From Zobellia galactanivorans (lineage in GTDB: Bacteria; Bacteroidota; Bacteroidia; Flavobacteriales; Flavobacteriaceae), in contig NC_015844.1 of NCBI RefSeq assembly GCF_000973105.1, positions 496,001-560,000 of the forward strand: a DNA stretch of 64,000 bases. Direction: 5' to 3'. The position numbers were made by a program, and so were the translations under genes. Positions 1-64,000 of this stretch are shown here, in pieces. Position 1 is the stretch's first letter. Each line of letters begins with the position of its first letter. The notes beneath the pieces were generated by a model. It made no database searches, had not been told where the DNA came from, and saw only the letters and a program-made list of their open reading frames with translations.

Positions 1-450
1 ATTTTGGCCGGCCTTGAAAACAATACTACGACCCGCCTTGTGTGCGAGATCAAACCCTCTAAAAACAAGGAAAGGGGACTCTTGATCGCAGAGAAAGTCT
101 ATCATTTGATAAACGAGCTCAACGCACAACATATGGTGGTGTATATCAGCTTTAGCTATGATATTTTAAAGCGATTGGAAGAACTGAATCCTGAAGTACA
201 CACGCAGTATCTAGACGGCAGCAAATCTCCCGAAGTATTGAAACGTGATGGCATCGATGGTGCCGATTATTACTTATCCGTCTTTAAAAAACATCCGGAA
301 TGGATTACAAGTGCCAAAAAGAACAGACTAGCCCTAAATGCCTGGACCGTAAATGAAGAGGAAGACATGGAATGGTTCTTGAAATACGATTTCGATTATA
401 TCACCACCAACGAGCCCGAGCTTCTACTTAAGAAAACAGCACAACCCTAA
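1..450 (+). CDS. Glycerophosphodiester phosphodiesterase, C-terminal part (partial at window start)
   Basis: The frame is open from the first base, so the gene begins upstream of the window; a TTG at 4-6 is probably an internal codon. The visible 149 residues are the C-terminal half of a GDPD-family TIM barrel. An early conserved E-I-K stretch (residues 16-18) and a late block LNAWTVNEEEDMEWF followed by a DYITTNEPELL ending are typical of the last strands of this family, where Trp, Asn and Asp residues close the active-site barrel. The family hydrolyses glycerophosphodiesters to glycerol-3-phosphate and an alcohol. The catalytic His pair would lie in the missing N-terminal half. It ends 84 bases before a GH16 gene on the same strand, so co-transcription is possible but unproven. 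Confidence 0.85.
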   Translation: MLAGLENNTTTRLVCEIKPSKNKERGLLIAEKVYHLINELNAQHMVVYISFSYDILKRLEELNPEVHTQYLDGSKSPEVLKRDGIDGADYYLSVFKKHPEWITSAKKNRLALNAWTVNEEEDMEWFLKYDFDYITTNEPELLLKKTAQP

Positions 451-533
451 AAGCGATTTCTTCCATGAAGAACCTAGTGTCGACCATTACCTTTTCCCGA
501 AGTTTCTTATCTTGTATACATAACTAAGACCCC

Positions 534-1424
534 ATGCAAAAATCCCTTTTTTCAAAATACCTAATACCTCTTATTTTTATAGGCCTTACCCTTGGCAGCT
601 GTGATGGCAACAACAAGAAAACCAACGATACCGAGGCGGAAGAAGAATCGCCAGCAGGCTATACATTGGTATGGGCCGATGAATTCGATGGTAAGGGCGA
701 ACCAAATCTTGACAATTGGGCCTATGAAATAGGTTTTATCAGAAACAACGAAGCACAGTACTATACCGATAACCCCAAAAACATTCGTGTTGAGGACGGC
801 TTCCTTATTATAGAGTCCCATAAGGAAAAGGTGGAAAACGAGACATTCGTTTCCGAAGAGGCCGACAACTGGACAAAAAACACAGAGTTTGGGGAATATA
901 CCTCGGCCAGTATAACCACCAAAGACCTGAACGAGTGGAAATATGGCAAAGTCAGCGTTAGGGCCAAATTACCCAAGGGCACCGGAACGTGGCCGGCCAT
1001 TTGGATGCTGGGCAAAAACTGGAAAGAAGTCGGTTGGCCCAAATGCGGGGAAATAGACATCATGGAGCACGTTGGCTATCAAAGCGATTCGATTTTCGGT
1101 ACGGTGCACACCGAAGCTTTCAACCACATCAAAAAAACCGAAGTAGGCAAATCGGTTTTTATAGAAAACCCTTACGACGATTTCCACGAGTATTCCATTG
1201 AATGGACTCCCGAAAAAATTGTATTCCTGTTAGACGGCACTGCGTACCATCAGTTTGAAAACCAGCACAAAACCAATGCGGAATGGCCTTTTGACCAGCC
1301 TTTCCATTTAAAATTGAACCTGGCCATCGGGGGTAGTTGGGGAGGACTAAAAGGCATTGATGACAGTATCTTTCCTCAGAAAATGATAATCGACTACGCA
1401 CGCGTTTACCAGCTACAGGAATAA
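534..1424 (+). CDS. GH16 beta-glucanase (laminarinase-type) lipoprotein
   Basis: This encodes a 296-residue glycoside hydrolase family 16 enzyme expected to cut beta-1,3(-1,4)-glucans such as laminarin by a retaining mechanism. The N-terminus has a signal peptide with lipobox LGSC, so the protein should be lipid-anchored after Cys23. A short acidic linker precedes the beta-jelly-roll domain (about residues 42-295). The signature GEIDIMEHVG contains the catalytic residues: nucleophile E173, D175 and acid/base E178, with the extra Met of the ExDxxE bulge form typical of laminarinases. Aromatic-rich segments (WAYEIG, WPAIWMLG, IGGSWGG) match the GH16_3 fold. It stands outside the neighbouring sus operon, which runs on the other strand. 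The exact glucan specificity is inference. Confidence 0.9.
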   Translation: MQKSLFSKYLIPLIFIGLTLGSCDGNNKKTNDTEAEEESPAGYTLVWADEFDGKGEPNLDNWAYEIGFIRNNEAQYYTDNPKNIRVEDGFLIIESHKEKVENETFVSEEADNWTKNTEFGEYTSASITTKDLNEWKYGKVSVRAKLPKGTGTWPAIWMLGKNWKEVGWPKCGEIDIMEHVGYQSDSIFGTVHTEAFNHIKKTEVGKSVFIENPYDDFHEYSIEWTPEKIVFLLDGTAYHQFENQHKTNAEWPFDQPFHLKLNLAIGGSWGGLKGIDDSIFPQKMIIDYARVYQLQE

Positions 1425-1814
1425 TTTAGATGCCGTTTTAGAGCACATAAAAACCGAAATGGTGGGGTCAGGGTCCATGGTTTTTCCTTTGTCTTAACTC
1501 CAATTGCCATTTTTTCGGGGTCGTTCTTTCGTACCTACTTACGGTTATCCGATGGCAGAAAAACCATAAGATGTTATATTGTCGTCATATACCATGACCT
1601 ACACTTCACTTTTGAGCATGTCGTGCACAAAAAAAAGGAGGCTAAACCCATTTCATCTGAGCAGCCTCCTTAACATTCCCTATAAAGAATCACCAATAAA
1701 AGTGGATCCAATCACGTTTCATGTGAATTGATTTCAATGCTGTTTTCCAAGCAAAAGCAAACCATAGGATAAAGCCCCATAAAAGTCGGAGTCGACCATT
1801 GCTTTGCTTTATGC
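1425..1814. other. Intergenic region between convergent genes (390 bp)
   Basis: This gap separates the GH16 gene from the 3' end of the GH97 gene. It contains one clear terminator hairpin (1628-1671), described separately. No convincing reading frame, RNA gene or repeat was seen in the rest. Confidence 0.7.
1628..1671 (-). terminator. Rho-independent terminator of the starch operon
   Basis: A perfect 9-bp inverted repeat (AAGGAGGCT at 1635-1643, AGCCTCCTT at 1663-1671) encloses a 19-base loop. On the minus strand it is followed by a run of eight or more T, the form of an intrinsic terminator. It lies about 145 bases beyond the stop of the GH97 gene, so it probably ends the minus-strand sus transcript. 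Confidence 0.8.
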
Positions 1815-3962
<2,148 letters not shown>

Positions 3963-4009
3963 TCATTATCGAACGCCCTCGACCTATCAAAGTAGATAAT
4001 ACTTAATTT

Positions 4010-5443
4010 TTAATTTACTTTGGCAATAGACCAAATACTGTAGCCGTTGGCAGGTGCCTCAATAAGGGCCTCTCCATTTTCATCACTCGTAATCGAGCCA
4101 TGGACATTTTTGGTGTAATCCATTAAATAGCTATTGTTCCATGCCGACTTTATCGTTCGTTTTTTAGTATTCCCCGAAGTATTGATATATAGTATCAACC
4201 CTGGATTATCATCGGTACCCGCTCGTTTCATGATGTACTCATCATTATCAACATAAAGCACTTCGGCATCACCTATAGCCAAGCTATTATGAATTTGTAC
4301 GAGCTGTTTCAACGGTTCTTTAAACGCTTCATTTTCATAATCGGAATAGAAAATGGTCGGATAGCCCGGATGTGTCAATATATAGGCATAGGCCTTTAAT
4401 TTGTTCTCATCGGCAATCCGATTGTCTTCGTTTTCATCTTTTTCGGTATCGTGATTGGCGGCAAAGGTAACGGATTTATCAGGATGGGTCTTCCACAACA
4501 TTTTACCTTCCAAAACCGTAAGATCGTCAAAACGGTCCATAGCTTCCTCCAATTTATAGAAGGTAGCAAAATCAAAGACTCCACTACCCGTCTGATCGAC
4601 ATATTGAGAAAGCACATCGGCATTTCCATCCCAGAGTTCACTTACCGAAAATCCCCCTACTTCATCTAACCATGCCTTGACCACCCAAGGTTCATATCCT
4701 AAAACATAATCGAAGCGCCATCCATCAAACCCCATTACGTTCTTATAATATTTGGCTACCGAATTCTCCGATTTCCATAGCCAATTTTGAACATATTCTT
4801 GGTTGTGATCTAGATTCTGCTCGGCGTAGAACAAACTTCCATCGTCATAATTACTCGTACTGTTCGGGTAAAAATTTTCGAAATTCCTATTGAACATTCC
4901 AGAGGCATTACCGTGCAATTCATCGAACAAAGTATAGGTATTTTTGTCCCTATACGGGTTATATTCCTCTCCCCCTCCCGAATTGTGGTTAATAACAATA
5001 TCGGCGATAACTTCCAAGCCCTTCCCATGGGCTTTTTCAATCAATGTTTCCAACTCTTGCCGGCTACCGAAACGGGTTTCCACTGTTCCGTGTTGGTCAA
5101 ATTCGCCAAAATCAAAATAATCGGATGGGTCATACCCCATGGAGTAACCTCCCGATGCCCCCTTGGTCGCTACGGGCAACCACAACCTGTCTACCCCACT
5201 TTCGGCCCAGTCGTCTATCTTTCCAGAGAGGTTTGTCCACCACTCCCCCCTTGGCTCAACATCCCAATAAAAGGTTTGCATCATAACCCCGCTTCCATTA
5301 TCGTAATCAGATAGTTCAATTGGACTTATAATTTCCTTTTGGGTATTGTCGTTGGTATCGGCAACTACCGATTGGTCATCATCACTCGAACAAGAGGCCA
5401 TTATGGCCAGTCCGAAACAAAAAAATCTGTAGATCTTTTTCAT
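4010..5443 (-). CDS. GH13 alpha-amylase lipoprotein
   Basis: This 477-residue GH13 enzyme hydrolyses internal alpha-1,4 bonds of starch. A signal peptide with lipobox MASC followed by SSDDD predicts lipid anchoring, and the acidic residues after Cys are typical of surface-exported Bacteroidota lipoproteins. The (beta/alpha)8 barrel starts at MMQTFYWD. Conserved regions are visible: DIVINH (region I), GWRFDYV with nucleophile D245 (II), SELWDG with acid/base E269 (III) and FAANHDTE with D332 (IV). A C-terminal beta domain follows. It lies between the susE-like gene, from which it is separated by a terminator hairpin, and the GH97 gene, so it may be expressed at a lower level or from its own promoter. 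Confidence 0.93.
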   Translation of the reverse strand: MKKIYRFFCFGLAIMASCSSDDDQSVVADTNDNTQKEIISPIELSDYDNGSGVMMQTFYWDVEPRGEWWTNLSGKIDDWAESGVDRLWLPVATKGASGGYSMGYDPSDYFDFGEFDQHGTVETRFGSRQELETLIEKAHGKGLEVIADIVINHNSGGGEEYNPYRDKNTYTLFDELHGNASGMFNRNFENFYPNSTSNYDDGSLFYAEQNLDHNQEYVQNWLWKSENSVAKYYKNVMGFDGWRFDYVLGYEPWVVKAWLDEVGGFSVSELWDGNADVLSQYVDQTGSGVFDFATFYKLEEAMDRFDDLTVLEGKMLWKTHPDKSVTFAANHDTEKDENEDNRIADENKLKAYAYILTHPGYPTIFYSDYENEAFKEPLKQLVQIHNSLAIGDAEVLYVDNDEYIMKRAGTDDNPGLILYINTSGNTKKRTIKSAWNNSYLMDYTKNVHGSITSDENGEALIEAPANGYSIWSIAKVN

Positions 5444-5463
5444 ATTATATTCTTTATAGGCAG

Positions 5464-5508
5464 AAAAAAGAAGTCCGAAACATCAGGTAAAACCCATGGT
5501 TTCGGACT
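5464..5508 (-). terminator. Terminator/attenuator between susE-like and amylase genes
   Basis: A perfect 10-bp inverted repeat (AGTCCGAAAC at 5472-5481, GTTTCGGACT at 5499-5508) has a 17-base loop. On the minus strand it is followed by TCTTTTTTC. It sits just after the susE-like stop codon and before the alpha-amylase start, and probably lowers transcription of the downstream hydrolase genes. Confidence 0.75.
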
Positions 5509-5523
5509 CCTCTTCAGCTAACC

Positions 5524-6672
5524 CTATTCTTGAGGTATTAAAATATATCTTCCATCAAGATCGTTAAACCAAACGTTATAAGTCCCTGCCTTGACAGGAA
5601 TATTAGGGTCATTATTGTTCATGCCCTGACCACTTAATTCAGTGCTGGCACCCCAGCTATTGTCCCACAAATGGTCTGCCCTAAATTTTATTTCACCGTC
5701 TACAAGTTCAACTCCCTCTGCATGCCACAGGTGGGGATCAAAAGTGGATTGGACAAGATCGGTATCGGTATCCCATCCTCCTGCACTCGCATCACCTATA
5801 ATTCCGATATTGGTATAGGTAGCTGCCGCGGAAGCATCATATTTTTCTAGGGTATAAGTAAGCTCTTCGGTATTGATGTTGAAGCTGTAATAACCGTCTT
5901 CGTCAACCTCAAACGCAGACGGGTCACTTCCTAGGATATCGCTGCTGCTCACATTGGTCCCGTCTACCCCCCATTGAGGTTGCCATGCACCCAAAACTTC
6001 CAATAGTTTGAATCCTTCCGTAGAGGCGCTACCGGCAAACCTTCCTGTAAAAAAGAAATTATTGTCATTTTCAGAATCCCTAAAAAGTGGAGTATTGTTC
6101 GCATTATTGTCCCATCCGGCCTCGGTAACGTCTCCGACCATAAACAAATGCGGTTTTATTTCTATCGGACTTTCTCCCTCCTCTTCTTGAACAAGTACGA
6201 CCGGGAATAACAAGGTTTCGGATAATTGTTCCACTACATTTGCGGCATCATCGCCAACATAGGCGCGTACCCTAAAATATAATGTACCGGTATTAGGGGC
6301 CTCTGTATCAGGGGCGTTATCCAAGCCCGCGTCTTCTGCCAAACTTAACATATTGGCAACGGTAACCCCGTAGTTATTCTCGGTGAGGTCGCTTGCCAAA
6401 ACCGTAATAGCCTCAAAAGATTCATCGGAAGAAGCCTGGACCTCGTAATAAACGGGAGTGGGCACATCAAAATCGGCCTTATTCCAAATAAAGCGTTCGG
6501 CGAGGTTATCGGCATTAGCGGAGCTAAGTTGATAAGACTCGAGAAGGGTGTTTTCAAAGGATATTTCCTCAGTATTGGATTGGGCCACAAAAGTAAAATC
6601 ATCATCATTAGAGCAAGCATAAAAGCCCAATGAAATTACGAGTGAGGTAATTACAAATGCTATTTTTTTCAT
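5524..6672 (-). CDS. SusE/SusF-type starch-binding outer membrane lipoprotein
   Basis: This 382-residue lipoprotein (lipobox FYAC, then SNDDD) has the SusE N-terminal domain (about residues 30-165, fibronectin-like) followed by two repeated carbohydrate-binding modules beginning near the phrases FMVGDVTEAGW and IGIIGDASAGGW. Each module has the aromatic residues that bind starch helices in SusE/SusF. Such proteins hold polysaccharide at the cell surface for SusC/SusD. Its start lies 12 bases after the susD stop, so it is clearly co-transcribed. One SusE-type protein is present where Bacteroides has separate SusE and SusF. Confidence 0.88.
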   Translation of the reverse strand: MKKIAFVITSLVISLGFYACSNDDDFTFVAQSNTEEISFENTLLESYQLSSANADNLAERFIWNKADFDVPTPVYYEVQASSDESFEAITVLASDLTENNYGVTVANMLSLAEDAGLDNAPDTEAPNTGTLYFRVRAYVGDDAANVVEQLSETLLFPVVLVQEEEGESPIEIKPHLFMVGDVTEAGWDNNANNTPLFRDSENDNNFFFTGRFAGSASTEGFKLLEVLGAWQPQWGVDGTNVSSSDILGSDPSAFEVDEDGYYSFNINTEELTYTLEKYDASAAATYTNIGIIGDASAGGWDTDTDLVQSTFDPHLWHAEGVELVDGEIKFRADHLWDNSWGASTELSGQGMNNNDPNIPVKAGTYNVWFNDLDGRYILIPQE

Positions 6673-6684
6673 TTTTTATGGTTT

Positions 6685-8310
6685 TTAATACCCCGTATTT
6701 TGGGTAAGGTTGCTATTGATTGAAATAATATTGGCAGGAAGTGGGAACAAGTCTCTATAGGAATCGACCGCGGTTCCGTTTTTGACCCCACCTTTAAATG
6801 GCCATACATAACTATTTGAAGTAAAGAGACCGTAACGAACAAGATCTGTGCGTCTTTGTCCTTCCCAAAACAATTCCCTGGCCCTTTCGTCCAAAACAAA
6901 ATTCAGGGTAAGGTCAGCGGCGCTAATATTACCCGCTGTGGAACCATAGGCACGTTGTCTCAACTCATTGATGTAAGATGCGGCCGTATTGATATCGCCA
7001 CCGGAGCCACCTCTTAAAACGGCTTCCGCGTATACCAGATATATATCGGCCAAACGGATAATAGGAAGGTCGGAATCTACAAATTCACCTCCGGCATCGC
7101 TACCCGCATTACCTTGGGCGTCTACATTTTTAAACTTGGTTACGGCATAACCATCGGTAAACGTATTGGCAATCGTATTGATGTCATAATTTTGTCCGTC
7201 GGCATGAAACATCGCCCTCATATCGGCCCATTGCACCGGATGCCCATCAGAATCGAAATCAGTGGCCGAGGCATCGAATTTCTCCACTAAGGCACTGGTA
7301 GTCCTTAATCCGCTCCATCCTCCGTTCACTCCAAAATCTGAAGCTTCCATTGTACCGCCCACGGCAGCATGGACCAAAAAGGTCGTTCCTCCATATGTCC
7401 TCGATTGGTTTCCGTCGAAATTAAGTGCGAAAATAAATTCATTTTGAGCCCCGTTGGTATCATTGTCCGCCAAAAAAAGCTCGTCATAGGCCGTACCGTT
7501 TCCATTGGTATCGTTCGTATTTATGGAATAAGAAGAGCCTAAGACCTTATTGGCATAAGTAACCGCATCGGTGTATTTATCTTGATCCGTCCACACTTTG
7601 GCATTCAAGTACAGTTTAGACAGCAGTGCCCAAGCGGCCACTCGATCTACACGTCCGTACTCGTTAGACTGGCTATCTTTGAGCAGGTCTTGAATTTCCA
7701 ATAATTCGCTTTCAACGAAATCAAAGGTTTCCGATCGGCGACTCTGTTCTGGAAGCTCGGTAGAAACTACCGTAACCAAGGGAACATTGCCATAAAGGTC
7801 AATTAGATTATAGTAGGCAAAAGCCCTTAAAAACCGTGCTTCGGCAATATAATAGCCCACCTCTGCATCATCGGCAAGCGATTGGGCATTTTCGATAAAG
7901 GAATTACAGAAAGACACCTCTTGGGCCAAACGGTAATACATTGCCGTAGTAAAATCGTTGTTCGCATCCCAGTTCATTTCATGAAGATTGGGCAGGCCCG
8001 GGTCTCCCCAACCGACTACGGCATTATCGGTGGTCAGTTCGTTCAGGCTAAAAAGCATTCGTGAAAACTGTGACGTTCCCTCGTCTATTCCACTGATATC
8101 GGCTTGTCCCGAAGGCCCTTCTTGACCTGTAAGGGCCAAACTTGCATAAAGTTTGGCCAAGGCACCCTTGGCCTCATCAGGACTTGCAAATACGTTTTGT
8201 TCCGTAAAACTATCGGGATCGATAGGGGTTTGGTCGAGGTCATCTTGGCAGGATCCTAAAAATACCCCTACAACGAACAAGGCTATTATTTTCTTATATG
8301 TTTTTTTCAT
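6685..8310 (-). CDS. susD: SusD/RagB-family starch-binding lipoprotein
   Basis: This is a SusD family lipoprotein of about 541 residues. I chose the Met of MKKTYKKII because it gives a normal signal peptide with lipobox LGSC; the frame extends seven codons upstream, overlapping susC. The mature protein begins with QDDLDQTPIDPDSF, the usual SusD start, and shows TPR-like helices (EARFLRAFAYYNLIDLYGNVPLV) and the C-terminal region ending FPLPANIISIN. SusD caps the SusC barrel and binds the helical oligosaccharide. It starts about 10 bases after the susC stop and precedes the susE-like gene, the canonical order. Confidence 0.94.
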   Translation of the reverse strand: MKKTYKKIIALFVVGVFLGSCQDDLDQTPIDPDSFTEQNVFASPDEAKGALAKLYASLALTGQEGPSGQADISGIDEGTSQFSRMLFSLNELTTDNAVVGWGDPGLPNLHEMNWDANNDFTTAMYYRLAQEVSFCNSFIENAQSLADDAEVGYYIAEARFLRAFAYYNLIDLYGNVPLVTVVSTELPEQSRRSETFDFVESELLEIQDLLKDSQSNEYGRVDRVAAWALLSKLYLNAKVWTDQDKYTDAVTYANKVLGSSYSINTNDTNGNGTAYDELFLADNDTNGAQNEFIFALNFDGNQSRTYGGTTFLVHAAVGGTMEASDFGVNGGWSGLRTTSALVEKFDASATDFDSDGHPVQWADMRAMFHADGQNYDINTIANTFTDGYAVTKFKNVDAQGNAGSDAGGEFVDSDLPIIRLADIYLVYAEAVLRGGSGGDINTAASYINELRQRAYGSTAGNISAADLTLNFVLDERARELFWEGQRRTDLVRYGLFTSNSYVWPFKGGVKNGTAVDSYRDLFPLPANIISINSNLTQNTGY

Positions 8311-8320
8311 GGTATACGTT

Positions 8321-11227
8321 TTAAAAGTCAAGATTTACTCCAAATACAAAAGATCGCGGCCTTGGGTAGAAATTATTATCAATCCCTCCCTTGATTTCGG
8401 GATCCAGCCCATCGTAATCGGTAAGAGTCAGTAAATTCTGCACAGAACCATATACCCTTAGCGAAGTGTTTCCCGCGAATTCGGGCAGCGTATATCCTAG
8501 CGTTATATTATCTACTTTAAAAAAGGAAGCATCTTGAATATAATAGTCACTCGCTAGGTTACTCTCCGTAATAGATTTAAACCCGGTGTTAAAGTAATCG
8601 GAATGTAAATTGGTCAAGATATTGTTCTCCGTTGCCCTAACCTCATAACTTTTACTCGACGCCATATTGTTGTAGGCATAATTGCCCAAGTTCGCCCTGG
8701 TCACTATGGCCAAATCCCAATTCTTGTAATTAAGGTTGGTATTTAGGCCCATGATAATATCAGCATAGGGGTCTTGGTACAGATACCGGTCTTCGTTGTT
8801 GATTTTGTTATCTCCGTTTCGATCGACATAGGCTCCTTCTATAGGACGTCCTTGTTGATCGTATACCTGTTTATACACCCAATAACTATATGGAGCATAC
8901 CCTTCTTTATGCAACTGTATTTTGTTTCCGGTACCTCCGTTAATGTCACCGACCTCTACCTGATCGGGCAAATTGGTGATTTCATTATCGTTAAAGGAAA
9001 TATTATAACCTATGCTCCAATGAAGGTCTTCGGTCGTGACGGGCACGAGATTCAGTTCCATCTCAACACCTTTGTTCACCATATCGCCAATGTTTTTATC
9101 TATAGTGTTGGAAAAATTAGTGAACGGGTCTACGGTCACCTTACTGATAAGGTCTTCTGTATTTTTATAGTAGACGTTCAAAGAACCTGAAATTCTACTA
9201 TCAAATATGCCAAAATCGACACCTGCATTGAAGGTTTTACCAACTTCCCATTTTAAGTTTCCGTTGAAAGCCTCAGGGCGATATGTTTGATAAAAACCGG
9301 TACCCAACTGATAATTGGCGGTCGATTGGCTTCCGTTGTAACGGGTCAAAAAGTTATAATCACCCAAGCCGTTGACGTTTCCAATTTCACCATATCCCAA
9401 TCGAAGTTTTAAATTATCGATCGTATTTGAATCTTTCAGAAAACTCTCATTGTTCATATTCCAAGCAAAGGCGAAGGAAGGAAAATAGCCCCAACGGTCA
9501 TCTGGATTTAATTTTGAAGAAGCATCGGCCCTCAAGGTAGCGGTCAACAGATATTTGTCATCAAAATTATAGTTGACCCTTCCGAAGTAGGATAGCAGCA
9601 CACTTTTCCACTTATCTATAAACTCAAAATCGTTACCATCTTCTTCGGCCTCACTATCGTATTTAAAATTATCATTTTCAAAACTTTGATATGAATATCC
9701 CGCTACGGCGGTCAGGTTGCTTTTGCCAAATTCCTTCATATAGGTGGCATAGGCATCGAACAATTTGCTGGTCGACTCGTTCGTATAGTTTGACAACGAA
9801 CCGTTCCAATCAAGTTGGGAAGAGGGCATAAGTTCCGATACGATGGTTCTTCCGTGACTATTGGATTTATCGAGCCCCACGTTTACGGTAGCAATCAAAT
9901 CAGGAAAAAAGTGAAGCCTATAATCCACTTTGGCATTTCCGATAAAACGCCTTACCTCTGCGGTATCTTCCTTTAAGTTTACCAAAGCGACCGGATTGGT
10001 AGGCGCAAGGTTGTTCTGCACCCCATCGGCATTGAGCCACGTATAATAATTGGCAAAAGGTGAATTCATATCGTAAACGGACTGTGTAGGGTCAAAATCG
10101 ACCGACGCACCGATGGCATCCCTATTGGCGAATGAATTTTCAGTATACATACCCCTACCGTTAAGCTCGATCTTCAAATGGCCGTCCAACAGATTGGGCC
10201 TAAAGTTCACAGCTCCTGTAGTTCTTGAAAAGTTATCCCCTTTAAGAATACCGTTCTGGTCCGTATAACCTAAAGAAGCCCTCACGGGAATAAAGCCGCC
10301 AATATTTCCGGTTGTACTGAAATTATGGTTAAATCCAACCGCCTGTGTATAGATTTCATCTTGCCAATCGGTGTTACTATTTCCTAAGCGGTCAATAGCG
10401 GACTCATCGCCGATTTGGTTCACCAAATTACGATACCGATCCGCATCCAAGACATCTACATAGTCCGTAGGATCATAGTAAGTCGTCGATCCAGAGTAGT
10501 TGAACCGAAACTCTTTTCCTTTTCCCTTTTTCGTCGTGATCATTACTACCCCGTTAGCTGCCCGTGCCCCGTAAATAGCAGTAGACGATGCATCTTTTAA
10601 GACGGTCATACTCTCGATATCGTTTGGGTTGATAAAGTTCAAAGGGTTACGAGATCCGCCTACGCCTTCATTATCTAAGGGAATACCGTCTACCACGTAA
10701 AGAGGCTCACTGGTCAGTGATAACGACCCTTGCCCCCTTATTACGATATTTTGACCCTCGCCAGGCGCACCCCCACCAGAAGTAATGGATACCCCTGCAA
10801 CCTTACCTTGAATCAACTGTTGGGCGGAAAGCACCGGGCCCTGGTTGAAATCCTCGGAAGAAACCATATCAACCGCGCCTGTAGCGTCTTTTTTCTTCAC
10901 CGTACCATAACCGATTACGACCACTTCTTCCAATTGTTGGGCATCTTCGCTCATGACTACATTCAAAGTACCACCATTTACCATCATTTCCACCGATTCG
11001 AATCCGAGGTAGGAAAACTGTAATATCGCCCCATTATCTGCCTCTATTTGATAGTTTCCGTCAAAATCGGTTGTAGTTCCGATGGTACTTCCTTTAACAA
11101 TTACGTTTGCTCCCATTATTGGGATTCCTGAAGCCGCATCGGTTACCGTTCCGCTCACTTTTTGTTGGGCGAAAATTGCCGTGGGCACCAGAAATACTAG
11201 CAACCATATCTTCTGAAGTATTTTCAT
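8321..11227 (-). CDS. susC: SusC-type TonB-dependent outer membrane transporter
   Basis: This is a SusC family importer of about 968 residues. The Met of MKILQKIWLL gives a signal peptide ending AIFAQQ; 15 further in-frame codons upstream are probably untranslated. The mature protein starts with a carboxypeptidase-D regulatory-like domain (VSGTVTDAASGIPIMGANV), then a plug domain containing the SusC signature block (YVVDGIPL, ESMTVLKDASSTAIYGARAANGVV), then a 22-strand barrel ending with aromatic F. With SusD it forms the pedal-bin complex that imports oligosaccharides using TonB energy. The upstream region has operator-like repeats at 11308-11367, which suggests LacI-type control of the whole locus. 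Confidence 0.95.
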   Translation of the reverse strand: MKILQKIWLLVFLVPTAIFAQQKVSGTVTDAASGIPIMGANVIVKGSTIGTTTDFDGNYQIEADNGAILQFSYLGFESVEMMVNGGTLNVVMSEDAQQLEEVVVIGYGTVKKKDATGAVDMVSSEDFNQGPVLSAQQLIQGKVAGVSITSGGGAPGEGQNIVIRGQGSLSLTSEPLYVVDGIPLDNEGVGGSRNPLNFINPNDIESMTVLKDASSTAIYGARAANGVVMITTKKGKGKEFRFNYSGSTTYYDPTDYVDVLDADRYRNLVNQIGDESAIDRLGNSNTDWQDEIYTQAVGFNHNFSTTGNIGGFIPVRASLGYTDQNGILKGDNFSRTTGAVNFRPNLLDGHLKIELNGRGMYTENSFANRDAIGASVDFDPTQSVYDMNSPFANYYTWLNADGVQNNLAPTNPVALVNLKEDTAEVRRFIGNAKVDYRLHFFPDLIATVNVGLDKSNSHGRTIVSELMPSSQLDWNGSLSNYTNESTSKLFDAYATYMKEFGKSNLTAVAGYSYQSFENDNFKYDSEAEEDGNDFEFIDKWKSVLLSYFGRVNYNFDDKYLLTATLRADASSKLNPDDRWGYFPSFAFAWNMNNESFLKDSNTIDNLKLRLGYGEIGNVNGLGDYNFLTRYNGSQSTANYQLGTGFYQTYRPEAFNGNLKWEVGKTFNAGVDFGIFDSRISGSLNVYYKNTEDLISKVTVDPFTNFSNTIDKNIGDMVNKGVEMELNLVPVTTEDLHWSIGYNISFNDNEITNLPDQVEVGDINGGTGNKIQLHKEGYAPYSYWVYKQVYDQQGRPIEGAYVDRNGDNKINNEDRYLYQDPYADIIMGLNTNLNYKNWDLAIVTRANLGNYAYNNMASSKSYEVRATENNILTNLHSDYFNTGFKSITESNLASDYYIQDASFFKVDNITLGYTLPEFAGNTSLRVYGSVQNLLTLTDYDGLDPEIKGGIDNNFYPRPRSFVFGVNLDF

Positions 11228-11905
11228 AGATTTTGTTTGTTGTATTAATAATTGAGTTCGTTCTAATCTCACTTTAATGCATAAAGCAGATGTAAATTTA
11301 TAGGAATGAAAACGTTGGAGAAACTGTGTAAAACCCGAAAACGTTTTCGAAAAAAAACGAAAACGTTATAGTGTTTAAAAGTTCTAAAATTTTAACACTT
11401 ACAATAAAATGAGATGTGTATTTTTCTTAAAAAATAATTATAAGCCCTTATAATGAGAATACCTCAAAAAAAACAACCGAACCATAAAACGACTATTGGA
11501 AAAAGATGCCATTTTTTTAGGACGAATTGCGACTCTGGAGAGGCAAACATGTAAAAGGTATTTGAAAGCTTAGTTAATCATACTGGAGCCATACCTCATG
11601 AATAAGCCATCAATATTTGTAGAAGATGAACTACGATATAACCTGACAATTTAACCCAATTAAGAAAGTAGGCACCCTTATTTTTGATTTTTTTTATCAA
11701 GGTACTTACTATATGAAAAGGAAAAGCGATACTCCCTACTGCAGTAGTACTTCCTTTAAAAATCAAAGGAAGGGGAGACTTCCACAAGTATCAGCAATAA
11801 CTACCAACAACTTATTGAAATCTATTTATTGTAACTAGAACTCAATACCGATACCCTCCTACCCTGAAACTAAAAATGTAAGCTTGTCGTTAACAGAAAA
11901 CTTGT
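11228..11905. other. Intergenic region upstream of susC (about 680 bp)
   Basis: This AT-rich stretch lies between the susC start and the 3' end of the TraQ-like gene. It contains the operator-like repeats at 11308-11367, and a weak -7-like TAAATTTA (minus strand, 11293-11300) that differs by one base from the Bacteroidota TAnnTTTG element and lacks a clear -33 TTG. A 63-codon frame at 11596-11787 was considered and rejected. Nothing else is recognisable. Confidence 0.6.
11308..11367. promoter_or_regulatory. Three GAAAACGTT operator-like sites upstream of susC
   Basis: GAAAACGTT occurs at 11308-11316, 11337-11345 and 11359-11367, and the middle copy is the core of a perfect 14-bp palindrome CGAAAACGTTTTCG (11336-11349). 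CG-centred palindromes of this type are the binding sites of LacI-family sugar regulators. Their position about 80-140 bases upstream of the susC start suggests control of the starch operon by such a regulator. No regulator gene is in the window, so the link is inference. Confidence 0.6.
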
Positions 11906-14368
11906 TCAAGGCAAAGGGTTTAATTCATCCATGTACGTCGTTTTGGTTATTCCTTGGTTATTTGAAATAACTATACCCGTAGAAGTTAAACCATCTTCTA
12001 TTGTAATGTTATGTATTCCTTTTAAATAGACCTCCCCATTTGCAGGCATAGTAAAACTACCTGAACCTGTTTTGTTGATTGAACTACCTGACACAGTATT
12101 CCATGTATAATCAAGCGTCAGAAGAACTGTTCCTCCACCTGGAAAGGGTTGGGTTCCTACATTAAAAAACGCCCCTCCCTTACCACTGGCCGAATTAGTA
12201 GACATCGTAATGGTAACCCTAGATCCCGGAGGGCCGGTATAACGGCCCGTTGAACGATTGAAGGTAATGGAAATAACTGGTGTTTTTACTGTAATCGTTA
12301 TCGTCGCGCTCACCGCAGGGTTGATTCCGTCATTGATGGTATAGGTAATCTCATCGTTGCCCGAAAAGCCATTGTTAGGGGTATAGCTGATCACCGTACC
12401 CGAAATGCTAGCCGTTCCGTTCGCAGGGTTGCCTTGGATGCCCACAGTAAGGGGGGCGTTCTCGGGATCCATGATCTCCCCGGCCACATCGATGGTATTA
12501 TTGCTCGAGTTCCCTTCGACGGTCACCGTAAGGTCGTTCGCCGTCGGGGCCCCGTTTGCCACCGTATTCACCGTTACCGTAATCGTCGCGCTCACCGCAG
12601 GGTTGATTCCGTCATTGACGGTATAGATGATAACGTCATTGCCCGAAAAGCCATTATTAGGGGTATAGCTGATTACCGTACCCGAAATGCTGGCCGTTCC
12701 GTTCACAGGGTTGCCTTGGATGCCCACAGTAAGGGGGGCGTTCTCGGGATCCATGATCTGCCCGGCCACATCGATGGTATTATTGCTCGAGTTCCCTTCG
12801 ACGGTCACCGTAAGGTCGTTCGCCGTCGGGGCCCCGTTTGCCACCGTATTCACCGTTACCGTAATCGTCGCGCTCACCGCAGGGTTGATTCCGTCATTGA
12901 TGGTATAGGTAATCTCATCGTTGCCCGAAAAGCCATTATTAGGGGTATAGCTGATCACCGTACCCGAAATGCTGGCCGTTCCGTTCACAGGGTTGCCTTG
13001 GATGCCCACAGTAAGGGGGGCGTTCTCGGGATCCATGATCTCCCCGGCCACATCGATGGTATTATTGCTCGAGTTCCCTTCGACGGTCACCGTAAGGTCG
13101 TTCGCCGTCGGGGGGCCGTTTACGACCGTATTTACATTAACAGTAACGGTATATGCTCTGGATACATCGCCCTCGGTGACCGTATAGGTAACCGGATTGG
13201 TAAAGTCCTGTTCGACCTCCGGTTCCGGGCTTATCGAGTCACCCGTAAAGGTTATCACCGGGGCAAGGGACTTCGCGTCCGTACCTACGGGAAGGTCCAC
13301 AGTAATATCGGTGCCCGATATGTTGCCTTCCACCCCATTGATTGTAAAGGCCCTTATCTCCGGTTCCGCGGCGACTACGGCTACGTTCACGGTCCACTCC
13401 TGGACATCACCGTTACCGGCCGTGACCGTATAGGTGACGGGATTCGAGAAATCAAGCTCCGCATCCGCCGTGGGGGATACCGTCGCGCCCTCCGATACCC
13501 TAAGCTCCCCGGGGGCCGTGGCCAATTCCGTTCCCTCGGGGACATTTACGGATACCGTATGAGCATCGGGGTCGATCGTGGACGTACCGATCTGTCCCGG
13601 CAATGAGAAGGCCACGATGTCGTTGCCCTCCGGTGACAGTTCCTCCACCACCTCAAGGCGCACCTCCGCGGTAAGTTCCTGACCGTTGCCGTCCCTCAGG
13701 TCGAAGGTAAGGATGACCGTACCAAGGGCTTCCGCCATGAAATTGTATCGATAGGTACCGGGAACGATATCCACATAGGCGTCCATTTCCAATCCCGTAC
13801 CGTCCTCCAGGGTAAGTTCCCCCGACCCCTCGACCATACCGTAACTGCGTTCGTACGCCACATCGCCCGTTCCCTCGTTGCCCAAGGTGACCGTAATCGT
13901 CGTAAGGCCGCCGACCAAAAGCTCGGTGTCCGACGCCGTGGCCGTCCATGTGGCGGGGACCTCCGTCAGTATGTAGTCCAGTTCAAGCTCCTCCGTGAAT
14001 CCGTAGGGGTCCTCGGCAACGAAGCGCACCCTATGGTCACCCACCTCCGACCCGATATAGACCAGGTCCTTGGCCAAACCGTCAAGGGCGTAGGCCCGCC
14101 CGGGCTCCAGCACCTCCCCTTGGCCGTCCTCGAAATGTCCGTCGCCCGATTCCACGGAATAGCTGAAATTATAGGTATAACCTTCCAGCACCTCCTCCGG
14201 GACCACCGTCAAGGCCGTGGGGAGCGGTTCCCCCACATGGCCCTCCTCCGTGTTGTCGCCCGACAGCACGAACTCCACCTCCGTCAAAAGGCCTACGTCC
14301 TTCGTGCAGGCAAACAGGACGGTCAACATCAAAATGAAATACGCTAAGGGTCTGTAGTTCTTGTACAT
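11906..14368 (-). CDS. TraQ-like lipoprotein with cadherin-like repeats (copy A)
   Basis: This lipoprotein has about 820 residues. I start at MYKNYRPLAY, which gives lipobox LFAC; 13 upstream codons are unlikely to be used. After the anchor come two domains resembling TraQ (DUF3872) of Bacteroides conjugative transposons: both contain a G-x-G-x-(F/L)-x-x-(D/E)-(D/G) turn (GDGHFEDGQG; GSGELTLEDGTG) and a later D-x-x-G-(F/Q) strand. Two DUF5018-like beta-sandwiches follow, then three almost identical 94-residue cadherin-like repeats, and a unique C-terminal domain of about 130 residues. It is last in the traN-traO-traQ-like operon and is separated by 136 bases from copy B; a TAAATTTG (-7-like) lies at 14424-14431. 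The central part is visibly GC-richer than its neighbours. The TraQ link is by eye and moderate. Confidence 0.7.
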   Translation of the reverse strand: MYKNYRPLAYFILMLTVLFACTKDVGLLTEVEFVLSGDNTEEGHVGEPLPTALTVVPEEVLEGYTYNFSYSVESGDGHFEDGQGEVLEPGRAYALDGLAKDLVYIGSEVGDHRVRFVAEDPYGFTEELELDYILTEVPATWTATASDTELLVGGLTTITVTLGNEGTGDVAYERSYGMVEGSGELTLEDGTGLEMDAYVDIVPGTYRYNFMAEALGTVILTFDLRDGNGQELTAEVRLEVVEELSPEGNDIVAFSLPGQIGTSTIDPDAHTVSVNVPEGTELATAPGELRVSEGATVSPTADAELDFSNPVTYTVTAGNGDVQEWTVNVAVVAAEPEIRAFTINGVEGNISGTDITVDLPVGTDAKSLAPVITFTGDSISPEPEVEQDFTNPVTYTVTEGDVSRAYTVTVNVNTVVNGPPTANDLTVTVEGNSSNNTIDVAGEIMDPENAPLTVGIQGNPVNGTASISGTVISYTPNNGFSGNDEITYTINDGINPAVSATITVTVNTVANGAPTANDLTVTVEGNSSNNTIDVAGQIMDPENAPLTVGIQGNPVNGTASISGTVISYTPNNGFSGNDVIIYTVNDGINPAVSATITVTVNTVANGAPTANDLTVTVEGNSSNNTIDVAGEIMDPENAPLTVGIQGNPANGTASISGTVISYTPNNGFSGNDEITYTINDGINPAVSATITITVKTPVISITFNRSTGRYTGPPGSRVTITMSTNSASGKGGAFFNVGTQPFPGGGTVLLTLDYTWNTVSGSSINKTGSGSFTMPANGEVYLKGIHNITIEDGLTSTGIVISNNQGITKTTYMDELNPLP
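12300..13145 (-). repeat. Three tandem 282-bp cadherin-like coding repeats (copy A)
   Basis: Three consecutive units of 282 bp (94 codons) are nearly identical in DNA. Each encodes a beta-sandwich beginning around PTANDLTVTVEGNSSNN and containing NNGFSGND and DGINPAVSAT. The anchor phrase GGTTGATTCCGTCATTGA recurs at about 12322, 12602 and 12884. Boundaries are approximate. Confidence 0.9.
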
Positions 14369-14504
14369 GGTTAAGGAACATTCTATACAATCAGGACAAA
14401 ATAACAACCGTTGATTATTTCATCAAATTTATTCGTTGTAGGGTATATTATTAAAAACTTAAGCTAAAATAAAGAATACATTTATACAAAATGTGCTGAA
14501 TGAC

Positions 14505-17480
14505 CTACCTGGGAATAGCATTATTGGCCATAAAATCCGTTATCGTTTTGCCTCCACTAGAAAAAGTAACGGTAGCCGCACTTGAAGGATCTGAGGAAGA
14601 ATTATGACTACCTGAAATAGTTATACTTCCTGAAGAAGGAAATTGAACAGTTATGCTTTCTGAACTGGGATAAGGACACCCTTCTGCCTGTGCCCCTGGA
14701 CCACAAATTATCCAATTAAAATTCACACTTGAACTCCTTAAAGTAGCCCCTCCATCACCCGTAGCACTTATGCTTATTGTGACATTAGCATTAGGCGGGC
14801 CGCTTAACACACCTGTACTAAGATCCCAAGTTAATTCCGTAGGCGTAGAACAATTAATACTGACCGCTCCTGAAACATCACCTCCGCTTATGGTATCGTC
14901 AGCATCGTTATTCGGGGTGTCCAAGGCAATGGCCACTTTATAATAGCCTGTATAATCAGTGTTAGACAATCGATAAACATTTCCGACAATAAGCTTTGTT
15001 TCTATTTCAATATTGAGTTTTGCCCCGCCTAAACTGCTACCATTACAAAAATTGGCAGTAGCTTCGGTTAAATTTGCCCCTAAACGCTCAAATCGATGAT
15101 ATCGCAACACAGATGATACAGTAATAGTTATGGTCGCGCTCACTGCAGGGTTGATTCCGTCATTGACGGTATAGGTAATCTCATCGTTGCCCGAAAAGCC
15201 ATTGTTAGGGGTATAGCTGATCACCGTACCCGAAATGCCGGCCGTTCCGTTCACAGGGTTGCCTTGGATGCCCACAGTAAGGGGGGCGTTCTCGGGATCC
15301 ATGATCTCCCCGGCCACATCGATGGTATTATTGCTCGAGTTCCCTTCGACGGTCACCGTAAGGTCGTTCGCCGTCGGGGCCCCGTTTGCCACCGTATTCA
15401 CCGTTACCGTAATCGTCGCGCTCACCGCAGGGTTGATTCCGTCATTGACGGTATAAGTGATAACGTCATTGCCCGAAAAGCCATTGTTAGGGGTATAGCT
15501 GATTACCGTACCCGAAATGCTGGCCGTTCCGTTCACAGGGTTGCCTTGGATACCTATCGTGAGAGGGGCGTTCTCGGGATCCATGATCTCCCCGGCCACA
15601 TCGATGGTATTATTGCTCGAGTTCCCTTCGACGGTCACCGTAAGGTCGTTCGCCGTCGGGGCCCCGTTTGCCACCGTATTCACCGTTACCGTAATCGTCG
15701 CGCTCACCGCAGGGTTGATTCCGTCATTGACGGTATAGGTGATAACGTCATTGCCCGAAAAGCCATTGTTAGGGGTATAGCTGATCACCGTACCCGAAAT
15801 GCTGGCCGTTCCGTTCACAGGGTTGCCTTGGATGCCTACCGTGAGAGGGGCGTTCTCGGGATCCATGATCTCCCCGGCCACATCGATGGTATTATTGCTC
15901 GAGTTCCCTTCGACGGTCACCGTAAGGTCGTTCGCCGTCGGGGCCCCGTTTGCCACCGTATTCACCGTTACCGTAATCGTCGCGCTCACCGCAGGGTTGA
16001 TTCCGTCATTGACGGTATAGGTGATAACGTCATTGCCCGAAAAGCCATTGTTAGGGGTATAGCTGATCACCGTACCCGAAATGCTGGCCGTTCCGTTCGC
16101 AGGGTTGCCTTGGATGCCCACAGTAAGGGGGGCGTTCTCGGGATCCCCGATCTCCCCGGCCACATCGATGGTATTATTGCTCGAGTTCCCTTCGACGGTC
16201 ACCGTAAGGTCGTTCGCCGTCGGGGCCCCGTTTACGACCGCATTGACATTCACTGTAACAACATATTCTTTTGTTACACCGCCCTCAGTGACCGTGTAGG
16301 TGACCGGATCGGTAAAGTCCTGTTCTACTTCCGGTTCCGGGCTCACCGATTCCCCTGTGTAGGTTATCACCGGGGCAAGGGCCGTCACATCGGTGCCAGA
16401 GGGGAGGCTTACCGTAATATCGGTGCCCGAAATGACGCCCTCCGTCCCGTTTATCGAGAACAGCGTAATCTCGGGGTCCGCAGCGACCTCGGCGACACTG
16501 ACCGTCCACTCCTGGACATCACCGTTACCGGCCGTGACCGTATAGGTGACGGGATTCGAGAAATCAAGCTCCGCATCCGCCGTGGGGGAGACCGTCGCGC
16601 CCTCCGATACCCTAAGCTCCTCGGGGGCCGTGGCCAATTCCGTTCCCTCGGGGACATTTAGGGATACCGTATGGGCATCGGGGTCGATCACGGACGTACC
16701 GATCTGCCCCGGCAATGAGAAGGCCACGATGTCGTTGCCCTCCGGTGACAGTTCCTCCACCACCTCAAGGCGCACCTCCGCGGTAAGTTCCTGACCGTTG
16801 CCGTCCCTCAGGTCGAAGGTAAGGATGACCGTACCAAGGGCTTCCGCCATGAAATTGTATCGATAGGTACCGGGAACGATATCCACATAGGCCTCCATTT
16901 CCAACCCCGTACCGTCCTCCAGGGTAAGTTCCCCCGATCCCGCGACCATACCGTAACTGCGTTCGTACGCCACATCGCCCGTGCCCTCGTTGCCCAAGGT
17001 GACCGTAATCGTCGTAAGGCCGCCGACCAAAAGCTCGGTGTCCGACGCCGTTGCCGTCCATGTGGCGGGAACCTCGCTAAGGGTATAGGTGAGTTCTAGT
17101 TCCTCCGTAAAGCCATAGGGGTCCTCCGCTAGGACACGCACTTTGTGCTCCCCTACCGTGGTGCCGATATATTGCAGGTTGCCGGTCAATCCGCTAAAGG
17201 GATGTTTCTCCCCGGGAGCAAGGTTTTCCCCCTTGTCGTCCTCGAAACCGCCCTCCCCCGATTCCACCGAATAGGTGAAGCTATAGGTATAGCCTTCCAA
17301 AACTTCCTCCGGGACAACGGTAAGGACCGTAGTGAGCCCTTCGTTAATATGGCCCGTATCGGTATTGTTCCCTACAAAATCGAACTCTACCTCAGTCACC
17401 AGGCCTACCTGCTTCGTACAGGCGATAAGGATGGCTATAACAACCACAGAATATATAAGTTTGTCGTATAGCCTTTTCAC
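14505..17480 (-). CDS. TraQ-like lipoprotein with cadherin-like repeats (copy B)
   Basis: This 991-residue paralogue of the next gene has the same plan: signal peptide with lipobox LIAC, two TraQ-like domains, two DUF5018-like sandwiches, four 94-residue cadherin-like repeats and an unrelated C-terminal domain of about 210 residues (roughly 780-991), rich in Ser, Gly and Thr and with several Cys. The DNA of the central part (roughly 15130-17070) is nearly identical to copy A, while the first TraQ-like domain (about residues 30-130) is diverged and the C-terminal domains are unrelated. The gene starts 20 bases after the traO-like stop. The protein is probably an elongated, outer-membrane-anchored surface rod with a variable tip; this is inference. 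The last 600 coding bases are AT-richer than the repeats, as if the tip were a separate module. Confidence 0.72.
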   Translation of the reverse strand: MKRLYDKLIYSVVVIAILIACTKQVGLVTEVEFDFVGNNTDTGHINEGLTTVLTVVPEEVLEGYTYSFTYSVESGEGGFEDDKGENLAPGEKHPFSGLTGNLQYIGTTVGEHKVRVLAEDPYGFTEELELTYTLSEVPATWTATASDTELLVGGLTTITVTLGNEGTGDVAYERSYGMVAGSGELTLEDGTGLEMEAYVDIVPGTYRYNFMAEALGTVILTFDLRDGNGQELTAEVRLEVVEELSPEGNDIVAFSLPGQIGTSVIDPDAHTVSLNVPEGTELATAPEELRVSEGATVSPTADAELDFSNPVTYTVTAGNGDVQEWTVSVAEVAADPEITLFSINGTEGVISGTDITVSLPSGTDVTALAPVITYTGESVSPEPEVEQDFTDPVTYTVTEGGVTKEYVVTVNVNAVVNGAPTANDLTVTVEGNSSNNTIDVAGEIGDPENAPLTVGIQGNPANGTASISGTVISYTPNNGFSGNDVITYTVNDGINPAVSATITVTVNTVANGAPTANDLTVTVEGNSSNNTIDVAGEIMDPENAPLTVGIQGNPVNGTASISGTVISYTPNNGFSGNDVITYTVNDGINPAVSATITVTVNTVANGAPTANDLTVTVEGNSSNNTIDVAGEIMDPENAPLTIGIQGNPVNGTASISGTVISYTPNNGFSGNDVITYTVNDGINPAVSATITVTVNTVANGAPTANDLTVTVEGNSSNNTIDVAGEIMDPENAPLTVGIQGNPVNGTAGISGTVISYTPNNGFSGNDEITYTVNDGINPAVSATITITVSSVLRYHRFERLGANLTEATANFCNGSSLGGAKLNIEIETKLIVGNVYRLSNTDYTGYYKVAIALDTPNNDADDTISGGDVSGAVSINCSTPTELTWDLSTGVLSGPPNANVTISISATGDGGATLRSSSVNFNWIICGPGAQAEGCPYPSSESITVQFPSSGSITISGSHNSSSDPSSAATVTFSSGGKTITDFMANNAIPR
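15128..16255 (-). repeat. Four tandem 282-bp cadherin-like coding repeats (copy B)
   Basis: Four units of 282 bp, nearly identical to each other and to the units in copy A, lie in tandem. The phrase GGTTGATTCCGTCATTGA recurs at about 15150, 15432, 15714 and 15996. Boundaries are approximate. The array is a clear substrate for unequal recombination. Confidence 0.9.
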
Positions 17481-17500
17481 TTAACTTAATTTAAGTTAAT

Positions 17501-18043
17501 TTATTTATTGAAATAATACCTTAACCCAAGGCCTGTGTAGTTAGTAAAACTCCCGAAATCACTATTTGCATGAAAATATTCCGATGTACGGATGATCAAT
17601 GATATATGCTCACTGACAATAATATCGATATCCCCCGTCAATACGGCTCCGTAAATAAACTTACTTTCCCCATTGACCGATACAATGTTTGATACCTCGA
17701 CCTCTCCGTTATTGACCATTTCATAGCCTGCCAAAACACCGCCCCCTAATGAGAGTGCCTGCATCCGCCTATTTCTACTATAAAGGGTTATGAAATATGA
17801 ATAGCTCGCCGTTAAGCTTGAATAGGGAATAGATTTTATTCCTGACTGATAGTTTGCAATGGAGACATTTAAGGCCAATTCCGTAAAGGTGGTCTCACTA
17901 AGATTATTATCCAGGGTTAACTCACCACCATAACCCTCTCCGAACATACCACCGGAGACCGAAAAAGTATTTGTATAACTTTGCCCTATCATGAAAACGG
18001 GGATGCAAAAAAGTAAGACCGAAAATATTTTTTTAATATTCAA
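17501..18043 (-). CDS. TraO-like outer membrane protein
   Basis: This 180-residue protein has a signal peptide (ending near FMIGQ-SY) and alternating beta strands ending in aromatic residues (GLGLRYYFNK), as expected for a small beta-barrel. Its length and layout resemble TraO of Bacteroidota conjugative transposons (outer-membrane beta-barrel fold, about 190 residues). Its ATG overlaps the stop codon of the upstream TraN-like gene by four bases, which indicates translational coupling. In conjugative elements TraN and TraO are adjacent and belong to the outer-membrane part of the transfer channel. No transfer gene other than the TraN and TraQ relatives is visible here. Confidence 0.7.
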   Translation of the reverse strand: MNIKKIFSVLLFCIPVFMIGQSYTNTFSVSGGMFGEGYGGELTLDNNLSETTFTELALNVSIANYQSGIKSIPYSSLTASYSYFITLYSRNRRMQALSLGGGVLAGYEMVNNGEVEVSNIVSVNGESKFIYGAVLTGDIDIIVSEHISLIIRTSEYFHANSDFGSFTNYTGLGLRYYFNK

Positions 18044-19062
18044 TTGGAAGGGGAATTTACTTGTTTATTATCTAACGGAAGTATCACCATATTGTCGGTG
18101 TCTTTTTCTGCCAAGGCCACATAAATAAGTTCCTTGCTACTTAATTTGAAATTTTTGAAAACATATACGATCTCATTGACACTTGCCGGATCAAGGGATT
18201 CTTGTAGGTTAAAGGTATATCGGGGTTTCATAATTTTTTGTAATTGACCAACAGCCGCTTTTTTAAAGAAACTTACACCATCTATATGATACTCCCTTTT
18301 GGAATTATTCTCAATCTGGAGTATAAAGTAAATTTCTTCCCTGTCAACCAAAATATTGTTCAATTTTAAGACAATTCTTTTATTCTGTCTAAAACTTCTC
18401 TTAAAAACTGTTTTTTGTAAATAGTTGTTTTCACAAAAAATACGATAATATTCCTCCCTATCGACATCATATAAGTCTTGCTCAACCCCGGAAGCGTCAT
18501 TATAAACGGTTCCTTCCGATTCAAGTTTAGGGCTATTTTCTGGAATTATTTGGTTTTCAATGGGATTACTAGGAATTTCTTTCTCAACTATTGCCTCTTT
18601 CTGCATTTCTACCCCTTCGTTTATCGAAGGTTTAGGCAAAGGGGATTCTTGGGTTTCTTGTAAATCTTTGCGGGGTTCTTGGTCCGTTTCAGTTTGAACC
18701 GTAGGCCCTTGATTTAGTTTCCCCACCGCTTGCTCAGGTGAAATTATATAATTGAACTTTTCTACATTCTCTGAATAACTCAAGTTAAACGAAAAGATAA
18801 AACCATTTTCAGTTATCACCGTAAGGTTACTGTTCTTTCCTTTTCTAGCTTGTAAGGCCCCTATATTCGAGCTTTCATCATAGGTAAACCTAAAATTAAC
18901 CCCAGGTTCTACAATTTTCACCAGTTTGGACGGAAAAAATAGACTCACAGTACTATTCTCGTTACATGCTACCGCCAATGGGGATTGGGCGACCATAGTA
19001 TTACCCACTATCAAGAAAAAAAAACCGATAAATAAATTAAAGAGAATCGGGGATACCTTCAT
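18040..19062 (-). CDS. TraN-like protein (DUF4138)
   Basis: This 340-residue exported protein has a signal peptide (ending MVAQS-P) and an N-terminal beta domain that begins with a phrase about numeric steady-state features of DUF4138 (NSTVSLFFPSKLVKIVEPG). A Pro/Glu-rich linker (about residues 118-195) separates it from a C-terminal beta domain containing KLNNILVDREEIYFILQIENNS and a late segment with VYVFKNFKLSSKELIYVAL. This pattern of N-terminal strand, linker and late NNS-x-x-x-Y strand fits the conjugative transposon TraN family; in Bacteroides the protein is about 300-330 residues. It is the first gene of the four-gene operon and has a good Bacteroidota promoter at 19137-19166. Confidence 0.72.
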   Translation of the reverse strand: MKVSPILFNLFIGFFFLIVGNTMVAQSPLAVACNENSTVSLFFPSKLVKIVEPGVNFRFTYDESSNIGALQARKGKNSNLTVITENGFIFSFNLSYSENVEKFNYIISPEQAVGKLNQGPTVQTETDQEPRKDLQETQESPLPKPSINEGVEMQKEAIVEKEIPSNPIENQIIPENSPKLESEGTVYNDASGVEQDLYDVDREEYYRIFCENNYLQKTVFKRSFRQNKRIVLKLNNILVDREEIYFILQIENNSKREYHIDGVSFFKKAAVGQLQKIMKPRYTFNLQESLDPASVNEIVYVFKNFKLSSKELIYVALAEKDTDNMVILPLDNKQVNSPSN

Positions 19063-19594
19063 ACATAAAGAAAGTTTAATATTTTCTATAGCTTTTTACC
19101 TACAAAAAAAAGAAGGCTTAACAAAACATTAAAATACAAAAATACTAATAAAGGGAGATATCCCAATAAATTATCGTCGAAAGGCTAGAGTTGTAGGTTT
19201 ATACCGTCAAATAAAAAACCAAAAAATTCTATCATCACACAACCATTGTGCCGGCCGCCCTACTCTTACCAGCCATAACCATCATATAAGTTTCCTTTTG
19301 ATTTTCCCTAAAGCATAAGGGTCTTGAATTCATTAAAACTATCGGGAAACACATGAAAAACAACGCTCTTTTAGTTTGGTTTTTTACCTCATCCGACTTT
19401 AAGAAAGAGCAGTGTTCATATTTTATCTTATCCCTGCCTCTTCTTAACATCAAGACTCTTACCTATTGCGATTTCTTTTCCTCATTACATTCGTCTATAA
19501 ACAAAATTTACTTAGAAAATAAAATTATACCGATTTCAAATATAGCCTGGCCAGCTAAATTAAGTCCTAAAACAAAGCTCGCCGATCATTGTAA
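19063..19594. other. Intergenic region upstream of the traN-like gene (532 bp)
   Basis: Apart from the promoter at 19137-19166, this region shows no convincing gene. Short frames at 19235-19453 (minus) and 19353-19616 (plus) overlap each other and have no family features. The gap separates the traN-like operon from the membrane protein gene on the same strand. Confidence 0.6.
19137..19166 (-). promoter_or_regulatory. Bacteroidota-type promoter of the traN-like operon
   Basis: On the minus strand a TTG (19166-19164) is followed after exactly 19 bases by TATTTTTG (19144-19137), a perfect match to the Bacteroidota TTG-N19-TAnnTTTG consensus. Transcription would start near 19130, giving an untranslated leader of about 68 bases before the traN-like ATG at 19062. 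Confidence 0.75.
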
Positions 19595-20788
19595 TCACAA
19601 ACTATCGTTTTCCTGACTGTCGGACTCTTGTATGATTTCTTTTATCTTTCCGTTGGCAATAACCGCAACGATATCCACAGCCCTTTTTATCCCTAATGAT
19701 TTGTAGAGTTTTGAAGCAATCAATTCAATATCGTAATCCGCTTGGACATTCTCATGGTTTCTCTGGTCATATAGCACCGAAATAATTGAAAAATGAAGAG
19801 GTTGTTCCAGTAAATGATCCAAATGTTTGTGGTTCTCTAATTTTAATCGTTCATCCAACGCTTGGCCTAGTTCTTTTCTAAGCGTTGGATAATTAGTCAA
19901 GAGTTTATCAAAATTATCGATTTGAGATTGAAGTATTTCGTCTTTAGGGGCATAAAAGTACACCTCGGCCAACTCATTTTGCCCCTCAATCTTCCATGAC
20001 CCGCTAAAATATCCCATTACCGGGTCATCACAATATTCAAAACTATTCTCGATTTTCCCCTTTCGTCCCAAATTGGTTTTTGCTATTGTTTTTTTAACCG
20101 ATTTCCCCTTCTTAAGGATGTTTCGATATCTAAGCGTACGTTTTAAAAACACCCAAATTATCAGCATATGAACTATTGGGAAAAGCACTCTAAAAAAGAA
20201 GTCCTCTAAAGTATAATTACCGGAAAGATTGCCCTGAATATCACCTCCAAAACTTACGGCCATAAAAACAAAAAACAACGCACTAAGCGCCAAGCCAATA
20301 GCTGAAGAGAGATAGCCATCCTTTGCCAACTTTTTATATACCCGTTTTTTAGAACTTGAATTTTCATGGGGAACACACTGCATAATCGCATCAAAATTTT
20401 CCAATTCCAAATCATTTATTTCAATAGAACCACCATGAATATCATAAAGTGTTGCGACGATATGAAAACTTTTGGAATAATGGAAATACTCTGAATGCCA
20501 CCCTACAAACTCCAAATCACTGAACTTAAGTACTTTCTTTTTCGAAAAAAATGATGAAGCGGTAATTGTATTATTTTTAATGGTGACTATTTTAAAGCTT
20601 CTAAAAAGCCAAAATGACATAATACCTGCAAATACCCAGGCAATTATCATAAATAGAATGGCTAGTCCATTAACACGTACGGAGCTTGATGAACCCGAAG
20701 ACAGTAAACCTCCCCAAAAAAAGGCCAAGCAAAAAACAAAGGCTAGGACCAGAAAGAAGTTTGGGACACCAATTTTATTTTTACCCAT
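19595..20788 (-). CDS. Unknown four-helix membrane protein with a PH-like loop
   Basis: I do not recognise a named family for this 397-residue protein. Two membrane helices (about 8-30 and 40-65) are followed by a soluble beta-rich segment of about 70 residues (KIVTIKNNTITASSFFSKK onwards) that looks like a bacterial PH-like domain, then two more helices (about 160-182 and 203-222) and a 170-residue soluble C-terminus with charged helices. The last third contains DERLKLENHKHLDHLLEQP, which is predicted helical. It is a single gene between the traN-like operon and gene remnants that resemble T6SS-type immunity genes, so an immunity role is possible but unsupported. Confidence 0.6.
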   Translation of the reverse strand: MGKNKIGVPNFFLVLAFVFCLAFFWGGLLSSGSSSSVRVNGLAILFMIIAWVFAGIMSFWLFRSFKIVTIKNNTITASSFFSKKKVLKFSDLEFVGWHSEYFHYSKSFHIVATLYDIHGGSIEINDLELENFDAIMQCVPHENSSSKKRVYKKLAKDGYLSSAIGLALSALFFVFMAVSFGGDIQGNLSGNYTLEDFFFRVLFPIVHMLIIWVFLKRTLRYRNILKKGKSVKKTIAKTNLGRKGKIENSFEYCDDPVMGYFSGSWKIEGQNELAEVYFYAPKDEILQSQIDNFDKLLTNYPTLRKELGQALDERLKLENHKHLDHLLEQPLHFSIISVLYDQRNHENVQADYDIELIASKLYKSLGIKRAVDIVAVIANGKIKEIIQESDSQENDSL

Positions 20789-20881
20789 GATATTCTAAAA
20801 TACAACTAAGGTACGTATTCATGAAGCAAAATTTAATGTTGCCCAATGTAATTCAGTTAAATTCAGTTATAAGATTTCAGT

Positions 20882-20986
20882 TTAATTTACCATTTCCAAA
20901 ATACTTAAATCGGCATTCACCTTTTTTTTAGTGGCGGTACCCACTTCATCTGGTAGTTTTATGACCATTAGATTATCTCTTGATTT
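20882..20986 (-). pseudogene. 3' remnant of a paralogue of the lipoprotein gene at 32244-32669
   Basis: About 105 bases align with the last 105 coding bases of the gene at 32244-32669 at roughly three quarters identity by eye. The encoded end RDNLMVIKLPDEVGTAT...DLSILEMVN corresponds to RDSLMVIKQPDEVDTAT...DLSALEIIN. Similarity stops upstream of the Arg-Asp, so only the 3' end remains. The intact relative lies on the far side of the IS-bounded PKS island. Confidence 0.75.
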
Positions 20987-21038
20987 CAAGCACCCTGTAG
21001 GTCTGTTTGATTTTCTTGGCAAGAAACAATCAAAAATA

Positions 21039-21586
21039 TTATGTAGGTTTTTGAACGAACACATCTTTTTCGAAGTATTTAAAATGCTCTTTAACAACTA
21101 CCGAGCTATCAGAAGGAATGTCGTATACTATTTCCTCCATGATACGACCTCTTACTGTCTGATACCCTTTTTTTCTAGCGAAAATTCCAAAACTAGGAGT
21201 AAATGTCCCATCGCTAAAAGTATCTTTTTTTATCAATCCGTTTTCATATTCATTTTCTACAATTACCGTTAAGAAATGGTAATCCGATAGATAATATTCG
21301 TCCGATGAATAGTTGGAATTATAGCTCAAAACTTTTCCTACATTTTTACCCACTACCATCGTATCGGGTATTTCCAAACTAAAGAAAGAACTGTTTTTTA
21401 AGTCTATTTCCCCATTATTCAGATAATGTATCGATTGATTCTTGTACATACTGTCATGGATGACCAAGTACTCCTCCAAACTCTTTGGTTCACCATCTTG
21501 TCGGTAATAGTTCCACCAACCTTTTTTAATATTTTTTTGAAAAAGTCCCTTTGCTTTCAGCTTCCCATTTCTGTAAAATGAAGTGA
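21039..21586 (-). pseudogene. YwqK/MORN-type protein, 5' end lost at an IS insertion
   Basis: The frame reads without a stop from the IS5 element edge to 21039. Upstream of the first Met (at 21479) it encodes FYRNGKLKAKGLFQK and then GWWNYYRQDGEPKS, the G-x-W-x-x-Y-x-x-(D/N)-G pattern of MORN-like YwqK antitoxin-family repeats, so the Met-initiated frame of 146 residues is not the natural N-terminus. When the IS element and one TGA copy are removed in silico, an in-frame TAG appears five codons upstream, so the 5' part is missing even beyond the insertion. YwqK-type proteins are common as immunity or antitoxin partners. The function of this remnant is unknown. Confidence 0.7.
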
Positions 21587-22484
21587 TTTAGACTTTTTTT
21601 TTGGATCGAAAGATAGGGCTACGGATATTTGTGTTGCGACACTCAAACTCCATAGCCCATGTACAAAGTACTCGACAAAGATACCATAGAAATGGAAATA
21701 GTTCCTAATATCCCGATGGCTAGACGCGGTTTTCCCCCTAGGGTAGAACTGTCCGAGATAGTCAATGCCGTTCTCTACAAGATGAAGACAGGTGTGCAAT
21801 GGGAATACTTGCCCGTAACGGCTCTTTTTGCTCAAAGGGCATTGACTTGGCAAGGTGTTTACTACCACTTCAGGAAATGGTGCCTATCAGGGACCTTCTA
21901 CCGATGTTGGACGAGCATACTTGAAAAATATAGGGACAGGCTCGACCTTTCCAGTGTAGACCTTGACGGCAGTCACACTCCTGCCAAACGGGGCGGCGAG
22001 GATGTACAATATCAAGGAAGGAAGAAATCGAAAACGACAAACGCCCTTTACCTGACCGATAGACAGGGATTGCCCCTGGCCATGTCGCAACCCGTGGAGG
22101 GCAACCATAACGACCTGTATGAAATAGAGGTGCAGTTCGAGGTGGTCACGGCAACACTTGAAAATTCCAGAATAGATATCGGGGGGGCTGTTTCTCAACG
22201 CCGATGCGGGTTTTGATTCCAAAGATTTCAGGTCGGCCTGTGCGGCCAAGGACATCAATGCCAACGTTTGTTTCAACAAAAGAAACGGGAATACGGACAG
22301 GGACGAGTATTTTGACCAAAAACTATATCGCGAACGATATGCGGTAGAGCGCACCAATGCATGGATGGACAGCTTTCGTTCCTTGCTCAACAGGTTCGAT
22401 ACCACAACGGAAAGCTGGAAAGGGTTCAACTATTTGTCTTTTATCGTACTGGCCCTAAAAAAGTTTAAAATTAAAAAGTCTAAA
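21587..22484 (+). mobile_element. IS5-family insertion sequence (898 bp)
   Basis: The element has perfect 12-bp terminal inverted repeats TTTAGACTTTTT (21587-21598) and AAAAAGTCTAAA (22473-22484), flanked by a 3-bp direct repeat TGA (21584-21586 and 22485-22487). A TNA-type 3-bp target duplication and a DUF4096-type transposase fit the IS427/IS1031 side of the IS5 family. It marks the downstream edge of the PKS island. Confidence 0.88.
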
Positions 22485-22487
22485 TGA
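21659..22487 (+). pseudogene. IS5-family transposase, frameshifted at a G7 run
   Basis: The first frame (21659-22216, 185 residues) has the DUF4096 N-terminal domain (RGFPPRVELSEIVNAVLYKM) and the first catalytic Asp in DLDGSHTPAK. The second part continues in another frame with LFLNADAGFDSKDFR (second Asp) and YAVERTNAWMDSFR (catalytic Glu in the Y-x-x-R-x-x-x-E box), ending at TGA 22485-22487. The two frames join at a run of seven G (22191-22197); removing one G restores a single frame of about 275 codons. This may be an inactivating indel, a sequencing error, or programmed +1 frameshifting, which some IS5-family elements use. Confidence 0.82.
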
Positions 22488-22586
22488 GTTCGCTTTGATA
22501 CTAAAGCATATCAAATGATAACAACGAAAGTTTGAGGGCAAAAAAAAGGTAAAATGTGCTATTCTTTTTTGGAATTTATTGTGTCT

Positions 22587-23303
22587 TTAATCATCGAAAT
22601 TTTTGCCTTTTTTTCCTTCCGTAGCCTTGTTATTTATTAATATTTGGTTTATCAACTCTTGTGCAAAACCTTCTTTTTGATTCAAGTAATAAAAATGAGC
22701 TCCAGTAAAAACCTTTATACTAAAGTAACCACTAGTAGTTTTTTTCCAGGATTTAGCGGCATCGGGGTGTAACTTATCTGTACTCCCGTAAATAAAATGA
22801 ACAGGCACCATGTGAGGCCTAAAAAAACGTTTAGGCCATTGATCTAGTATAATAAGATCTTTCTTGAATGGTAAAATGGTCGAATGGTCTACTGCCTTAA
22901 CTGTTTCTTTAGATAATCCACCTAATCGAATTAGCAAACGAACAACATCTTCATTTGAAAAATGATACCGTTTCCGATCCTTATGAATTGAGGGACCTTC
23001 TTTACCAGACACAATGACTTGACATGGTAATTTTTGCTTTTCACTAATAACTTTATGTAACAGGCAATGAACAATCAATGCTCCCATGGAATGACCAAAT
23101 AATATGTAAGTTTCATCAAACTCCATCTGATCATAATACGTGTCTATTAATTCATCAAAAGAAATACTATGACTTTCTTTAAAACGAATACCCTTACCAG
23201 GGGCACTCAGCTGAACCAGCTTGATGCCCTCCGGCAAATATGTTTCTAAAAAATCAAATGCTCTCTCTGTCCCTCCTGCAAAAGGAAAACAAATTAGTTT
23301 CAT
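22587..23303 (-). CDS. Type II thioesterase of the PKS cluster
   Basis: This 238-residue alpha/beta hydrolase belongs to the TesA/GrsT type II thioesterase family, which removes stalled or wrong acyl groups from carrier proteins. It starts with the family opening LICFPFAGGT, has nucleophile S72 in GHSMG, and catalytic H203 in TGAHFYYL near the C-terminus; an Asp in YGSTDKLHP is the third member. It starts four bases after the PKS stop codon, so the two are clearly in one operon. Confidence 0.92.
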   Translation of the reverse strand: MKLICFPFAGGTERAFDFLETYLPEGIKLVQLSAPGKGIRFKESHSISFDELIDTYYDQMEFDETYILFGHSMGALIVHCLLHKVISEKQKLPCQVIVSGKEGPSIHKDRKRYHFSNEDVVRLLIRLGGLSKETVKAVDHSTILPFKKDLIILDQWPKRFFRPHMVPVHFIYGSTDKLHPDAAKSWKKTTSGYFSIKVFTGAHFYYLNQKEGFAQELINQILINNKATEGKKGKNFDD

Positions 23304-23307
23304 ATAA

Positions 23308-26300
23308 CTAGTTTTCTACAATACCACCTAAATGCTCTTCAACTTTCGTTAAGATAATTTCACTTAACCGATTGAGGCTGGAGCCATTTAATAAATCCAT
23401 AATAGAAAGTTCTACCCCAAGCATCGCTTTAATCGCCACAACTATTTCAACAGAAACTAATGAATCTACTCCCATCATATTAATTCCCTCTTCCGGGTTG
23501 ATGGAATCGGGGTTCATTTTCATTACATTGGCAAATACTACGATTGTTTTTTCAAGAATAACTCTTATTCTATCTTTTTCACCACAGTCTTTAAGTTCCT
23601 CTACCAGAGATCTTAACTCCTTAGAAAGTGCATTAGTGCCGGAAAACTGATCAACAATGCTTTTAAATCTGGATGAATTAGCTACTCTCGGATTTATCGC
23701 ACTCCATACCTCCCAATCCACATCGAAAAAGCAAATCTGAGCAGGCTTTTCACTTAAAATATAATCAAGCATACGCAATGCGGTTCGGGTATCAAACCCT
23801 TTAACTCCTGCTGCATCCATTATCAGACCTACATGTTCATTTCGGGAAACCACACCAACCTCGGCCAGCACACCTAAATTTAAACTGGTACACGCCAGAT
23901 TTTGTGCATTTCTCCAGTGCGAGAAATTATCTAAAAATGCATTCGCTGCCACATAATTCCCTTGTCCTACGTTACCAATTAAGGATGAAATAGACGAAAA
24001 ACAAAGAAAAAAGTCCAGAGCGTAAGAACCGAGTGCATTATGAAGGTTAATGGCTCCCAGTACTTTGGGATTCATAACACGTAAGAAACGTTCTTCATCC
24101 AAATCCTTCATAAAGGCATCATCCAACACCATGGCTCCGTGAAAAACTCCTTTAAAAGCAATGGTATCTTGCGATAGAGAATCAATCAGCTTTTTAACTT
24201 CATCTGTATTGGTGATATCCAGTTTATGAACATATACCTCCGTAACACCAGCTTTATTCACCCGATCAATAAATGCCTGCCTTTCCATATCTTTTACGCC
24301 ACTTCGGGAACATAAGACAACTTTCTTTACCTCTTTTCCAATAAGCCATTTGGCAATTTCAAAACCGAAACCGGCAGTACCTCCGGTGATTAGAAATGCT
24401 CCGTCTGAATCAATCCCAGATTTAGCAGTGGTCAATTCCACCTCACCTTCTTCAAAATTCAGTGTTACCTTACCAATATGCTTACTTTTATTCATAAACT
24501 TGAACGCCTCCTCGATACCCTTTGCAGGAAATGAAGTTACAGGTATTGGTTTATAGTCTTCATCCTGGAACTTGGTATAGAGAATTTGCAACAACTCATG
24601 TGTTTTTTTCGGTCGTTGCATAAACATTTGATCAATGTCAATGTGAAAAAAGCTAACATTTCTATTGAAGGTCTGCATGGGCAAACCCTTGTTAAGTACG
24701 ATATCCTTTTTACCAATTTCAATAAACCGGCCGTAATCGGCCAATAACTCGAATGATTGCACCAGAGACTCTCCAGAAATAGCGTTTAAAACCACATCCA
24801 CGCCTTTACCATCGGTGATATCCATAACATCTTTTACATAATCCAAGCTTCGGGAATAAAGGATGTGCTCCACACCTTCCGCTCTCAGGTGGGCTCTCTT
24901 CTCTTCGGTACTGGTTGTTGTAATAATTTTAGCGTTTAATTTTTTTGCTATTTGAATAGCTGCCAAACCTACTCCTCCTGTCCCGTTATGAATCAAGACT
25001 GTTTCTCCTTCAGAAAGATCGGCCTTATCAACCAATGCATGCCATGCGGTAATAAAAGGTATGGCAATATTCATTTCGTCATAAGATAATGTGGTCGCCT
25101 TTTTAACGTAGAAATCGGGCTTCGTAGTAATATATCTGGTAAAACCACCGTCCTTTGCCAGCATCAAAATATCATCTCCAATAGCAATGTCCGATACATT
25201 TTTTCCTTTGTTGATAACGGTACCTACCACTTCCATACTTATGCTATTCTGAAAATAGCTGTTTTTCAACGCATCTTGGGAAATCTGTCCATTTATTTTC
25301 AAGACATCCTTGAAATTCAAGGAGGCAGATTTTACTTTTAATGTAATTTCGTCCTCAGACGGTTCGACAATAGTGCTCTCTACCAAAGAAAAACCTTCAG
25401 CGCCTTTTCCTTTTTCATGTATAATCTGAAAAGGCTCATCATTGGCTGCTTTTCGACTAAAACCAAGAACCTTAGGTTCTGAAGGTTTGCTTAATGACCT
25501 GACAAACCGGCTATTTCCCCTTAATGCAATATCTTCTTCTACTCCCAACAATTGTAGCAATATTGATTTAGGGTTTTCTAGATTGTAGTGGTCGGTATCC
25601 AATGATAAAGGCGAAATATTTGGATGTTCGTTTCCAATCACGTGGTTTAAACCGAGCAGAGCTCCAGAATTGATATTCATATCATCGGTATCCAGCACCT
25701 GGTGACCATTCAGAGTTAAAATTACTAACTGAACCGGTCCTGTACCTTTTAAAGACTGAAAAAAAGAAAGTAACGGAAAGGTAATTTCCTGAACAGCCTT
25801 GTAACTTAGTTCTTTCTTTTCATCTAGAAAAGGTGCATAAATCAATCTGGTAACTGAATTCTTTTCTTGTTCCAGAAGATTCTTATCAAATTGATCCATT
25901 TGAATAACCTTGGCCCCATAAAACTTAAGGTCGTCCATAAATGGCTTTGCCTTTTTAGATGAAGGCCCAAAGAATAAGATTGTTTCATTCTCAAAATCAG
26001 GCTCACCTTCCAGTAAGGGAATATTCTTCCAGTTAAACTCATAAAACAATTCGTTAATATCTCGCTCCTCATTTTGCGCATTACTTTCAATCGACTGGCA
26101 ATTAAGACCTTCCAATTGAGCTATAACGGTACCATCTTTACCTATCAAAGTCATATTGGCAATCAGGTATTCATGGCCTATCTCTGTAATCTCAGCATGG
26201 CAATAGATATATTCATTCAATTTCGGCCTGGTGTGAAAATGCACGAAATTGATTTTTGTCGGCACGAATGCGCCCGGAGCGACCTCTCGTCCGTTAAGCG

Positions 26301-29300
26301 CTGCGATAACACTTTGAAAACAAGCGTCTAAGATACTAGGATGCAGTAAATATTCATGATCTTTAACTATGGATTTATGTGGTTTTATCTTTACCAATAG
26401 TTCCTTATCGCCTTTACATTTAATCTCTTGGATACCTCGAAATACCGGGCCGTATTTCAAACCAATGGCATCCAACGCATCATAGATTCCTTCAATGGTC
26501 CTCTCTTTTTCAAAAGCTTTAAGCGTTGCTAAAAAAGCTATTTTATCATGTTTGCCATTAATACATTCTATCACTTTTGCCGATGCATGCTGAGTCCATG
26601 AATTACTTTCATCGCTATGGGAAAATATGTCGCACGTGGAGTTTGAAGGATTAAAAGTCGTATTTAAAAACTGAACTTCATCCTCATTAAATATCAAGAC
26701 ATTACTAAACAGAACATCTTTTAGCGTACATGTCTCTGTTCCACTCACTTTTTGATTCATGGCCAGTATGGCCTCCACATAGGCTGCACCGGGAAAAACT
26801 ACCGCTCCGGAAACAACATGGTCCTGTAAATAGGGTAAAAATTGCTCATTGACTTCCATCTCAAACGAAGGAAGGTGATAAGGGTACGTTTGATTTAGAA
26901 ATGGATGACCTTCCAATCCTAATCTGTCTTCACGTGAAGAGTTACTTTCAGAGAAATAGCTCTGGTTTTCCCATTCATATAATGGTAATTTTATGTGATT
27001 TCCACCAGTATAGAATTTTGACCAGTCTATAGCGTATCCAATCGCATAAAAATGGGCAAGGTTATCTAAAATGTGTTGCTCCCCATCTTCTTTTCGTCTC
27101 AATGAAAAAAGAAGGTTGGTCTTTTTGCCCAGACGTTCTGCACATTCATTGATAGAATGCCTTAAAACCGGATGAGGTCCAACCTCTAACATGGTGTGGT
27201 ATCCATCTGAAAGAGTCTGAACGATAGCATCTGAAAATCTCACGGGCTGCCGTACGTTGTCCCACCAATACGTATTGTTAAATGACGCCCCTTCCATTTT
27301 CCTAGCCGTTACCGAAGAATAAATCGGAATTTCTGGTGGTTGGGGTGAAATAACATCCAGAGAATCCAATAACTCTCGTTTTAGACCATCCATTTGGTAA
27401 GAATGATAGGCAACATCTACCTCCAACATTTTATTGAAAACATTCAACTCCGTTAGCTTGTTACTTATATGTTGAAGCCTCTTGGTCTTACCTGCCAATG
27501 TAACCGTGCTGGGACTGTTAATGGCTGCAACAGAAACATCGCCGTAAGCTTCTATGTACTGATTTATTTCATTTTCTGGAAGCCCCACTGCCAGCATGGA
27601 TCCCTTTCCTGCGGCTTTTTGCTGAATCCTGCTTCTATGATAACTTACTATTAAACAGTCTTTTAATCTTAACGCTCCAGAAACGTATGCTGCCGTTACT
27701 TCACCTACTGAATGTCCAAGTACAGCATCGGGTGTAATACCGTAGGAAGCCCAAAGTTCGGTTAATGCAGCCTGTAAAAAGAAATTGGCAGGCTGTGCAA
27801 ACTGCGTTTCCTTAATTCTGGAATCTTCTTTCTCCTTTAGTAGCTCTTCAAGCATACTCCAACCGGTAATAGCCTGAAATATCATATCGTATTCTTCCCA
27901 TTTTTGCTTAAACAATTCACTCGAATGGTATAAGTCACGACCCATGGCAAACCATTGAGGTCCCATGCCTGTGAAGATAAAAAGTTTAGGAGATAATTCG
28001 GTTGTAGCCGTATAGGTTTGCACACCTTTCACACTATTTCCTTCGGCAAATTCGTTCAACTGCCACATGAGTTCATCCATCGAATTGGCCACAAATATAG
28101 CCCTAGTATTTAGTTTAGATCTTCTGTTAAGTAAAGTATATAGGGTGTCTGCATAATTATCCTCTGTTAAGTGTGATGCTATTTTTTTGGCATATGCCCG
28201 TAACGAATAATCACTTTTAGCCGTTAAAGGAAGTATGTAAACACGAGAGGTTTTCAATCCTGATGGCAGTTCCTTTTGCTCAATGGTCGTATTAGATAAC
28301 AATACGTTGGCATTGGTTCCTCCGTATCCGAATGAATTGACCAAACCGTATCTTTCCTGTTGGTCGGACAACCTTCTTACATCGGTAGACACCTTCAGTT
28401 TGGCATTTTCAAAGTCAATTTGTGGATTTGGGTTTGTAAAATGAAGGTGGGGCACCGTTTGGTTATACTTTAAAACCAAAATAGCCTTTATTAAACCGGC
28501 CACACCAGAAGCGGCTTCGAGGTGGCCTATGTTTGTTTTGACTGAACCGACAGCCACATGCTCTTCTTTTGTAACCTTCTCTTTGATCACGGTATCTAAA
28601 GCAGAAAATTCTATCGGATCTCCAGTAGGAGTACCAGTTCCATGAGCTTCTACATAGCAAATATCATTGGGGTCTATTTCAGACTGATCGATAACTTTTC
28701 GCAATAACTGCTTTTGGGAATCTCCATTCGGCACCGTAATTCCTTCTGTTTTACCGTCCTGATTACTCCCTGTTTGATGAATGACCGCATAAACAATATC
28801 ATTATCCAATAAGGCTTCTTCCAAGGGTTTAATCAGTATAACTCCAACACCTTCGCCTCTAACATATCCCTGAGCGTCCGCATCGAATGTTTTGCATCTG
28901 GAATGACTGGATAAAAATTGTCCTTTACTCATAACAATGGGATATTCCGGTTTGAGCATCAGGTTTACGCCACCTGCAATGGCCATTTTGGACTCACCTG
29001 CCCAGATACTCTGACAGGCATAATGGATACCAACCAAAGAAGAAGAACAGGCCGTATCTATAGAAAGACTAGGACCTCTAAGATCCAATGAATACGAAAT
29101 ACGGTTAGATAACATGGCCATTGTACAGCTGGTTGCTGTTGGAGATTTTATTTGATTTCGGTTTTTAGAGCCTAACTGTATCAACTTATTGTCCAGTGTA
29201 AAACCTCCTATAAACACTCCCGTATCACTTCCTCTGAATTTCGATTCGGGAATTCCTGCATCTTCAAAAGCCTCCCAGGTAGTTTGAAGTAATAATCTTT

Positions 29301-29586
29301 GTTGCGGGTCTAAGGTTTCAGCCTCAAATGGACTGATCCCAAAAAATAACGGATCAAATTCTGTTACATCTGAGGTTAAAAAACCAAACTGGGATGAAAA
29401 CGTTTTACCTTTCCTGTTCTTATTCTGACTAAAAAAACGCCTGTTGTCCCATCTACTTTTAGGAACATTAATAATGGCATCTGTTCCTGATTTCAATAAA
29501 TCCCAGAATTGTTCTGGGGTATTGGAATTACCTGGAAATCTACATCCAACTCCAATAATGGCTAATTGTTTTTGTTTCATTGTCAT
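23308..29586 (-). CDS. Type I polyketide synthase, fully reducing module (KS-AT-DH-ER-KR-ACP)
   Basis: This 2092-residue single-module PKS has all reductive domains. KS spans about 5-430 (C180 in DTACSSS, His in EAHGTGTPTGDP and NIGHLEAASG). AT spans about 530-830 (S626 in GHSVGE; the substrate motif reads VAYHS, nearer to the malonyl HAFH than the methylmalonyl YASH type). DH spans about 900-1180 (H923 in DHVVSGAVVFPG, D1087 in SILDACFQS). After a structural linker, ER lies about 1450-1720 (NGTGGVGLAAIQIAKKL) and KR about 1730-1910 (GGTAGFGFEIAKW, Y1878 in GNYVAAN). ACP carries the phosphopantetheine Ser S2042 in MGVDSLVS. No thioesterase domain is fused, and the separate type II enzyme follows. 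The layout is that of iterative highly reducing synthases making saturated, lipid-like chains. The product is unknown. The cluster is AT-richer than the sus region. Confidence 0.95.
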   Translation of the reverse strand: MTMKQKQLAIIGVGCRFPGNSNTPEQFWDLLKSGTDAIINVPKSRWDNRRFFSQNKNRKGKTFSSQFGFLTSDVTEFDPLFFGISPFEAETLDPQQRLLLQTTWEAFEDAGIPESKFRGSDTGVFIGGFTLDNKLIQLGSKNRNQIKSPTATSCTMAMLSNRISYSLDLRGPSLSIDTACSSSLVGIHYACQSIWAGESKMAIAGGVNLMLKPEYPIVMSKGQFLSSHSRCKTFDADAQGYVRGEGVGVILIKPLEEALLDNDIVYAVIHQTGSNQDGKTEGITVPNGDSQKQLLRKVIDQSEIDPNDICYVEAHGTGTPTGDPIEFSALDTVIKEKVTKEEHVAVGSVKTNIGHLEAASGVAGLIKAILVLKYNQTVPHLHFTNPNPQIDFENAKLKVSTDVRRLSDQQERYGLVNSFGYGGTNANVLLSNTTIEQKELPSGLKTSRVYILPLTAKSDYSLRAYAKKIASHLTEDNYADTLYTLLNRRSKLNTRAIFVANSMDELMWQLNEFAEGNSVKGVQTYTATTELSPKLFIFTGMGPQWFAMGRDLYHSSELFKQKWEEYDMIFQAITGWSMLEELLKEKEDSRIKETQFAQPANFFLQAALTELWASYGITPDAVLGHSVGEVTAAYVSGALRLKDCLIVSYHRSRIQQKAAGKGSMLAVGLPENEINQYIEAYGDVSVAAINSPSTVTLAGKTKRLQHISNKLTELNVFNKMLEVDVAYHSYQMDGLKRELLDSLDVISPQPPEIPIYSSVTARKMEGASFNNTYWWDNVRQPVRFSDAIVQTLSDGYHTMLEVGPHPVLRHSINECAERLGKKTNLLFSLRRKEDGEQHILDNLAHFYAIGYAIDWSKFYTGGNHIKLPLYEWENQSYFSESNSSREDRLGLEGHPFLNQTYPYHLPSFEMEVNEQFLPYLQDHVVSGAVVFPGAAYVEAILAMNQKVSGTETCTLKDVLFSNVLIFNEDEVQFLNTTFNPSNSTCDIFSHSDESNSWTQHASAKVIECINGKHDKIAFLATLKAFEKERTIEGIYDALDAIGLKYGPVFRGIQEIKCKGDKELLVKIKPHKSIVKDHEYLLHPSILDACFQSVIAALNGREVAPGAFVPTKINFVHFHTRPKLNEYIYCHAEITEIGHEYLIANMTLIGKDGTVIAQLEGLNCQSIESNAQNEERDINELFYEFNWKNIPLLEGEPDFENETILFFGPSSKKAKPFMDDLKFYGAKVIQMDQFDKNLLEQEKNSVTRLIYAPFLDEKKELSYKAVQEITFPLLSFFQSLKGTGPVQLVILTLNGHQVLDTDDMNINSGALLGLNHVIGNEHPNISPLSLDTDHYNLENPKSILLQLLGVEEDIALRGNSRFVRSLSKPSEPKVLGFSRKAANDEPFQIIHEKGKGAEGFSLVESTIVEPSEDEITLKVKSASLNFKDVLKINGQISQDALKNSYFQNSISMEVVGTVINKGKNVSDIAIGDDILMLAKDGGFTRYITTKPDFYVKKATTLSYDEMNIAIPFITAWHALVDKADLSEGETVLIHNGTGGVGLAAIQIAKKLNAKIITTTSTEEKRAHLRAEGVEHILYSRSLDYVKDVMDITDGKGVDVVLNAISGESLVQSFELLADYGRFIEIGKKDIVLNKGLPMQTFNRNVSFFHIDIDQMFMQRPKKTHELLQILYTKFQDEDYKPIPVTSFPAKGIEEAFKFMNKSKHIGKVTLNFEEGEVELTTAKSGIDSDGAFLITGGTAGFGFEIAKWLIGKEVKKVVLCSRSGVKDMERQAFIDRVNKAGVTEVYVHKLDITNTDEVKKLIDSLSQDTIAFKGVFHGAMVLDDAFMKDLDEERFLRVMNPKVLGAINLHNALGSYALDFFLCFSSISSLIGNVGQGNYVAANAFLDNFSHWRNAQNLACTSLNLGVLAEVGVVSRNEHVGLIMDAAGVKGFDTRTALRMLDYILSEKPAQICFFDVDWEVWSAINPRVANSSRFKSIVDQFSGTNALSKELRSLVEELKDCGEKDRIRVILEKTIVVFANVMKMNPDSINPEEGINMMGVDSLVSVEIVVAIKAMLGVELSIMDLLNGSSLNRLSEIILTKVEEHLGGIVEN

Positions 29587-29831
29587 TCATTTTGGGTTCT
29601 TAATTTTTCTCTTAAACTGGTTTAACACATAAAAAAGACTTTTTATATTCATTTAATGTGATGGACAATAAACTAGAACATTCAGGATACCTTTACCTTT
29701 TTTTAGATTGACTGTCATGTTCGAAACTTTAATTAAATCCAGAAGCCCTGTTCATTCCCCAATTAGTAGGACAGGTTTTCTACAAATCCAGGTTAATTTA
29801 TGCTGCTTTTTTAAATATGTCCATTGGCCTA

Positions 29832-30672
29832 TCAAAGGGCTGTTGAAACTGTTACATCTTTCCACGCTTCGAGATCGGTTTTTACCTGCTCCATTTTTTT
29901 ATAGGCTATATCATAAGCATCTTGACCAAGAAATAAGTGTAGTGGAGGATCCATTACTTCACTTATTTTTATCATAGCGTTAGCTGCCTTTATAGGATCT
30001 CCGGCTTGATTCTCATCAATTTCACGCAGATGTGCTTCTTGTATTTGACGGGCTTCGGTATACTCAACAATTGGGTTAGCGGGTACGGCTATAGATCCTT
30101 TCTTTAGAAAATTAGTCTTGAAATATCCAGGATGTACAACTGTCGCCTTAATTCCAAATGATTTAATATCAGCAGCCAAAGCCTCTGTAAAAGCCGTTAC
30201 TGCAAATTTGGTAGCGCTATAGATACCCCAAAAAGGAAAGTTTGCAGTATAACCTGCAATAGAAGATATGTTAATAATATGTCCGGATTTTTGTTTCCGT
30301 AGGTAAGGCATTGCTTTTCTAATGACATGTGCCAGACCAAAAACATTTACATCAAAACTAGCCCTTATCTCGGCGTCAGAAATTTTTTCTAGTGTTCCCA
30401 TCTGGCCATATCCTGCATTATTAACAATAACATCAATTTGCCCGAAATGAGCGACTACGGCCTCAATAGCTTCTTGCACACTTTGCTCTTTTACTAGATC
30501 CATTTCAATCGGCAGAAACGTTTTAGTAACTTTACTTACCTCATTTTTCTAATGATTTTATATCGCGTGAGGTTGCTGCTACATAATGTCCACTAGCTAG
30601 TAATTGCTTTACAAGTGCTAATCCCAAACCTTTAGATGCTCCGGTTACAAACCATACATTATTCCTGTTCAT
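29832..30672 (-). pseudogene. Short-chain dehydrogenase/reductase, frameshifted
   Basis: The gene encodes a classical SDR: TGASKGLGLAL (NAD(P) binding) near the N-terminus, NNAGYGQMG, and catalytic Y-x-x-x-K in YSATKFAVTAF, followed by HPGYFKTNF. The first 53 or so codons (from ATG 30672-30670) are in one frame and the remainder (29832 to about 30540) in another, and the join is at the A5/T stretch around 30541-30547, where one extra base stops the frame (GAAAAATGAGG). Removing one base gives about 279 residues, normal for the family. A downstream in-frame ATG at 30503 would lack the cofactor loop, so the gene is either broken or mis-sequenced. It lies upstream of the PKS on the same strand and could tailor its product. 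Confidence 0.85.
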
Positions 30673-30968
30673 AATTATTTTTTTTTGTTAATTGCTGACT
30701 TATATAGTTTTTTTATAGTTATCTAATTTTTAATACAACAATGATTAAAGTGTTAAATACTTTCAATACTATCTGTGAATTAAAGAATGGGTTTATGAAA
30801 GAATCAACAAGTTGTTTGTGATCCGAAATTAGGATGTTGTTGAAAAATATGATATCCTGATAAAGAATGATTTTTGAATAGTGGTTAATAAGGATAATAT
30901 ATTGATAGACTGTAAACTGAACTCTGTCTGAAAAAGATTATAATTATTAATTTTATTCAGACAGAATC

Positions 30969-32224
30969 ATGACAAAGAAAGAACAGACTGAATTTGAAAA
31001 AAAGGTGCTCGAGCAGTTCATGTCGGGCAAGAACCTATTCGGAGAAGGGGGCGCCTTTGCCCCCCATGTTGAAGAATGTAATCGAGAAGGCCCTTGAGGC
31101 GGAGATGGACGGCCATCTGGACGAGGGTGAGCGCGCCAAGGGCAACAAACGCAACGGCAAGGGAAAAAAGACCCTGAAAAGTGGTTTTGGCACCTTCGAC
31201 ATCGATACGCCCCAGGACAGGCAGAGCAGCTTTGAACCGGAACTTGTAAAGAAGCGACAGACCATTTTGGCCGACAACCTCTCCGACAAGATAATAGGCC
31301 TTTACGGTCTTGGCATGAGTTACCGCGACATCTCCGCCCATAGAAAGGAGATGTACGACACCGACATCTCTCATACCGTCCTAAGCCAAATAACGGATAG
31401 GATCATCCCGGACGTAAAAGCATGGCAGAACCGCCCCTTGGAGCCTCTCTATTGCATCGTATGGCTCGATGCCATGCACTACAAGGTAAAGGTCGATGGG
31501 AAGATCGAGCACAAGGCCCTTTATAACATCCTTGGCATCAACAAGGAGGGCTATAAGGAAGTTCTGGGGATGTACATCTCCGAGAGCGAGGGTGCCAACT
31601 TCTGGCTCCAGGTACTGACCGACCTGAACAACCGGGATCCTTATCGCCTGTACCGACAACCTGAAGGGCTTTACAGAGGCTATCCTGAGCATATTCCCAA
31701 AGACCCAGGTGCAGAAGTGCATCGTCCACCAGATACGGAATTCCCTCAGGTATATCGCCTCAAAGGACCAAAAGGAGTTTCTTCGGGACCTCAAACAGGT
31801 GTACCGTGCCACCAGTAAGGAGGTGGCCGAGGACGAGCTCCTGGCCCTGGGCGAAAAATGGGGCGGTAAATACCCTGTGGTCATCGAATCTTGGCAGAAC
31901 AACTGGGAGGAACTCTCCCAATACTTCCAGTACACCCCGCCGATACGCAAGATGATCTACACCACCAATGCCGTGGAGGGCTTCCACCGACAGGTGCGAA
32001 AGGTCACCAAGACCAAGGGGGCCTTTACAAACGATATGGCATTGCTCAAGCTGGTCTACCTGGCCACCAGGAACATCGAGAGGAAATGGACCTCGCCCAT
32101 CCAAAATTGGAGTCTAGTGGTCCAGCAACTTTATATTAAATTTGGGGAGAGGATACCCTTGGATTTAAATCCCAATCCCTCTGGGGCTAGCCCCAGAGGG
32201 ATTGACAGATCGGACAGAGTTTAA
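30969..32224 (+). pseudogene. IS256-family (mutator) transposase with two frameshifts
   Basis: The start is ATG 30969 (MTKKEQTEFEKKVLEQF). Frame changes occur at a C6 run (31060-31065, one extra C) and near 31637, where the expected codons between LNNR and ILIACTDNLKG are missing about ten bases. The other parts retain mutator features: IVWLDAMHYKVK (catalytic Asp), HQIRNSLRYI, and TTNAVEGFHRQVRK (catalytic Glu). With two lesions it cannot make a normal transposase from this copy. The last codons run through a 30-bp palindrome. Confidence 0.85.
32174..32203. repeat. Perfect 30-bp palindrome at the 3' end of the IS256 transposase
   Basis: The sequence is a perfect inverted repeat of two 15-base arms (AATCCCTCTGGGGCT and its complement) with no loop, centred on GGGGCTAGCCCC. 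It lies inside the last codons of the transposase, encoding PSGASPRGI. It probably forms a strong hairpin in the mRNA. A palindrome with the same 12-base core lies at the end of the IS3 transposase (62843-62876). Confidence 0.92.
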
Positions 32225-32243
32225 TTTACAGACCCTTCATAAG

Positions 32244-32669
32244 TCAATTTATGATCTCCAAAGCACTCAAATCGACTTCAACTCTTTCATATGTAGCGGT
32301 ATCCACTTCATCGGGTTGCTTTATGACCATTAGACTATCCCTGAATGTCACTATTTGATATAGCGGTTCTCCGTTTGAGTAAATAAGGTTATCAACGATT
32401 TTGTAGGTGGAACGGAAGCCTATGCCCACCTTGTACTCGATCAATTGTCCCTGACCGTCAAAGACCAGGTAAAAATGGTCCATACCGTCCCCATCCCCAG
32501 TTTCGTCGTTCAGTTCGTCGGTGACATCCACCCCATCGATGCTCATGGTAAAACCCGTTTCGGGTCTTGAACGGCGCTCATAGTGCCAAGTACCTTGTAG
32601 GTCAACTTCTTTTACTTGGCACGAAACGGCCAAGGGAAACAATATGATCCAAACAATAAAATACCTCAT
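32244..32669 (-). CDS. Small lipoprotein of unknown function
   Basis: This 141-residue protein has a lipoprotein signal (lipobox AVSC after MRYFIVWIILFPL). The mature part (LQGTWHYERRSRPETGF at the start, then several beta strands) looks like a lipocalin-type domain, with a G-x-W near the N-terminus. It starts beta-rich and ends DLSALEIIN. It lies immediately beside the right end of the IS256 element, and a degraded copy of its last 35 codons lies at 20882-20986 on the other side of the PKS island. Given the neighbours, it could be an immunity lipoprotein, which is unproven. Confidence 0.65.
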   Translation of the reverse strand: MRYFIVWIILFPLAVSCQVKEVDLQGTWHYERRSRPETGFTMSIDGVDVTDELNDETGDGDGMDHFYLVFDGQGQLIEYKVGIGFRSTYKIVDNLIYSNGEPLYQIVTFRDSLMVIKQPDEVDTATYERVEVDLSALEIIN

Positions 32670-32694
32670 TTCTTATCTGAATTTAACTGAACAC

Positions 32695-33090
32695 TTATTT
32701 TACAAACTCGACCGTGGTTTTGTATTTCTCGTATTTGCCCAAGTCTATTCGGCTATACTGAGGATTTTCGGAAGAATAGTACACGGGAAACTCCTGGCCA
32801 ACGCAACCTTTTTTGCCGTTGTCGCAGTTAAAAGGACTAACACCTGTCGACCCAATATATTCCTTATCATCCACCCAGTAACGATATTTTAAACCATATC
32901 TAGCTCTTGTAGAATGGTAAAATTCAATTATCTCCCCATTTGTTTTTTTTTGATTGTCCGCAATATCATATTGTTTATATGTGGCATATAATATACCTAA
33001 AGCCAAAACCAATAGACCAATTACAAAAGCAATTGTATCCTTGGAGATAGACCCTGGAAACTTATTCCTCAGAGCATCCATCTTTCCCAA
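32695..33090 (-). CDS. Single-pass membrane protein, immunity-like (paralogue of 34710-35081)
   Basis: This 131-residue protein has one membrane helix (about 21-40) followed by a beta-rich periplasmic or cytoplasmic domain of DUF3592-like appearance. The core Y-x-V-x-x-x-x-Y-x-G-S-T ... F-x-V-x-Y-S-S-x-x-P-x-x-x-x-I-x-L is shared with the gene at 34710-35081, which directly follows an intact candidate T6SS effector. Here the overlapping upstream frame is only a remnant of such an effector (33062 to about 33240). It is therefore probably an orphan immunity gene kept after loss of its toxin; this is inference. Confidence 0.65.
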   Translation of the reverse strand: MGKMDALRNKFPGSISKDTIAFVIGLLVLALGILYATYKQYDIADNQKKTNGEIIEFYHSTRARYGLKYRYWVDDKEYIGSTGVSPFNCDNGKKGCVGQEFPVYYSSENPQYSRIDLGKYEKYKTTVEFVK

Positions 33091-33240
33091 TAATTTTAGT
33101 ACCCGTTTGACCTGCCAAAGTAAAGGTCATTCCTCTACCTACTGTCACCGTAATTATCTTTTTTTCGTCAGCATTATCAAATACCGCATATATTTTTGCG
33201 CCCTTTTTTCAAGTTTACCCTGTCAGCATATGACCGAAGT
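33062..33240 (-). pseudogene. Remnant of an effector-like gene (paralogue of 35078-36109)
   Basis: The minus strand encodes AKIYAVFDNADEKKIITVTVG, matching AKIYAAFDNVDEKKIISVTIG in the candidate effector at 35078-36109. The frame then runs to TAA at 33062-33064, overlapping the start of the immunity-like gene by 29 bases. A G run near 33205 breaks the frame upstream, where NLKKG continues in another frame. The C-terminal residues after the conserved part differ completely from the intact effector, so this is a different toxin variant that has decayed. Confidence 0.7.
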
Positions 33241-33609
33241 TTTAATTGGGGGTGCATACTGCTCGTTTAGGACATACCCCCAAACGAGTATATCTAAATT
33301 AATGAAAATAGCCCGGATTCTCCAGTTATGACCGGTACCTAAATATTATGCCATATTTTGCCCAATTTGGCCAAGTGGGCCCAGAATTTCATACCTGCTC
33401 CGCCTCCATTAGGAATAACGAATAAATCCCGAATACGGTATTTGACGAGCACGGTCCGTGTTACTTTAGTTATCGTTTTCATCGCATTGTCTAAAAACAT
33501 AAAAGATATCTAAAATATTGGATAGCTTTCTTTTTAGTTTGTACCTATTCTTACTTTGTAGGACACTCGTTGCAAGCGAGTGCTAGCGGGCGAGGTTCTT
33601 AAAAAAGAA
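33241..33609. other. Region between remnant effector and lipoprotein gene
   Basis: The stretch holds a small reading frame (33339-33482, listed separately) and a short stem-loop CACTCG-TTGCAAG-CGAGTG (33564-33582) just after the stop of the lipoprotein gene, which might act as a terminator. No other gene is recognised. Confidence 0.5.
33339..33482 (-). CDS. Possible 47-residue small protein or gene fragment
   Basis: An ATG-initiated frame of 47 codons encodes a basic N-terminus and a segment VIPNGGGAGMKFWAHLAKLG. The composition looks protein-like rather than random (Gly triplet, Trp, an amphipathic helix-like end), but the frame ends at TAG shortly afterwards. It lies just upstream of the effector remnant on the same strand, so it may be the leftover N-terminal part of the same lost gene. 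I do not recognise a family. Confidence 0.35.
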   Translation of the reverse strand: MKTITKVTRTVLVKYRIRDLFVIPNGGGAGMKFWAHLAKLGKIWHNI

Positions 33610-34278
33610 TTACTCAAATCCTTTAATAGTAATTTCAGGTAACCTCGGGAATTCTACAGCCTTATATCCCATGCCTTTTAATTGAGTATTGACAAGGAAA
33701 GCTTTTAGATAATCATCTGAATTGTGCAAAAGATATATATGTACATCGTTTTGAGGTGATAAATCTCCATAACTCAAATTTGGGTAATTCTCACTGTAAT
33801 TAGCACAGAAGCCTAAATATGTAATTATCGAATCCGTAGCCATTTCATACTTCTTGTCCAAAGGCTCATTTTGCCACTCTTTTAGAAAAGATTCGACCTT
33901 ACCTGACACATAGCCTACAGTTGCATTTGAGTCTATTTTTTGAGGCAAAATTTTTCTAACTGCCGTTAGATATTCGGGACAGTTTTCCATTAGATCACCG
34001 GTAAATTTTACTGCAAAAGCATATGCTACCTCCATTTCATCGTCCGTTCCTATTTGTTGGGCAATCTGATTTCTTATAGACTTAACTTTATCCGGATTGT
34101 TGTTTCTTAAATCTAAACCAAGTTGCGTCATATCCTTCAAGATATTTTCAGCTGAACTATTTGATAAATCTAGCTGCTTAATGCCTTTACAGAATTCTGT
34201 AGACATCTCTTGCGAAAAAGCTTTTTCTTTACAAGAAATAGCAGAAATCAAAAGGACGATCATTAATATAAACCTCAT
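33610..34278 (-). CDS. Unknown lipoprotein in the T6SS immunity array
   Basis: This 222-residue protein has a signal peptide with lipobox AISC at residues 13-16. The mature part is mainly helical, with four spaced Cys including C16, LMENCPEYL and LGFCANY, and no recognised family. The sequence after the helices (residues 165-222) looks beta-rich. It belongs to a minus-strand group of small exported or membrane proteins downstream of the second Hcp and the candidate effector, so an immunity role is plausible but not shown. Confidence 0.6.
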   Translation of the reverse strand: MRFILMIVLLISAISCKEKAFSQEMSTEFCKGIKQLDLSNSSAENILKDMTQLGLDLRNNNPDKVKSIRNQIAQQIGTDDEMEVAYAFAVKFTGDLMENCPEYLTAVRKILPQKIDSNATVGYVSGKVESFLKEWQNEPLDKKYEMATDSIITYLGFCANYSENYPNLSYGDLSPQNDVHIYLLHNSDDYLKAFLVNTQLKGMGYKAVEFPRLPEITIKGFE

Positions 34279-34437
34279 AGCTGCTTTTTTTTATCCACAT
34301 TATAAAACGTAACCAACACTTTTGGCCCCTCATTTTTCACTACTCGCTATATTTGACATATCAGCTAATAGTTACCTAGTCCGAACCATTGAACCATGAC
34401 ATACACTCTTTCCTTTAATAAAACGCTGAAGTTTTAT

Positions 34438-34623
34438 CTATAAATTTTTGTTCTTCATTCTGTTCCCGATTGCAGTACCTACACCACCTAAAAGTCCTGC
34501 CGTTACAACTTCAATCCAATTTATGCCACTGTTGGGCTCTCTTGTCAAAGAAGAATAGACTATATAAATAATGACCGGTACATAGGATGCTATGGTGATC
34601 AAATTGTTTTTCATACGGGACAC
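34438..34623 (-). CDS. Small two-helix membrane protein
   Basis: This 61-residue protein has two predicted membrane helices (about 10-25 and 38-54, the second with GLLGGVGTAIG), with a short polar loop between and a basic end NRMKNKN. There is no known family. It lies between the immunity-like gene at 34710 and the lipoprotein at 33610. Small size lowers certainty. Confidence 0.45.
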   Translation of the reverse strand: MSRMKNNLITIASYVPVIIYIVYSSLTREPNSGINWIEVVTAGLLGGVGTAIGNRMKNKNL

Positions 34624-34709
34624 TTTAATTTAGAACGTACCAAATATTAGATTATTTTTTTACGCTAAAACTGAATGTAGTAGAATCATAAACATAAAAA
34701 GAACATATA

Positions 34710-35081
34710 CTATTCTATTTTGCTTTTTAGCTTGAAGCCCGCCGCTTCAACGGCCTTGGGGTCGGTAATCATTTCGTCTAAAAGTATCTCATTTATTTCA
34801 GGTTTTTTACTTGAGTATCTTACCTTGAAGTATTTGTTGACCCAAATACTATTTACCTCTTTCAACTTAGTTGAGCCATCATATTGACGACCTTCAACAA
34901 AAAAAATAAAGTCTGCATAAGTGGATGCATTTTGGTGTTCAATGGAAGTACATTTTCCGATAGTATAAGTTGAGTAAAATTTGAAATGATAAATTGTGCG
35001 AAAATATTTAAATGAAAAAAAACAAATGGCTAATACCAGCAGTAATTTCACCGGTTTTTTGGAATTTAACCAATCCATCAT
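34710..35081 (-). CDS. Candidate immunity protein, membrane-anchored
   Basis: This 123-residue protein has one membrane helix (about 10-30) and a DUF3592-like beta domain with F-F-V-E-G-R-x-Y-D-G-S-T and YFKVRYSSKKPEINEILLDE. Its ATG overlaps the stop codon of the upstream candidate effector by four bases, which is typical of a toxin/immunity pair. It shares its core with the protein at 32695-33090. Function is inferred from position and architecture. Confidence 0.65.
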   Translation of the reverse strand: MMDWLNSKKPVKLLLVLAICFFSFKYFRTIYHFKFYSTYTIGKCTSIEHQNASTYADFIFFVEGRQYDGSTKLKEVNSIWVNKYFKVRYSSKKPEINEILLDEMITDPKAVEAAGFKLKSKIE

Positions 35082-36109
35082 TTTTCCATTTCTTTTTTAA
35101 CTTCAACAACAATAGCAGTTTTAGTACTATTAGCTCCCATTTTCAGAATGTTTTCTAAATACCCTCCCATACTTTTATTAAATTCTGAAAGCCCTAAAGA
35201 ACTAATATTTTGATTTATACTATTTCTACCCAACATACCAAATGAAAAATTAATAGCAGTTTCACCAAAACTATTTAATTGTGGAACGTAACCATAATCA
35301 CTCCTAGAACTTACGGAAGATTTTAATAATACGGAAGAAGCGTTTACCTTAAAAACTCCTGACATTGTAGCCTTTAATGGATCTACCTCTTTAAAATCAA
35401 ACCCATTCCCAACATATTGAGAAGTAGCATCGGCAGCTATTGAAGTTAATGAACTACTAACACTGCTTTCTAAGCTGAGCCCAGCACCACTACCAATTAT
35501 CGTACTCTTAAGATATGAACCAGACCCTGCTATTAATTGTCCTTCAGCAATAATGAAAGGTAAGGTGTTTGCAGTTCCAATAACAGCCACAGGAACACCA
35601 ATAGTAACGCTTATTATCTTTTTTTCATCAACATTGTCAAACGCTGCATATATTTTTGCATCTTCTTTCTCACTTACGGTCACCGTCAACATCCTATTGA
35701 ACAACCGTTTAGACCCCGATATGATATCAGATATTTCCTTACTTGAAATACTAAATTCCCTAACCCTTTCATAAGTACAATAAGAAGTATAAGAGTATTG
35801 AGTATTTATAGGGACTTCAACATAATCAATAATAAAATATCGATTATAACCAAGGTTATTCCTAAGAGGTGTTCCTACTTGAATCCGGTCATTTTCTGTT
35901 TTTGTAAAATACCAGTCATAAGTTTTTGTAGTAGTTCTTTTCAACTCGGCTTTCACAAAACGCTGAAGACCATTAGCCGCAGCATTTTTAATTCTCTGCT
36001 TGTCGGCCAAGGTCAACTTTCCATTCTTGGATAAGCGTACCCGGGTCAAAGATTTATTGATCTCGAGCTTTAACCTTTGCTTTTTAGCTTTTAAAGAATT
36101 GGCATCCAT
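35078..36109 (-). CDS. Candidate T6SS effector encoded with the second Hcp
   Basis: This protein has about 343 residues. I start at MDANSLKAKKQ because the upstream 43 codons of the open frame lie inside tssD2 in another frame; the ATG then sits eight bases after the tssD2 stop. The N-terminal part is basic and helical, the middle contains a beta segment (AKIYAAFDNVDEKKIISVTIG), then a long Ser/Gly/Ala-rich stretch with weak hydrophobic character (PVAVIGTANTLPFIIAEGQLI and following), which could insert into membranes. No enzymatic motif was found. Position directly after an hcp gene and before an overlapping immunity-like membrane gene supports an Hcp-delivered toxin. A decayed relative lies at 33062. 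Confidence 0.6.
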   Translation of the reverse strand: MDANSLKAKKQRLKLEINKSLTRVRLSKNGKLTLADKQRIKNAAANGLQRFVKAELKRTTTKTYDWYFTKTENDRIQVGTPLRNNLGYNRYFIIDYVEVPINTQYSYTSYCTYERVREFSISSKEISDIISGSKRLFNRMLTVTVSEKEDAKIYAAFDNVDEKKIISVTIGVPVAVIGTANTLPFIIAEGQLIAGSGSYLKSTIIGSGAGLSLESSVSSSLTSIAADATSQYVGNGFDFKEVDPLKATMSGVFKVNASSVLLKSSVSSRSDYGYVPQLNSFGETAINFSFGMLGRNSINQNISSLGLSEFNKSMGGYLENILKMGANSTKTAIVVEVKKEMEK

Positions 36110-36116
36110 AACTGTA

Positions 36117-36506
36117 CTACTCCCCCCAACGATTCTGAAAGACCATATCACCGATTTTAATGCTCTGTGCCGAAATAACGATGCGCTTTTGCATAGGCAC
36201 ATCATCGATGGCGTCAAATTCTTCCTCAAGGCTAACACAATAGGCCTTGGTAAACTCCACCCGTTGCAATTGCGACATGGCGTCGCGCTTATAGAAGATA
36301 ATCGTTCCGTCCTTCGTTTGATCTGAAGAAGACATCCAATGGAACAGATCGAATTTTCCCTGGGATTCCAAGGTAATCATGATTTGACCACCCAATGGTT
36401 TCCCGGCAGGTTTGCCCGTAGAATCCATAGGTTGTTCAAAATTATAGGTACAGTGCAAGACGTTGTAGTCCTGCCCATCAATAATGAGTTTTGCTAAAAA
36501 AGACAT
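36117..36506 (-). CDS. tssD: T6SS tube protein TssD (Hcp), second copy
   Basis: This 129-residue protein belongs to the Bacteroidota Hcp family. It shares the opening pattern of the main copy at 38492 (KLxIxGxxYxVLHCxYxxxQxxDxTGxP) and ITLESQGKFDLFHWM. The family forms stacked hexameric rings as the T6SS tube. It is followed directly by a candidate effector, so it may be an effector-specific Hcp variant. It differs clearly in sequence from the main copy. Confidence 0.92.
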   Translation of the reverse strand: MSFLAKLIIDGQDYNVLHCTYNFEQPMDSTGKPAGKPLGGQIMITLESQGKFDLFHWMSSSDQTKDGTIIFYKRDAMSQLQRVEFTKAYCVSLEEEFDAIDDVPMQKRIVISAQSIKIGDMVFQNRWGE

Positions 36507-36549
36507 AGTTGTAGGGGTTTATGTGTTTTAGAACTTTAAAAACGGGTTA

Positions 36550-37899
36550 TTAACTTTGTTGGTAATCGGTATCCCATTCGGCACCCTCATCACCTTTTTG
36601 ACCGTCCATCTTAATCAAGAAGTTTTTGGCCGGGAAATAAGGTTTTAAACGCACGTCTAAATAAATACGGTCCTTTTGATTAATATCCTGTTCGAAACGA
36701 CGGATCTCAAAATTCTCGATCAATTTACCGGGACCAGTAATTTCATCCAAAAAGCGAACGATTTGGTTTTGTATTTCCTTTCTGGTTCGTGCATCGAAGT
36801 TTTCAAAGGCCCTTCTGTTAAGGAAGTCCATCAACACTTTGGTCACATAATCGAAAACACGTACTACGGAATAGGTCTGTAGCCCTAGGTTGTCACCATT
36901 GAACAAGGTTTTGGCCGAAAAGGCCATTACTTTGCCATATTCATTTACCATAGGTACCAATCCTAAGTTTTCTAAATTGGCAATCTCACTTTTCCGAAGG
37001 TCAAAACGCACTCCATCAACTTCACTTAGTCCACCGTGCTTTTTACCAGCGGTAACCTGTGACATTAAGGTCTTGTATATTTTTCCCGCCAAGGCTCCAG
37101 AGGGCGGTACATGTACATCTTCTTCTTCACCTACCTCATCATACTTACCTCTACCGACCAACCAGTTACAGGTCATGATCGTATTGGACAAATAAGCATC
37201 GCCACTGGCCAAGTTGGCACTTTCGAACATTTCCATCACATCGTCCGGTTCATCTAAATGCGCAAAATCGGTAACCAAGGTCACTTTGTTTTCATGGGCC
37301 AATTTTGCCCATTTATCCACAACCGATTTTGAACCTAGATAACCTGGAAGCACCATAAGCGAATAGTTCTCCCTTAGGTCTAAACGGTCATATTTAGACA
37401 CCAATTCTTCACGTATGTAATCAAAGAAACGTGTATTGTCCAAATCGGTCAATTGGTCCAATTCGGCATTGACCACGGTTACGTTCTTCAATGAAGGTAA
37501 ATCGGTGTTTTTATAAAATAGGGCAACAGAACGGTAAGAGGTCTCCAATTCTCGAGTCTCTTCCAGTGCCGTTTTAATATTTTTGGTGTATGTTTTTTGT
37601 GATTCTTGAGCCTTATCATCGGCAGCTTGTACCAAGCCTATGATATCATCCCCTGATTTCAAGGTATCCGACCAAAGCGATAAAATTTTCAAAAGCGACT
37701 CCCGCTCTTGTTTTTTATTGTTTTCGGTAAGGAACATTTTTCTACGTGCCTTACGATCGGGGTTTAGGTTCTGAACATCATCAATAGCAGATTCTAATAA
37801 ATCAAACCCACCGTATTTGGCAAGGTTATCTGATTTTTCCTTGATTTGCTCAATGAAAGGTTTGTCACTTAGTTGTGACTGTTTTAGTTTATCGGACAT
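36550..37899 (-). CDS. tssC: T6SS contractile sheath large subunit TssC
   Basis: This 449-residue protein is the VipB/TssC sheath subunit of the T6SSiii type. It has the N-terminal helical part that pairs with TssB, and the conserved middle TDFAHLDEPDDVMEMFESANLASGDAYLSN with nearby VMEM, YLSNTIMTCNWLVGRG. The C-terminal part has FEIRRFEQDINQKDRIYLDVRLKPYFPAKNFLI, the sheath inner strand. TssB and TssC contract to drive the Hcp tube outward. It starts 18 bases after the tssB stop. Confidence 0.94.
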   Translation of the reverse strand: MSDKLKQSQLSDKPFIEQIKEKSDNLAKYGGFDLLESAIDDVQNLNPDRKARRKMFLTENNKKQERESLLKILSLWSDTLKSGDDIIGLVQAADDKAQESQKTYTKNIKTALEETRELETSYRSVALFYKNTDLPSLKNVTVVNAELDQLTDLDNTRFFDYIREELVSKYDRLDLRENYSLMVLPGYLGSKSVVDKWAKLAHENKVTLVTDFAHLDEPDDVMEMFESANLASGDAYLSNTIMTCNWLVGRGKYDEVGEEEDVHVPPSGALAGKIYKTLMSQVTAGKKHGGLSEVDGVRFDLRKSEIANLENLGLVPMVNEYGKVMAFSAKTLFNGDNLGLQTYSVVRVFDYVTKVLMDFLNRRAFENFDARTRKEIQNQIVRFLDEITGPGKLIENFEIRRFEQDINQKDRIYLDVRLKPYFPAKNFLIKMDGQKGDEGAEWDTDYQQS

Positions 37900-37917
37900 A
37901 TGTGGAATAGAATAAGG

Positions 37918-38370
37918 TTATTTGGCATTTTTGATTTCCTCGATAAGCGCATCAATAGTCTCAACCAATGATTGTTTGGCTTCAGGGTCTTCCAATGCCG
38001 CTTTTAAAATTTTGTTGGTCTTCAATTGCTTGATGATCTTTTTGTATTGATCACTTTCAATTTCCAACTCTTTTAAAAACACACTGTTATTTGTAATTCC
38101 CTTTTTACCAAAATCACCTAAGTTGGTGAACGAAAGTTCCTCATTAAAAACGCCACCGTCTTTATCCTCGAACGGGATATTCAGTTTAGGTTCAAAATGC
38201 TCAAAAGCATCTTCAATTGTCCTAAGTCCTTCAATAGCCTCGGGCTTTACCGGAGCATTTGGGGTCAACTTACCTACAATTAAAGTTCTATTCTGTGGTA
38301 TTTCGGTCAAGGCCTCGTTTGCGTCGCCTTTTACCTCATTACCACCTATACCTAGATTACCTATAGCCAT
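37918..38370 (-). CDS. tssB: T6SS contractile sheath small subunit TssB
   Basis: This 150-residue protein is the VipA/TssB sheath subunit, with the FTNLGDFGKKGI segment close to the strand that joins it to TssC and helical ends. Length is in the family range. It lies immediately upstream of tssC. It is separated from the main hcp gene by a terminator hairpin. Confidence 0.92.
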   Translation of the reverse strand: MAIGNLGIGGNEVKGDANEALTEIPQNRTLIVGKLTPNAPVKPEAIEGLRTIEDAFEHFEPKLNIPFEDKDGGVFNEELSFTNLGDFGKKGITNNSVFLKELEIESDQYKKIIKQLKTNKILKAALEDPEAKQSLVETIDALIEEIKNAK

Positions 38371-38440
38371 AAATTATAATTTTATTTTCTAAATTTAAAT
38401 AAAAAATAGTTATACGTACAATATATACACAATTAAACGT

Positions 38441-38470
38441 AAAAAGGAGGCATAAGATTGCCCCCTTTTA
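38441..38470 (-). terminator. Terminator/attenuator between hcp and tssBC
   Basis: On the minus strand a 10-bp stem with one G-T pair (AAAGGGGGCA/TGCCTCCTTT), a six-base loop, and TTTTT after the second arm give an intrinsic terminator. It sits about 20 bases after the main hcp stop codon and 70 bases before tssB. It should let Hcp, needed in large amounts, be produced in excess of the sheath proteins. Confidence 0.7.
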
Positions 38471-38491
38471 TAAATAAAAGTCCGTATATGG

Positions 38492-38878
38492 TTATACCCA
38501 TTCATTGACATGTTCACCACCACCACTGGCCAATTCCTTGGCAGAAATAGTAAATGATTCAGTTAATGGGTTCTGACCGGTAGCATCAAAGTTTTCTTTG
38601 TACTTGATCAAATAACCTTCCTTGAATTTAACTTCTTTTAAAGTTGCGTCAGTATCACGCTTAATAAAGACAATACTTCCGTCTTTTCTTTCAAAGTTGT
38701 TGGTCATCCATTCAAAAAAACCGGTTTCCCCATTTGATTCAACAGTCATGTTGATTCTGCCACCACGGGTAACAGAAGAAGGTCTTCCTGTTGGATCAAC
38801 TTCTTGGTTTAAATCATAAGAACAGTGTAAAACGGTAAACTCTTTTCCCGCAACTTTCAATTTTGCTTTAAAAGCCAT
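38492..38878 (-). CDS. tssD: T6SS tube protein TssD (Hcp), main copy
   Basis: This 128-residue Hcp opens with MAFKAKLKVAGKEFTVLHC and contains GGRINMTVESNGETGFFEWM, the family hallmarks, ending in a beta strand. It is the structural tube protein and also carries small effectors. It has a long AT-rich upstream region and its own terminator, features that suit high expression. Confidence 0.94.
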   Translation of the reverse strand: MAFKAKLKVAGKEFTVLHCSYDLNQEVDPTGRPSSVTRGGRINMTVESNGETGFFEWMTNNFERKDGSIVFIKRDTDATLKEVKFKEGYLIKYKENFDATGQNPLTESFTISAKELASGGGEHVNEWV

Positions 38879-39249
38879 AATAAATAATTTTTTGGTAAAT
38901 AATACCTGATTAATAATTAAGTAACGTTACATAAGAACGCTGCTAAACTATTGACTATCACTAAAACTTGCAATTTTTTTCGACGAAATACCAAATCATA
39001 AAACCTCGAAAAAGCGTATTAAAACACGGGGAACACCAGTAATAATCAGTACCAGAACAAAATCTCCCCCTTATTGATTTTTTGATTAAAATGTTCGTAA
39101 AATTCTTTTATCGACATTACGAAAACACTTTAAAATTAAAAATCAAAACATACATTTAAAGTAGTTGTTTTCCTATAAAACTTAACTTGAAACATTTTTG
39201 ACATAAAAAATGTAAGGGGAACGATTACTTTCAAAAACCGTGCATCCCT
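38879..39249. other. Long AT-rich region upstream of hcp (371 bp)
   Basis: This is probably the hcp promoter region, but I found no exact TTG-N19-TAnnTTTG promoter. A 10-bp palindrome GTAACGTTAC (38921-38930) could be an operator. Near the far end a small stem (ACATTTTT at 39191 with AAAAATGT about 39206) may terminate transcription of the PKD-protein gene. No gene is evident. Confidence 0.5.
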
Positions 39250-40284
39250 TTAAAAGGTCTTCCAGAACAAGCCTTTTTTGGTTCGCATATCGATGGTCAT
39301 ACTTTTTACGCAACCTGTTTTCTTATCCTTGATCATTTTTATACTCTTGATCTCTAGTTTGTTCACATCCCTTATTTCCTTAAAAAACTGGCTCACCGTA
39401 AACCGGTTGCCTGTTTTATTGAAAACAGGTATATTACTATAACAGAAGTATTTTCGAATGGAAATATCATCAAGGTTCCTACCGGAATAGGAAATAAACA
39501 TTTGCTGCATATCATCGTTTGACACTTCTATTCTATTGGCAACTTCTTCCTTTTTCCTTTGTTCCGCATCCGCAGCAGCCTTATCTTCGGCCTTGGGTTT
39601 ATCCCTTATCTGATCTTGAAGAACCGTTTCAATAGGATCTACACGGGTTATGCTTGCCCTTCTTTTTCTACTTTTCTTTTCCGGCAAAACGGTAATCCGC
39701 TGCTTGGCTTCATGACGCCTATCGCCATTCACGACCAATAGAACGGTTTTTTCCCCGGGACTCTTATAGACATACTTCTCTTTGCGATTGTTGCCATCAA
39801 TGGTCATCGACTCCCCAAAGCTCCATTGCCACGACTCGGCAAATTCCGAATCGTTCGAGAATTCAACTTCTTGGCCGACCCTTACGTATTCGGGAAGAAT
39901 TATATTAGGAATCAGTTCAGGAACGATCAGGTCCTTCGGTTTTGAAATTTCAATCTGTTTTGTCACCCCGCATTGACCGTTCATTTTTAAGGATACCGTA
40001 TAAGTACCTTCCTTGGTGAACTGATGCACCACATTAGACCTGTATTTTTTAGGAATATCTTTTCCAAAATCCCACTCCCACTCCACGCCCGATGGGTCTA
40101 TACTTTTAAATTCGATCAAATCGGCAGTGGTATAAGATTCGGCAATCATTTCAAAATCAACATTGCTACAGTCTACCTTACTGTTCAATCTAAATGATAA
40201 AAGCCCAAGACCAAAAATCACCAATACTAAAAAAGAGATAAATACGTTTTTGTCAAAGTGGGTTTTAATCCTTTTATGAATCAT
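39250..40284 (-). CDS. Membrane-anchored protein with PKD-like domains in the T6SS locus
   Basis: This 344-residue protein has a short cytoplasmic N-terminus, one membrane helix (about 13-31) and two PKD-like beta domains (EWEWDFGKDIPKK near residue 70; SWQWSFGESMTI near 150), followed by a basic/Glu-rich linker (about 200-255) and a globular C-terminal domain that has DIRTKKGLFWKTF at the end. Such PKD proteins are regular members of Bacteroidota T6SSiii loci and may replace parts of the missing TssJ/TssL/TssM membrane complex. I cannot assign a Tss letter with certainty; TssP is possible. It diverges from the C40 gene. Confidence 0.7.
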   Translation of the reverse strand: MIHKRIKTHFDKNVFISFLVLVIFGLGLLSFRLNSKVDCSNVDFEMIAESYTTADLIEFKSIDPSGVEWEWDFGKDIPKKYRSNVVHQFTKEGTYTVSLKMNGQCGVTKQIEISKPKDLIVPELIPNIILPEYVRVGQEVEFSNDSEFAESWQWSFGESMTIDGNNRKEKYVYKSPGEKTVLLVVNGDRRHEAKQRITVLPEKKSRKRRASITRVDPIETVLQDQIRDKPKAEDKAAADAEQRKKEEVANRIEVSNDDMQQMFISYSGRNLDDISIRKYFCYSNIPVFNKTGNRFTVSQFFKEIRDVNKLEIKSIKMIKDKKTGCVKSMTIDMRTKKGLFWKTF

Positions 40285-40339
40285 AATTAATATCTAATTT
40301 TCGGTTATGGTTTATGTATCTAAAAGTACTATTCATTCG

Positions 40340-40978
40340 ATGAAATTAAAACTTGTATTTATCTTAGTTATTGTGTTATCGATTTCTTGTTCGAGAAAAA
40401 CGTTGCAAAATGAGGATTACTCCTATTATAAGCGTGAAATGGAAAAATACAAACGCCAATCGGAGAACAAGAAGCCTGTTCAAAAAACTACGGCTAAAGT
40501 AATAAAAAAGCCTACCGGTATGGGCTATTTATCTGCCGAAGAGAAAAAAAAATTCGCTCAATTATTACAAGTGAGCGAAGAATCGATCCAAAACGAAAAG
40601 CTATATGCGGCCATTAAGGAATGGCTCGGCACCCCCTACGATTGGGGAGGGGAATCGAAAAACGGGGTAGATTGTTCGGCCTATGTGCAAGCTATTTACC
40701 GTAAGGCGTACGGCAGCGAGCTTCCAAGAACCTCAATACAGCAGTTTTATTTGGACCCCGAATCACATTTTAAAAACCAGAAATACCTAAAAGAGGGCGA
40801 TTTGCTCTTTTTTCGGCTCCGTAATGAAGATCGTGTGGTCTCACATGTGGGTATTTATTTACAAAACGGTAAATTTACGGGCTCAAACTCGCCACATGGT
40901 GTAGAGATCGTCGATCTTAACAATCCATATTGGCAAGATAAATATGTAGCCTCCGCCAGGTTATTAAACATTCAATAA
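40340..40978 (+). CDS. NlpC/P60 (C40) peptidase lipoprotein of the T6SS locus
   Basis: This protein has about 212 residues. The start MKLKLVFIL gives a lipobox ISC; 11 codons upstream are unlikely to be used. The C-terminal C40 domain has the catalytic Cys (codon 40673-40675) in GVDCSAYVQ, the His in VSHVGIYL, and WLGTPYDWGG at the front. Such enzymes cut peptide stems of peptidoglycan. As first gene of the plus-strand T6SS operon, abutting tssG, it probably locally opens the cell wall for assembly; a TssQ designation for the lipoprotein component is possible but not certain. Confidence 0.8.
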   Translation: MKLKLVFILVIVLSISCSRKTLQNEDYSYYKREMEKYKRQSENKKPVQKTTAKVIKKPTGMGYLSAEEKKKFAQLLQVSEESIQNEKLYAAIKEWLGTPYDWGGESKNGVDCSAYVQAIYRKAYGSELPRTSIQQFYLDPESHFKNQKYLKEGDLLFFRLRNEDRVVSHVGIYLQNGKFTGSNSPHGVEIVDLNNPYWQDKYVASARLLNIQ

Positions 40979-41884
40979 ATGAAAGATTTCCCCGAAAACG
41001 ACATACGCCAAGAGGTATTCAATTTGGATTTTGACCTAAAGGCGGAAACCCTACTTTCCTATATTGAGGAAGATACCCAGGTCGATCTTTCGCTCAGCGA
41101 CTTTTTTAAGCGTCGCTTTAGTAAAGATATCACCCGTATTGAAAAAGACCGTTATAATGATGATACCCTGAACGTTCACCTAAGTCGACGTAGCTTTTAC
41201 AATGTTTTGCCCGAACGTTTCTTTCATTCCACCTATATTAGTACTCCTTTTGTAAATACCATGGTGGCGGATTACCATGGCAGAAAAATTGAACAGGAGA
41301 ATGCCTTGAAGTTTTTCAAACCCTTGGAAACCGAGTTCTTTCTTCATCGTGTCGATATCGAATCTGCCGAAAACGAAATCCTAACAGCCTTGGGAAGTCC
41401 CAAATTGGTTGACTTTTTAATGGATTTATGGAAAATAGACGAAAGGATTCCGAAACGTATGGCGGCAAAAATTTTAAAAACTATGCCGTTCATGTATAAA
41501 ATAGCCGGAAATATTCCGTTGTTAAAAAAGATACTTGAAAATATCATAGAAGAAGAGATCTTGATCGAGAAAGATTTTGCTACCGCAGGCCTACCTGTTA
41601 CGAACGAACCATGGCAACTTGGCGTGAATATGGCGACCTCGGGAAAACAAAAGACCTTTCTGCCTAAATATATTTTTACAATGAACAACATTAGCCGCCC
41701 TGAAAACATAGAGGATTACCTGCCTGACGGGAAAATAACGGCTGTCGTCAATTTCTTTTTGGAACATACCTTGCCCCATGAAAGTGATTTTGAAATCAAC
41801 TTCAGGCTACCTAAGCGTAAAACAAGATTTATAATGACCGAGGACGCCTATTCAGGTAGACTTGGAATATCGGCAACAATTTAA
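40979..41884 (+). CDS. tssG: T6SS baseplate protein TssG
   Basis: This 301-residue protein starts immediately after the C40 gene stop. The sequence LSRRSFYNVLPERFFHS and several further segments match the TssG family of T6SSiii. TssG, with TssF, TssE and TssK, forms the baseplate wedge. Assignment rests on sequence pattern and operon position before tssN and tssK. Confidence 0.85.
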   Translation: MKDFPENDIRQEVFNLDFDLKAETLLSYIEEDTQVDLSLSDFFKRRFSKDITRIEKDRYNDDTLNVHLSRRSFYNVLPERFFHSTYISTPFVNTMVADYHGRKIEQENALKFFKPLETEFFLHRVDIESAENEILTALGSPKLVDFLMDLWKIDERIPKRMAAKILKTMPFMYKIAGNIPLLKKILENIIEEEILIEKDFATAGLPVTNEPWQLGVNMATSGKQKTFLPKYIFTMNNISRPENIEDYLPDGKITAVVNFFLEHTLPHESDFEINFRLPKRKTRFIMTEDAYSGRLGISATI

Positions 41885-41890
41885 CACCCC

Positions 41891-42757
41891 ATGATCAAAA
41901 GTTACTTTAGAAAATTCATAAGTTTTGAATCTATAATGCCCTTTGCCATTGTTTTGGTGGTAGTGGCCCTGGTTCTTCATTTCTTGGGTTCAAAAACCCC
42001 CGGGTTTAAAACCAGGCGCAAAAAATACTATGTCTACCTAGCGGCCAATATAGTGGTTATGGCACTCTTCGTGGCCATCATATATAACCTGAAGCAGTCA
42101 TCTTTACTATTACGGTATTTTTCAATGCTCGGTTTTGCCACCATCATGGGGGTGGCCAATGTCTTCTTTCACAGAAGCATCTTTGAAAAATTCGACACCC
42201 ACCAAAAGCTTAAGGAATTGGTGTTCGCCATAATTTCCGGATTGGTATTAATGGTTCCTATTATAATGATAGCCGCACATTTTAACGACCTGCAGTACTT
42301 GCCTTACTACTTTTTGGTCATTGCTGCCTATGTATTCCCTACCAGCTTTTTCATCCTATATGAATATTCCATTTCCATTCCCGCAAAACTATTTACCAAA
42401 TGGTATTACCCCATGGGCAATAAGTACGATGCGCCAAAGCATTACGAGCTCAACAACATGATCGTTCTGAATTTTATGTTCTACAAGAATGCCAATTCAC
42501 CGAATATGACCAGTTTCAAGGCGAAGGCGCCAAAAGATATGGACTTCGGAAGATTGTTCTATTTCTTTATCAATGATTACAACAACAAGAAAACAACGAC
42601 CAAAATTGAAGTTACCTCCGATACAGGAGACCCCCATGGATGGTACTTTTACAGTAAACCTAAATGGTATGGGACATCAAAACATATAGACCCGGAACGC
42701 ACCGTGGAAGAAAACAACCTAAAAGATAGCGATACAGTCGTTTGCCAACGTATTTAA
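41891..42757 (+). CDS. tssN: T6SSiii membrane protein TssN
   Basis: This 288-residue protein has five predicted membrane helices (about 15-33, 45-63, 72-92, 108-130, 138-158) and a soluble C-terminal domain with PMGNKYDAPKHYELNNMIV. That is the architecture of TssN, a component specific to subtype iii systems, which lack TssJ, TssL and TssM. It lies between tssG and tssK. Confidence 0.88.
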   Translation: MIKSYFRKFISFESIMPFAIVLVVVALVLHFLGSKTPGFKTRRKKYYVYLAANIVVMALFVAIIYNLKQSSLLLRYFSMLGFATIMGVANVFFHRSIFEKFDTHQKLKELVFAIISGLVLMVPIIMIAAHFNDLQYLPYYFLVIAAYVFPTSFFILYEYSISIPAKLFTKWYYPMGNKYDAPKHYELNNMIVLNFMFYKNANSPNMTSFKAKAPKDMDFGRLFYFFINDYNNKKTTTKIEVTSDTGDPHGWYFYSKPKWYGTSKHIDPERTVEENNLKDSDTVVCQRI

Positions 42758-42767
42758 AATAAGACAC

Positions 42768-43910
42768 ATGATAGAAGATATCAAAAATTTCAAGATCAAT
42801 TGGGTAGATGGAATGAAAATCTCAAAAGAGCATTTTCAAAGCCTTCAAAACTTTGCTGAAAACAGTATAAAAGATGCCTTTGTTGTACGCATGGGGAAAT
42901 ACGGACACGGATTTCTTGCCTCGCATCTCTTTGGCAACAACGAATACGCCATAAACCTTGATATTCACAAGAGCTTAAAGGTTTCATTCAATAGATTAAG
43001 GGCCGTCACCCCCAATGGCAACCGTATCGAGATCACCGAAAACACTCCCGATGTCAAGGAAGAGATCGTAGTGGCCGAGCTGGCCGACAAAACACTGGAG
43101 GAAGGTTTCGTCTTGATCAATATCGACACGGCAAACCCTATTCCTTTTGGCAATCAAGACCCCGCTGAAGTCCCCCCAAGGCTTCCCTACCTTACACACG
43201 GGTATTTTTTCTCCTTTGTTAGTGCGTCCGACCTAGAAAAATCGGGCTTGACCGGCAACCAATTACCCATTGCCAAAATCGAAAAAGAAGGCAAGGGATT
43301 ATCAGTGGCCACCGACTACATTCCTCCCTGCACTACCCTTGGGGCACACGAAAGTTTGATTCATTTTTACAACGAATCGGAGAGCTTCCTAAAAATGACC
43401 GAGCGCAATGCCATTTTGATCGTTCAGAAAATCATGTCAAAACAAAGTGACAACCCCATTGCCGATGCCATGAAATTAGTGGTCGACAAGATTTACGTAT
43501 ACCTTGCCCAACAGATTACCAAGGTGAAGTGGGAAGAACACGACATGCATCCTAGGGAATTGTTGCAAATCCTTGTAAGTTTTGCTCGGATATTCAAAGG
43601 ATCCGTAGATATATCGTCTCCTGAAAACAAAGAACAGCTCTTCAATTATTTTGGGGAATGGACAGACCTTAAGGGAGGGGACTATGAAAAATTGTTCACT
43701 GACGTCATCAACCTACAGTACAATCATAACGACGTTAACGAAAACCTTCAGGTAATCAACGTCTTTATGCAGACCATCGACAGGTTGCTCACCGTTCTCA
43801 CCCAAGTCGATTATATCGGTAAGCGTAGGGATATGGGCATCTTTGTTAACGAAAACATTGTAGAGGAAAAGCCTAGAAAATCTAGGGGCACTTCATTTTT
43901 GGCCGAATAA
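42768..43910 (+). CDS. tssK: T6SS baseplate adaptor TssK
   Basis: This 380-residue protein begins with the TssK signature W-x-(D/E)-G-M-x-x-x-x-x-H-(F/L)-Q near residue 13 (NWVDGMKISKEHFQS). TssK links the baseplate to the membrane complex through its receptor-binding-protein-like shoulder and head domains. It lies between tssN and tssO with 10-base gaps. Confidence 0.9.
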   Translation: MIEDIKNFKINWVDGMKISKEHFQSLQNFAENSIKDAFVVRMGKYGHGFLASHLFGNNEYAINLDIHKSLKVSFNRLRAVTPNGNRIEITENTPDVKEEIVVAELADKTLEEGFVLINIDTANPIPFGNQDPAEVPPRLPYLTHGYFFSFVSASDLEKSGLTGNQLPIAKIEKEGKGLSVATDYIPPCTTLGAHESLIHFYNESESFLKMTERNAILIVQKIMSKQSDNPIADAMKLVVDKIYVYLAQQITKVKWEEHDMHPRELLQILVSFARIFKGSVDISSPENKEQLFNYFGEWTDLKGGDYEKLFTDVINLQYNHNDVNENLQVINVFMQTIDRLLTVLTQVDYIGKRRDMGIFVNENIVEEKPRKSRGTSFLAE

Positions 43911-43920
43911 ATATTGAAAT

Positions 43921-44430
43921 ATGGAAGTACTTAATAAAAACGAACGCATCTCTTCTTTTCTGCTTTTCTTACTGATGTTCGCCATCTCGGTAGGCATTCT
44001 TTTTACGGCTTTTTTCTTTAGCTATAAATTACCTTGGAAAGAAAACGAGGTACTCCGTGCCGAAAACCAGAGAATACGCTATGAATTTTTATACCAAAAA
44101 CAATTCATGACGGCATTGGAAGATATCGACAAACAAATTGATTCCCTAGACGGTGCCAAGGACGGTTATTTCTTTTTGGAGCAATCGATCAACGCTGATC
44201 TTATCGACCTAAAAAGTGACATCCCGAAAGACTCCCTAGACGACAGGGGCATGTACGAAAACCTCATCCTCACCTATAAAAAACTGGTCGATGCCAAGAG
44301 GGACCTAAAACAGGTAGAAAGTGCCAGAATGGATATTGAAGACCTGAACGAGCAGATTGAGGAATACGAAAAAGAAATCAACAAGTTAAATACGGCATTG
44401 AGCCTTTCTCAACGTTTGAACAGAAATTAA
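43921..44430 (+). CDS. tssO: T6SSiii membrane protein TssO
   Basis: This 169-residue protein has one N-terminal membrane helix (about 13-33) followed by a long coiled coil (charged heptads, residues about 36-165). This is the layout of TssO, a subtype iii component probably part of the alternative membrane complex. It lies between tssK and tssH. Confidence 0.85.
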   Translation: MEVLNKNERISSFLLFLLMFAISVGILFTAFFFSYKLPWKENEVLRAENQRIRYEFLYQKQFMTALEDIDKQIDSLDGAKDGYFFLEQSINADLIDLKSDIPKDSLDDRGMYENLILTYKKLVDAKRDLKQVESARMDIEDLNEQIEEYEKEINKLNTALSLSQRLNRN

Positions 44431-44437
44431 CCGACCT

Positions 44438-46903
44438 ATGAATACTGAATTGGAAAAGGCCATACACATCGCCACTCAAATTGCCGATGAATACCAACAC
44501 GATAGTTTCGGACCTGCACATCTGGTCAAAGCCACCCTTCATCGCGATTTATCGCTCTTACGTTTTTTGCATAACAAGAACGTAGATGTGTATTTTATCG
44601 AGGAATGGGCCGAGGTTCGTTTAGAGGAATACCCAAAACGCACCAGCCGATCGGGCGACCTTAAGGCAAGTCCGGAAGCACAACTTGTCTTTAACGAAGC
44701 CGAAGACATACAACAGAAACTCAACAAGGAGGAACCCGACCTGATCTGCATCTTTATCGCCGCCATTACGCCCGGCGTAGGCTTTACCTTTGACCAGCTA
44801 AAGTCAATACCCCTGAGCAGTAACCAATTGCTCGACGACCTTATAAGCCAAAGAAAAACCGACAAATCGGGGACGGTCAATACAAAAACCGCCCCGGGAA
44901 GCACCCCTCCCAAATCTGACGGCGTATTATACAAGTACGCAAAAGACCTATTGGAACCGGCCCGCGAAGGCTCGTACGACCATATCGTAAACCGCGATAG
45001 GGAACTAAAGAAAATTATTGAGATCCTCAGCCGTAAAAACAAGCCGAATGTGATCATTCAAGGGGAATCGGGTGTAGGCAAAAGTGTTTTGGCCCAAAAT
45101 TTGGCAAGGGAGATTGTCGGCGGAAAAATCGTTGAAAACCTAAAGGACGCCCATCTTTTTGAAATCGATACGGCCCTATTGCTCTCCGGTGCTTCATATA
45201 AAGGGGAGGTCGAAGACCGCCTGCAAAACATTTTTGATGAAGCCAAGGCACTTGTAAAACCTATTGTCTTTATAGACGATTTCCATTTTCTTCTACAGGA
45301 TGCCTCATCGAGCCAAGGAATTTTGAACGTCATCAAGTCTGAGCTGAACAAAGGCGAAGTCATTCTTGTAGGGGCGACCAACTCTGACAATTACAGAAAA
45401 TATATCAGCAACGACGATGCGCTCAACAGGAGGTTTGAATCCGTCACCTTGGAAGAGCCCGATAACGAAATGGCCTTTAGGATCCTACAAAGTATCGGCC
45501 AAACCTATACCGACCATCACGAGTTGCAACTTACCGAAGATACCCTTCGCGAAGCGATACGATTGTCCAAAAGGTATTTAAAGGAAAAAAGCCTGCCCGA
45601 TTCCGCCCTAGACTTATTGGACCGGACCATGGCTGCGGCCAATGTATCGGAGCAGTCCCTTCCCAACGACCTTGAGGAATTAAAGGCAAGGATGGAAGCC
45701 ATTGAGGAAAAAGCCGAAGAACGCGACGAAGCCGAGAACATTCAAGAAATCGACTGGGTCTATATGGCCTTAAGGAATAAATTAAGCCCTATCGTACTCG
45801 GGAAATTCGACACCGAAGACGCCTTCGGATTTCCTTCCTATAACGAAAAATCCACTTACCTTAAGAATATCATAAGCGCTATTGACGCGCACTCGAAAAC
45901 ACCCCGTGAAGCCGTACTCGAAGAAGATCTGGCCGCCATGGTTTCGAGTATTACGGGAATACCCGCAGGCAAGGTACAGACCAAGGAAAAAGAACGTTTG
46001 ATGGATATGGAGGACACCCTTAAGAAAAGGGTCATCGGCCAAGACAATGCCATTAAAACCGTTACCGAAGCTATTATAGAATCGCGTTCAGGACTTTCAA
46101 AAGCCGGACAACCTATCGGCTCTTTCTTCTTTTCCGGACCCACGGGAACGGGAAAAACGGAATTGGCGAAATCATTGGCAGAATTTCTTTTCAACGACGA
46201 AAGTGCGATCATTCGTTTTGACATGTCAGAATTTAAGGAAGAGCACTCTGCAGCCTTGTTATACGGTGCGCCTCCGGGCTATGTCGGCTATGAAGAAGGC
46301 GGGGTCTTGGTCAATAAGATCAGGCAGAAACCCTATTCCATTGTCTTATTCGATGAAATTGAAAAAGCCCACCAGTCGGTATTCGACGTATTTCTCCAAA
46401 TATTGGACGAAGGCAAACTCAGCGACCGTTTAGGCAAGGTAGGCGATTTTTCAAATGCGGTAATTCTCTTTACCTCAAATATAGGCTCCGAATTTATAAG
46501 CAAGGCCTTCGAAGGGGGCTCCGTTCCAAAATCGGACGAGCTGCTCGAAATAATGGCCTCTTATTTTAGACCGGAATTTTTAGGACGTATTACAGAGATC
46601 GTCCCTTTTGCACCCATCTCGGAAAAGAACGCCCCTACCATTTTCGACCTTCATTTAATGAAGGAATTATTGGTACTTACCGAACGCTTGGGTATTACCC
46701 TTGAAATAGACAAGGAGACAAAAGAGCACCTATCATTAGACGGCTTCTCCCCTACTTACGGGGTTCGACCACTTAAAGCGGTCATCCGGAACAAACTGAA
46801 AAGACCCCTATCGAAAATGATCATCTCCGGAGAAATCAAGGCGCCACAGACCGTAAAAGTGGAAATGAAAAATAAGGAGGTAGTTTTTTCCGTTGTTGAA
46901 TGA
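44438..46903 (+). CDS. tssH: T6SS sheath-recycling ATPase TssH (ClpV)
   Basis: This 821-residue AAA+ ATPase has a Clp N-domain (about 1-140), then two AAA modules with Walker A motifs GESGVGKS (about residue 209) and GPTGTGKT (about 567) and Walker B VFIDDF and VLFDEIEKA; the latter is followed by the pore-side GYVGYEEGG segment. The arginine finger and C-terminal ClpB D2 domain complete the protein. ClpV disassembles contracted TssBC sheaths. It is followed by a repeat region before tssE. Confidence 0.94.
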   Translation: MNTELEKAIHIATQIADEYQHDSFGPAHLVKATLHRDLSLLRFLHNKNVDVYFIEEWAEVRLEEYPKRTSRSGDLKASPEAQLVFNEAEDIQQKLNKEEPDLICIFIAAITPGVGFTFDQLKSIPLSSNQLLDDLISQRKTDKSGTVNTKTAPGSTPPKSDGVLYKYAKDLLEPAREGSYDHIVNRDRELKKIIEILSRKNKPNVIIQGESGVGKSVLAQNLAREIVGGKIVENLKDAHLFEIDTALLLSGASYKGEVEDRLQNIFDEAKALVKPIVFIDDFHFLLQDASSSQGILNVIKSELNKGEVILVGATNSDNYRKYISNDDALNRRFESVTLEEPDNEMAFRILQSIGQTYTDHHELQLTEDTLREAIRLSKRYLKEKSLPDSALDLLDRTMAAANVSEQSLPNDLEELKARMEAIEEKAEERDEAENIQEIDWVYMALRNKLSPIVLGKFDTEDAFGFPSYNEKSTYLKNIISAIDAHSKTPREAVLEEDLAAMVSSITGIPAGKVQTKEKERLMDMEDTLKKRVIGQDNAIKTVTEAIIESRSGLSKAGQPIGSFFFSGPTGTGKTELAKSLAEFLFNDESAIIRFDMSEFKEEHSAALLYGAPPGYVGYEEGGVLVNKIRQKPYSIVLFDEIEKAHQSVFDVFLQILDEGKLSDRLGKVGDFSNAVILFTSNIGSEFISKAFEGGSVPKSDELLEIMASYFRPEFLGRITEIVPFAPISEKNAPTIFDLHLMKELLVLTERLGITLEIDKETKEHLSLDGFSPTYGVRPLKAVIRNKLKRPLSKMIISGEIKAPQTVKVEMKNKEVVFSVVE

Positions 46904-46916
46904 TATGGAAGAGCGA

Positions 46917-47031
46917 GTGGTTAGTGGTCAGTATTAAGTATTAAGTAGTCAGTACTAAGTACTAAGTAGTTAGTGGTTAGTGGTTAGTGGTTAGTGGTTA
47001 GTAGTCAGTACTAAGTATTAAGTAGTTAGTA
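46917..47031. repeat. Low-complexity satellite between tssH and tssE
   Basis: About 115 bases consist of degenerate short repeats: five near-perfect tandem copies of the 7-mer TTAGTGG around 46970-47003, flanked by two copies of a longer unit AGTCAGTACTAAGTA(C/T)TAAGTAGTTAGT. No reading frame crosses it. Such an array can change length by slippage and would alter the spacing or transcription between tssH and tssE. Confidence 0.85.
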
Positions 47032-47086
47032 AAATGAAGAAATAGCAGGTCAAAAGCAAACTGCGAACAGAATAAACAAATCTAGA

Positions 47087-47521
47087 ATGGCAAAACCCTA
47101 TTATCAGGCACCTTTTGATTTTAAGCGTTTTTTCGAGAAGAAAGAGCTCAAGAAAATCGGTATGCGCGACTCTATCTCCCAGTTTATTAGCGTGATCATT
47201 ACGACCTATTTCGAGGAGTATACGTTTGATGAAGCTTTTGGTAGTGAAATATGGGAAACCGATTTCGATCTTTTGATAAATGCCAACGTCCTTAAGGAAC
47301 GCATCAAAAAATCGCTGAAAAATCAGATTGAAACCTACGAAAAACGCCTTTCGAATATCGATTTGAACGTTGAGCTCATGGAAAGCCTGTCTTCCAACAC
47401 CAACAAAGTAAGACTCAAAAAATATCTATATATCACTATTAAGGGGACCATTATAAAAACCGATGAGCCCTTTTCATTTACAGGGGATTATTACTTGGCT
47501 CCCTTGTCGTACAAACATTGA
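47087..47521 (+). CDS. tssE: T6SS baseplate protein TssE (gp25-like)
   Basis: This 144-residue protein belongs to the gp25/TssE family. It has the motif region SISQFISVIITTYFEEYTFDEAFGSEIWE, corresponding to the E-x-R motif (here variable), and LKNQIETYEKRL. It initiates sheath assembly at the baseplate. It precedes tssF. Confidence 0.85.
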   Translation: MAKPYYQAPFDFKRFFEKKELKKIGMRDSISQFISVIITTYFEEYTFDEAFGSEIWETDFDLLINANVLKERIKKSLKNQIETYEKRLSNIDLNVELMESLSSNTNKVRLKKYLYITIKGTIIKTDEPFSFTGDYYLAPLSYKH

Positions 47522-47552
47522 TGATCAATAGGTAAATTAAAAAAATATACGT

Positions 47553-49421
47553 GTGAAAAGTCTATCCAAAGAGGAAATTAAAGATCGTCTAATCCGCAGG
47601 GCCGCTGACACTTGGGGGGTCGATGAAATGGAAATTGAATATTCATTCGATCCCATCGTCGGCATCCTTTTCGATGCTTGTTCGCATGAGTTCGAACGCA
47701 TATCGGAAACCATAAAGACCAGCCGAACCAAGATTACCGAGCGCTTGGTAGATCTTTTAACACCGGAAATATCGGTAACGGCCAAACCGGCCCATGCCGT
47801 CATGCACGCCCTACCCTTGGATTCGCAAATAGAAATCAACGGAAAAACCCAATTCTTCAATAGAAAAAGAATGCCCTTGTTCAACAATTTCAATGGCAGG
47901 GAAGGGTTTACCGATTTTTTCTTCTGTCCTTCGGGCGATTTTACCCTGAACAATTGTGAACTGAAATATATTGCCTATCCCGACAAGATCGTATCCTACG
48001 GAAATCAAAGAAGTGCGCCGTGGCTCACGAAAGGCGATTTCTCCGGTGCCCCGGAATCATCCGCCATATACCTAGGGATCCAGCCCGGTAAAGACCTAAA
48101 GGAATTAAAGGAGCTTTTATGTTACTTTGACCTCCTCAATTTCTCGAACAAAGAACTATTGGTACACCACTTGGGCATTGCCGAATGGTCCGTAAACGGT
48201 ATGGCTTTGGAAGTTACCAAGGGATTCCCTCAAAAAGAGGCCGTTAGGGACGATTATAGTGCCTATATCAATGAAGGTATACAAAGTAAGATACAGTTTT
48301 ATGAAGATTACGTAAGGCAGTATTACGAAGACCATTTTTACACCATTGAGGGCCAAGTGCCCTTGGCCGATAACTTGAAGCCACATCCGGAAATTTTCAA
48401 GGAGTTTTTATCGGAAAAAGATATCGCCATGTTCCAAGAGCCGCTTCTATGGATCAAAATTTCCTTTTCTTCCGTGGTTTCCACCCCAATGTTGGAAAAC
48501 CTGCATTGCCATATCAACTGTTTTCCCATATTGAATAAAAAGACCCATAGCACCAGTAGGCGTTTACAGTCGTATTTCAATATTATCCCCATGGAATCGG
48601 AAAATGATTTCTTTTTGGATGTCAGCCATGTGGAGGGCGATACCGGCAATAAGTATTATGTACATAACAGGGACAAAAAAGACGAGGTAAGGCCCCAGGC
48701 CTACTTGCGTTTTGGAGGGGTCAGCCGTTTTGACGAGCGCGATGCCTCCGAACTATTGAACTACACCTTAGACCTTTTAAAAGAAGACAGCGTGGCCTTC
48801 TCGGCCATGGGGGACGACTTTATCAATTCGAATTTAAAAGACCTGAAACAGATCGTTTCCCGCATAGAACAACAAATAGAACTCCGCGGTTTTAAGAAAA
48901 ATAAAATTCCTTATTTGATCATTAACAAGAACAGTATCAACAAAAATAGGGACACCATTATTTATGCCGATTATTGGACCACCTCAGGTGAAAAGGCCAA
49001 CAAGATCAACCCCTACAGCAAGCTGCACCAATATTCGGGAACGGCCTTTAAACCCGAATCATTGGTCTTGATCACGGGTACCTTGGGAGGGCACGACGAG
49101 CCGTCCCCAAGTGAAAAAATCTACGCCTACCGCGAACACATTCTCTCTAGGGGAAGAATAATAACCCGACAAGATATCGTTCAACATTGCTATGCGATTT
49201 TTAAGGATAGTATTACAAAGGTAAGCATCAAAAAAGGCGTCATGGTTTCCCGTGACAATTCTGTGGGCTACACCCCTACGACCGATATATATATTACCCA
49301 AAATAGCGAGACCAATTATAGTGAAGATGATTGGGAACATCTGAAAAAAGAATTGTTGATAGGCATTAAAACGCGTTCGGCCAATGTATTGCCCTTCCGT
49401 GTTTTTTATACCTCAACTTGA
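47553..49421 (+). CDS. tssF: T6SS baseplate protein TssF
   Basis: This 622-residue protein starts at GTG (47553), as the nearest upstream ATG is blocked by a stop. Its first part DTWGVDEMEIEYSFDPIVGILFDACSHEF, early LTPEISVTAKPAHAVMHALP and late YREHILSRGRIITRQDIVQHC are the TssF hallmarks. TssF with TssG forms the baseplate wedge. It lies between tssE and vgrG. Confidence 0.92.
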   Translation: MKSLSKEEIKDRLIRRAADTWGVDEMEIEYSFDPIVGILFDACSHEFERISETIKTSRTKITERLVDLLTPEISVTAKPAHAVMHALPLDSQIEINGKTQFFNRKRMPLFNNFNGREGFTDFFFCPSGDFTLNNCELKYIAYPDKIVSYGNQRSAPWLTKGDFSGAPESSAIYLGIQPGKDLKELKELLCYFDLLNFSNKELLVHHLGIAEWSVNGMALEVTKGFPQKEAVRDDYSAYINEGIQSKIQFYEDYVRQYYEDHFYTIEGQVPLADNLKPHPEIFKEFLSEKDIAMFQEPLLWIKISFSSVVSTPMLENLHCHINCFPILNKKTHSTSRRLQSYFNIIPMESENDFFLDVSHVEGDTGNKYYVHNRDKKDEVRPQAYLRFGGVSRFDERDASELLNYTLDLLKEDSVAFSAMGDDFINSNLKDLKQIVSRIEQQIELRGFKKNKIPYLIINKNSINKNRDTIIYADYWTTSGEKANKINPYSKLHQYSGTAFKPESLVLITGTLGGHDEPSPSEKIYAYREHILSRGRIITRQDIVQHCYAIFKDSITKVSIKKGVMVSRDNSVGYTPTTDIYITQNSETNYSEDDWEHLKKELLIGIKTRSANVLPFRVFYTST

Positions 49422-49523
49422 TTTTTTTGTAAGAAAAAGCAACTTGCAGTTTAACGAAAAAACAAGTGTTATTTTGTACGCTTTTAATGTTATTATTACT
49501 TTAACCTCCGTAAACACTGCCTT

Positions 49524-51359
49524 ATGTCCAAAATAGTAAACAGCAAACTCCTTGTAGGAGGAGAGGAATTCTTGCCCAATTCGGGCTATAGCGTTACCGT
49601 AGAACAGTCCATTGGAGGGCACAGCGCCTTCCGTATCGCCTTCCCTTCCAATGCCACCGAAGGCTACGCGGGCGCCTTGATGGACAATGCCCTGGCCTAT
49701 GTGGGCAAGAAGATCACCATCGGCATCAACGAAAACCAAATGGAATTCAAGGGCGTGGTCACCTCGGTAGACCTCCAAAAGGGGGCCGATGCCGCAGGTA
49801 CCATCGTACTGTCGGGCCATGGGCCGGCGGCCCTCTTGGCCAATTCCGTCCAGTGCCTTAGCTACGAAGAGGGTACGCCCCTATCTCAGGTGGCTACCGA
49901 TACCGTGAACGGACATTCCACCGAACATGTAAAACTTTCCATCGGCAAGGGCACCGACGTAAGCCTGCCCTATACCGTACAATATAACGAGAGCGACCTG
50001 GCCTTCCTTCAACGGCTCTGCAGCCGCTATGGGGCCTGGATCTACCATAACGGCACCGATTTCTGCGTGGGCAGGACCGGGGACAAACAGGTGCACGGCA
50101 TTTACGGACAAGATGTACAGGGCTTTAACCTTTCCACCGTGCTCAGGGAGCAGTCCTTCGGACTTAAGGCCAGGGACTGGGTCAACGACACCGATCTGGA
50201 AGCCGATGCATCGGCCTTCGCCCCAAGCTCGTCACACCCCTACCAAGACCGGATAAAGGGCGAATCGCAAAACGTTTTCGCCAAGAGAAGTTCCTATGAT
50301 TGGAGCGTAGGCCAGCACGAATACAGTGCGCAAAGCGGCGTAGATACCGCCACAAAGGTCAACGCCATGGGAAAGGCGGCCAGTATGATATTGGCCTCGG
50401 GCACTTCGGAGCTCGTGGGCCTTCGCGTCGGCGATACCCTCACCTTGGAAGGGCTCAATTTTTCCGACCAGGGCAAAAAGGACCCCTACGGTTCCTATGA
50501 TATCACCAAGGTCGTACACAGGTTCGACCATAGCGGACATTACCGCAACGAGTTCGAGGGCGTGCCCGAGGGCACCGAACACCTGCCCTACTCCAACAGT
50601 TTTGCCGCTCCCCGATCGGGCGCGCAAAGGGGCTGGGTGCTCGACAATGCCGATCCGGAAGGACTCGGACGTATCAAGGTGCAGTTCCCCTGGCAGAGGC
50701 CCATGGGTACCAGTACACCCTGGATAAAGATGGCCACCCCCTACTCCGGTAGCGACAAGGGCTTTTACTTCATCCCCGAAAAGGAAGAAGAGGTCTTGGT
50801 CGGTTTCGAGGCCGACAACCCCGAAAAGCCCTTTGTACTCAGTGCCGGCTTTAACAGCAGTGCCAAAAGCGGCCTGGCCGATGCCGACAACAACATCAAG
50901 GCCATCAAGACCCGTAGCGGGCATATCATAGAGCTCAACGATACCGACGGTGGGGAGAGCATTACGATCAAGGATAAGAATGAGAATATTTTTCAGATCG
51001 ATACGGCGAGTAACGACATTACCATCAATGCGAATAACAATGTAAATGTTAATGCAGAAAATAACGTTACGCTTACCGCCAAGGAAACCATAAAATTTTC
51101 AGCTAAAAATATACAATTAGACGCACAGGAAGATATTACGGCCGGAGCAAGTAGAAATATTAGTGCTAGTGCTGGAGAAACCGTCAATACCATGGCCAAA
51201 AACAAAAATGATATTATCGACAACGAAATTATGATCAATGCTAAAAAATTAGAAGAAACTGCTGACGAAATCTCCGTGAACAGTACATCCAAAAATTTGA
51301 CTTTATTTTCTCAAAAATCTGTTGATGTACAAAGCAATGAAAAGGTAAAATTATTTTAA
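49524..51359 (+). CDS. vgrG: T6SS spike protein VgrG (TssI)
   Basis: This 611-residue VgrG has a gp27-like part (about 1-360), the gp5 OB-fold from about residue 369 (RGWVLDNADPEGLGRIKVQFPWQ then TPWIKMATPYSGSDKGFYFIPE) and a C-terminal beta-helix of short repeats (about 480-611) with ITINANNNVNVNAENN. The gp5 lysozyme is absent as in other VgrGs. The tip binds a PAAR protein that carries effectors. The middle is visibly GC-richer than the following cargo genes. It heads a compact cargo operon. Confidence 0.95.
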   Translation: MSKIVNSKLLVGGEEFLPNSGYSVTVEQSIGGHSAFRIAFPSNATEGYAGALMDNALAYVGKKITIGINENQMEFKGVVTSVDLQKGADAAGTIVLSGHGPAALLANSVQCLSYEEGTPLSQVATDTVNGHSTEHVKLSIGKGTDVSLPYTVQYNESDLAFLQRLCSRYGAWIYHNGTDFCVGRTGDKQVHGIYGQDVQGFNLSTVLREQSFGLKARDWVNDTDLEADASAFAPSSSHPYQDRIKGESQNVFAKRSSYDWSVGQHEYSAQSGVDTATKVNAMGKAASMILASGTSELVGLRVGDTLTLEGLNFSDQGKKDPYGSYDITKVVHRFDHSGHYRNEFEGVPEGTEHLPYSNSFAAPRSGAQRGWVLDNADPEGLGRIKVQFPWQRPMGTSTPWIKMATPYSGSDKGFYFIPEKEEEVLVGFEADNPEKPFVLSAGFNSSAKSGLADADNNIKAIKTRSGHIIELNDTDGGESITIKDKNENIFQIDTASNDITINANNNVNVNAENNVTLTAKETIKFSAKNIQLDAQEDITAGASRNISASAGETVNTMAKNKNDIIDNEIMINAKKLEETADEISVNSTSKNLTLFSQKSVDVQSNEKVKLF

Positions 51360-51371
51360 TCCTTACTTCTT

Positions 51372-52232
51372 TTGAAAAACAATAAAGAAAAGGTCAATTT
51401 AGGAATTGACAATTACTTAAAAATCGAACCCTCAAATTTCAAAAGGAAATATGGCGTCCTAATTAAATTCAACGACGACAAGGGTAAGGAAAAAGGGCTC
51501 ATAACCTATGAAATAGAGATAAATGCCCAAAAAACAGACATGTTCTTATGGCTGTACAATTTTGACAAGAAAAACGTACGAATTAATGATCAAAAACCAC
51601 ATAAAAACTTAGATGTCATAGCTACAGAATGTAATTTGGCCCTCTATCCTATGCAATTGGAAATAGGATGGAAACAGAAAAGAAAACGAATTATAAATAG
51701 TGATATAATTAGGGCAAATTGGAATGAAAAAAGAAAAATCTTAAAAAACAGGTTTGCACATGAACTGGTAGACTGGTATTTAAAAACTACAGACAACAAT
51801 ATTCAAGATGACACTTTGTTGAACAAAGCAATAGAACAAGACATTTTTCTTTGTTTTTATTTAGCTCCGATATACCAAACATATGGTATGCTGACCAACA
51901 TGACGGAAGCAGAAATCAAAGTACCCATATTGCCCAACACCCTACCGGTTTGCTTTTTGTCCGAATTAAAAATAAACCACGAGATTAGTAATTATGGTTC
52001 TATTACATTAAGAATGGAAGGTTTTTTAAATGAGGAACGCAGTGCCTATGATTTAGTTACCTTAAAAGATATTCCGGTAACACCTTCCAATGAAAATAAA
52101 AATGGTCGTATAGAAGCGACATTTCAATTAGATAAGAATTCAAAAATTATAAAGTCCATTATTTCAGATTGCTTCATAGAGCTGCCATATGGCAAAGGGA
52201 GAAGTTTTCGAATGGAAGCTTTTGAAATCTAA
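51372..52232 (+). CDS. Unknown protein downstream of VgrG, possible effector adaptor
   Basis: I do not recognise this 286-residue family. The frame begins at TTG (51372), 12 bases after the vgrG stop, as no suitable ATG is present. The N-terminal half has beta strands with KGLITYEIEINAQKTDMFLWLYNFDKK, then a helical part, then a beta-rich C-terminus (EIPVTPSNENKNGRIEATF). No signal peptide or membrane helix is seen. Position between vgrG and the PAAR-like gene suggests an adaptor or chaperone that loads the cargo. Confidence 0.6.
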   Translation: MKNNKEKVNLGIDNYLKIEPSNFKRKYGVLIKFNDDKGKEKGLITYEIEINAQKTDMFLWLYNFDKKNVRINDQKPHKNLDVIATECNLALYPMQLEIGWKQKRKRIINSDIIRANWNEKRKILKNRFAHELVDWYLKTTDNNIQDDTLLNKAIEQDIFLCFYLAPIYQTYGMLTNMTEAEIKVPILPNTLPVCFLSELKINHEISNYGSITLRMEGFLNEERSAYDLVTLKDIPVTPSNENKNGRIEATFQLDKNSKIIKSIISDCFIELPYGKGRSFRMEAFEI

Positions 52233-52249
52233 TAGAAAAAGAACAAATT

Positions 52250-52738
52250 ATGGCAAAACCAGAAAAAAACGGAATATTGGTGTGCAAAGGTGCTATCTGT
52301 AATTGCACTATGGCTCCCGGGGTACCATCCCTTCCCATGGAGGTAATAACTCAACAAAAATATTACATCAACGACGACCAAGGCACACAAAAACTTATTG
52401 CCACAGATTTAGAAAAAACAGTAGCTTCTGTAAATTTTACCACTTGTAAACCCGGCACTCCTTCTTCAATGCCGTGTGCCGCCAATTTAGAATGGTCCGG
52501 CTTTTATGAAAACATAGAACTTCCCAATGGAGGAAAGCCTCTTTTGGACACAAGTACTGCACAATGCAGTGCAGGCGGTGGTACAATAACGATATTTAAC
52601 CATGGACAGACGATAAGCATCCCAGCTTCCACCTTGGAAGATGCGGATGAAGACATACATAGTCAATTAAACCCCATGGTCAATTTGGGAACCGCAAAAT
52701 ATAGGAACGAGGATTACGATGGTATTGAATTAATCTAA
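52250..52738 (+). CDS. PAAR-like spike-tip protein (DUF4280)
   Basis: This 162-residue protein has a DUF4280 PAAR-like fold: VCKGAICNCTMAP near the start, several Cys (GAICNC, FTTCKPG, MPCAA, TAQCSAGGG) that may bind metal, and the ITIFNHGQTISIP strand pattern. PAAR-like proteins cap VgrG and sharpen the spike. It is 17 bases after the adaptor-like gene, and the next gene starts right at its stop, indicating one cargo unit. Confidence 0.88.
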   Translation: MAKPEKNGILVCKGAICNCTMAPGVPSLPMEVITQQKYYINDDQGTQKLIATDLEKTVASVNFTTCKPGTPSSMPCAANLEWSGFYENIELPNGGKPLLDTSTAQCSAGGGTITIFNHGQTISIPASTLEDADEDIHSQLNPMVNLGTAKYRNEDYDGIELI

Positions 52739-54994
52739 ATGAAAAGTAAGAAACAGCATATTACTGGAGTAAAAAGAATAGTTGCCAAAGAGTCAAACGG
52801 GGTCGAAGCAAAAACCGGATCTCTACATAGTCCTTACCACATATTAATGGGAAGCAAGGAGGATGGCATGTATCTAGATGTCTTTGTACCTGATGACGGT
52901 TATTACGCACAAACACCATCCTTTAGGAAAGGAAAAGAAAGCTGGATATGGCATACCCTGAGTGACAAGAACAGAATATTCACCAAGGATGATGCTGTAG
53001 GCATTAAAGGTAGGGGAGTTAGAGCCGTCCTAAAGAAAAAACTATGTGGCAGTGCCCTTAATTGGATAGAAGCCTTTCACTCTTACCCTGAAAACAAACT
53101 ACCCTCAGGTTTCTATGTATCAGGTCAATGTGACCCTAAAATCACCAATGTAACTTGGAAAAAGTATCAAGACGATAATAATGGGGCGGAACTAGGATAT
53201 GCCGAAGCGAAGTTTGGAGACATGCTCCAATTACACATCGAAACCGAGGGGCTAAATGGTGAATTGTTACATATAGATTTTGAAGAAGATGAAGAAGGAA
53301 CGATTATTGATTCTGTAAGCGATATTACCTACTTAGGAAAACTTATTTTAAATGTTCCAATAAAAAGTATTTGGAGAAATAAATTGTTCAATCTTGCAGA
53401 ACAAACTTTTAACGATTATTTACGATTAACTCCAATAATCAGCTATACAGACCCAAAAACGGGAAAGAAAGAAAGCTTGAGGTCTAATTATATTGATATT
53501 CAGAATAAGATTGCCGACAGAAAATCTGAAAAAGGGAGTGCTGTACCGGTTTCTATTGGGCGAGTTGAGCATAGTATACTGAGGTACAACCCCTGCAAGT
53601 TCACTTCATTGATTATTAAAAAGAAAAAAACAAATAGAGATTATATCTATTTTGATCAGAACAAAACGGTGATAAATCCAGAGCCATATGAAATGGTTTC
53701 AGGTTCTAATAAAAACATTAATAATATAACCATAAAAGCAGAAGGACTTGAAGTCGGAAAATGCCTCAGTAGTATTACTGAACATCTCGATGAAAAAATA
53801 GTCGTCAGCTATAAGAACAATGACAATATTATCACAAAAGAAGACGTGGTTTTACAAGGAGGTAACACAATAAAACATGATGTCATTTGTAATCTTAGCG
53901 AAAATCATTTGGCTCCTTTACATTATATATGGCCTAAAGGAAAAAGGTTGTACCGTAAATATGACTTCTATTTTGATACCTGTAGCTACAAAAAACATGT
54001 ACCAGTACATGTATATTCCGATATTAAATGGACCTTAGAATTTCAATGGAACCATGATGCCCCCTTTGCATATGGTTTTAGCAAAGGGCTTCCAAAGCAT
54101 AGCGTCGACAGAAAAAAAGCAATAGGTGCTGCCATAGATGCGGAATGGGCCAAAGAAGAGGGGGAAATGGCCCAGTCCTTTGGTTGGTCTCTAAAAGCCC
54201 AATGGGACAAAGGCGATGCTGTTGAGATTGGGGATAAATTCATGGAGAATATCCGAAAGACATTGAAGATGTTTCTAAAGGTCAAGGGTATTGTTGATGG
54301 TATTACAACTCAGCTACGAGGAAACCTTCCCTTTGAATTTGAAGTTAAATCTCCCGCCATTGCAATTTCCGCACAATGGTATCTAAAAGAGATGGATAGC
54401 GAAACTCCTGATTTTGCACACAAAGTAGCTACCATGGTTACCGTGGGGGCTTCAGCTAATCCATTGATAGGAGCTACATTTACTATCGATTTGATTTCAA
54501 CCCTTGCTAACGTAGGCTCGCCGGCTGTAGAGAAAATCGTTCGATTCATAAGGGACAATGCAAAAGAATACGTTGAAATTTTGTTCGAAATAAGGTTTAA
54601 CGGAGAAATCAAAATTGATGGGAAACTAGAAATTAACACATTAACTCCTGAAGAGACAACAGGAAAAATACAAATTAATGGTGAGATTAGTGTAGAAGTA
54701 GAACTTTCCGCCAAAGGCTCTACTGGGAAGTTTGTTTCAGGAAGTTTTGAAGCAGAATTGGAAGCTGGGATAACTGGTAAAGCAAGTGTCACCGGAGGAT
54801 TGGAAGCGGGTGCCGATAAAGAAGGGGTGTATGTAATGCCTGTGGCAGAATTTGGGGGAGTAATCGCTACATTTGTATTAAAGGGGAGTGTCAAATTTGG
54901 AATTGCAAAAAAAAGTTTTGATCAAAGTCCTCCGGAGGCAAAAATTGTCGAATCTGATAAAGTAGAATTTCAAAAAAACTATTTAAACAAATAA
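52739..54994 (+). CDS. Large candidate T6SS effector, function unknown
   Basis: This 751-residue protein begins directly after the DUF4280 stop (TAA-ATG). The N-terminal 450 residues are beta-rich and contain KYQDDNNGAELGYAEAKFGDML, a Gly/Asp-rich pattern often seen in Bacteroidota VgrG cargo. The segment about 540-620 has hydrophobic stretches (ATMVTVGASANPLIGATFTIDLISTL), and residues about 640-730 are a regular beta strand series with alternating Gly and hydrophobic residues, ending in GGVIATFVLKGSVKFG. The overall look is that of a membrane-perforating toxin. The catalytic activity is unknown. The following gene encodes a lipoprotein that could be its immunity partner. Confidence 0.65.
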   Translation: MKSKKQHITGVKRIVAKESNGVEAKTGSLHSPYHILMGSKEDGMYLDVFVPDDGYYAQTPSFRKGKESWIWHTLSDKNRIFTKDDAVGIKGRGVRAVLKKKLCGSALNWIEAFHSYPENKLPSGFYVSGQCDPKITNVTWKKYQDDNNGAELGYAEAKFGDMLQLHIETEGLNGELLHIDFEEDEEGTIIDSVSDITYLGKLILNVPIKSIWRNKLFNLAEQTFNDYLRLTPIISYTDPKTGKKESLRSNYIDIQNKIADRKSEKGSAVPVSIGRVEHSILRYNPCKFTSLIIKKKKTNRDYIYFDQNKTVINPEPYEMVSGSNKNINNITIKAEGLEVGKCLSSITEHLDEKIVVSYKNNDNIITKEDVVLQGGNTIKHDVICNLSENHLAPLHYIWPKGKRLYRKYDFYFDTCSYKKHVPVHVYSDIKWTLEFQWNHDAPFAYGFSKGLPKHSVDRKKAIGAAIDAEWAKEEGEMAQSFGWSLKAQWDKGDAVEIGDKFMENIRKTLKMFLKVKGIVDGITTQLRGNLPFEFEVKSPAIAISAQWYLKEMDSETPDFAHKVATMVTVGASANPLIGATFTIDLISTLANVGSPAVEKIVRFIRDNAKEYVEILFEIRFNGEIKIDGKLEINTLTPEETTGKIQINGEISVEVELSAKGSTGKFVSGSFEAELEAGITGKASVTGGLEAGADKEGVYVMPVAEFGGVIATFVLKGSVKFGIAKKSFDQSPPEAKIVESDKVEFQKNYLNK

Positions 54995-54997
54995 TAT

Positions 54998-55618
54998 ATG
55001 TTGCGAATGTTACTAATTGTTTTATTTAGCATTTTAACCAGTTGTAATCAAACTATGGATTTAGAAAACTTAACGCTTACTGAAAACATTAATGATTTTT
55101 CAGAATTTTTAAACATTAAAAACACTAAATCCATAGACCTTTTACTAGACTATAAATTTTTAAAGATTGAAGATAGTGGTGAGGTTGAAAGGAACAAAGG
55201 ACGAATAATCAAAGATATATATATTGATCCCTCAAACAATAAGGTTACATATAATAATATAATCCCAAATGAGCTTATGTTTCGGACAATTGATAATATA
55301 ATCGCTTATTATCATATGGACATTTACGACGCTGAGTCAACAAATATGCTATTTGATTATTTGGAAAAAAAATATGGTAAGGGAAAACTTATTTTTGGAG
55401 AGGACAATAATGGTAGTCAAATCTACATTTGGAAAATTGACAATAAATTTATTAGATATTCAACGATAATATACACCAATGAAGATAAAGATGGAAATAG
55501 AGTTGATTGGTTAGGTTCCTCATTGGTAATGGTAGATGCGAATGAATTATTAAAGGGAACCTGCCCTTTATACACGAGTATGCTAAAGCAAATAAAAATG
55601 CCAGATTTAAGAGAATAA
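54998..55618 (+). CDS. Lipoprotein, candidate immunity protein
   Basis: This 206-residue protein has a signal peptide with lipobox LTSC. The mature part is alpha/beta and Asp-rich, with KYGKGKLIFGEDNNGSQIYIWKIDN and no recognised family. It starts three bases after the large effector candidate. A lipoprotein next to a toxin with membrane-like segments is likely to protect the periplasm, but this is inference. Confidence 0.62.
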   Translation: MLRMLLIVLFSILTSCNQTMDLENLTLTENINDFSEFLNIKNTKSIDLLLDYKFLKIEDSGEVERNKGRIIKDIYIDPSNNKVTYNNIIPNELMFRTIDNIIAYYHMDIYDAESTNMLFDYLEKKYGKGKLIFGEDNNGSQIYIWKIDNKFIRYSTIIYTNEDKDGNRVDWLGSSLVMVDANELLKGTCPLYTSMLKQIKMPDLRE

Positions 55619-55625
55619 TCAAGCA

Positions 55626-56399
55626 ATGGACAAACCCTTTTACAAAATAAAATTTTCCAGCACTTCCTGCAATTTTGAAATACGGATTAATGACATGCCT
55701 GTTTTCAGTTATGTGGATACGGGTATGATTTCTACCCAATACCCTATAAACCATTTAATATTAAAATCAGGGAATCAAGGTATTTCATTAAAACTTTGGC
55801 CACAGAACAGCCAAAGTAGTCTAACCGAGCATTCAAAATTACAAATTTCAATTCTTGTTAACGATGCTTCCGATCCAAGTAGGATGCCAACAGAGGTACT
55901 TGTTTTCCAGACTCCCTTATTCGATAAGCCTATGCCCTTTTTTGAATATAAAACTAATTTTAAAGTCACTGTCCCTTATTTATTGAAAGGTTGGTCCGAC
56001 TCAAGCATTTTTCAAATAAACCAATCACTAACGAATGAAGTATTAGCTTTTTATAGTAATATTCATAATATCTTAAAGGAAAAGGACTTCGTGGCTTATA
56101 AGAAAATTTACTTAACAAAGCTTAAAGAAGTGGATACCAGTATTTACTCTTCTCAAGCGGAAACCGATAGTGAGTGGGAAGAACTTGTTTCATTTTTAAA
56201 TGACCCAGAAATGCAAATAGCCCCTATATCAAAAAACGTAAGCTTGTTTCTTTATGGAGACGAAAAGGTCATTTCCCTTCAACAACCAAACCTTGAACCA
56301 GCGTTGTTTTTTGAAAACAAAACTGAAAAGACACAATATCAAATTCCTTTATTTTTACACAAACCAAAAGAATCTGACAGATTAGAAGTCATACGGTAA
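55626..56399 (+). CDS. Unknown protein, paralogue of the lipoprotein at 58789-59691
   Basis: This 257-residue protein has no signal peptide. Its halves match the protein at 58789: I-x-x-x-P-I-N-x-L-I-L-x-S-G-x-Q-x-I-x-x-K-L-x-P near residue 45, YLLKGWSDS versus YQHMGWSES, and the shared end LHxPKxxxxLEVIR. No known domain was recognised. It lies seven bases after the lipoprotein gene and is the last gene before a strong terminator. Paralogues differing by presence of a signal suggest two compartments for the same binding function, perhaps effector handling or immunity. Confidence 0.62.
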   Translation: MDKPFYKIKFSSTSCNFEIRINDMPVFSYVDTGMISTQYPINHLILKSGNQGISLKLWPQNSQSSLTEHSKLQISILVNDASDPSRMPTEVLVFQTPLFDKPMPFFEYKTNFKVTVPYLLKGWSDSSIFQINQSLTNEVLAFYSNIHNILKEKDFVAYKKIYLTKLKEVDTSIYSSQAETDSEWEELVSFLNDPEMQIAPISKNVSLFLYGDEKVISLQQPNLEPALFFENKTEKTQYQIPLFLHKPKESDRLEVIR

Positions 56400-56495
56400 T
56401 AAGTAGATAAATTTGTTTGTATAGACTTTTACTGTCTCATTTGTAAAGAGTACCATTCAGACTAAAAAGACAGACCTTATCAAAACCCACCCTCA

Positions 56496-56519
56496 AAAGC
56501 TATTTAATTAAATAGCTTT
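56496..56519. terminator. Terminator after the VgrG cargo operon
   Basis: AAAGCTATTTAATTAAATAGCTTT is a perfect 24-bp palindrome, followed on the plus strand by CGTTTTATT. It lies about 97 bases after the stop of the last cargo gene and ahead of the GIDE-domain gene. Confidence 0.7.
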
Positions 56520-56569
56520 CGTTTTATTGGGCCAAGTTTTCAAACCTTTTTACACCAAAATAAAATGCC

Positions 56570-57586
56570 TTGAATCTTTTTTATTGGGACAAAGTAGATG
56601 CATTGATCATAGCTATCATGACCTTTTCTTCGATAGTGTTTGGTGTGGCCTATTATTTTATTTTGAAATCCTTATTCAAGCTAAAGGCAAAACATGTCTG
56701 GCCACTTTTTGCCCTTCCCCTGGTATTAATGACCCTCACCGTACTGTACGACCCCGGTTATGCGCCCACGGCTATATGGATCGATTGCGCCATTCTTCTT
56801 TTTTTGATCATTGTTGCTCCCATTTATGGCATACTAAAGAACAAGGTGCAACTATCTACCGTAGCATGGTTACTTACCGTAGGGGCCATTGTCCCGATAT
56901 CCATAATGGCCGGCCCCTATGGCTTAATAGCCTCAATAGTGCTTATTCTGGTCCTAAGCACCCTAACTCCCTCTAAAAGCGATACCTTTTATGACTTACA
57001 GACCCTACTGCCCTCTTCAAAGATACGGTCCATGGCCATGGGCCTGGTAGAGGTTTCCGGGAAAACCGTTATGCTAAAACCCCTAATCTCCAAAATAAAA
57101 AAAGTGCCCTGCATCGGCTATATCTATAAAATCGATGTAATCCGAACGGACAAAAAAGGCAGGATACGTTATGACAATATTTTAACGGAGACCCAATGCA
57201 ATACCTTTCAAATAACCGATGATACGGGCACAGTAACCATTAAGGGAGGGGACATAAGCCTATTGGATCTTCCCGAATCGGAACACAGCTATGAATCCAA
57301 GGGCAGACGTTATCAGCAATTTTTATTAAAAGAAGGCATGGACGTACTCTTGATAGGTAAGGCGACCAACAAGGGCGGGCAGGTGTTCATTGAAAAAGAC
57401 ACAACGAAAAATGTCTTCGCCATCGCACCCTTGGATTATGTTTATCAATATAACCAATCGACCCCTTTATATCATTCCTTTATAAGACATTTTATATTTT
57501 TAATAGCAATCATCAGTATTGTTCTGCTCTGTAACATCAATATAGACGGCGAAAAAATCGTGATAAGCTTTTTTTCGCTTTTTTAA
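56570..57586 (+). CDS. Membrane protein with a GIDE/MULAN-like domain
   Basis: This 338-residue protein probably starts at TTG 56570, since the nearest ATG is followed by a stop. Three to four membrane helices fill about residues 8-130 and one lies at the C-terminus (about 309-328). Between them is a soluble beta domain (about 150-290) with MGLVEVSGKTVMLKP, CIGYIYKIDVI and SLLDLPESEHSYESKGRRY, the pattern of the GIDE/MULAN domain family. Bacterial relatives often lie beside LemA genes, as here. They lack the RING domain of the eukaryotic ligases. The function in bacteria is unproven. Confidence 0.75.
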   Translation: MNLFYWDKVDALIIAIMTFSSIVFGVAYYFILKSLFKLKAKHVWPLFALPLVLMTLTVLYDPGYAPTAIWIDCAILLFLIIVAPIYGILKNKVQLSTVAWLLTVGAIVPISIMAGPYGLIASIVLILVLSTLTPSKSDTFYDLQTLLPSSKIRSMAMGLVEVSGKTVMLKPLISKIKKVPCIGYIYKIDVIRTDKKGRIRYDNILTETQCNTFQITDDTGTVTIKGGDISLLDLPESEHSYESKGRRYQQFLLKEGMDVLLIGKATNKGGQVFIEKDTTKNVFAIAPLDYVYQYNQSTPLYHSFIRHFIFLIAIISIVLLCNINIDGEKIVISFFSLF

Positions 57587-57634
57587 ATCAGAACCGGAAC
57601 AGCTCTTTAAATATGATTTTTAACATATAAATAT

Positions 57635-58194
57635 ATGAACAGCATAATCTTAATCATAGTACTGGCCCTGATTTTGGTTTACATCGTTTCCAGCGGCATC
57701 AAGATCTACAACCGCCTTGTGATACTGAACCAGAACGTCGACAAGAACTTCGCCAATATCGACGTCCTTTTAAAACAACGTGCAGATGAAATACCCGAGC
57801 TCGTAAAAATCGTCAAAAGTACATGGAATACGAGGAAGGCCTGCTCACCAAGGTCACCGAATTGAGGACGAGGTATTTGAACGCTTCCAATAACGAGAAC
57901 AAGGTAAAGGCCGCCAATGAACTGGACAAGGCCTTTGCCCATATCATGGCGGTTTCAGAGAACTATCCCGATGTAAAGGCCAATGCCTCCTTCCTCTCCC
58001 TACAAAAAAGGGTGTCGGAACTCGAAGACCACTTGGCCGACCGCAGGGAGCTTTACAACGACAGCGTCAACCTGTACAATATAGGCATCAAGGAATTTCC
58101 CGCTTTGCTATTGGCCAAACCCATGGGATATGGAAACAAGGAACTATTGCAGATATCCGAAAAAGAAAAACGATACGGTGGAGTTCAGTTTTGA
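57635..58194 (+). pseudogene. LemA-family protein, frameshifted
   Basis: The first frame encodes a membrane helix (about 2-20) and VDKNFANIDVLLKQRADEIPELVKIVKS. The continuation MEYEEGLLTKVTELRTRYL ... ELEDHLADRRELYNDSVNLYN is in another frame. One missing base around 57817-57821 (AAAAGTACATGG, expected AAAAG-x-TACATGG) explains both. The repaired product of about 186 residues is normal for LemA, a coiled-coil membrane protein family. It overlaps the next gene and follows the GIDE-domain gene. Confidence 0.85.
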
Positions 58195-58540
58195 GTATTT
58201 CGATATTTTAAAAAGCATAAACAGTAACATCGGCAGTATTAAGCTTATGGCCTATGGCGGTATTCTATTATTATATATTCCCTATTGGCTACTATTGAAA
58301 CTGTTCAAGCAGGATACAACCGGGAAAATGAATTCCCTAGGACTATTATATTTTGTTTTGACATGGTTGATGAGTGGCTTTACCATAGGTATCCTATGCC
58401 AAGATGAAACCTCGGGAATAAAGTTGTTCCTTGTTTTTATATCTATCATCACGGTCAACCTCATTTTTGTGCTGAACAATCACTCCCGCCTGTACAAGGT
58501 TTACCACAAAAACATACAAGAAATGGCTGGTCTGGAATGA
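58178..58540 (+). CDS. Membrane protein of unknown function after LemA
   Basis: I choose GTG 58178 (VEFSFEYFDILKS) as start, giving about 120 residues with three membrane helices; the frame's upstream ATG at 58130 only reads the C-terminus of LemA in another frame. The start overlaps LemA by 17 bases, suggesting coupling. It ends HKNIQEMAGLE. It completes a GIDE-LemA-membrane protein unit. No family recognised. Confidence 0.6.
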   Translation: MEFSFEYFDILKSINSNIGSIKLMAYGGILLLYIPYWLLLKLFKQDTTGKMNSLGLLYFVLTWLMSGFTIGILCQDETSGIKLFLVFISIITVNLIFVLNNHSRLYKVYHKNIQEMAGLE

Positions 58541-58788
58541 ATCGTATTTGCGGCCGGGTATTGGGGCCGGGTATCACAAGCCGGTTCAACAAAACAAAGA
58601 ACAAAGGGGAAAACCGATCGTTATTTTAAAATATCGGCAAGCCCAATTTTAATCGGGACAATAAAATAGATTTAATACATACTGGCAATAAGAGAAAAAG
58701 GCTATAGCCCAAAAAACCAGGCCCATCAAGTTAACCATTGGTCATATATCGAAAATAATAAGCATGACATTTGAAGGAAATTAAAAAT

Positions 58789-59691
58789 ATGAACACACTG
58801 ATTTTAAAAACGGCTTTAATTTTAATTACACTCCCCCTAAATTGTAATAGCGGGACGAACGGTAAAATAAAAACAATCACGAAAACGAAGCAAACCATAG
58901 CATATGAAACTAAACCTTTATATAGTTTAAAAATAACTTCAGGCAATCCTTACGAAAGTTATATAAACGATGTTGTATTAGAAAAAGATTACGAAGAAGG
59001 CTCAACAGACCATGAACTGCCAATTAATGATTTAATCCTGTCAAGTGGAACACAAGAAATAAAAATTAAATTGCTACCTAATCGAGGTAAAAACGAGGTG
59101 AACAAATTAGACGTAGAATATTTTGAGGCAAAAATATATTTGTATGAAAATGGATTAACCTCTTATAGTGAACAAAAGAAGACCTTGTTACATACGTTCA
59201 AATTCAAAAACTTTGTACCAAATCAACCAAGTATGATTGCAGTCTGGAAGTTTGAGGCTAAAGTACCTTATCAACATATGGGTTGGAGTGAATCTGTAGA
59301 CCTTTCAAAAGAAAACAAAGATGACTTATTAAATGAAACCCTCCAAAAATACCAAGAAATACGTAGCATAATTAATGAGGGTAATTATTCTAAGTATTTA
59401 AAAGAGTTATCTAAAAAAAATATAGAAAAATTTGATTCTTTTTTTGCTGATAAAGATGTAAAAAATGATGATTTAGAAAGGTTAACAAATAGAATCATAG
59501 ACAGTAAAAACAATATGAGACCTTTAACAAATTACCATCTTTGTTTATATGGAAAAGGCAAGTTAGTAAGTCTTGAGAATATGAATCATGAATCTCCTCT
59601 AATTGCAGATATTAAAGATGAATATGAAGAAGTTTTTAACATCTTTCTCCATCGCCCAAAACCGGGAGCACCACTAGAAGTTATACGTTAA
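58789..59691 (+). CDS. Lipoprotein paralogue of the protein at 55626-56399
   Basis: This lipoprotein of about 300 residues starts at MNTLILKTALIL (six codons into the open frame), has lipobox LNC, then a Lys/Thr-rich linker. The domain matches the protein at 55626: LPINDLILSSGTQEIKIKLLPN, WKFEAKVPYQHMGWSES, YHLCLYGKGKLVSLEN and the identical end LEVIR. The role is unknown. It is followed by a VgrG remnant. Confidence 0.65.
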   Translation: MNTLILKTALILITLPLNCNSGTNGKIKTITKTKQTIAYETKPLYSLKITSGNPYESYINDVVLEKDYEEGSTDHELPINDLILSSGTQEIKIKLLPNRGKNEVNKLDVEYFEAKIYLYENGLTSYSEQKKTLLHTFKFKNFVPNQPSMIAVWKFEAKVPYQHMGWSESVDLSKENKDDLLNETLQKYQEIRSIINEGNYSKYLKELSKKNIEKFDSFFADKDVKNDDLERLTNRIIDSKNNMRPLTNYHLCLYGKGKLVSLENMNHESPLIADIKDEYEEVFNIFLHRPKPGAPLEVIR

Positions 59692-60013
59692 CAAAAAAAA
59701 AATTGAATCAGGATTTTTACTGTTTATTATACTCCCCCCCACTAGCGATCGTTTATAACGAGTGCCGTTAAGGATCAGCAGCACCTTCAAACAGGAGGCC
59801 CAAGAAATTACTACGGATGCCAGTGGGGAGATAAAAACCAATGCCGGAGGTAAGATCACCATTGCAAGTGGTGATTCTATTGAGTACGGGGAGTAGTAAC
59901 TAACTTAGGTCATTTAAATACAATAGTAAAACAAGAATATTTCTTACCTCTAAAACAAATTCTGTGGAAGTATTTAAAGAATTAGAGAAATATATAAGCA
60001 AGAATAATTAGGT
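59692..60013 (+). other. Intergenic region with VgrG debris (322 bp)
   Basis: Apart from the VgrG-tail remnant at 59777-59896 there is nothing recognisable in this stretch. It separates the lipoprotein gene from the Tle1-like gene and may hold a promoter for the latter. Confidence 0.55.
59777..59896 (+). pseudogene. 3' remnant of a VgrG-type spike gene
   Basis: A 40-codon open stretch ending at TAG (59894-59896) encodes QEAQEITTDASGEIKTNAGG followed by KITIASGDSIEYGE. Alternating Thr/Gly/Ser repeats of this kind are the C-terminal beta-helix tail of VgrG or similar spike proteins. The intact vgrG at 49524 has a different tail, so the piece comes from a different spike gene, and it precedes another effector cassette. 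Confidence 0.7.
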
Positions 60014-61570
60014 ATGTGTCAAATAGGATTAACGGCAACTTCTGCTGGCGAAGAAGGAGCAAAAAATATGCTAAGTGGCATAAAGGTACAAACGGCACCG
60101 GTTAATGTTGGTGATTCTACATATGAAGAATCAATACCTGAAGAGAGCATAGACATTACAATAGGTGTTTTTTTTGATGGTACTTTAAATAATGCCAAAA
60201 ATACCAAAGCTAGATTAGCGTTTGAAAAAGCAGGTAATACTACTTGGGAAGGTAGAAAATATAGAGAAATAAAAAGCAATAATGCTGATGATGATACGGG
60301 TAGTTATGATAATGACCTCTCCAATGTTGCGCGTATGGAACCTGCTTATGTAAAAAAAGAATCTGGAGAAGAGTTACAAACAAGTATCTATATAGAGGGC
60401 ATTGGCACTATCAATTATGGTGCGGATGATGAAAAGGGTAAAGGCTTGGGGGAAGGCCCTACAGGTATCCCAGGCAAAGTAGAAAAAGCATGTGAACAGG
60501 CAGCAATAAAAATAAAAGATCTACTAGACCGTAGTGAAGCTGAAAAAATAAAGATCCTCCGTATCGATGTCTTTGGTTTTAGTCGTGGTGCTGCGGCAGC
60601 GCGGCATTTTATATATAAAATTACCCGTAAAATATACGGAAGAGGACATGTACGAACTAGAAAATTAATTACTGCCTATGGTAAGCTAGGAGAAGAATTA
60701 AAAGCCAATGAAGTTGAACAACCACTCTTATTAGAAGTTCGTTTTGCCGGACTTTATGAGACCGTTGCTTCATATGGCATAGAACATGTTTTTGACACCT
60801 TTCAACTAGATTTAGATGCGGTTCGTAAAGCAAAACATACGTTTCATTTAGTAGCACAAGATGAACATAGGGAAAATTTTGTAATTACCAATATTAAAAG
60901 TGCAGGATCAAAAGGCGTCGAAAAATATATACCAGGAGTACATTCCGATATTGGAGGAGGCTATACCAATAACGATCATGAAAATCATTTAGTGATACGA
61001 GAAGGTACTATTTCAATGGATGAAAAACGTACACAGTGGATCTATAAAGCTGCCAGGGATATGCGAGACCAGCTAATTAAGGATAGCTGGTACTCTCCAG
61101 ATGAAATCTATATCAATAAGGGTAAACTCACTGTTGGCAAAAATGAACATGTACGTCCCAACCATGCACTCGTCGTTAATAGAACTGTATGTTCTCAAAG
61201 CTATAGTTTTATACCCCTACATATTATGGTAGAATATGCAAATTCCAAAATTAAATGTTTTAACGATACCATGATAAAAGAAGATTACGATATAAACGAG
61301 GATACAAGCGTTAAATTACCTGACAACACCAACTATACGGTCAATTTAAAGGCTATTAAAGCTCGTTTGGATCAACATATTTATAAAAATGCGGCACCTA
61401 TGCGCTTTGATAATCCCAAAGATGTAAAAATGCTTAGGGCCATACGAGCAAACTATATACATTCGTCGGCGCATTATAGCCAAAAAATTAAAATTAAAGG
61501 GGTTTGGTACCCTCCACACCATCCAAGAGATAGTTATTTGACCAGAGAACGCGAAGAAAATGACGGATAA
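60014..61570 (+). CDS. Tle1-like T6SS phospholipase effector (DUF2235)
   Basis: This 518-residue protein has the DUF2235 alpha/beta hydrolase fold. Features are VFFDGTLNN at residues about 52-60, the nucleophile S190 in GFSRG (DVFGFSRGAAAARHF), and D312 in the PGVHSDIGGGY box; a third His lies in the C-terminal part, perhaps in RPNHALV. Tle1 enzymes destroy target-cell membrane phospholipids when delivered by the T6SS. The gene following it overlaps by one base and encodes a DUF2931 lipoprotein. No signal peptide is present, as expected for a T6SS substrate. Confidence 0.88.
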   Translation: MCQIGLTATSAGEEGAKNMLSGIKVQTAPVNVGDSTYEESIPEESIDITIGVFFDGTLNNAKNTKARLAFEKAGNTTWEGRKYREIKSNNADDDTGSYDNDLSNVARMEPAYVKKESGEELQTSIYIEGIGTINYGADDEKGKGLGEGPTGIPGKVEKACEQAAIKIKDLLDRSEAEKIKILRIDVFGFSRGAAAARHFIYKITRKIYGRGHVRTRKLITAYGKLGEELKANEVEQPLLLEVRFAGLYETVASYGIEHVFDTFQLDLDAVRKAKHTFHLVAQDEHRENFVITNIKSAGSKGVEKYIPGVHSDIGGGYTNNDHENHLVIREGTISMDEKRTQWIYKAARDMRDQLIKDSWYSPDEIYINKGKLTVGKNEHVRPNHALVVNRTVCSQSYSFIPLHIMVEYANSKIKCFNDTMIKEDYDINEDTSVKLPDNTNYTVNLKAIKARLDQHIYKNAAPMRFDNPKDVKMLRAIRANYIHSSAHYSQKIKIKGVWYPPHHPRDSYLTREREENDG

Positions 61571-62640
61571 TGAATTTAGATAGAAACAAGCTTTCAGCAC
61601 TCAAAAGAATAAGTCTAATTGGTCTTGTTCTTATTGGCTTCTGCTGTAAACCAAACAAAAATAATAATCAGCAAACCACTAATTCCACTATGAAAACATT
61701 TGAATGGCGACCCACGGAATGTGCCCCAGAGCATTACCCTATAGGAATTTATCAAGGGGGGTTTATTACCGAGGATGATGAATATTTTATGATTCCGAAT
61801 GGTGGTGTGGTTTCCAACGGTTGGGGCAACTCTGGCTCTACTTGGGTCACCGGACCGGATTTTAAGCCCGTTCCCAACAAGTTGAAAATTATTTGGATTT
61901 CGTATACCGAAAATCAATTTTATTTTGGAGATTTTAATTTGCCCACAGATAAAATAACAGAACTATTTGAAAAAGGATATATAAACGAGCACGGAAAACA
62001 TAAAACTTATAACAACCTAATAGTATGTTTAGCCCCAGGAGGCGCTGTATCTGTTTTTATTATGGGGGCAGGTACTAGTATTGAAATAGGGCATTACCAA
62101 GCTATAAAAACAGAAGTAGCCATGGGAGATTTTAAGCCTTCTGCAAAAATTAGCCTTGATGAATATGTACAAAACAGAAAAAATGAATTTTCAGATGAGA
62201 CCAAAAAAGTCATAGCCCAAGAAGGTATTCCCATAGGTAAATGGACTGAATACAGGCAATCCTTTCTTTGGAAGCCTACTTTTAAGCACAAGGATGACGG
62301 AGTTCTTCAAGATTTCTCAAATAAATTTTATAACGGTGAAAGTTATAAAGTGCGTTCGGATAACCCCATTCTAAATGAATATAAGGAGTACCCTCCTTCT
62401 AAAAGTTTTTATTTTCATTGGAAAGATAAAAACAATAATCGATACGGCTCTAAAATAAAATTTGATGAAGAAGAAATCTGGAACGCCTTTAAAACGATAT
62501 ATAAAAATCCTGAAACAACACAGGCCGAATTAGTTTTGGAAATCGATAAATACAATCGTAGTTTGAAAATCAGCCTAGAGAGTTCCAATGATACCATTGT
62601 AATAGAAAAGGCGGAAGTTAAAATGTTCACATCGGATTAA
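61570..62640 (+). CDS. DUF2931 lipoprotein, probable immunity protein to the phospholipase
   Basis: This 356-residue protein has a lipobox near residues 22-26 (GFCC) and a DUF2931-like domain (WISYTENQFYFGDFNLPTDKITELFEKGY, with LAPGGAVSVFIMGAGTSIEIGHYQA). The ATG overlaps the effector stop (TAATG), so translation is coupled. DUF2931 lipoproteins accompany Tle1-like toxins in Bacteroidota, where they neutralise the enzyme in the periplasm. This role is inferred from position and family. Confidence 0.82.
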   Translation: MNLDRNKLSALKRISLIGLVLIGFCCKPNKNNNQQTTNSTMKTFEWRPTECAPEHYPIGIYQGGFITEDDEYFMIPNGGVVSNGWGNSGSTWVTGPDFKPVPNKLKIIWISYTENQFYFGDFNLPTDKITELFEKGYINEHGKHKTYNNLIVCLAPGGAVSVFIMGAGTSIEIGHYQAIKTEVAMGDFKPSAKISLDEYVQNRKNEFSDETKKVIAQEGIPIGKWTEYRQSFLWKPTFKHKDDGVLQDFSNKFYNGESYKVRSDNPILNEYKEYPPSKSFYFHWKDKNNNRYGSKIKFDEEEIWNAFKTIYKNPETTQAELVLEIDKYNRSLKISLESSNDTIVIEKAEVKMFTSD

Positions 62641-62668
62641 GCATAACAGAATATCATAAAACCATTTA

Positions 62669-62812
62669 ATGCCAAAGACCCAAACATCTTACGCATCTTT
62701 ATTAGAGCTTAACGGCGAACCCGTTATTCGCACCTATACGGCAGAGATCAAGAATGTGGTGGCCAAGGGCAAAAAGGTGAACTGTAAGCTTCCCATAATT
62801 AGAACTGCTTAG
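62669..62812 (+). pseudogene. Gene fragment interrupted by the IS3 element
   Basis: The frame starts at ATG 62669, encodes a polar N-terminus with YASLLELNGEPVIRTYTAEI and KGKKVNC, and crosses into the IS3 left end at 62783, where it stops at TAG 62810. The remaining gene lies beyond the element and the window. Its position after a toxin/immunity pair on the same strand suggests a T6SS-linked gene. No family is recognised. Confidence 0.6.
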
Positions 62813-63819
62813 TTTTCTAAAACTTCATTAAAGTTATTGTTTTTAATTCTTTTGGGGCTAGCCCCAAAAGAATTAAGTTCCGCGTATTTTACGGGCGGTA
62901 TTCTACCTAAGGCATCGTGGGGCCTATGATGGTTATAATCGTTGATCCAGATCTGTGTCCGTTCCCTTACTTGGTCTAGGTTTTCAAAGATATATTTGTT
63001 CAGCACCCCACGTCTGCAGCTTCCGTTGAACCTTTCCACAAAAGCATTTTGGGTCGGCTTGCCCGGTTGGATATATTTGAACTCTATCCCGTGCATCTGG
63101 CTCCAATCATTGGTTATGTGGGCAATGAACTCAGGGCCGTTGTCCATTCTTATCTTCTTCGGCTTCCCTTTCCTATTGATGAGATGGTTGAGCACCCAGA
63201 CAACGCGATTGCTGGTCAAGGAAAAGTCGACTTCTATATGAAGTGCTTCTCGATTAAAATCATCGATGACGTTGAACGACCTGAAGCGTCTCTTGTTTTC
63301 CAGGACATCGGTCACAAAGTCCATACTCCATGTGTGGTTAAGTCCATCAGGCACCTCTAAGGGCTCTTTCACCCTTGCGGGCAAACGTTTCTTTACTTTT
63401 CTTCTCAAAGGAAGTCCAAGGGCCTTGTACACACGGTGGACCCGTTTATGGTTCCATGGCTTCCCTTCATTGCGCAAACGGTCGTAGGCCTTCCAGAAGC
63501 CTTCCTCCGAATGTTCTTTTGCCTTTTGCCGCAAGGCATCCTCTATTTCGGTGTCGTCCTTCGGCAAAGGTTTGTAATAATAGACGCTCTTGCTCATATT
63601 TAGGACACGGCACGCCCTGCTGATACCGTAATGAACAAGTTCTTTGGCGATACTGCGCTTACGGCAAGGCTTCAGAGCTTTTTTTCGATGATCTCCTTCG
63701 CCATTTGATGGTCCAAAGCCAAGTTGGCGTACATCTGCTTGAGCTTTCGGTTCTCTTCTTCCAGTTCCTTTATGCGCCTGAGCTCCTTGCCGCTCATTCC
63801 GGCATACTTCGAATGCCAC
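62809..63819 (-). CDS. IS3-family transposase OrfB (expressed by frameshift from OrfA)
   Basis: This 336-codon frame holds the catalytic DDE domain: [10 protein letters not shown] (first Asp), [10 protein letters not shown] (second Asp) and [11 protein letters not shown] (Glu). Its true product is probably the OrfAB fusion made by -1 frameshifting at A-AAA-AAG (minus strand, 63684-63678). The residues before about 63685 are in the OrfA-overlapping frame and not expected alone. It ends with a palindrome-encoded [10 protein letters not shown] and a short tail. Confidence 0.9.
62843..62876. repeat. Perfect 34-bp palindrome at the 3' end of the IS3 OrfB
   Basis: Two 17-base arms (TTAATTCTTTTGGGGCT and its complement) meet without a loop at GGGGCTAGCCCC. 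It lies in the last codons of OrfB, encoding [10 protein letters not shown]. The same 12-base core is present in the IS256 transposase palindrome at 32174-32203. Confidence 0.93.
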
Positions 63820-63938
63820 TTGTAGAAAGCGGCCGAACTCACACCGTGTTCACGGGTTATATCCGCAACGGTCTTGCCATTATCGAACTCCTTTAAAATC
63901 TTTGCGATCTGCGTGGGTGAAAATCTACTCTTCCTCAT
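63672..63938 (-). CDS. IS3-family transposase OrfA
   Basis: This 88-residue protein has the HTH_Tnp_1 domain ([36 protein letters not shown]) followed by a leucine-zipper-like helix ([21 protein letters not shown]). It binds the element ends and modulates transposition. It overlaps orfB in the -1 frame with an A7G slippery run at its end. Confidence 0.92.
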
Positions 63939-64000
63939 AATACTGTTTAAAATTAAGATTATTATTCTACTTTTAAACAGTTCGGTTTTAAGGGAAGCTT

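Follow-up and report, generated by a model that had tools for sequence, protein, structure and literature searches.

An operon of TraN, TraO and TraQ relatives at a type VI secretion locus of Zobellia galactanivorans, a candidate adhesion module derived from conjugation proteins

The window analysed in this work (64,000 nucleotides of Z. galactanivorans contig NC_015844.1) harbours, on the minus strand at positions 11906-19062, an operon encoding a TraN-like protein, a TraO-like protein and two long lipoproteins carrying a TraQ domain at the N-terminus:

18040-19062, minus strand, TraN-like protein (TraN1), 340 amino acids, PF13595 (2.7e-15)
17501-18043, minus strand, TraO-like protein, 180 amino acids, PF10626 (1e-15)
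14505-17480, minus strand, long lipoprotein A, 991 amino acids, with lipobox LIAC, TraQ domain, DUF5018-like and Big_9 repeats and a tip
15133-16244, 282-bp tandem repeats of lipoprotein A, 3.9 copies, 96% matches
14508-14849, minus strand, tip domain of lipoprotein A, beta-sandwich, AlphaFold mean pLDDT 95.8
11906-14368, minus strand, long lipoprotein B, about 820 amino acids, with lipobox LFAC, the plan of lipoprotein A and a diverged tip
12296-13132, 282-bp tandem repeats of lipoprotein B, 3.0 copies, 95% matches
11909-12280, minus strand, tip domain of lipoprotein B, 28% identical to tip A and in the same tip cluster

The initial annotation had recognised relatives of TraN, TraO and TraQ in these genes. 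The profile searches it proposed for the four proteins gave significant matches to all three families, above the Pfam cut-offs in the protein scan (DUF4138, PF13595, 56.8 bits, cut-off 31.1; TraO, PF10626, 58.5 bits, cut-off 25; TraQ, PF12988, 28.6 and 29.4 bits for the two lipoproteins, about 1e-6, cut-off 27). In a six-frame search, both TraQ domains scored just below the cut-off of 27 (24.9 and 23.3 bits). The TraN-like protein reached 61.6 bits against the TraN equivalog TIGR03780, under its cut-off of 164.1, and is therefore a TraN relative and not a standard TraN. The TraO-like protein, the sole PF10626 match in the genome, is by its family presumably an outer-membrane barrel. The four genes had been described as coupled, and this holds for the first three: TraN-like and TraO-like genes overlap by 4 bp and the lipoprotein A gene starts 20 bp after TraO. 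A gap of 136 bp separates the lipoprotein A and B genes, and the fourth gene is therefore coupled less tightly. The lipoprotein B gene probably spans 11906-14368, because the lipoprotein signal begins at ATG 14368; its open reading frame is listed from TTG 14407. The single good promoter initially annotated was not recovered: the 380 bp before TraN contain neither a sigma-70-type site on the minus strand nor a Bacteroidota-type TTTG-N17-23-TAnnTTTG match. A sigma-70-type scan of the region gave 33 sites, compared to 19.5 (sd 4.2) in shuffled sequences. The second half TAnnTTTG has one copy about 75 bp before TraN and one between lipoproteins A and B, and its frequency in the window is at chance level (70 found vs. 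70.3 expected).

TraN1 consists of an N-terminal beta domain, a disordered linker and a C-terminal beta domain, preceded by a signal sequence read by eye. A fold search with its AlphaFold model (mean pLDDT 74.9) returned nine PDB chains at E <=0.001; the top two were chains of F-type type IV secretion system (T4SS) outer-membrane core complexes (7spb and 7oko) and the other seven were unrelated appendage-type folds. Sequence searches against solved structures found nothing for TraO; matches to TraN were confined to ABC transporters at E about 0.9, and lipoprotein A matched DUF4960 proteins and putative glycoside hydrolases through its Ig-like repeats.

The cadherin-like repeats and variable tips that had been noted in the lipoproteins are both present, the former as the 282-bp tandem units (Cadherin/Big_9). 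In the head/tip test, all 30 heads fell into one linked family and 27 tips into 11 groups. This test had a 200-amino acid minimum, which excludes the 142-amino acid TraQ of L033; it omitted the doubtful cluster members L050 and L069 and took no tip from three proteins cut by the sequence end. Among 28 TraO loci, 25 have a gene within 310 bp after TraO that belongs to the long-lipoprotein cluster (23) or encodes another lipobox protein (2); two of the remaining three stop at a contig end. The lipoproteins of L031 and L032 lie outside the long-lipoprotein cluster, and some lipoboxes (LLAC and similar) were read by eye because the script pattern missed them. The best 18 Foldseek matches of tip A in the PDB were all LecB/BclA-type (LecB/PA-IIL) lectins, and were weak (TM 0.43-0.50, rmsd 10.5-14, best E 5.3e-4, a single row at E <=0.001). 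Tip A has no Pfam lectin match, no LecB-type calcium loop was seen in it by eye, and a viral fold search with the tip returned nothing at E <=0.001. An enlarged TraQ is not peculiar to the orphan operon, as had been supposed: long forms are encoded in flavobacterial plasmid tra operons (1118 and 3016 amino acids) and in four chromosomal TraG loci (582-1118 amino acids). Of the six long T4SS tips, five make up a separate group.

As initially annotated, there is no TraG near the operon; the single TraG match of the genome profile search lies megabases away, at C1:3589960. This TraG locus has its own TraN, distant from that of the operon, and neither TraO (PF10626) nor TraQ (PF12988) was found there. 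Further TraQ-headed lipoproteins are encoded elsewhere in the genome (L016 and L017). TraG was not within reach of the operon in G000, G001, G011, G026 or G080, two of these genomes (G011 and G026) have no TraG match at all, and no tra cluster was matched within 10 kb in loci L054-L064. The Algoriphagus loci L070 and L071 are conventional T4SS-type loci.

The operon does not stand alone, as had been thought, but forms the accessory end of a T6SSiii locus located at 36.5-52.7 kb of the window, 17.5 kb upstream of it:

36550-37899, minus strand, tssC (sheath), PF17541 (1.6e-240 at C1:532556-533845, which is this gene)
37918-38370, minus strand, presumably tssB, named from its position beside tssC
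38492-38878, minus strand, tssD (Hcp), in a BLAST cluster shared with L018:1209-1598, itself a PF17642 match (6e-50)
39250-40284, minus strand, tssP-like, with PKD domains (PF18911, 1.5e-15) and an N-terminal membrane helix seen by eye
40307-52738, plus strand, genes for an NlpC/P60 peptidase, tssG-like, tssN, tssK, tssO-like, clpV, tssE, tssF, vgrG and PAAR, named on mixed evidence
21578-33346, insertion of 11.8 kb between tssC and the TraN operon, without counterpart in the collinear G001 locus

Between 40307 and 52738, profiles identified NlpC/P60, TssN (PF17555, 1.3e-92), TssK (PF05936), TssE (gp25) and VgrG; the genes which we take to be tssG-like, tssO-like, clpV, tssF and PAAR were named from position and size. 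One locus contains TssC, TssD (via the BLAST cluster), TssN, TssK, TssE and VgrG. The insertion, which makes up most of the 17.5 kb between tssC and the operon, carries thioesterase and short-chain dehydrogenase genes (profiles) and presumably also PKS-like and transposase genes. TssR (PF17643) had no match in the Zobellia genome. The plan of the tssP-like gene fits TssP as described in PMC10781749.

The linkage between the operon and tssC was analysed in a collection scan queried with TraN, not with T6SS genes. It comprised 13 distinct TraN1 loci (the window, L018, L019, L021, L024, L056-L060 and L062-L064); L054, L055, L061 and L065-L067, which duplicate contigs already included for G001, G011 and G026, were excluded from the trees and from the 13. 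tssC lies upstream in the same orientation in 11 of the 13, at 0.26-7.8 kb from TraN1 in ten loci and at 17.5 kb in the window. No T6SS gene was found within 10 kb upstream of TraN1 in the other two (Pseudozobellia L019 and Maribacter luteus L056); in Pseudozobellia (G011) a T6SSiii is encoded on a different contig. The T6SS genes of G080 are divided between two places: tssN, tssK, clpV-like, tssE and tssF-like genes are found about 140 kb away, and the sole TssC gene precedes TraN1 by 0.26 kb. The gene order is kept in loci with differing outer flanks. Five of the 199 surveyed genomes were classed by us as TraN1-TraO type (G000, G001, G011, G026 and G080) and all five have a T6SSiii, compared to 23 of 199 overall (p 1.4e-5); by genus the association was 4 of 4 (p 1.2e-4), and both values are uncorrected for kinship. 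The TraN1 clade contains a further TraN-like gene, TraN2, which stands by itself: in G026 it directly adjoins the final effector/immunity genes, G011 and Z. russellii have it at most 10 kb from vgrG, and in G000 it follows vgrG at a distance of about 28 kb. These data strongly support that the operon-tssC linkage is real, and it could reflect shared ancestry of one island. The module is absent in 18 of the 23 T6SSiii genomes and is therefore not needed for T6SSiii in general. TraO-lipoprotein pairs also stand alone, away from T6SS genes in the fetched stretches (L026, L029 and L030). TssC had no match in G143 (100% complete) or G186 (88% complete), both with stand-alone TraO genes, while G138 and G177 carry stand-alone operons and a T6SSiii. 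The neighbourhood survey suggested by the initial annotation did yield traN-traO-long traQ loci without TraG; most of them are linked to tssC, and long traQ occurs in T4SS loci too.

T6SS-type TraO proteins form one clade (100/100), as do TraN1 and TraN2 (100/98), the latter grouping with flavobacterial conjugative TraN; the tree label T6SS_TraN1 takes in the two unlinked loci L019 and L056. Between the window genome and G001, dN/dS was 0.109 for TraN1, 0.024 for TraO and 0.168 for TraN2, and these genes are under purifying selection. Constraint was only loose in lipoprotein B (0.43). TraN1 and TraO are open reading frames in all 13 loci, and the TraN1-TraO-lipoprotein subset has been retained in several genera of marine bacteria; Zobellia itself is marine and associated with algae. 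The clade structure fits a single capture.

The analysis shows family membership, conserved tssC linkage, clade structure, purifying selection and constant heads with variable tips; outer-membrane assembly, surface exposure, cell binding and functional coupling to T6SS firing are what we infer. We favour, with a probability of about 0.55, a reading of the operon as a domesticated adhesion module of the outer membrane, taken from conjugation machinery and working with the T6SSiii. The contact system built from transfer proteins that the initial annotation had envisaged agrees with the families, the purifying selection and the TraG-less genomes G011 and G026, though not as a system on its own; judged from sequence, a cell-contact role of domesticated transfer proteins is plausible. 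The source of the module would be the conjugation apparatus of plasmids and integrative and conjugative elements (ICEs) of flavobacteria, and it would now be accessory to one T6SSiii lineage. TraO would be an outer-membrane barrel held from inside by TraN1 as a VirB9/TraK-like periplasmic protein, and the TraQ-headed lipoproteins would expose an Ig-like stalk and an exchangeable tip on the cell surface. The tips may bind neighbour cells, as in mating-pair formation, and the T6SSiii would fire into the cell held in contact by the lipoproteins; the module probably helps the T6SS to grip target cells. More tentatively, the captured TraN/TraO might serve the T6SSiii as a platform in the outer membrane, with firing either through it or next to it, and the recombining TraQ-headed lipoproteins would be receptors for prey, their exchangeable, lectin-like tips determining the range of targets.

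An independent adhesin or surface organelle that shares the island with the T6SS by chance seems unlikely. The stand-alone TraO-lipoprotein operons, the Maribacter and Pseudozobellia loci and the other TraQ-headed lipoproteins of the genome (L016 and L017) are what it would predict, but the module stays with tssC where the T6SS is split, its gene order is constant despite different outer flanks, G026 has TraN2 at the opposite end of the island, and a T6SSiii is also present in G138 and G177, which carry stand-alone operons. We are somewhat more doubtful that TraN/TraO and a lipoprotein stand in for TssR, providing the T6SSiii membrane complex with its ring or anchor in the outer membrane. TssR, which may be the outer-membrane lipoprotein of T6SSiii, was lacking or could not be identified in 31% of systems (PMC10781749), and PF17643 matched in none of the ten TraO-bearing genomes tested; the two best structural matches of TraN1, chains of T4SS outer-membrane core complexes, and a G186 open reading frame that, by eye, joins a TraN-like N-terminal part to a TraO barrel also point in this direction. 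However, TssR likewise went undetected in 12 of 15 comparison genomes (3 of 25 have it overall), and its loss therefore does not track the module, leaving replacement unproven as a clean pattern; repeat stalks with variable tips are, moreover, ill-suited to a structural ring.

Two further explanations have very little probability. The operon might be the relic of an ICE that once carried a T6SS, as the Bacteroidales elements GA1 and GA2 do, with tra genes beside T6SS loci (TraN in GA1, TraN and TraO in GA2; PMC4714493), and the grouping of the T6SS-type TraN clade with flavobacterial conjugative TraN is in line with this. We disfavour it, as TraN1 and TraO are open in all 13 loci with low dN/dS, several genera retain the identical subset, none of the five genomes has TraG within reach, and no tra cluster was matched within 10 kb in L054-L064. 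Scarcely credible is a helper in trans for a T4SS element elsewhere in the genome: the only TraG locus (C1:3.59 Mb) does lack detected TraO and TraQ, but it has its own, distant TraN, and G011 and G026 carry the operon with no TraG match.

The domesticated adhesion module provides testable candidates for target holding or choice by T6SSiii and for a TssR-like outer-membrane part, a part left unidentified in many flavobacterial T6SSiii systems (PMC10781749). If true, it would be an instance of conjugation and T6SS, both contact-dependent machines, exchanging parts, and it suggests that TraO and TraQ act in surface contact during conjugation as well. Among the open-licence papers listed, we saw none that connects T6SSiii with a domesticated module of TraN/TraO/TraQ relatives. 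The closest arrangement is that of plasmid tra operons (Flagellimonas marinaquae, NZ_CP092416; Flavobacterium sp. GSB-24, NZ_AP027044), which have the same order DUF4138 - TraO - long TraQ. In both plasmids, the trio follows an annotated TraM in a longer operon, with TraG and TraK also annotated in GSB-24, whereas the Zobellia operon has the outer-membrane end only, beside T6SSiii genes. The GA1/GA2 ICEs likewise have tra genes beside a T6SS, but genes such as TraG are part of the T6SS-carrying element, while the Zobellia type comprises TraN-TraO-TraQ relatives only, in several genera. The T6SSiii membrane complex TssNQOPR of Bacteroides fragilis shares TssN, TssP-like and TssO-like components with the neighbouring Zobellia locus; its five components do not include TraN, TraO or TraQ relatives, and the Zobellia genome has no detected TssR (PMC10781749). 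In proposed function, the nearest parallel is TasL of Vibrio fischeri, described in PMC9040878 as a lipoprotein of >380 kDa, encoded in a T6SS island, that mediates contact with a subset of targets. By this description, the Zobellia proteins resemble TasL as large repeat-bearing lipoproteins encoded with a T6SS, and differ in belonging to another phylum, in having Ig/cadherin-like instead of fibronectin type III-like repeats and in their TraN and TraO partners.

The genome hosting the window is a single contig of 5,521,712 bases, of which the window occupies C1:496001-560000. Profile matches confirmed the families named in the initial annotation: four genes on the minus strand encode a TraN-like protein, a TraO-like protein and two long lipoproteins (A and B) related to TraQ. 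The TraN match was far under the TraN equivalog cut-off and the window protein is therefore a diverged relative; the nearest named relative in the genome_contigs scan was Zobellia uliginosa DSM 2061 (L054, TraN 94% identical). In both lipoproteins the TraQ match covered the first 130-145 residues and Ig/cadherin-like repeats filled the middle (repeat unit of 282 bp or 94 aa; 3.9 copies in A and 3.0 in B, with 95-96% matches). The same window harbours a type VI secretion locus (T6SSiii), which the initial annotation overlooked, and putative effector and immunity genes come next after its PAAR end. The features are:

11906-19062, minus strand: operon of the TraN-like and TraO-like genes, lipoprotein A (14505-17480) and lipoprotein B (about 11906-14368)
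21039-21479: gene adjoining the insertion, shorter than its counterpart in Z. uliginosa (G001)
21578-33346: 11.8-kb insertion with no counterpart in G001, carrying thioesterase, short-chain dehydrogenase and transposase-like genes and a 2092-aa gene that we take to be PKS-like
36.5-52.7 kb: T6SSiii genes tssC, tssB, tssD, PKD protein like TssP, NlpC/P60 peptidase, TssG-like, tssN, tssK, TssO-like, clpV, tssE, tssF, vgrG and PAAR
40307-40978: the NlpC/P60 peptidase gene, between the tssP-like and tssG-like genes
52739-54994: 751-aa ORF without a family, after PAAR
60014-62640: gene for a Tle1-like phospholipase, then a DUF2931 gene

Profiles backed tssC, PKD, NlpC/P60, TssN, TssK, TssE and VgrG, and tssD was assigned through its BLAST cluster; the remaining names (tssB, TssG-like, TssO-like, clpV, tssF and PAAR) are our assumption from position and size. 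The phospholipase and DUF2931 genes and the 751-aa ORF are probable T6SS effector and immunity genes. The NlpC/P60 gene is retained inside the T6SSiii cluster in several loci (L034, L043, L047, L057-L061, L064 and L074), and its product is a candidate for the unexplained peptidoglycan-crossing step.

In profile searches of 199 Flavobacteriaceae genomes, TraQ was detected in 13, TraO in 16 (14 over the cut-off), DUF4138 in 59 and TssC in 23. TraO loci appeared in three contexts: T4SS loci, elements combining DUF5712 with a coupling protein (shown by profiles in G019 and assigned by BLAST cluster in G177:C2), and operons standing alone. Of the 15 genomes tested for TraG, nine had it and G011, G019, G026, G138, G177 and G186 gave no hit. 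Four T4SS loci with TraG (G049, G080:C1, G135 and G172) carried a long TraQ of 582-1118 aa, indicating that long TraQ is also part of flavobacterial conjugation, in agreement with its presence in the tra operons of two flavobacterial plasmids; the T4SS locus of G127 had a short classical TraQ (142 aa). One TraQ-family protein, in the tra operon of the Flavobacterium sp. GSB-24 plasmid (L073:12525-21575), reaches 3016 aa. The TraN1 type itself (that of the operon) was not seen on plasmids by tblastn: none of the three records returned reached 27% identity. In L020:7027-11490 and L031:9049-13248, genes for DUF5712 and a T4SS coupling protein precede TraO and a lipoprotein, TraQ-like or of another kind; these are perhaps mobilizable elements in which the surface end is all that is present of a transfer system. 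Elsewhere in the window genome, TraG and a conventional TraN (C1:3589960-3593126) form part of a conjugative element, for which TraO and TraQ profile searches found no partner.

The genome_contigs collection (84,980 species) was scanned with a TraN alignment, and 37 pattern matches yielded 18 confirmed loci (11 TraN1, five of a second, lone type, TraN2, and two conventional), a lower bound given that the scan detects only loci keeping one of two short peptide patterns. In 9 of the 11 TraN1 loci, a co-oriented tssC was located 10 kb or less upstream. Once the loci found earlier were included and duplicates dropped, there were 13 distinct TraN1 loci, of which 11 were linked to T6SSiii; the other two belong to Maribacter luteus and to Pseudozobellia, which has T6SSiii on another contig. 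The operon shares its reading direction with tssB-tssC. G001 is collinear with the window region and its operon begins 7.8 kb past tssC, the two being separated in the window by the insertion. The T6SS of G080 is split, and the operon remains beside the only tssC of that genome. The outer flanks differ (presumably leu-like genes in G026, a recG-like gene in L057, L058, L062 and L063, and a SusC-like gene in Zobellia), indicating that operon and T6SS stayed together while their surroundings changed. T6SSiii was present in seven of the nine genomes with stand-alone TraO (G143 and G186 had none), and TssC and TssN were both present in all five TraN1 genomes of the survey (p of 1.4e-5 when genomes are counted and 1.2e-4 when genera are, kinship being ignored). 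We consider the linkage of the operon to T6SSiii likely (probability of about 0.85).

The module was absent from 18 of the 23 T6SSiii genomes, and is therefore accessory. The proposal that transfer proteins were domesticated stands, and the operon is best understood as a T6SSiii accessory, a context missing from the initial annotation. A decaying relic is argued against by the dN/dS values between the window genome and G001: 0.109 for TraN1, 0.024 for TraO, 0.168 for TraN2, 0.241 and 0.426 for lipoproteins A and B, 0.00-0.05 for six core T6SS genes, 0.29 for VgrG and 0.14 for the gene preceding the operon.

TraN2 directly follows effector/immunity genes in G026 (L034), lies 10 kb or less from vgrG in G011 and Z. 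russellii (L044 and L069) and is found at C1:575640 in the window genome, some 28 kb beyond vgrG. The G001 copy sits on a different contig, with the same neighbours as in the window genome, and the T6SS link was not seen there; in Z. uliginosa C3R17 (L068), none of the genes within 10 kb of TraN2 was labelled as T6SS. TraN1 and TraN2 formed one clade (support 100/98; 91/95 and 88/81 separately), grouping with flavobacterial conjugative TraN under midpoint rooting, and T6SS-type TraO formed another (100/100). These trees fit a single capture followed by duplication, several long branches leaving the deeper order unsure.

Thirty long proteins had heads (first 135 aa) belonging to one BLAST-linked family, and 27 tips (last 125 aa) fell into 11 groups (10, 5, 3 and 2 members and seven singles). 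Five of the six long T4SS tips made up one group without other members; both window tips, which are 28% identical to each other, belonged to the group of 10. Two further TraQ-headed lipoproteins of the window genome (C1:592065-595595 and 3219898-3224184; 1176 and 1428 aa), without adjoining TraN/TraO, have tips in that same group. The stalk bases of A and B shared 95-100% DNA identity over residues 151-300 and those of the G001 paralogues 98-100% over 51-400, diverging beyond. Between the window genome and G001, the protein identity of lipoprotein B falls from 92% at residues 151-300 to about 20% at the tip. Near-identical bases with divergent tips are the pattern expected of stalk recombination with tip exchange.

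The TraN1 model comprised two beta domains and a disordered linker (mean pLDDT 74.9). Its best two PDB matches were F-type T4SS outer-membrane core complex chains (7spb, E 7e-7; 7oko, 4.8e-6) whose TM scores were low (0.2-0.3), perhaps owing to a variable placement of the two domains relative to each other; the next seven matches at E of 0.001 or less were appendage-type folds. A 360-aa ORF of G186 (L032:5721-6803) fuses a TraN-like N-terminal part, read by eye, to a TraO barrel, suggesting that TraN and TraO act together. Tip A was modelled well (pLDDT 95.8) and its first 18 PDB rows were LecB/BclA-type lectins (best E 5.3e-4, TM 0.43-0.50), with no Pfam lectin match; sugar binding may be taken as a lead only. 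Contact adhesion is the somewhat favoured function of the operon, and a structural role in the T6SS weapon is unlikely.

No report of the present TraN-TraO-TraQ and T6SSiii arrangement was found in the literature searched. The GA1 and GA2 T6SSs of Bacteroidales are carried on ICEs with tra genes (PMC4714493). TssNQOPR forms the basis of T6SSiii, and its possible outer-membrane lipoprotein, TssR, is often not identified in Flavobacteriales (PMC10781749). TasL of Vibrio, as described in PMC9040878, is a large lipoprotein of a T6SS island that gives contact with certain targets.
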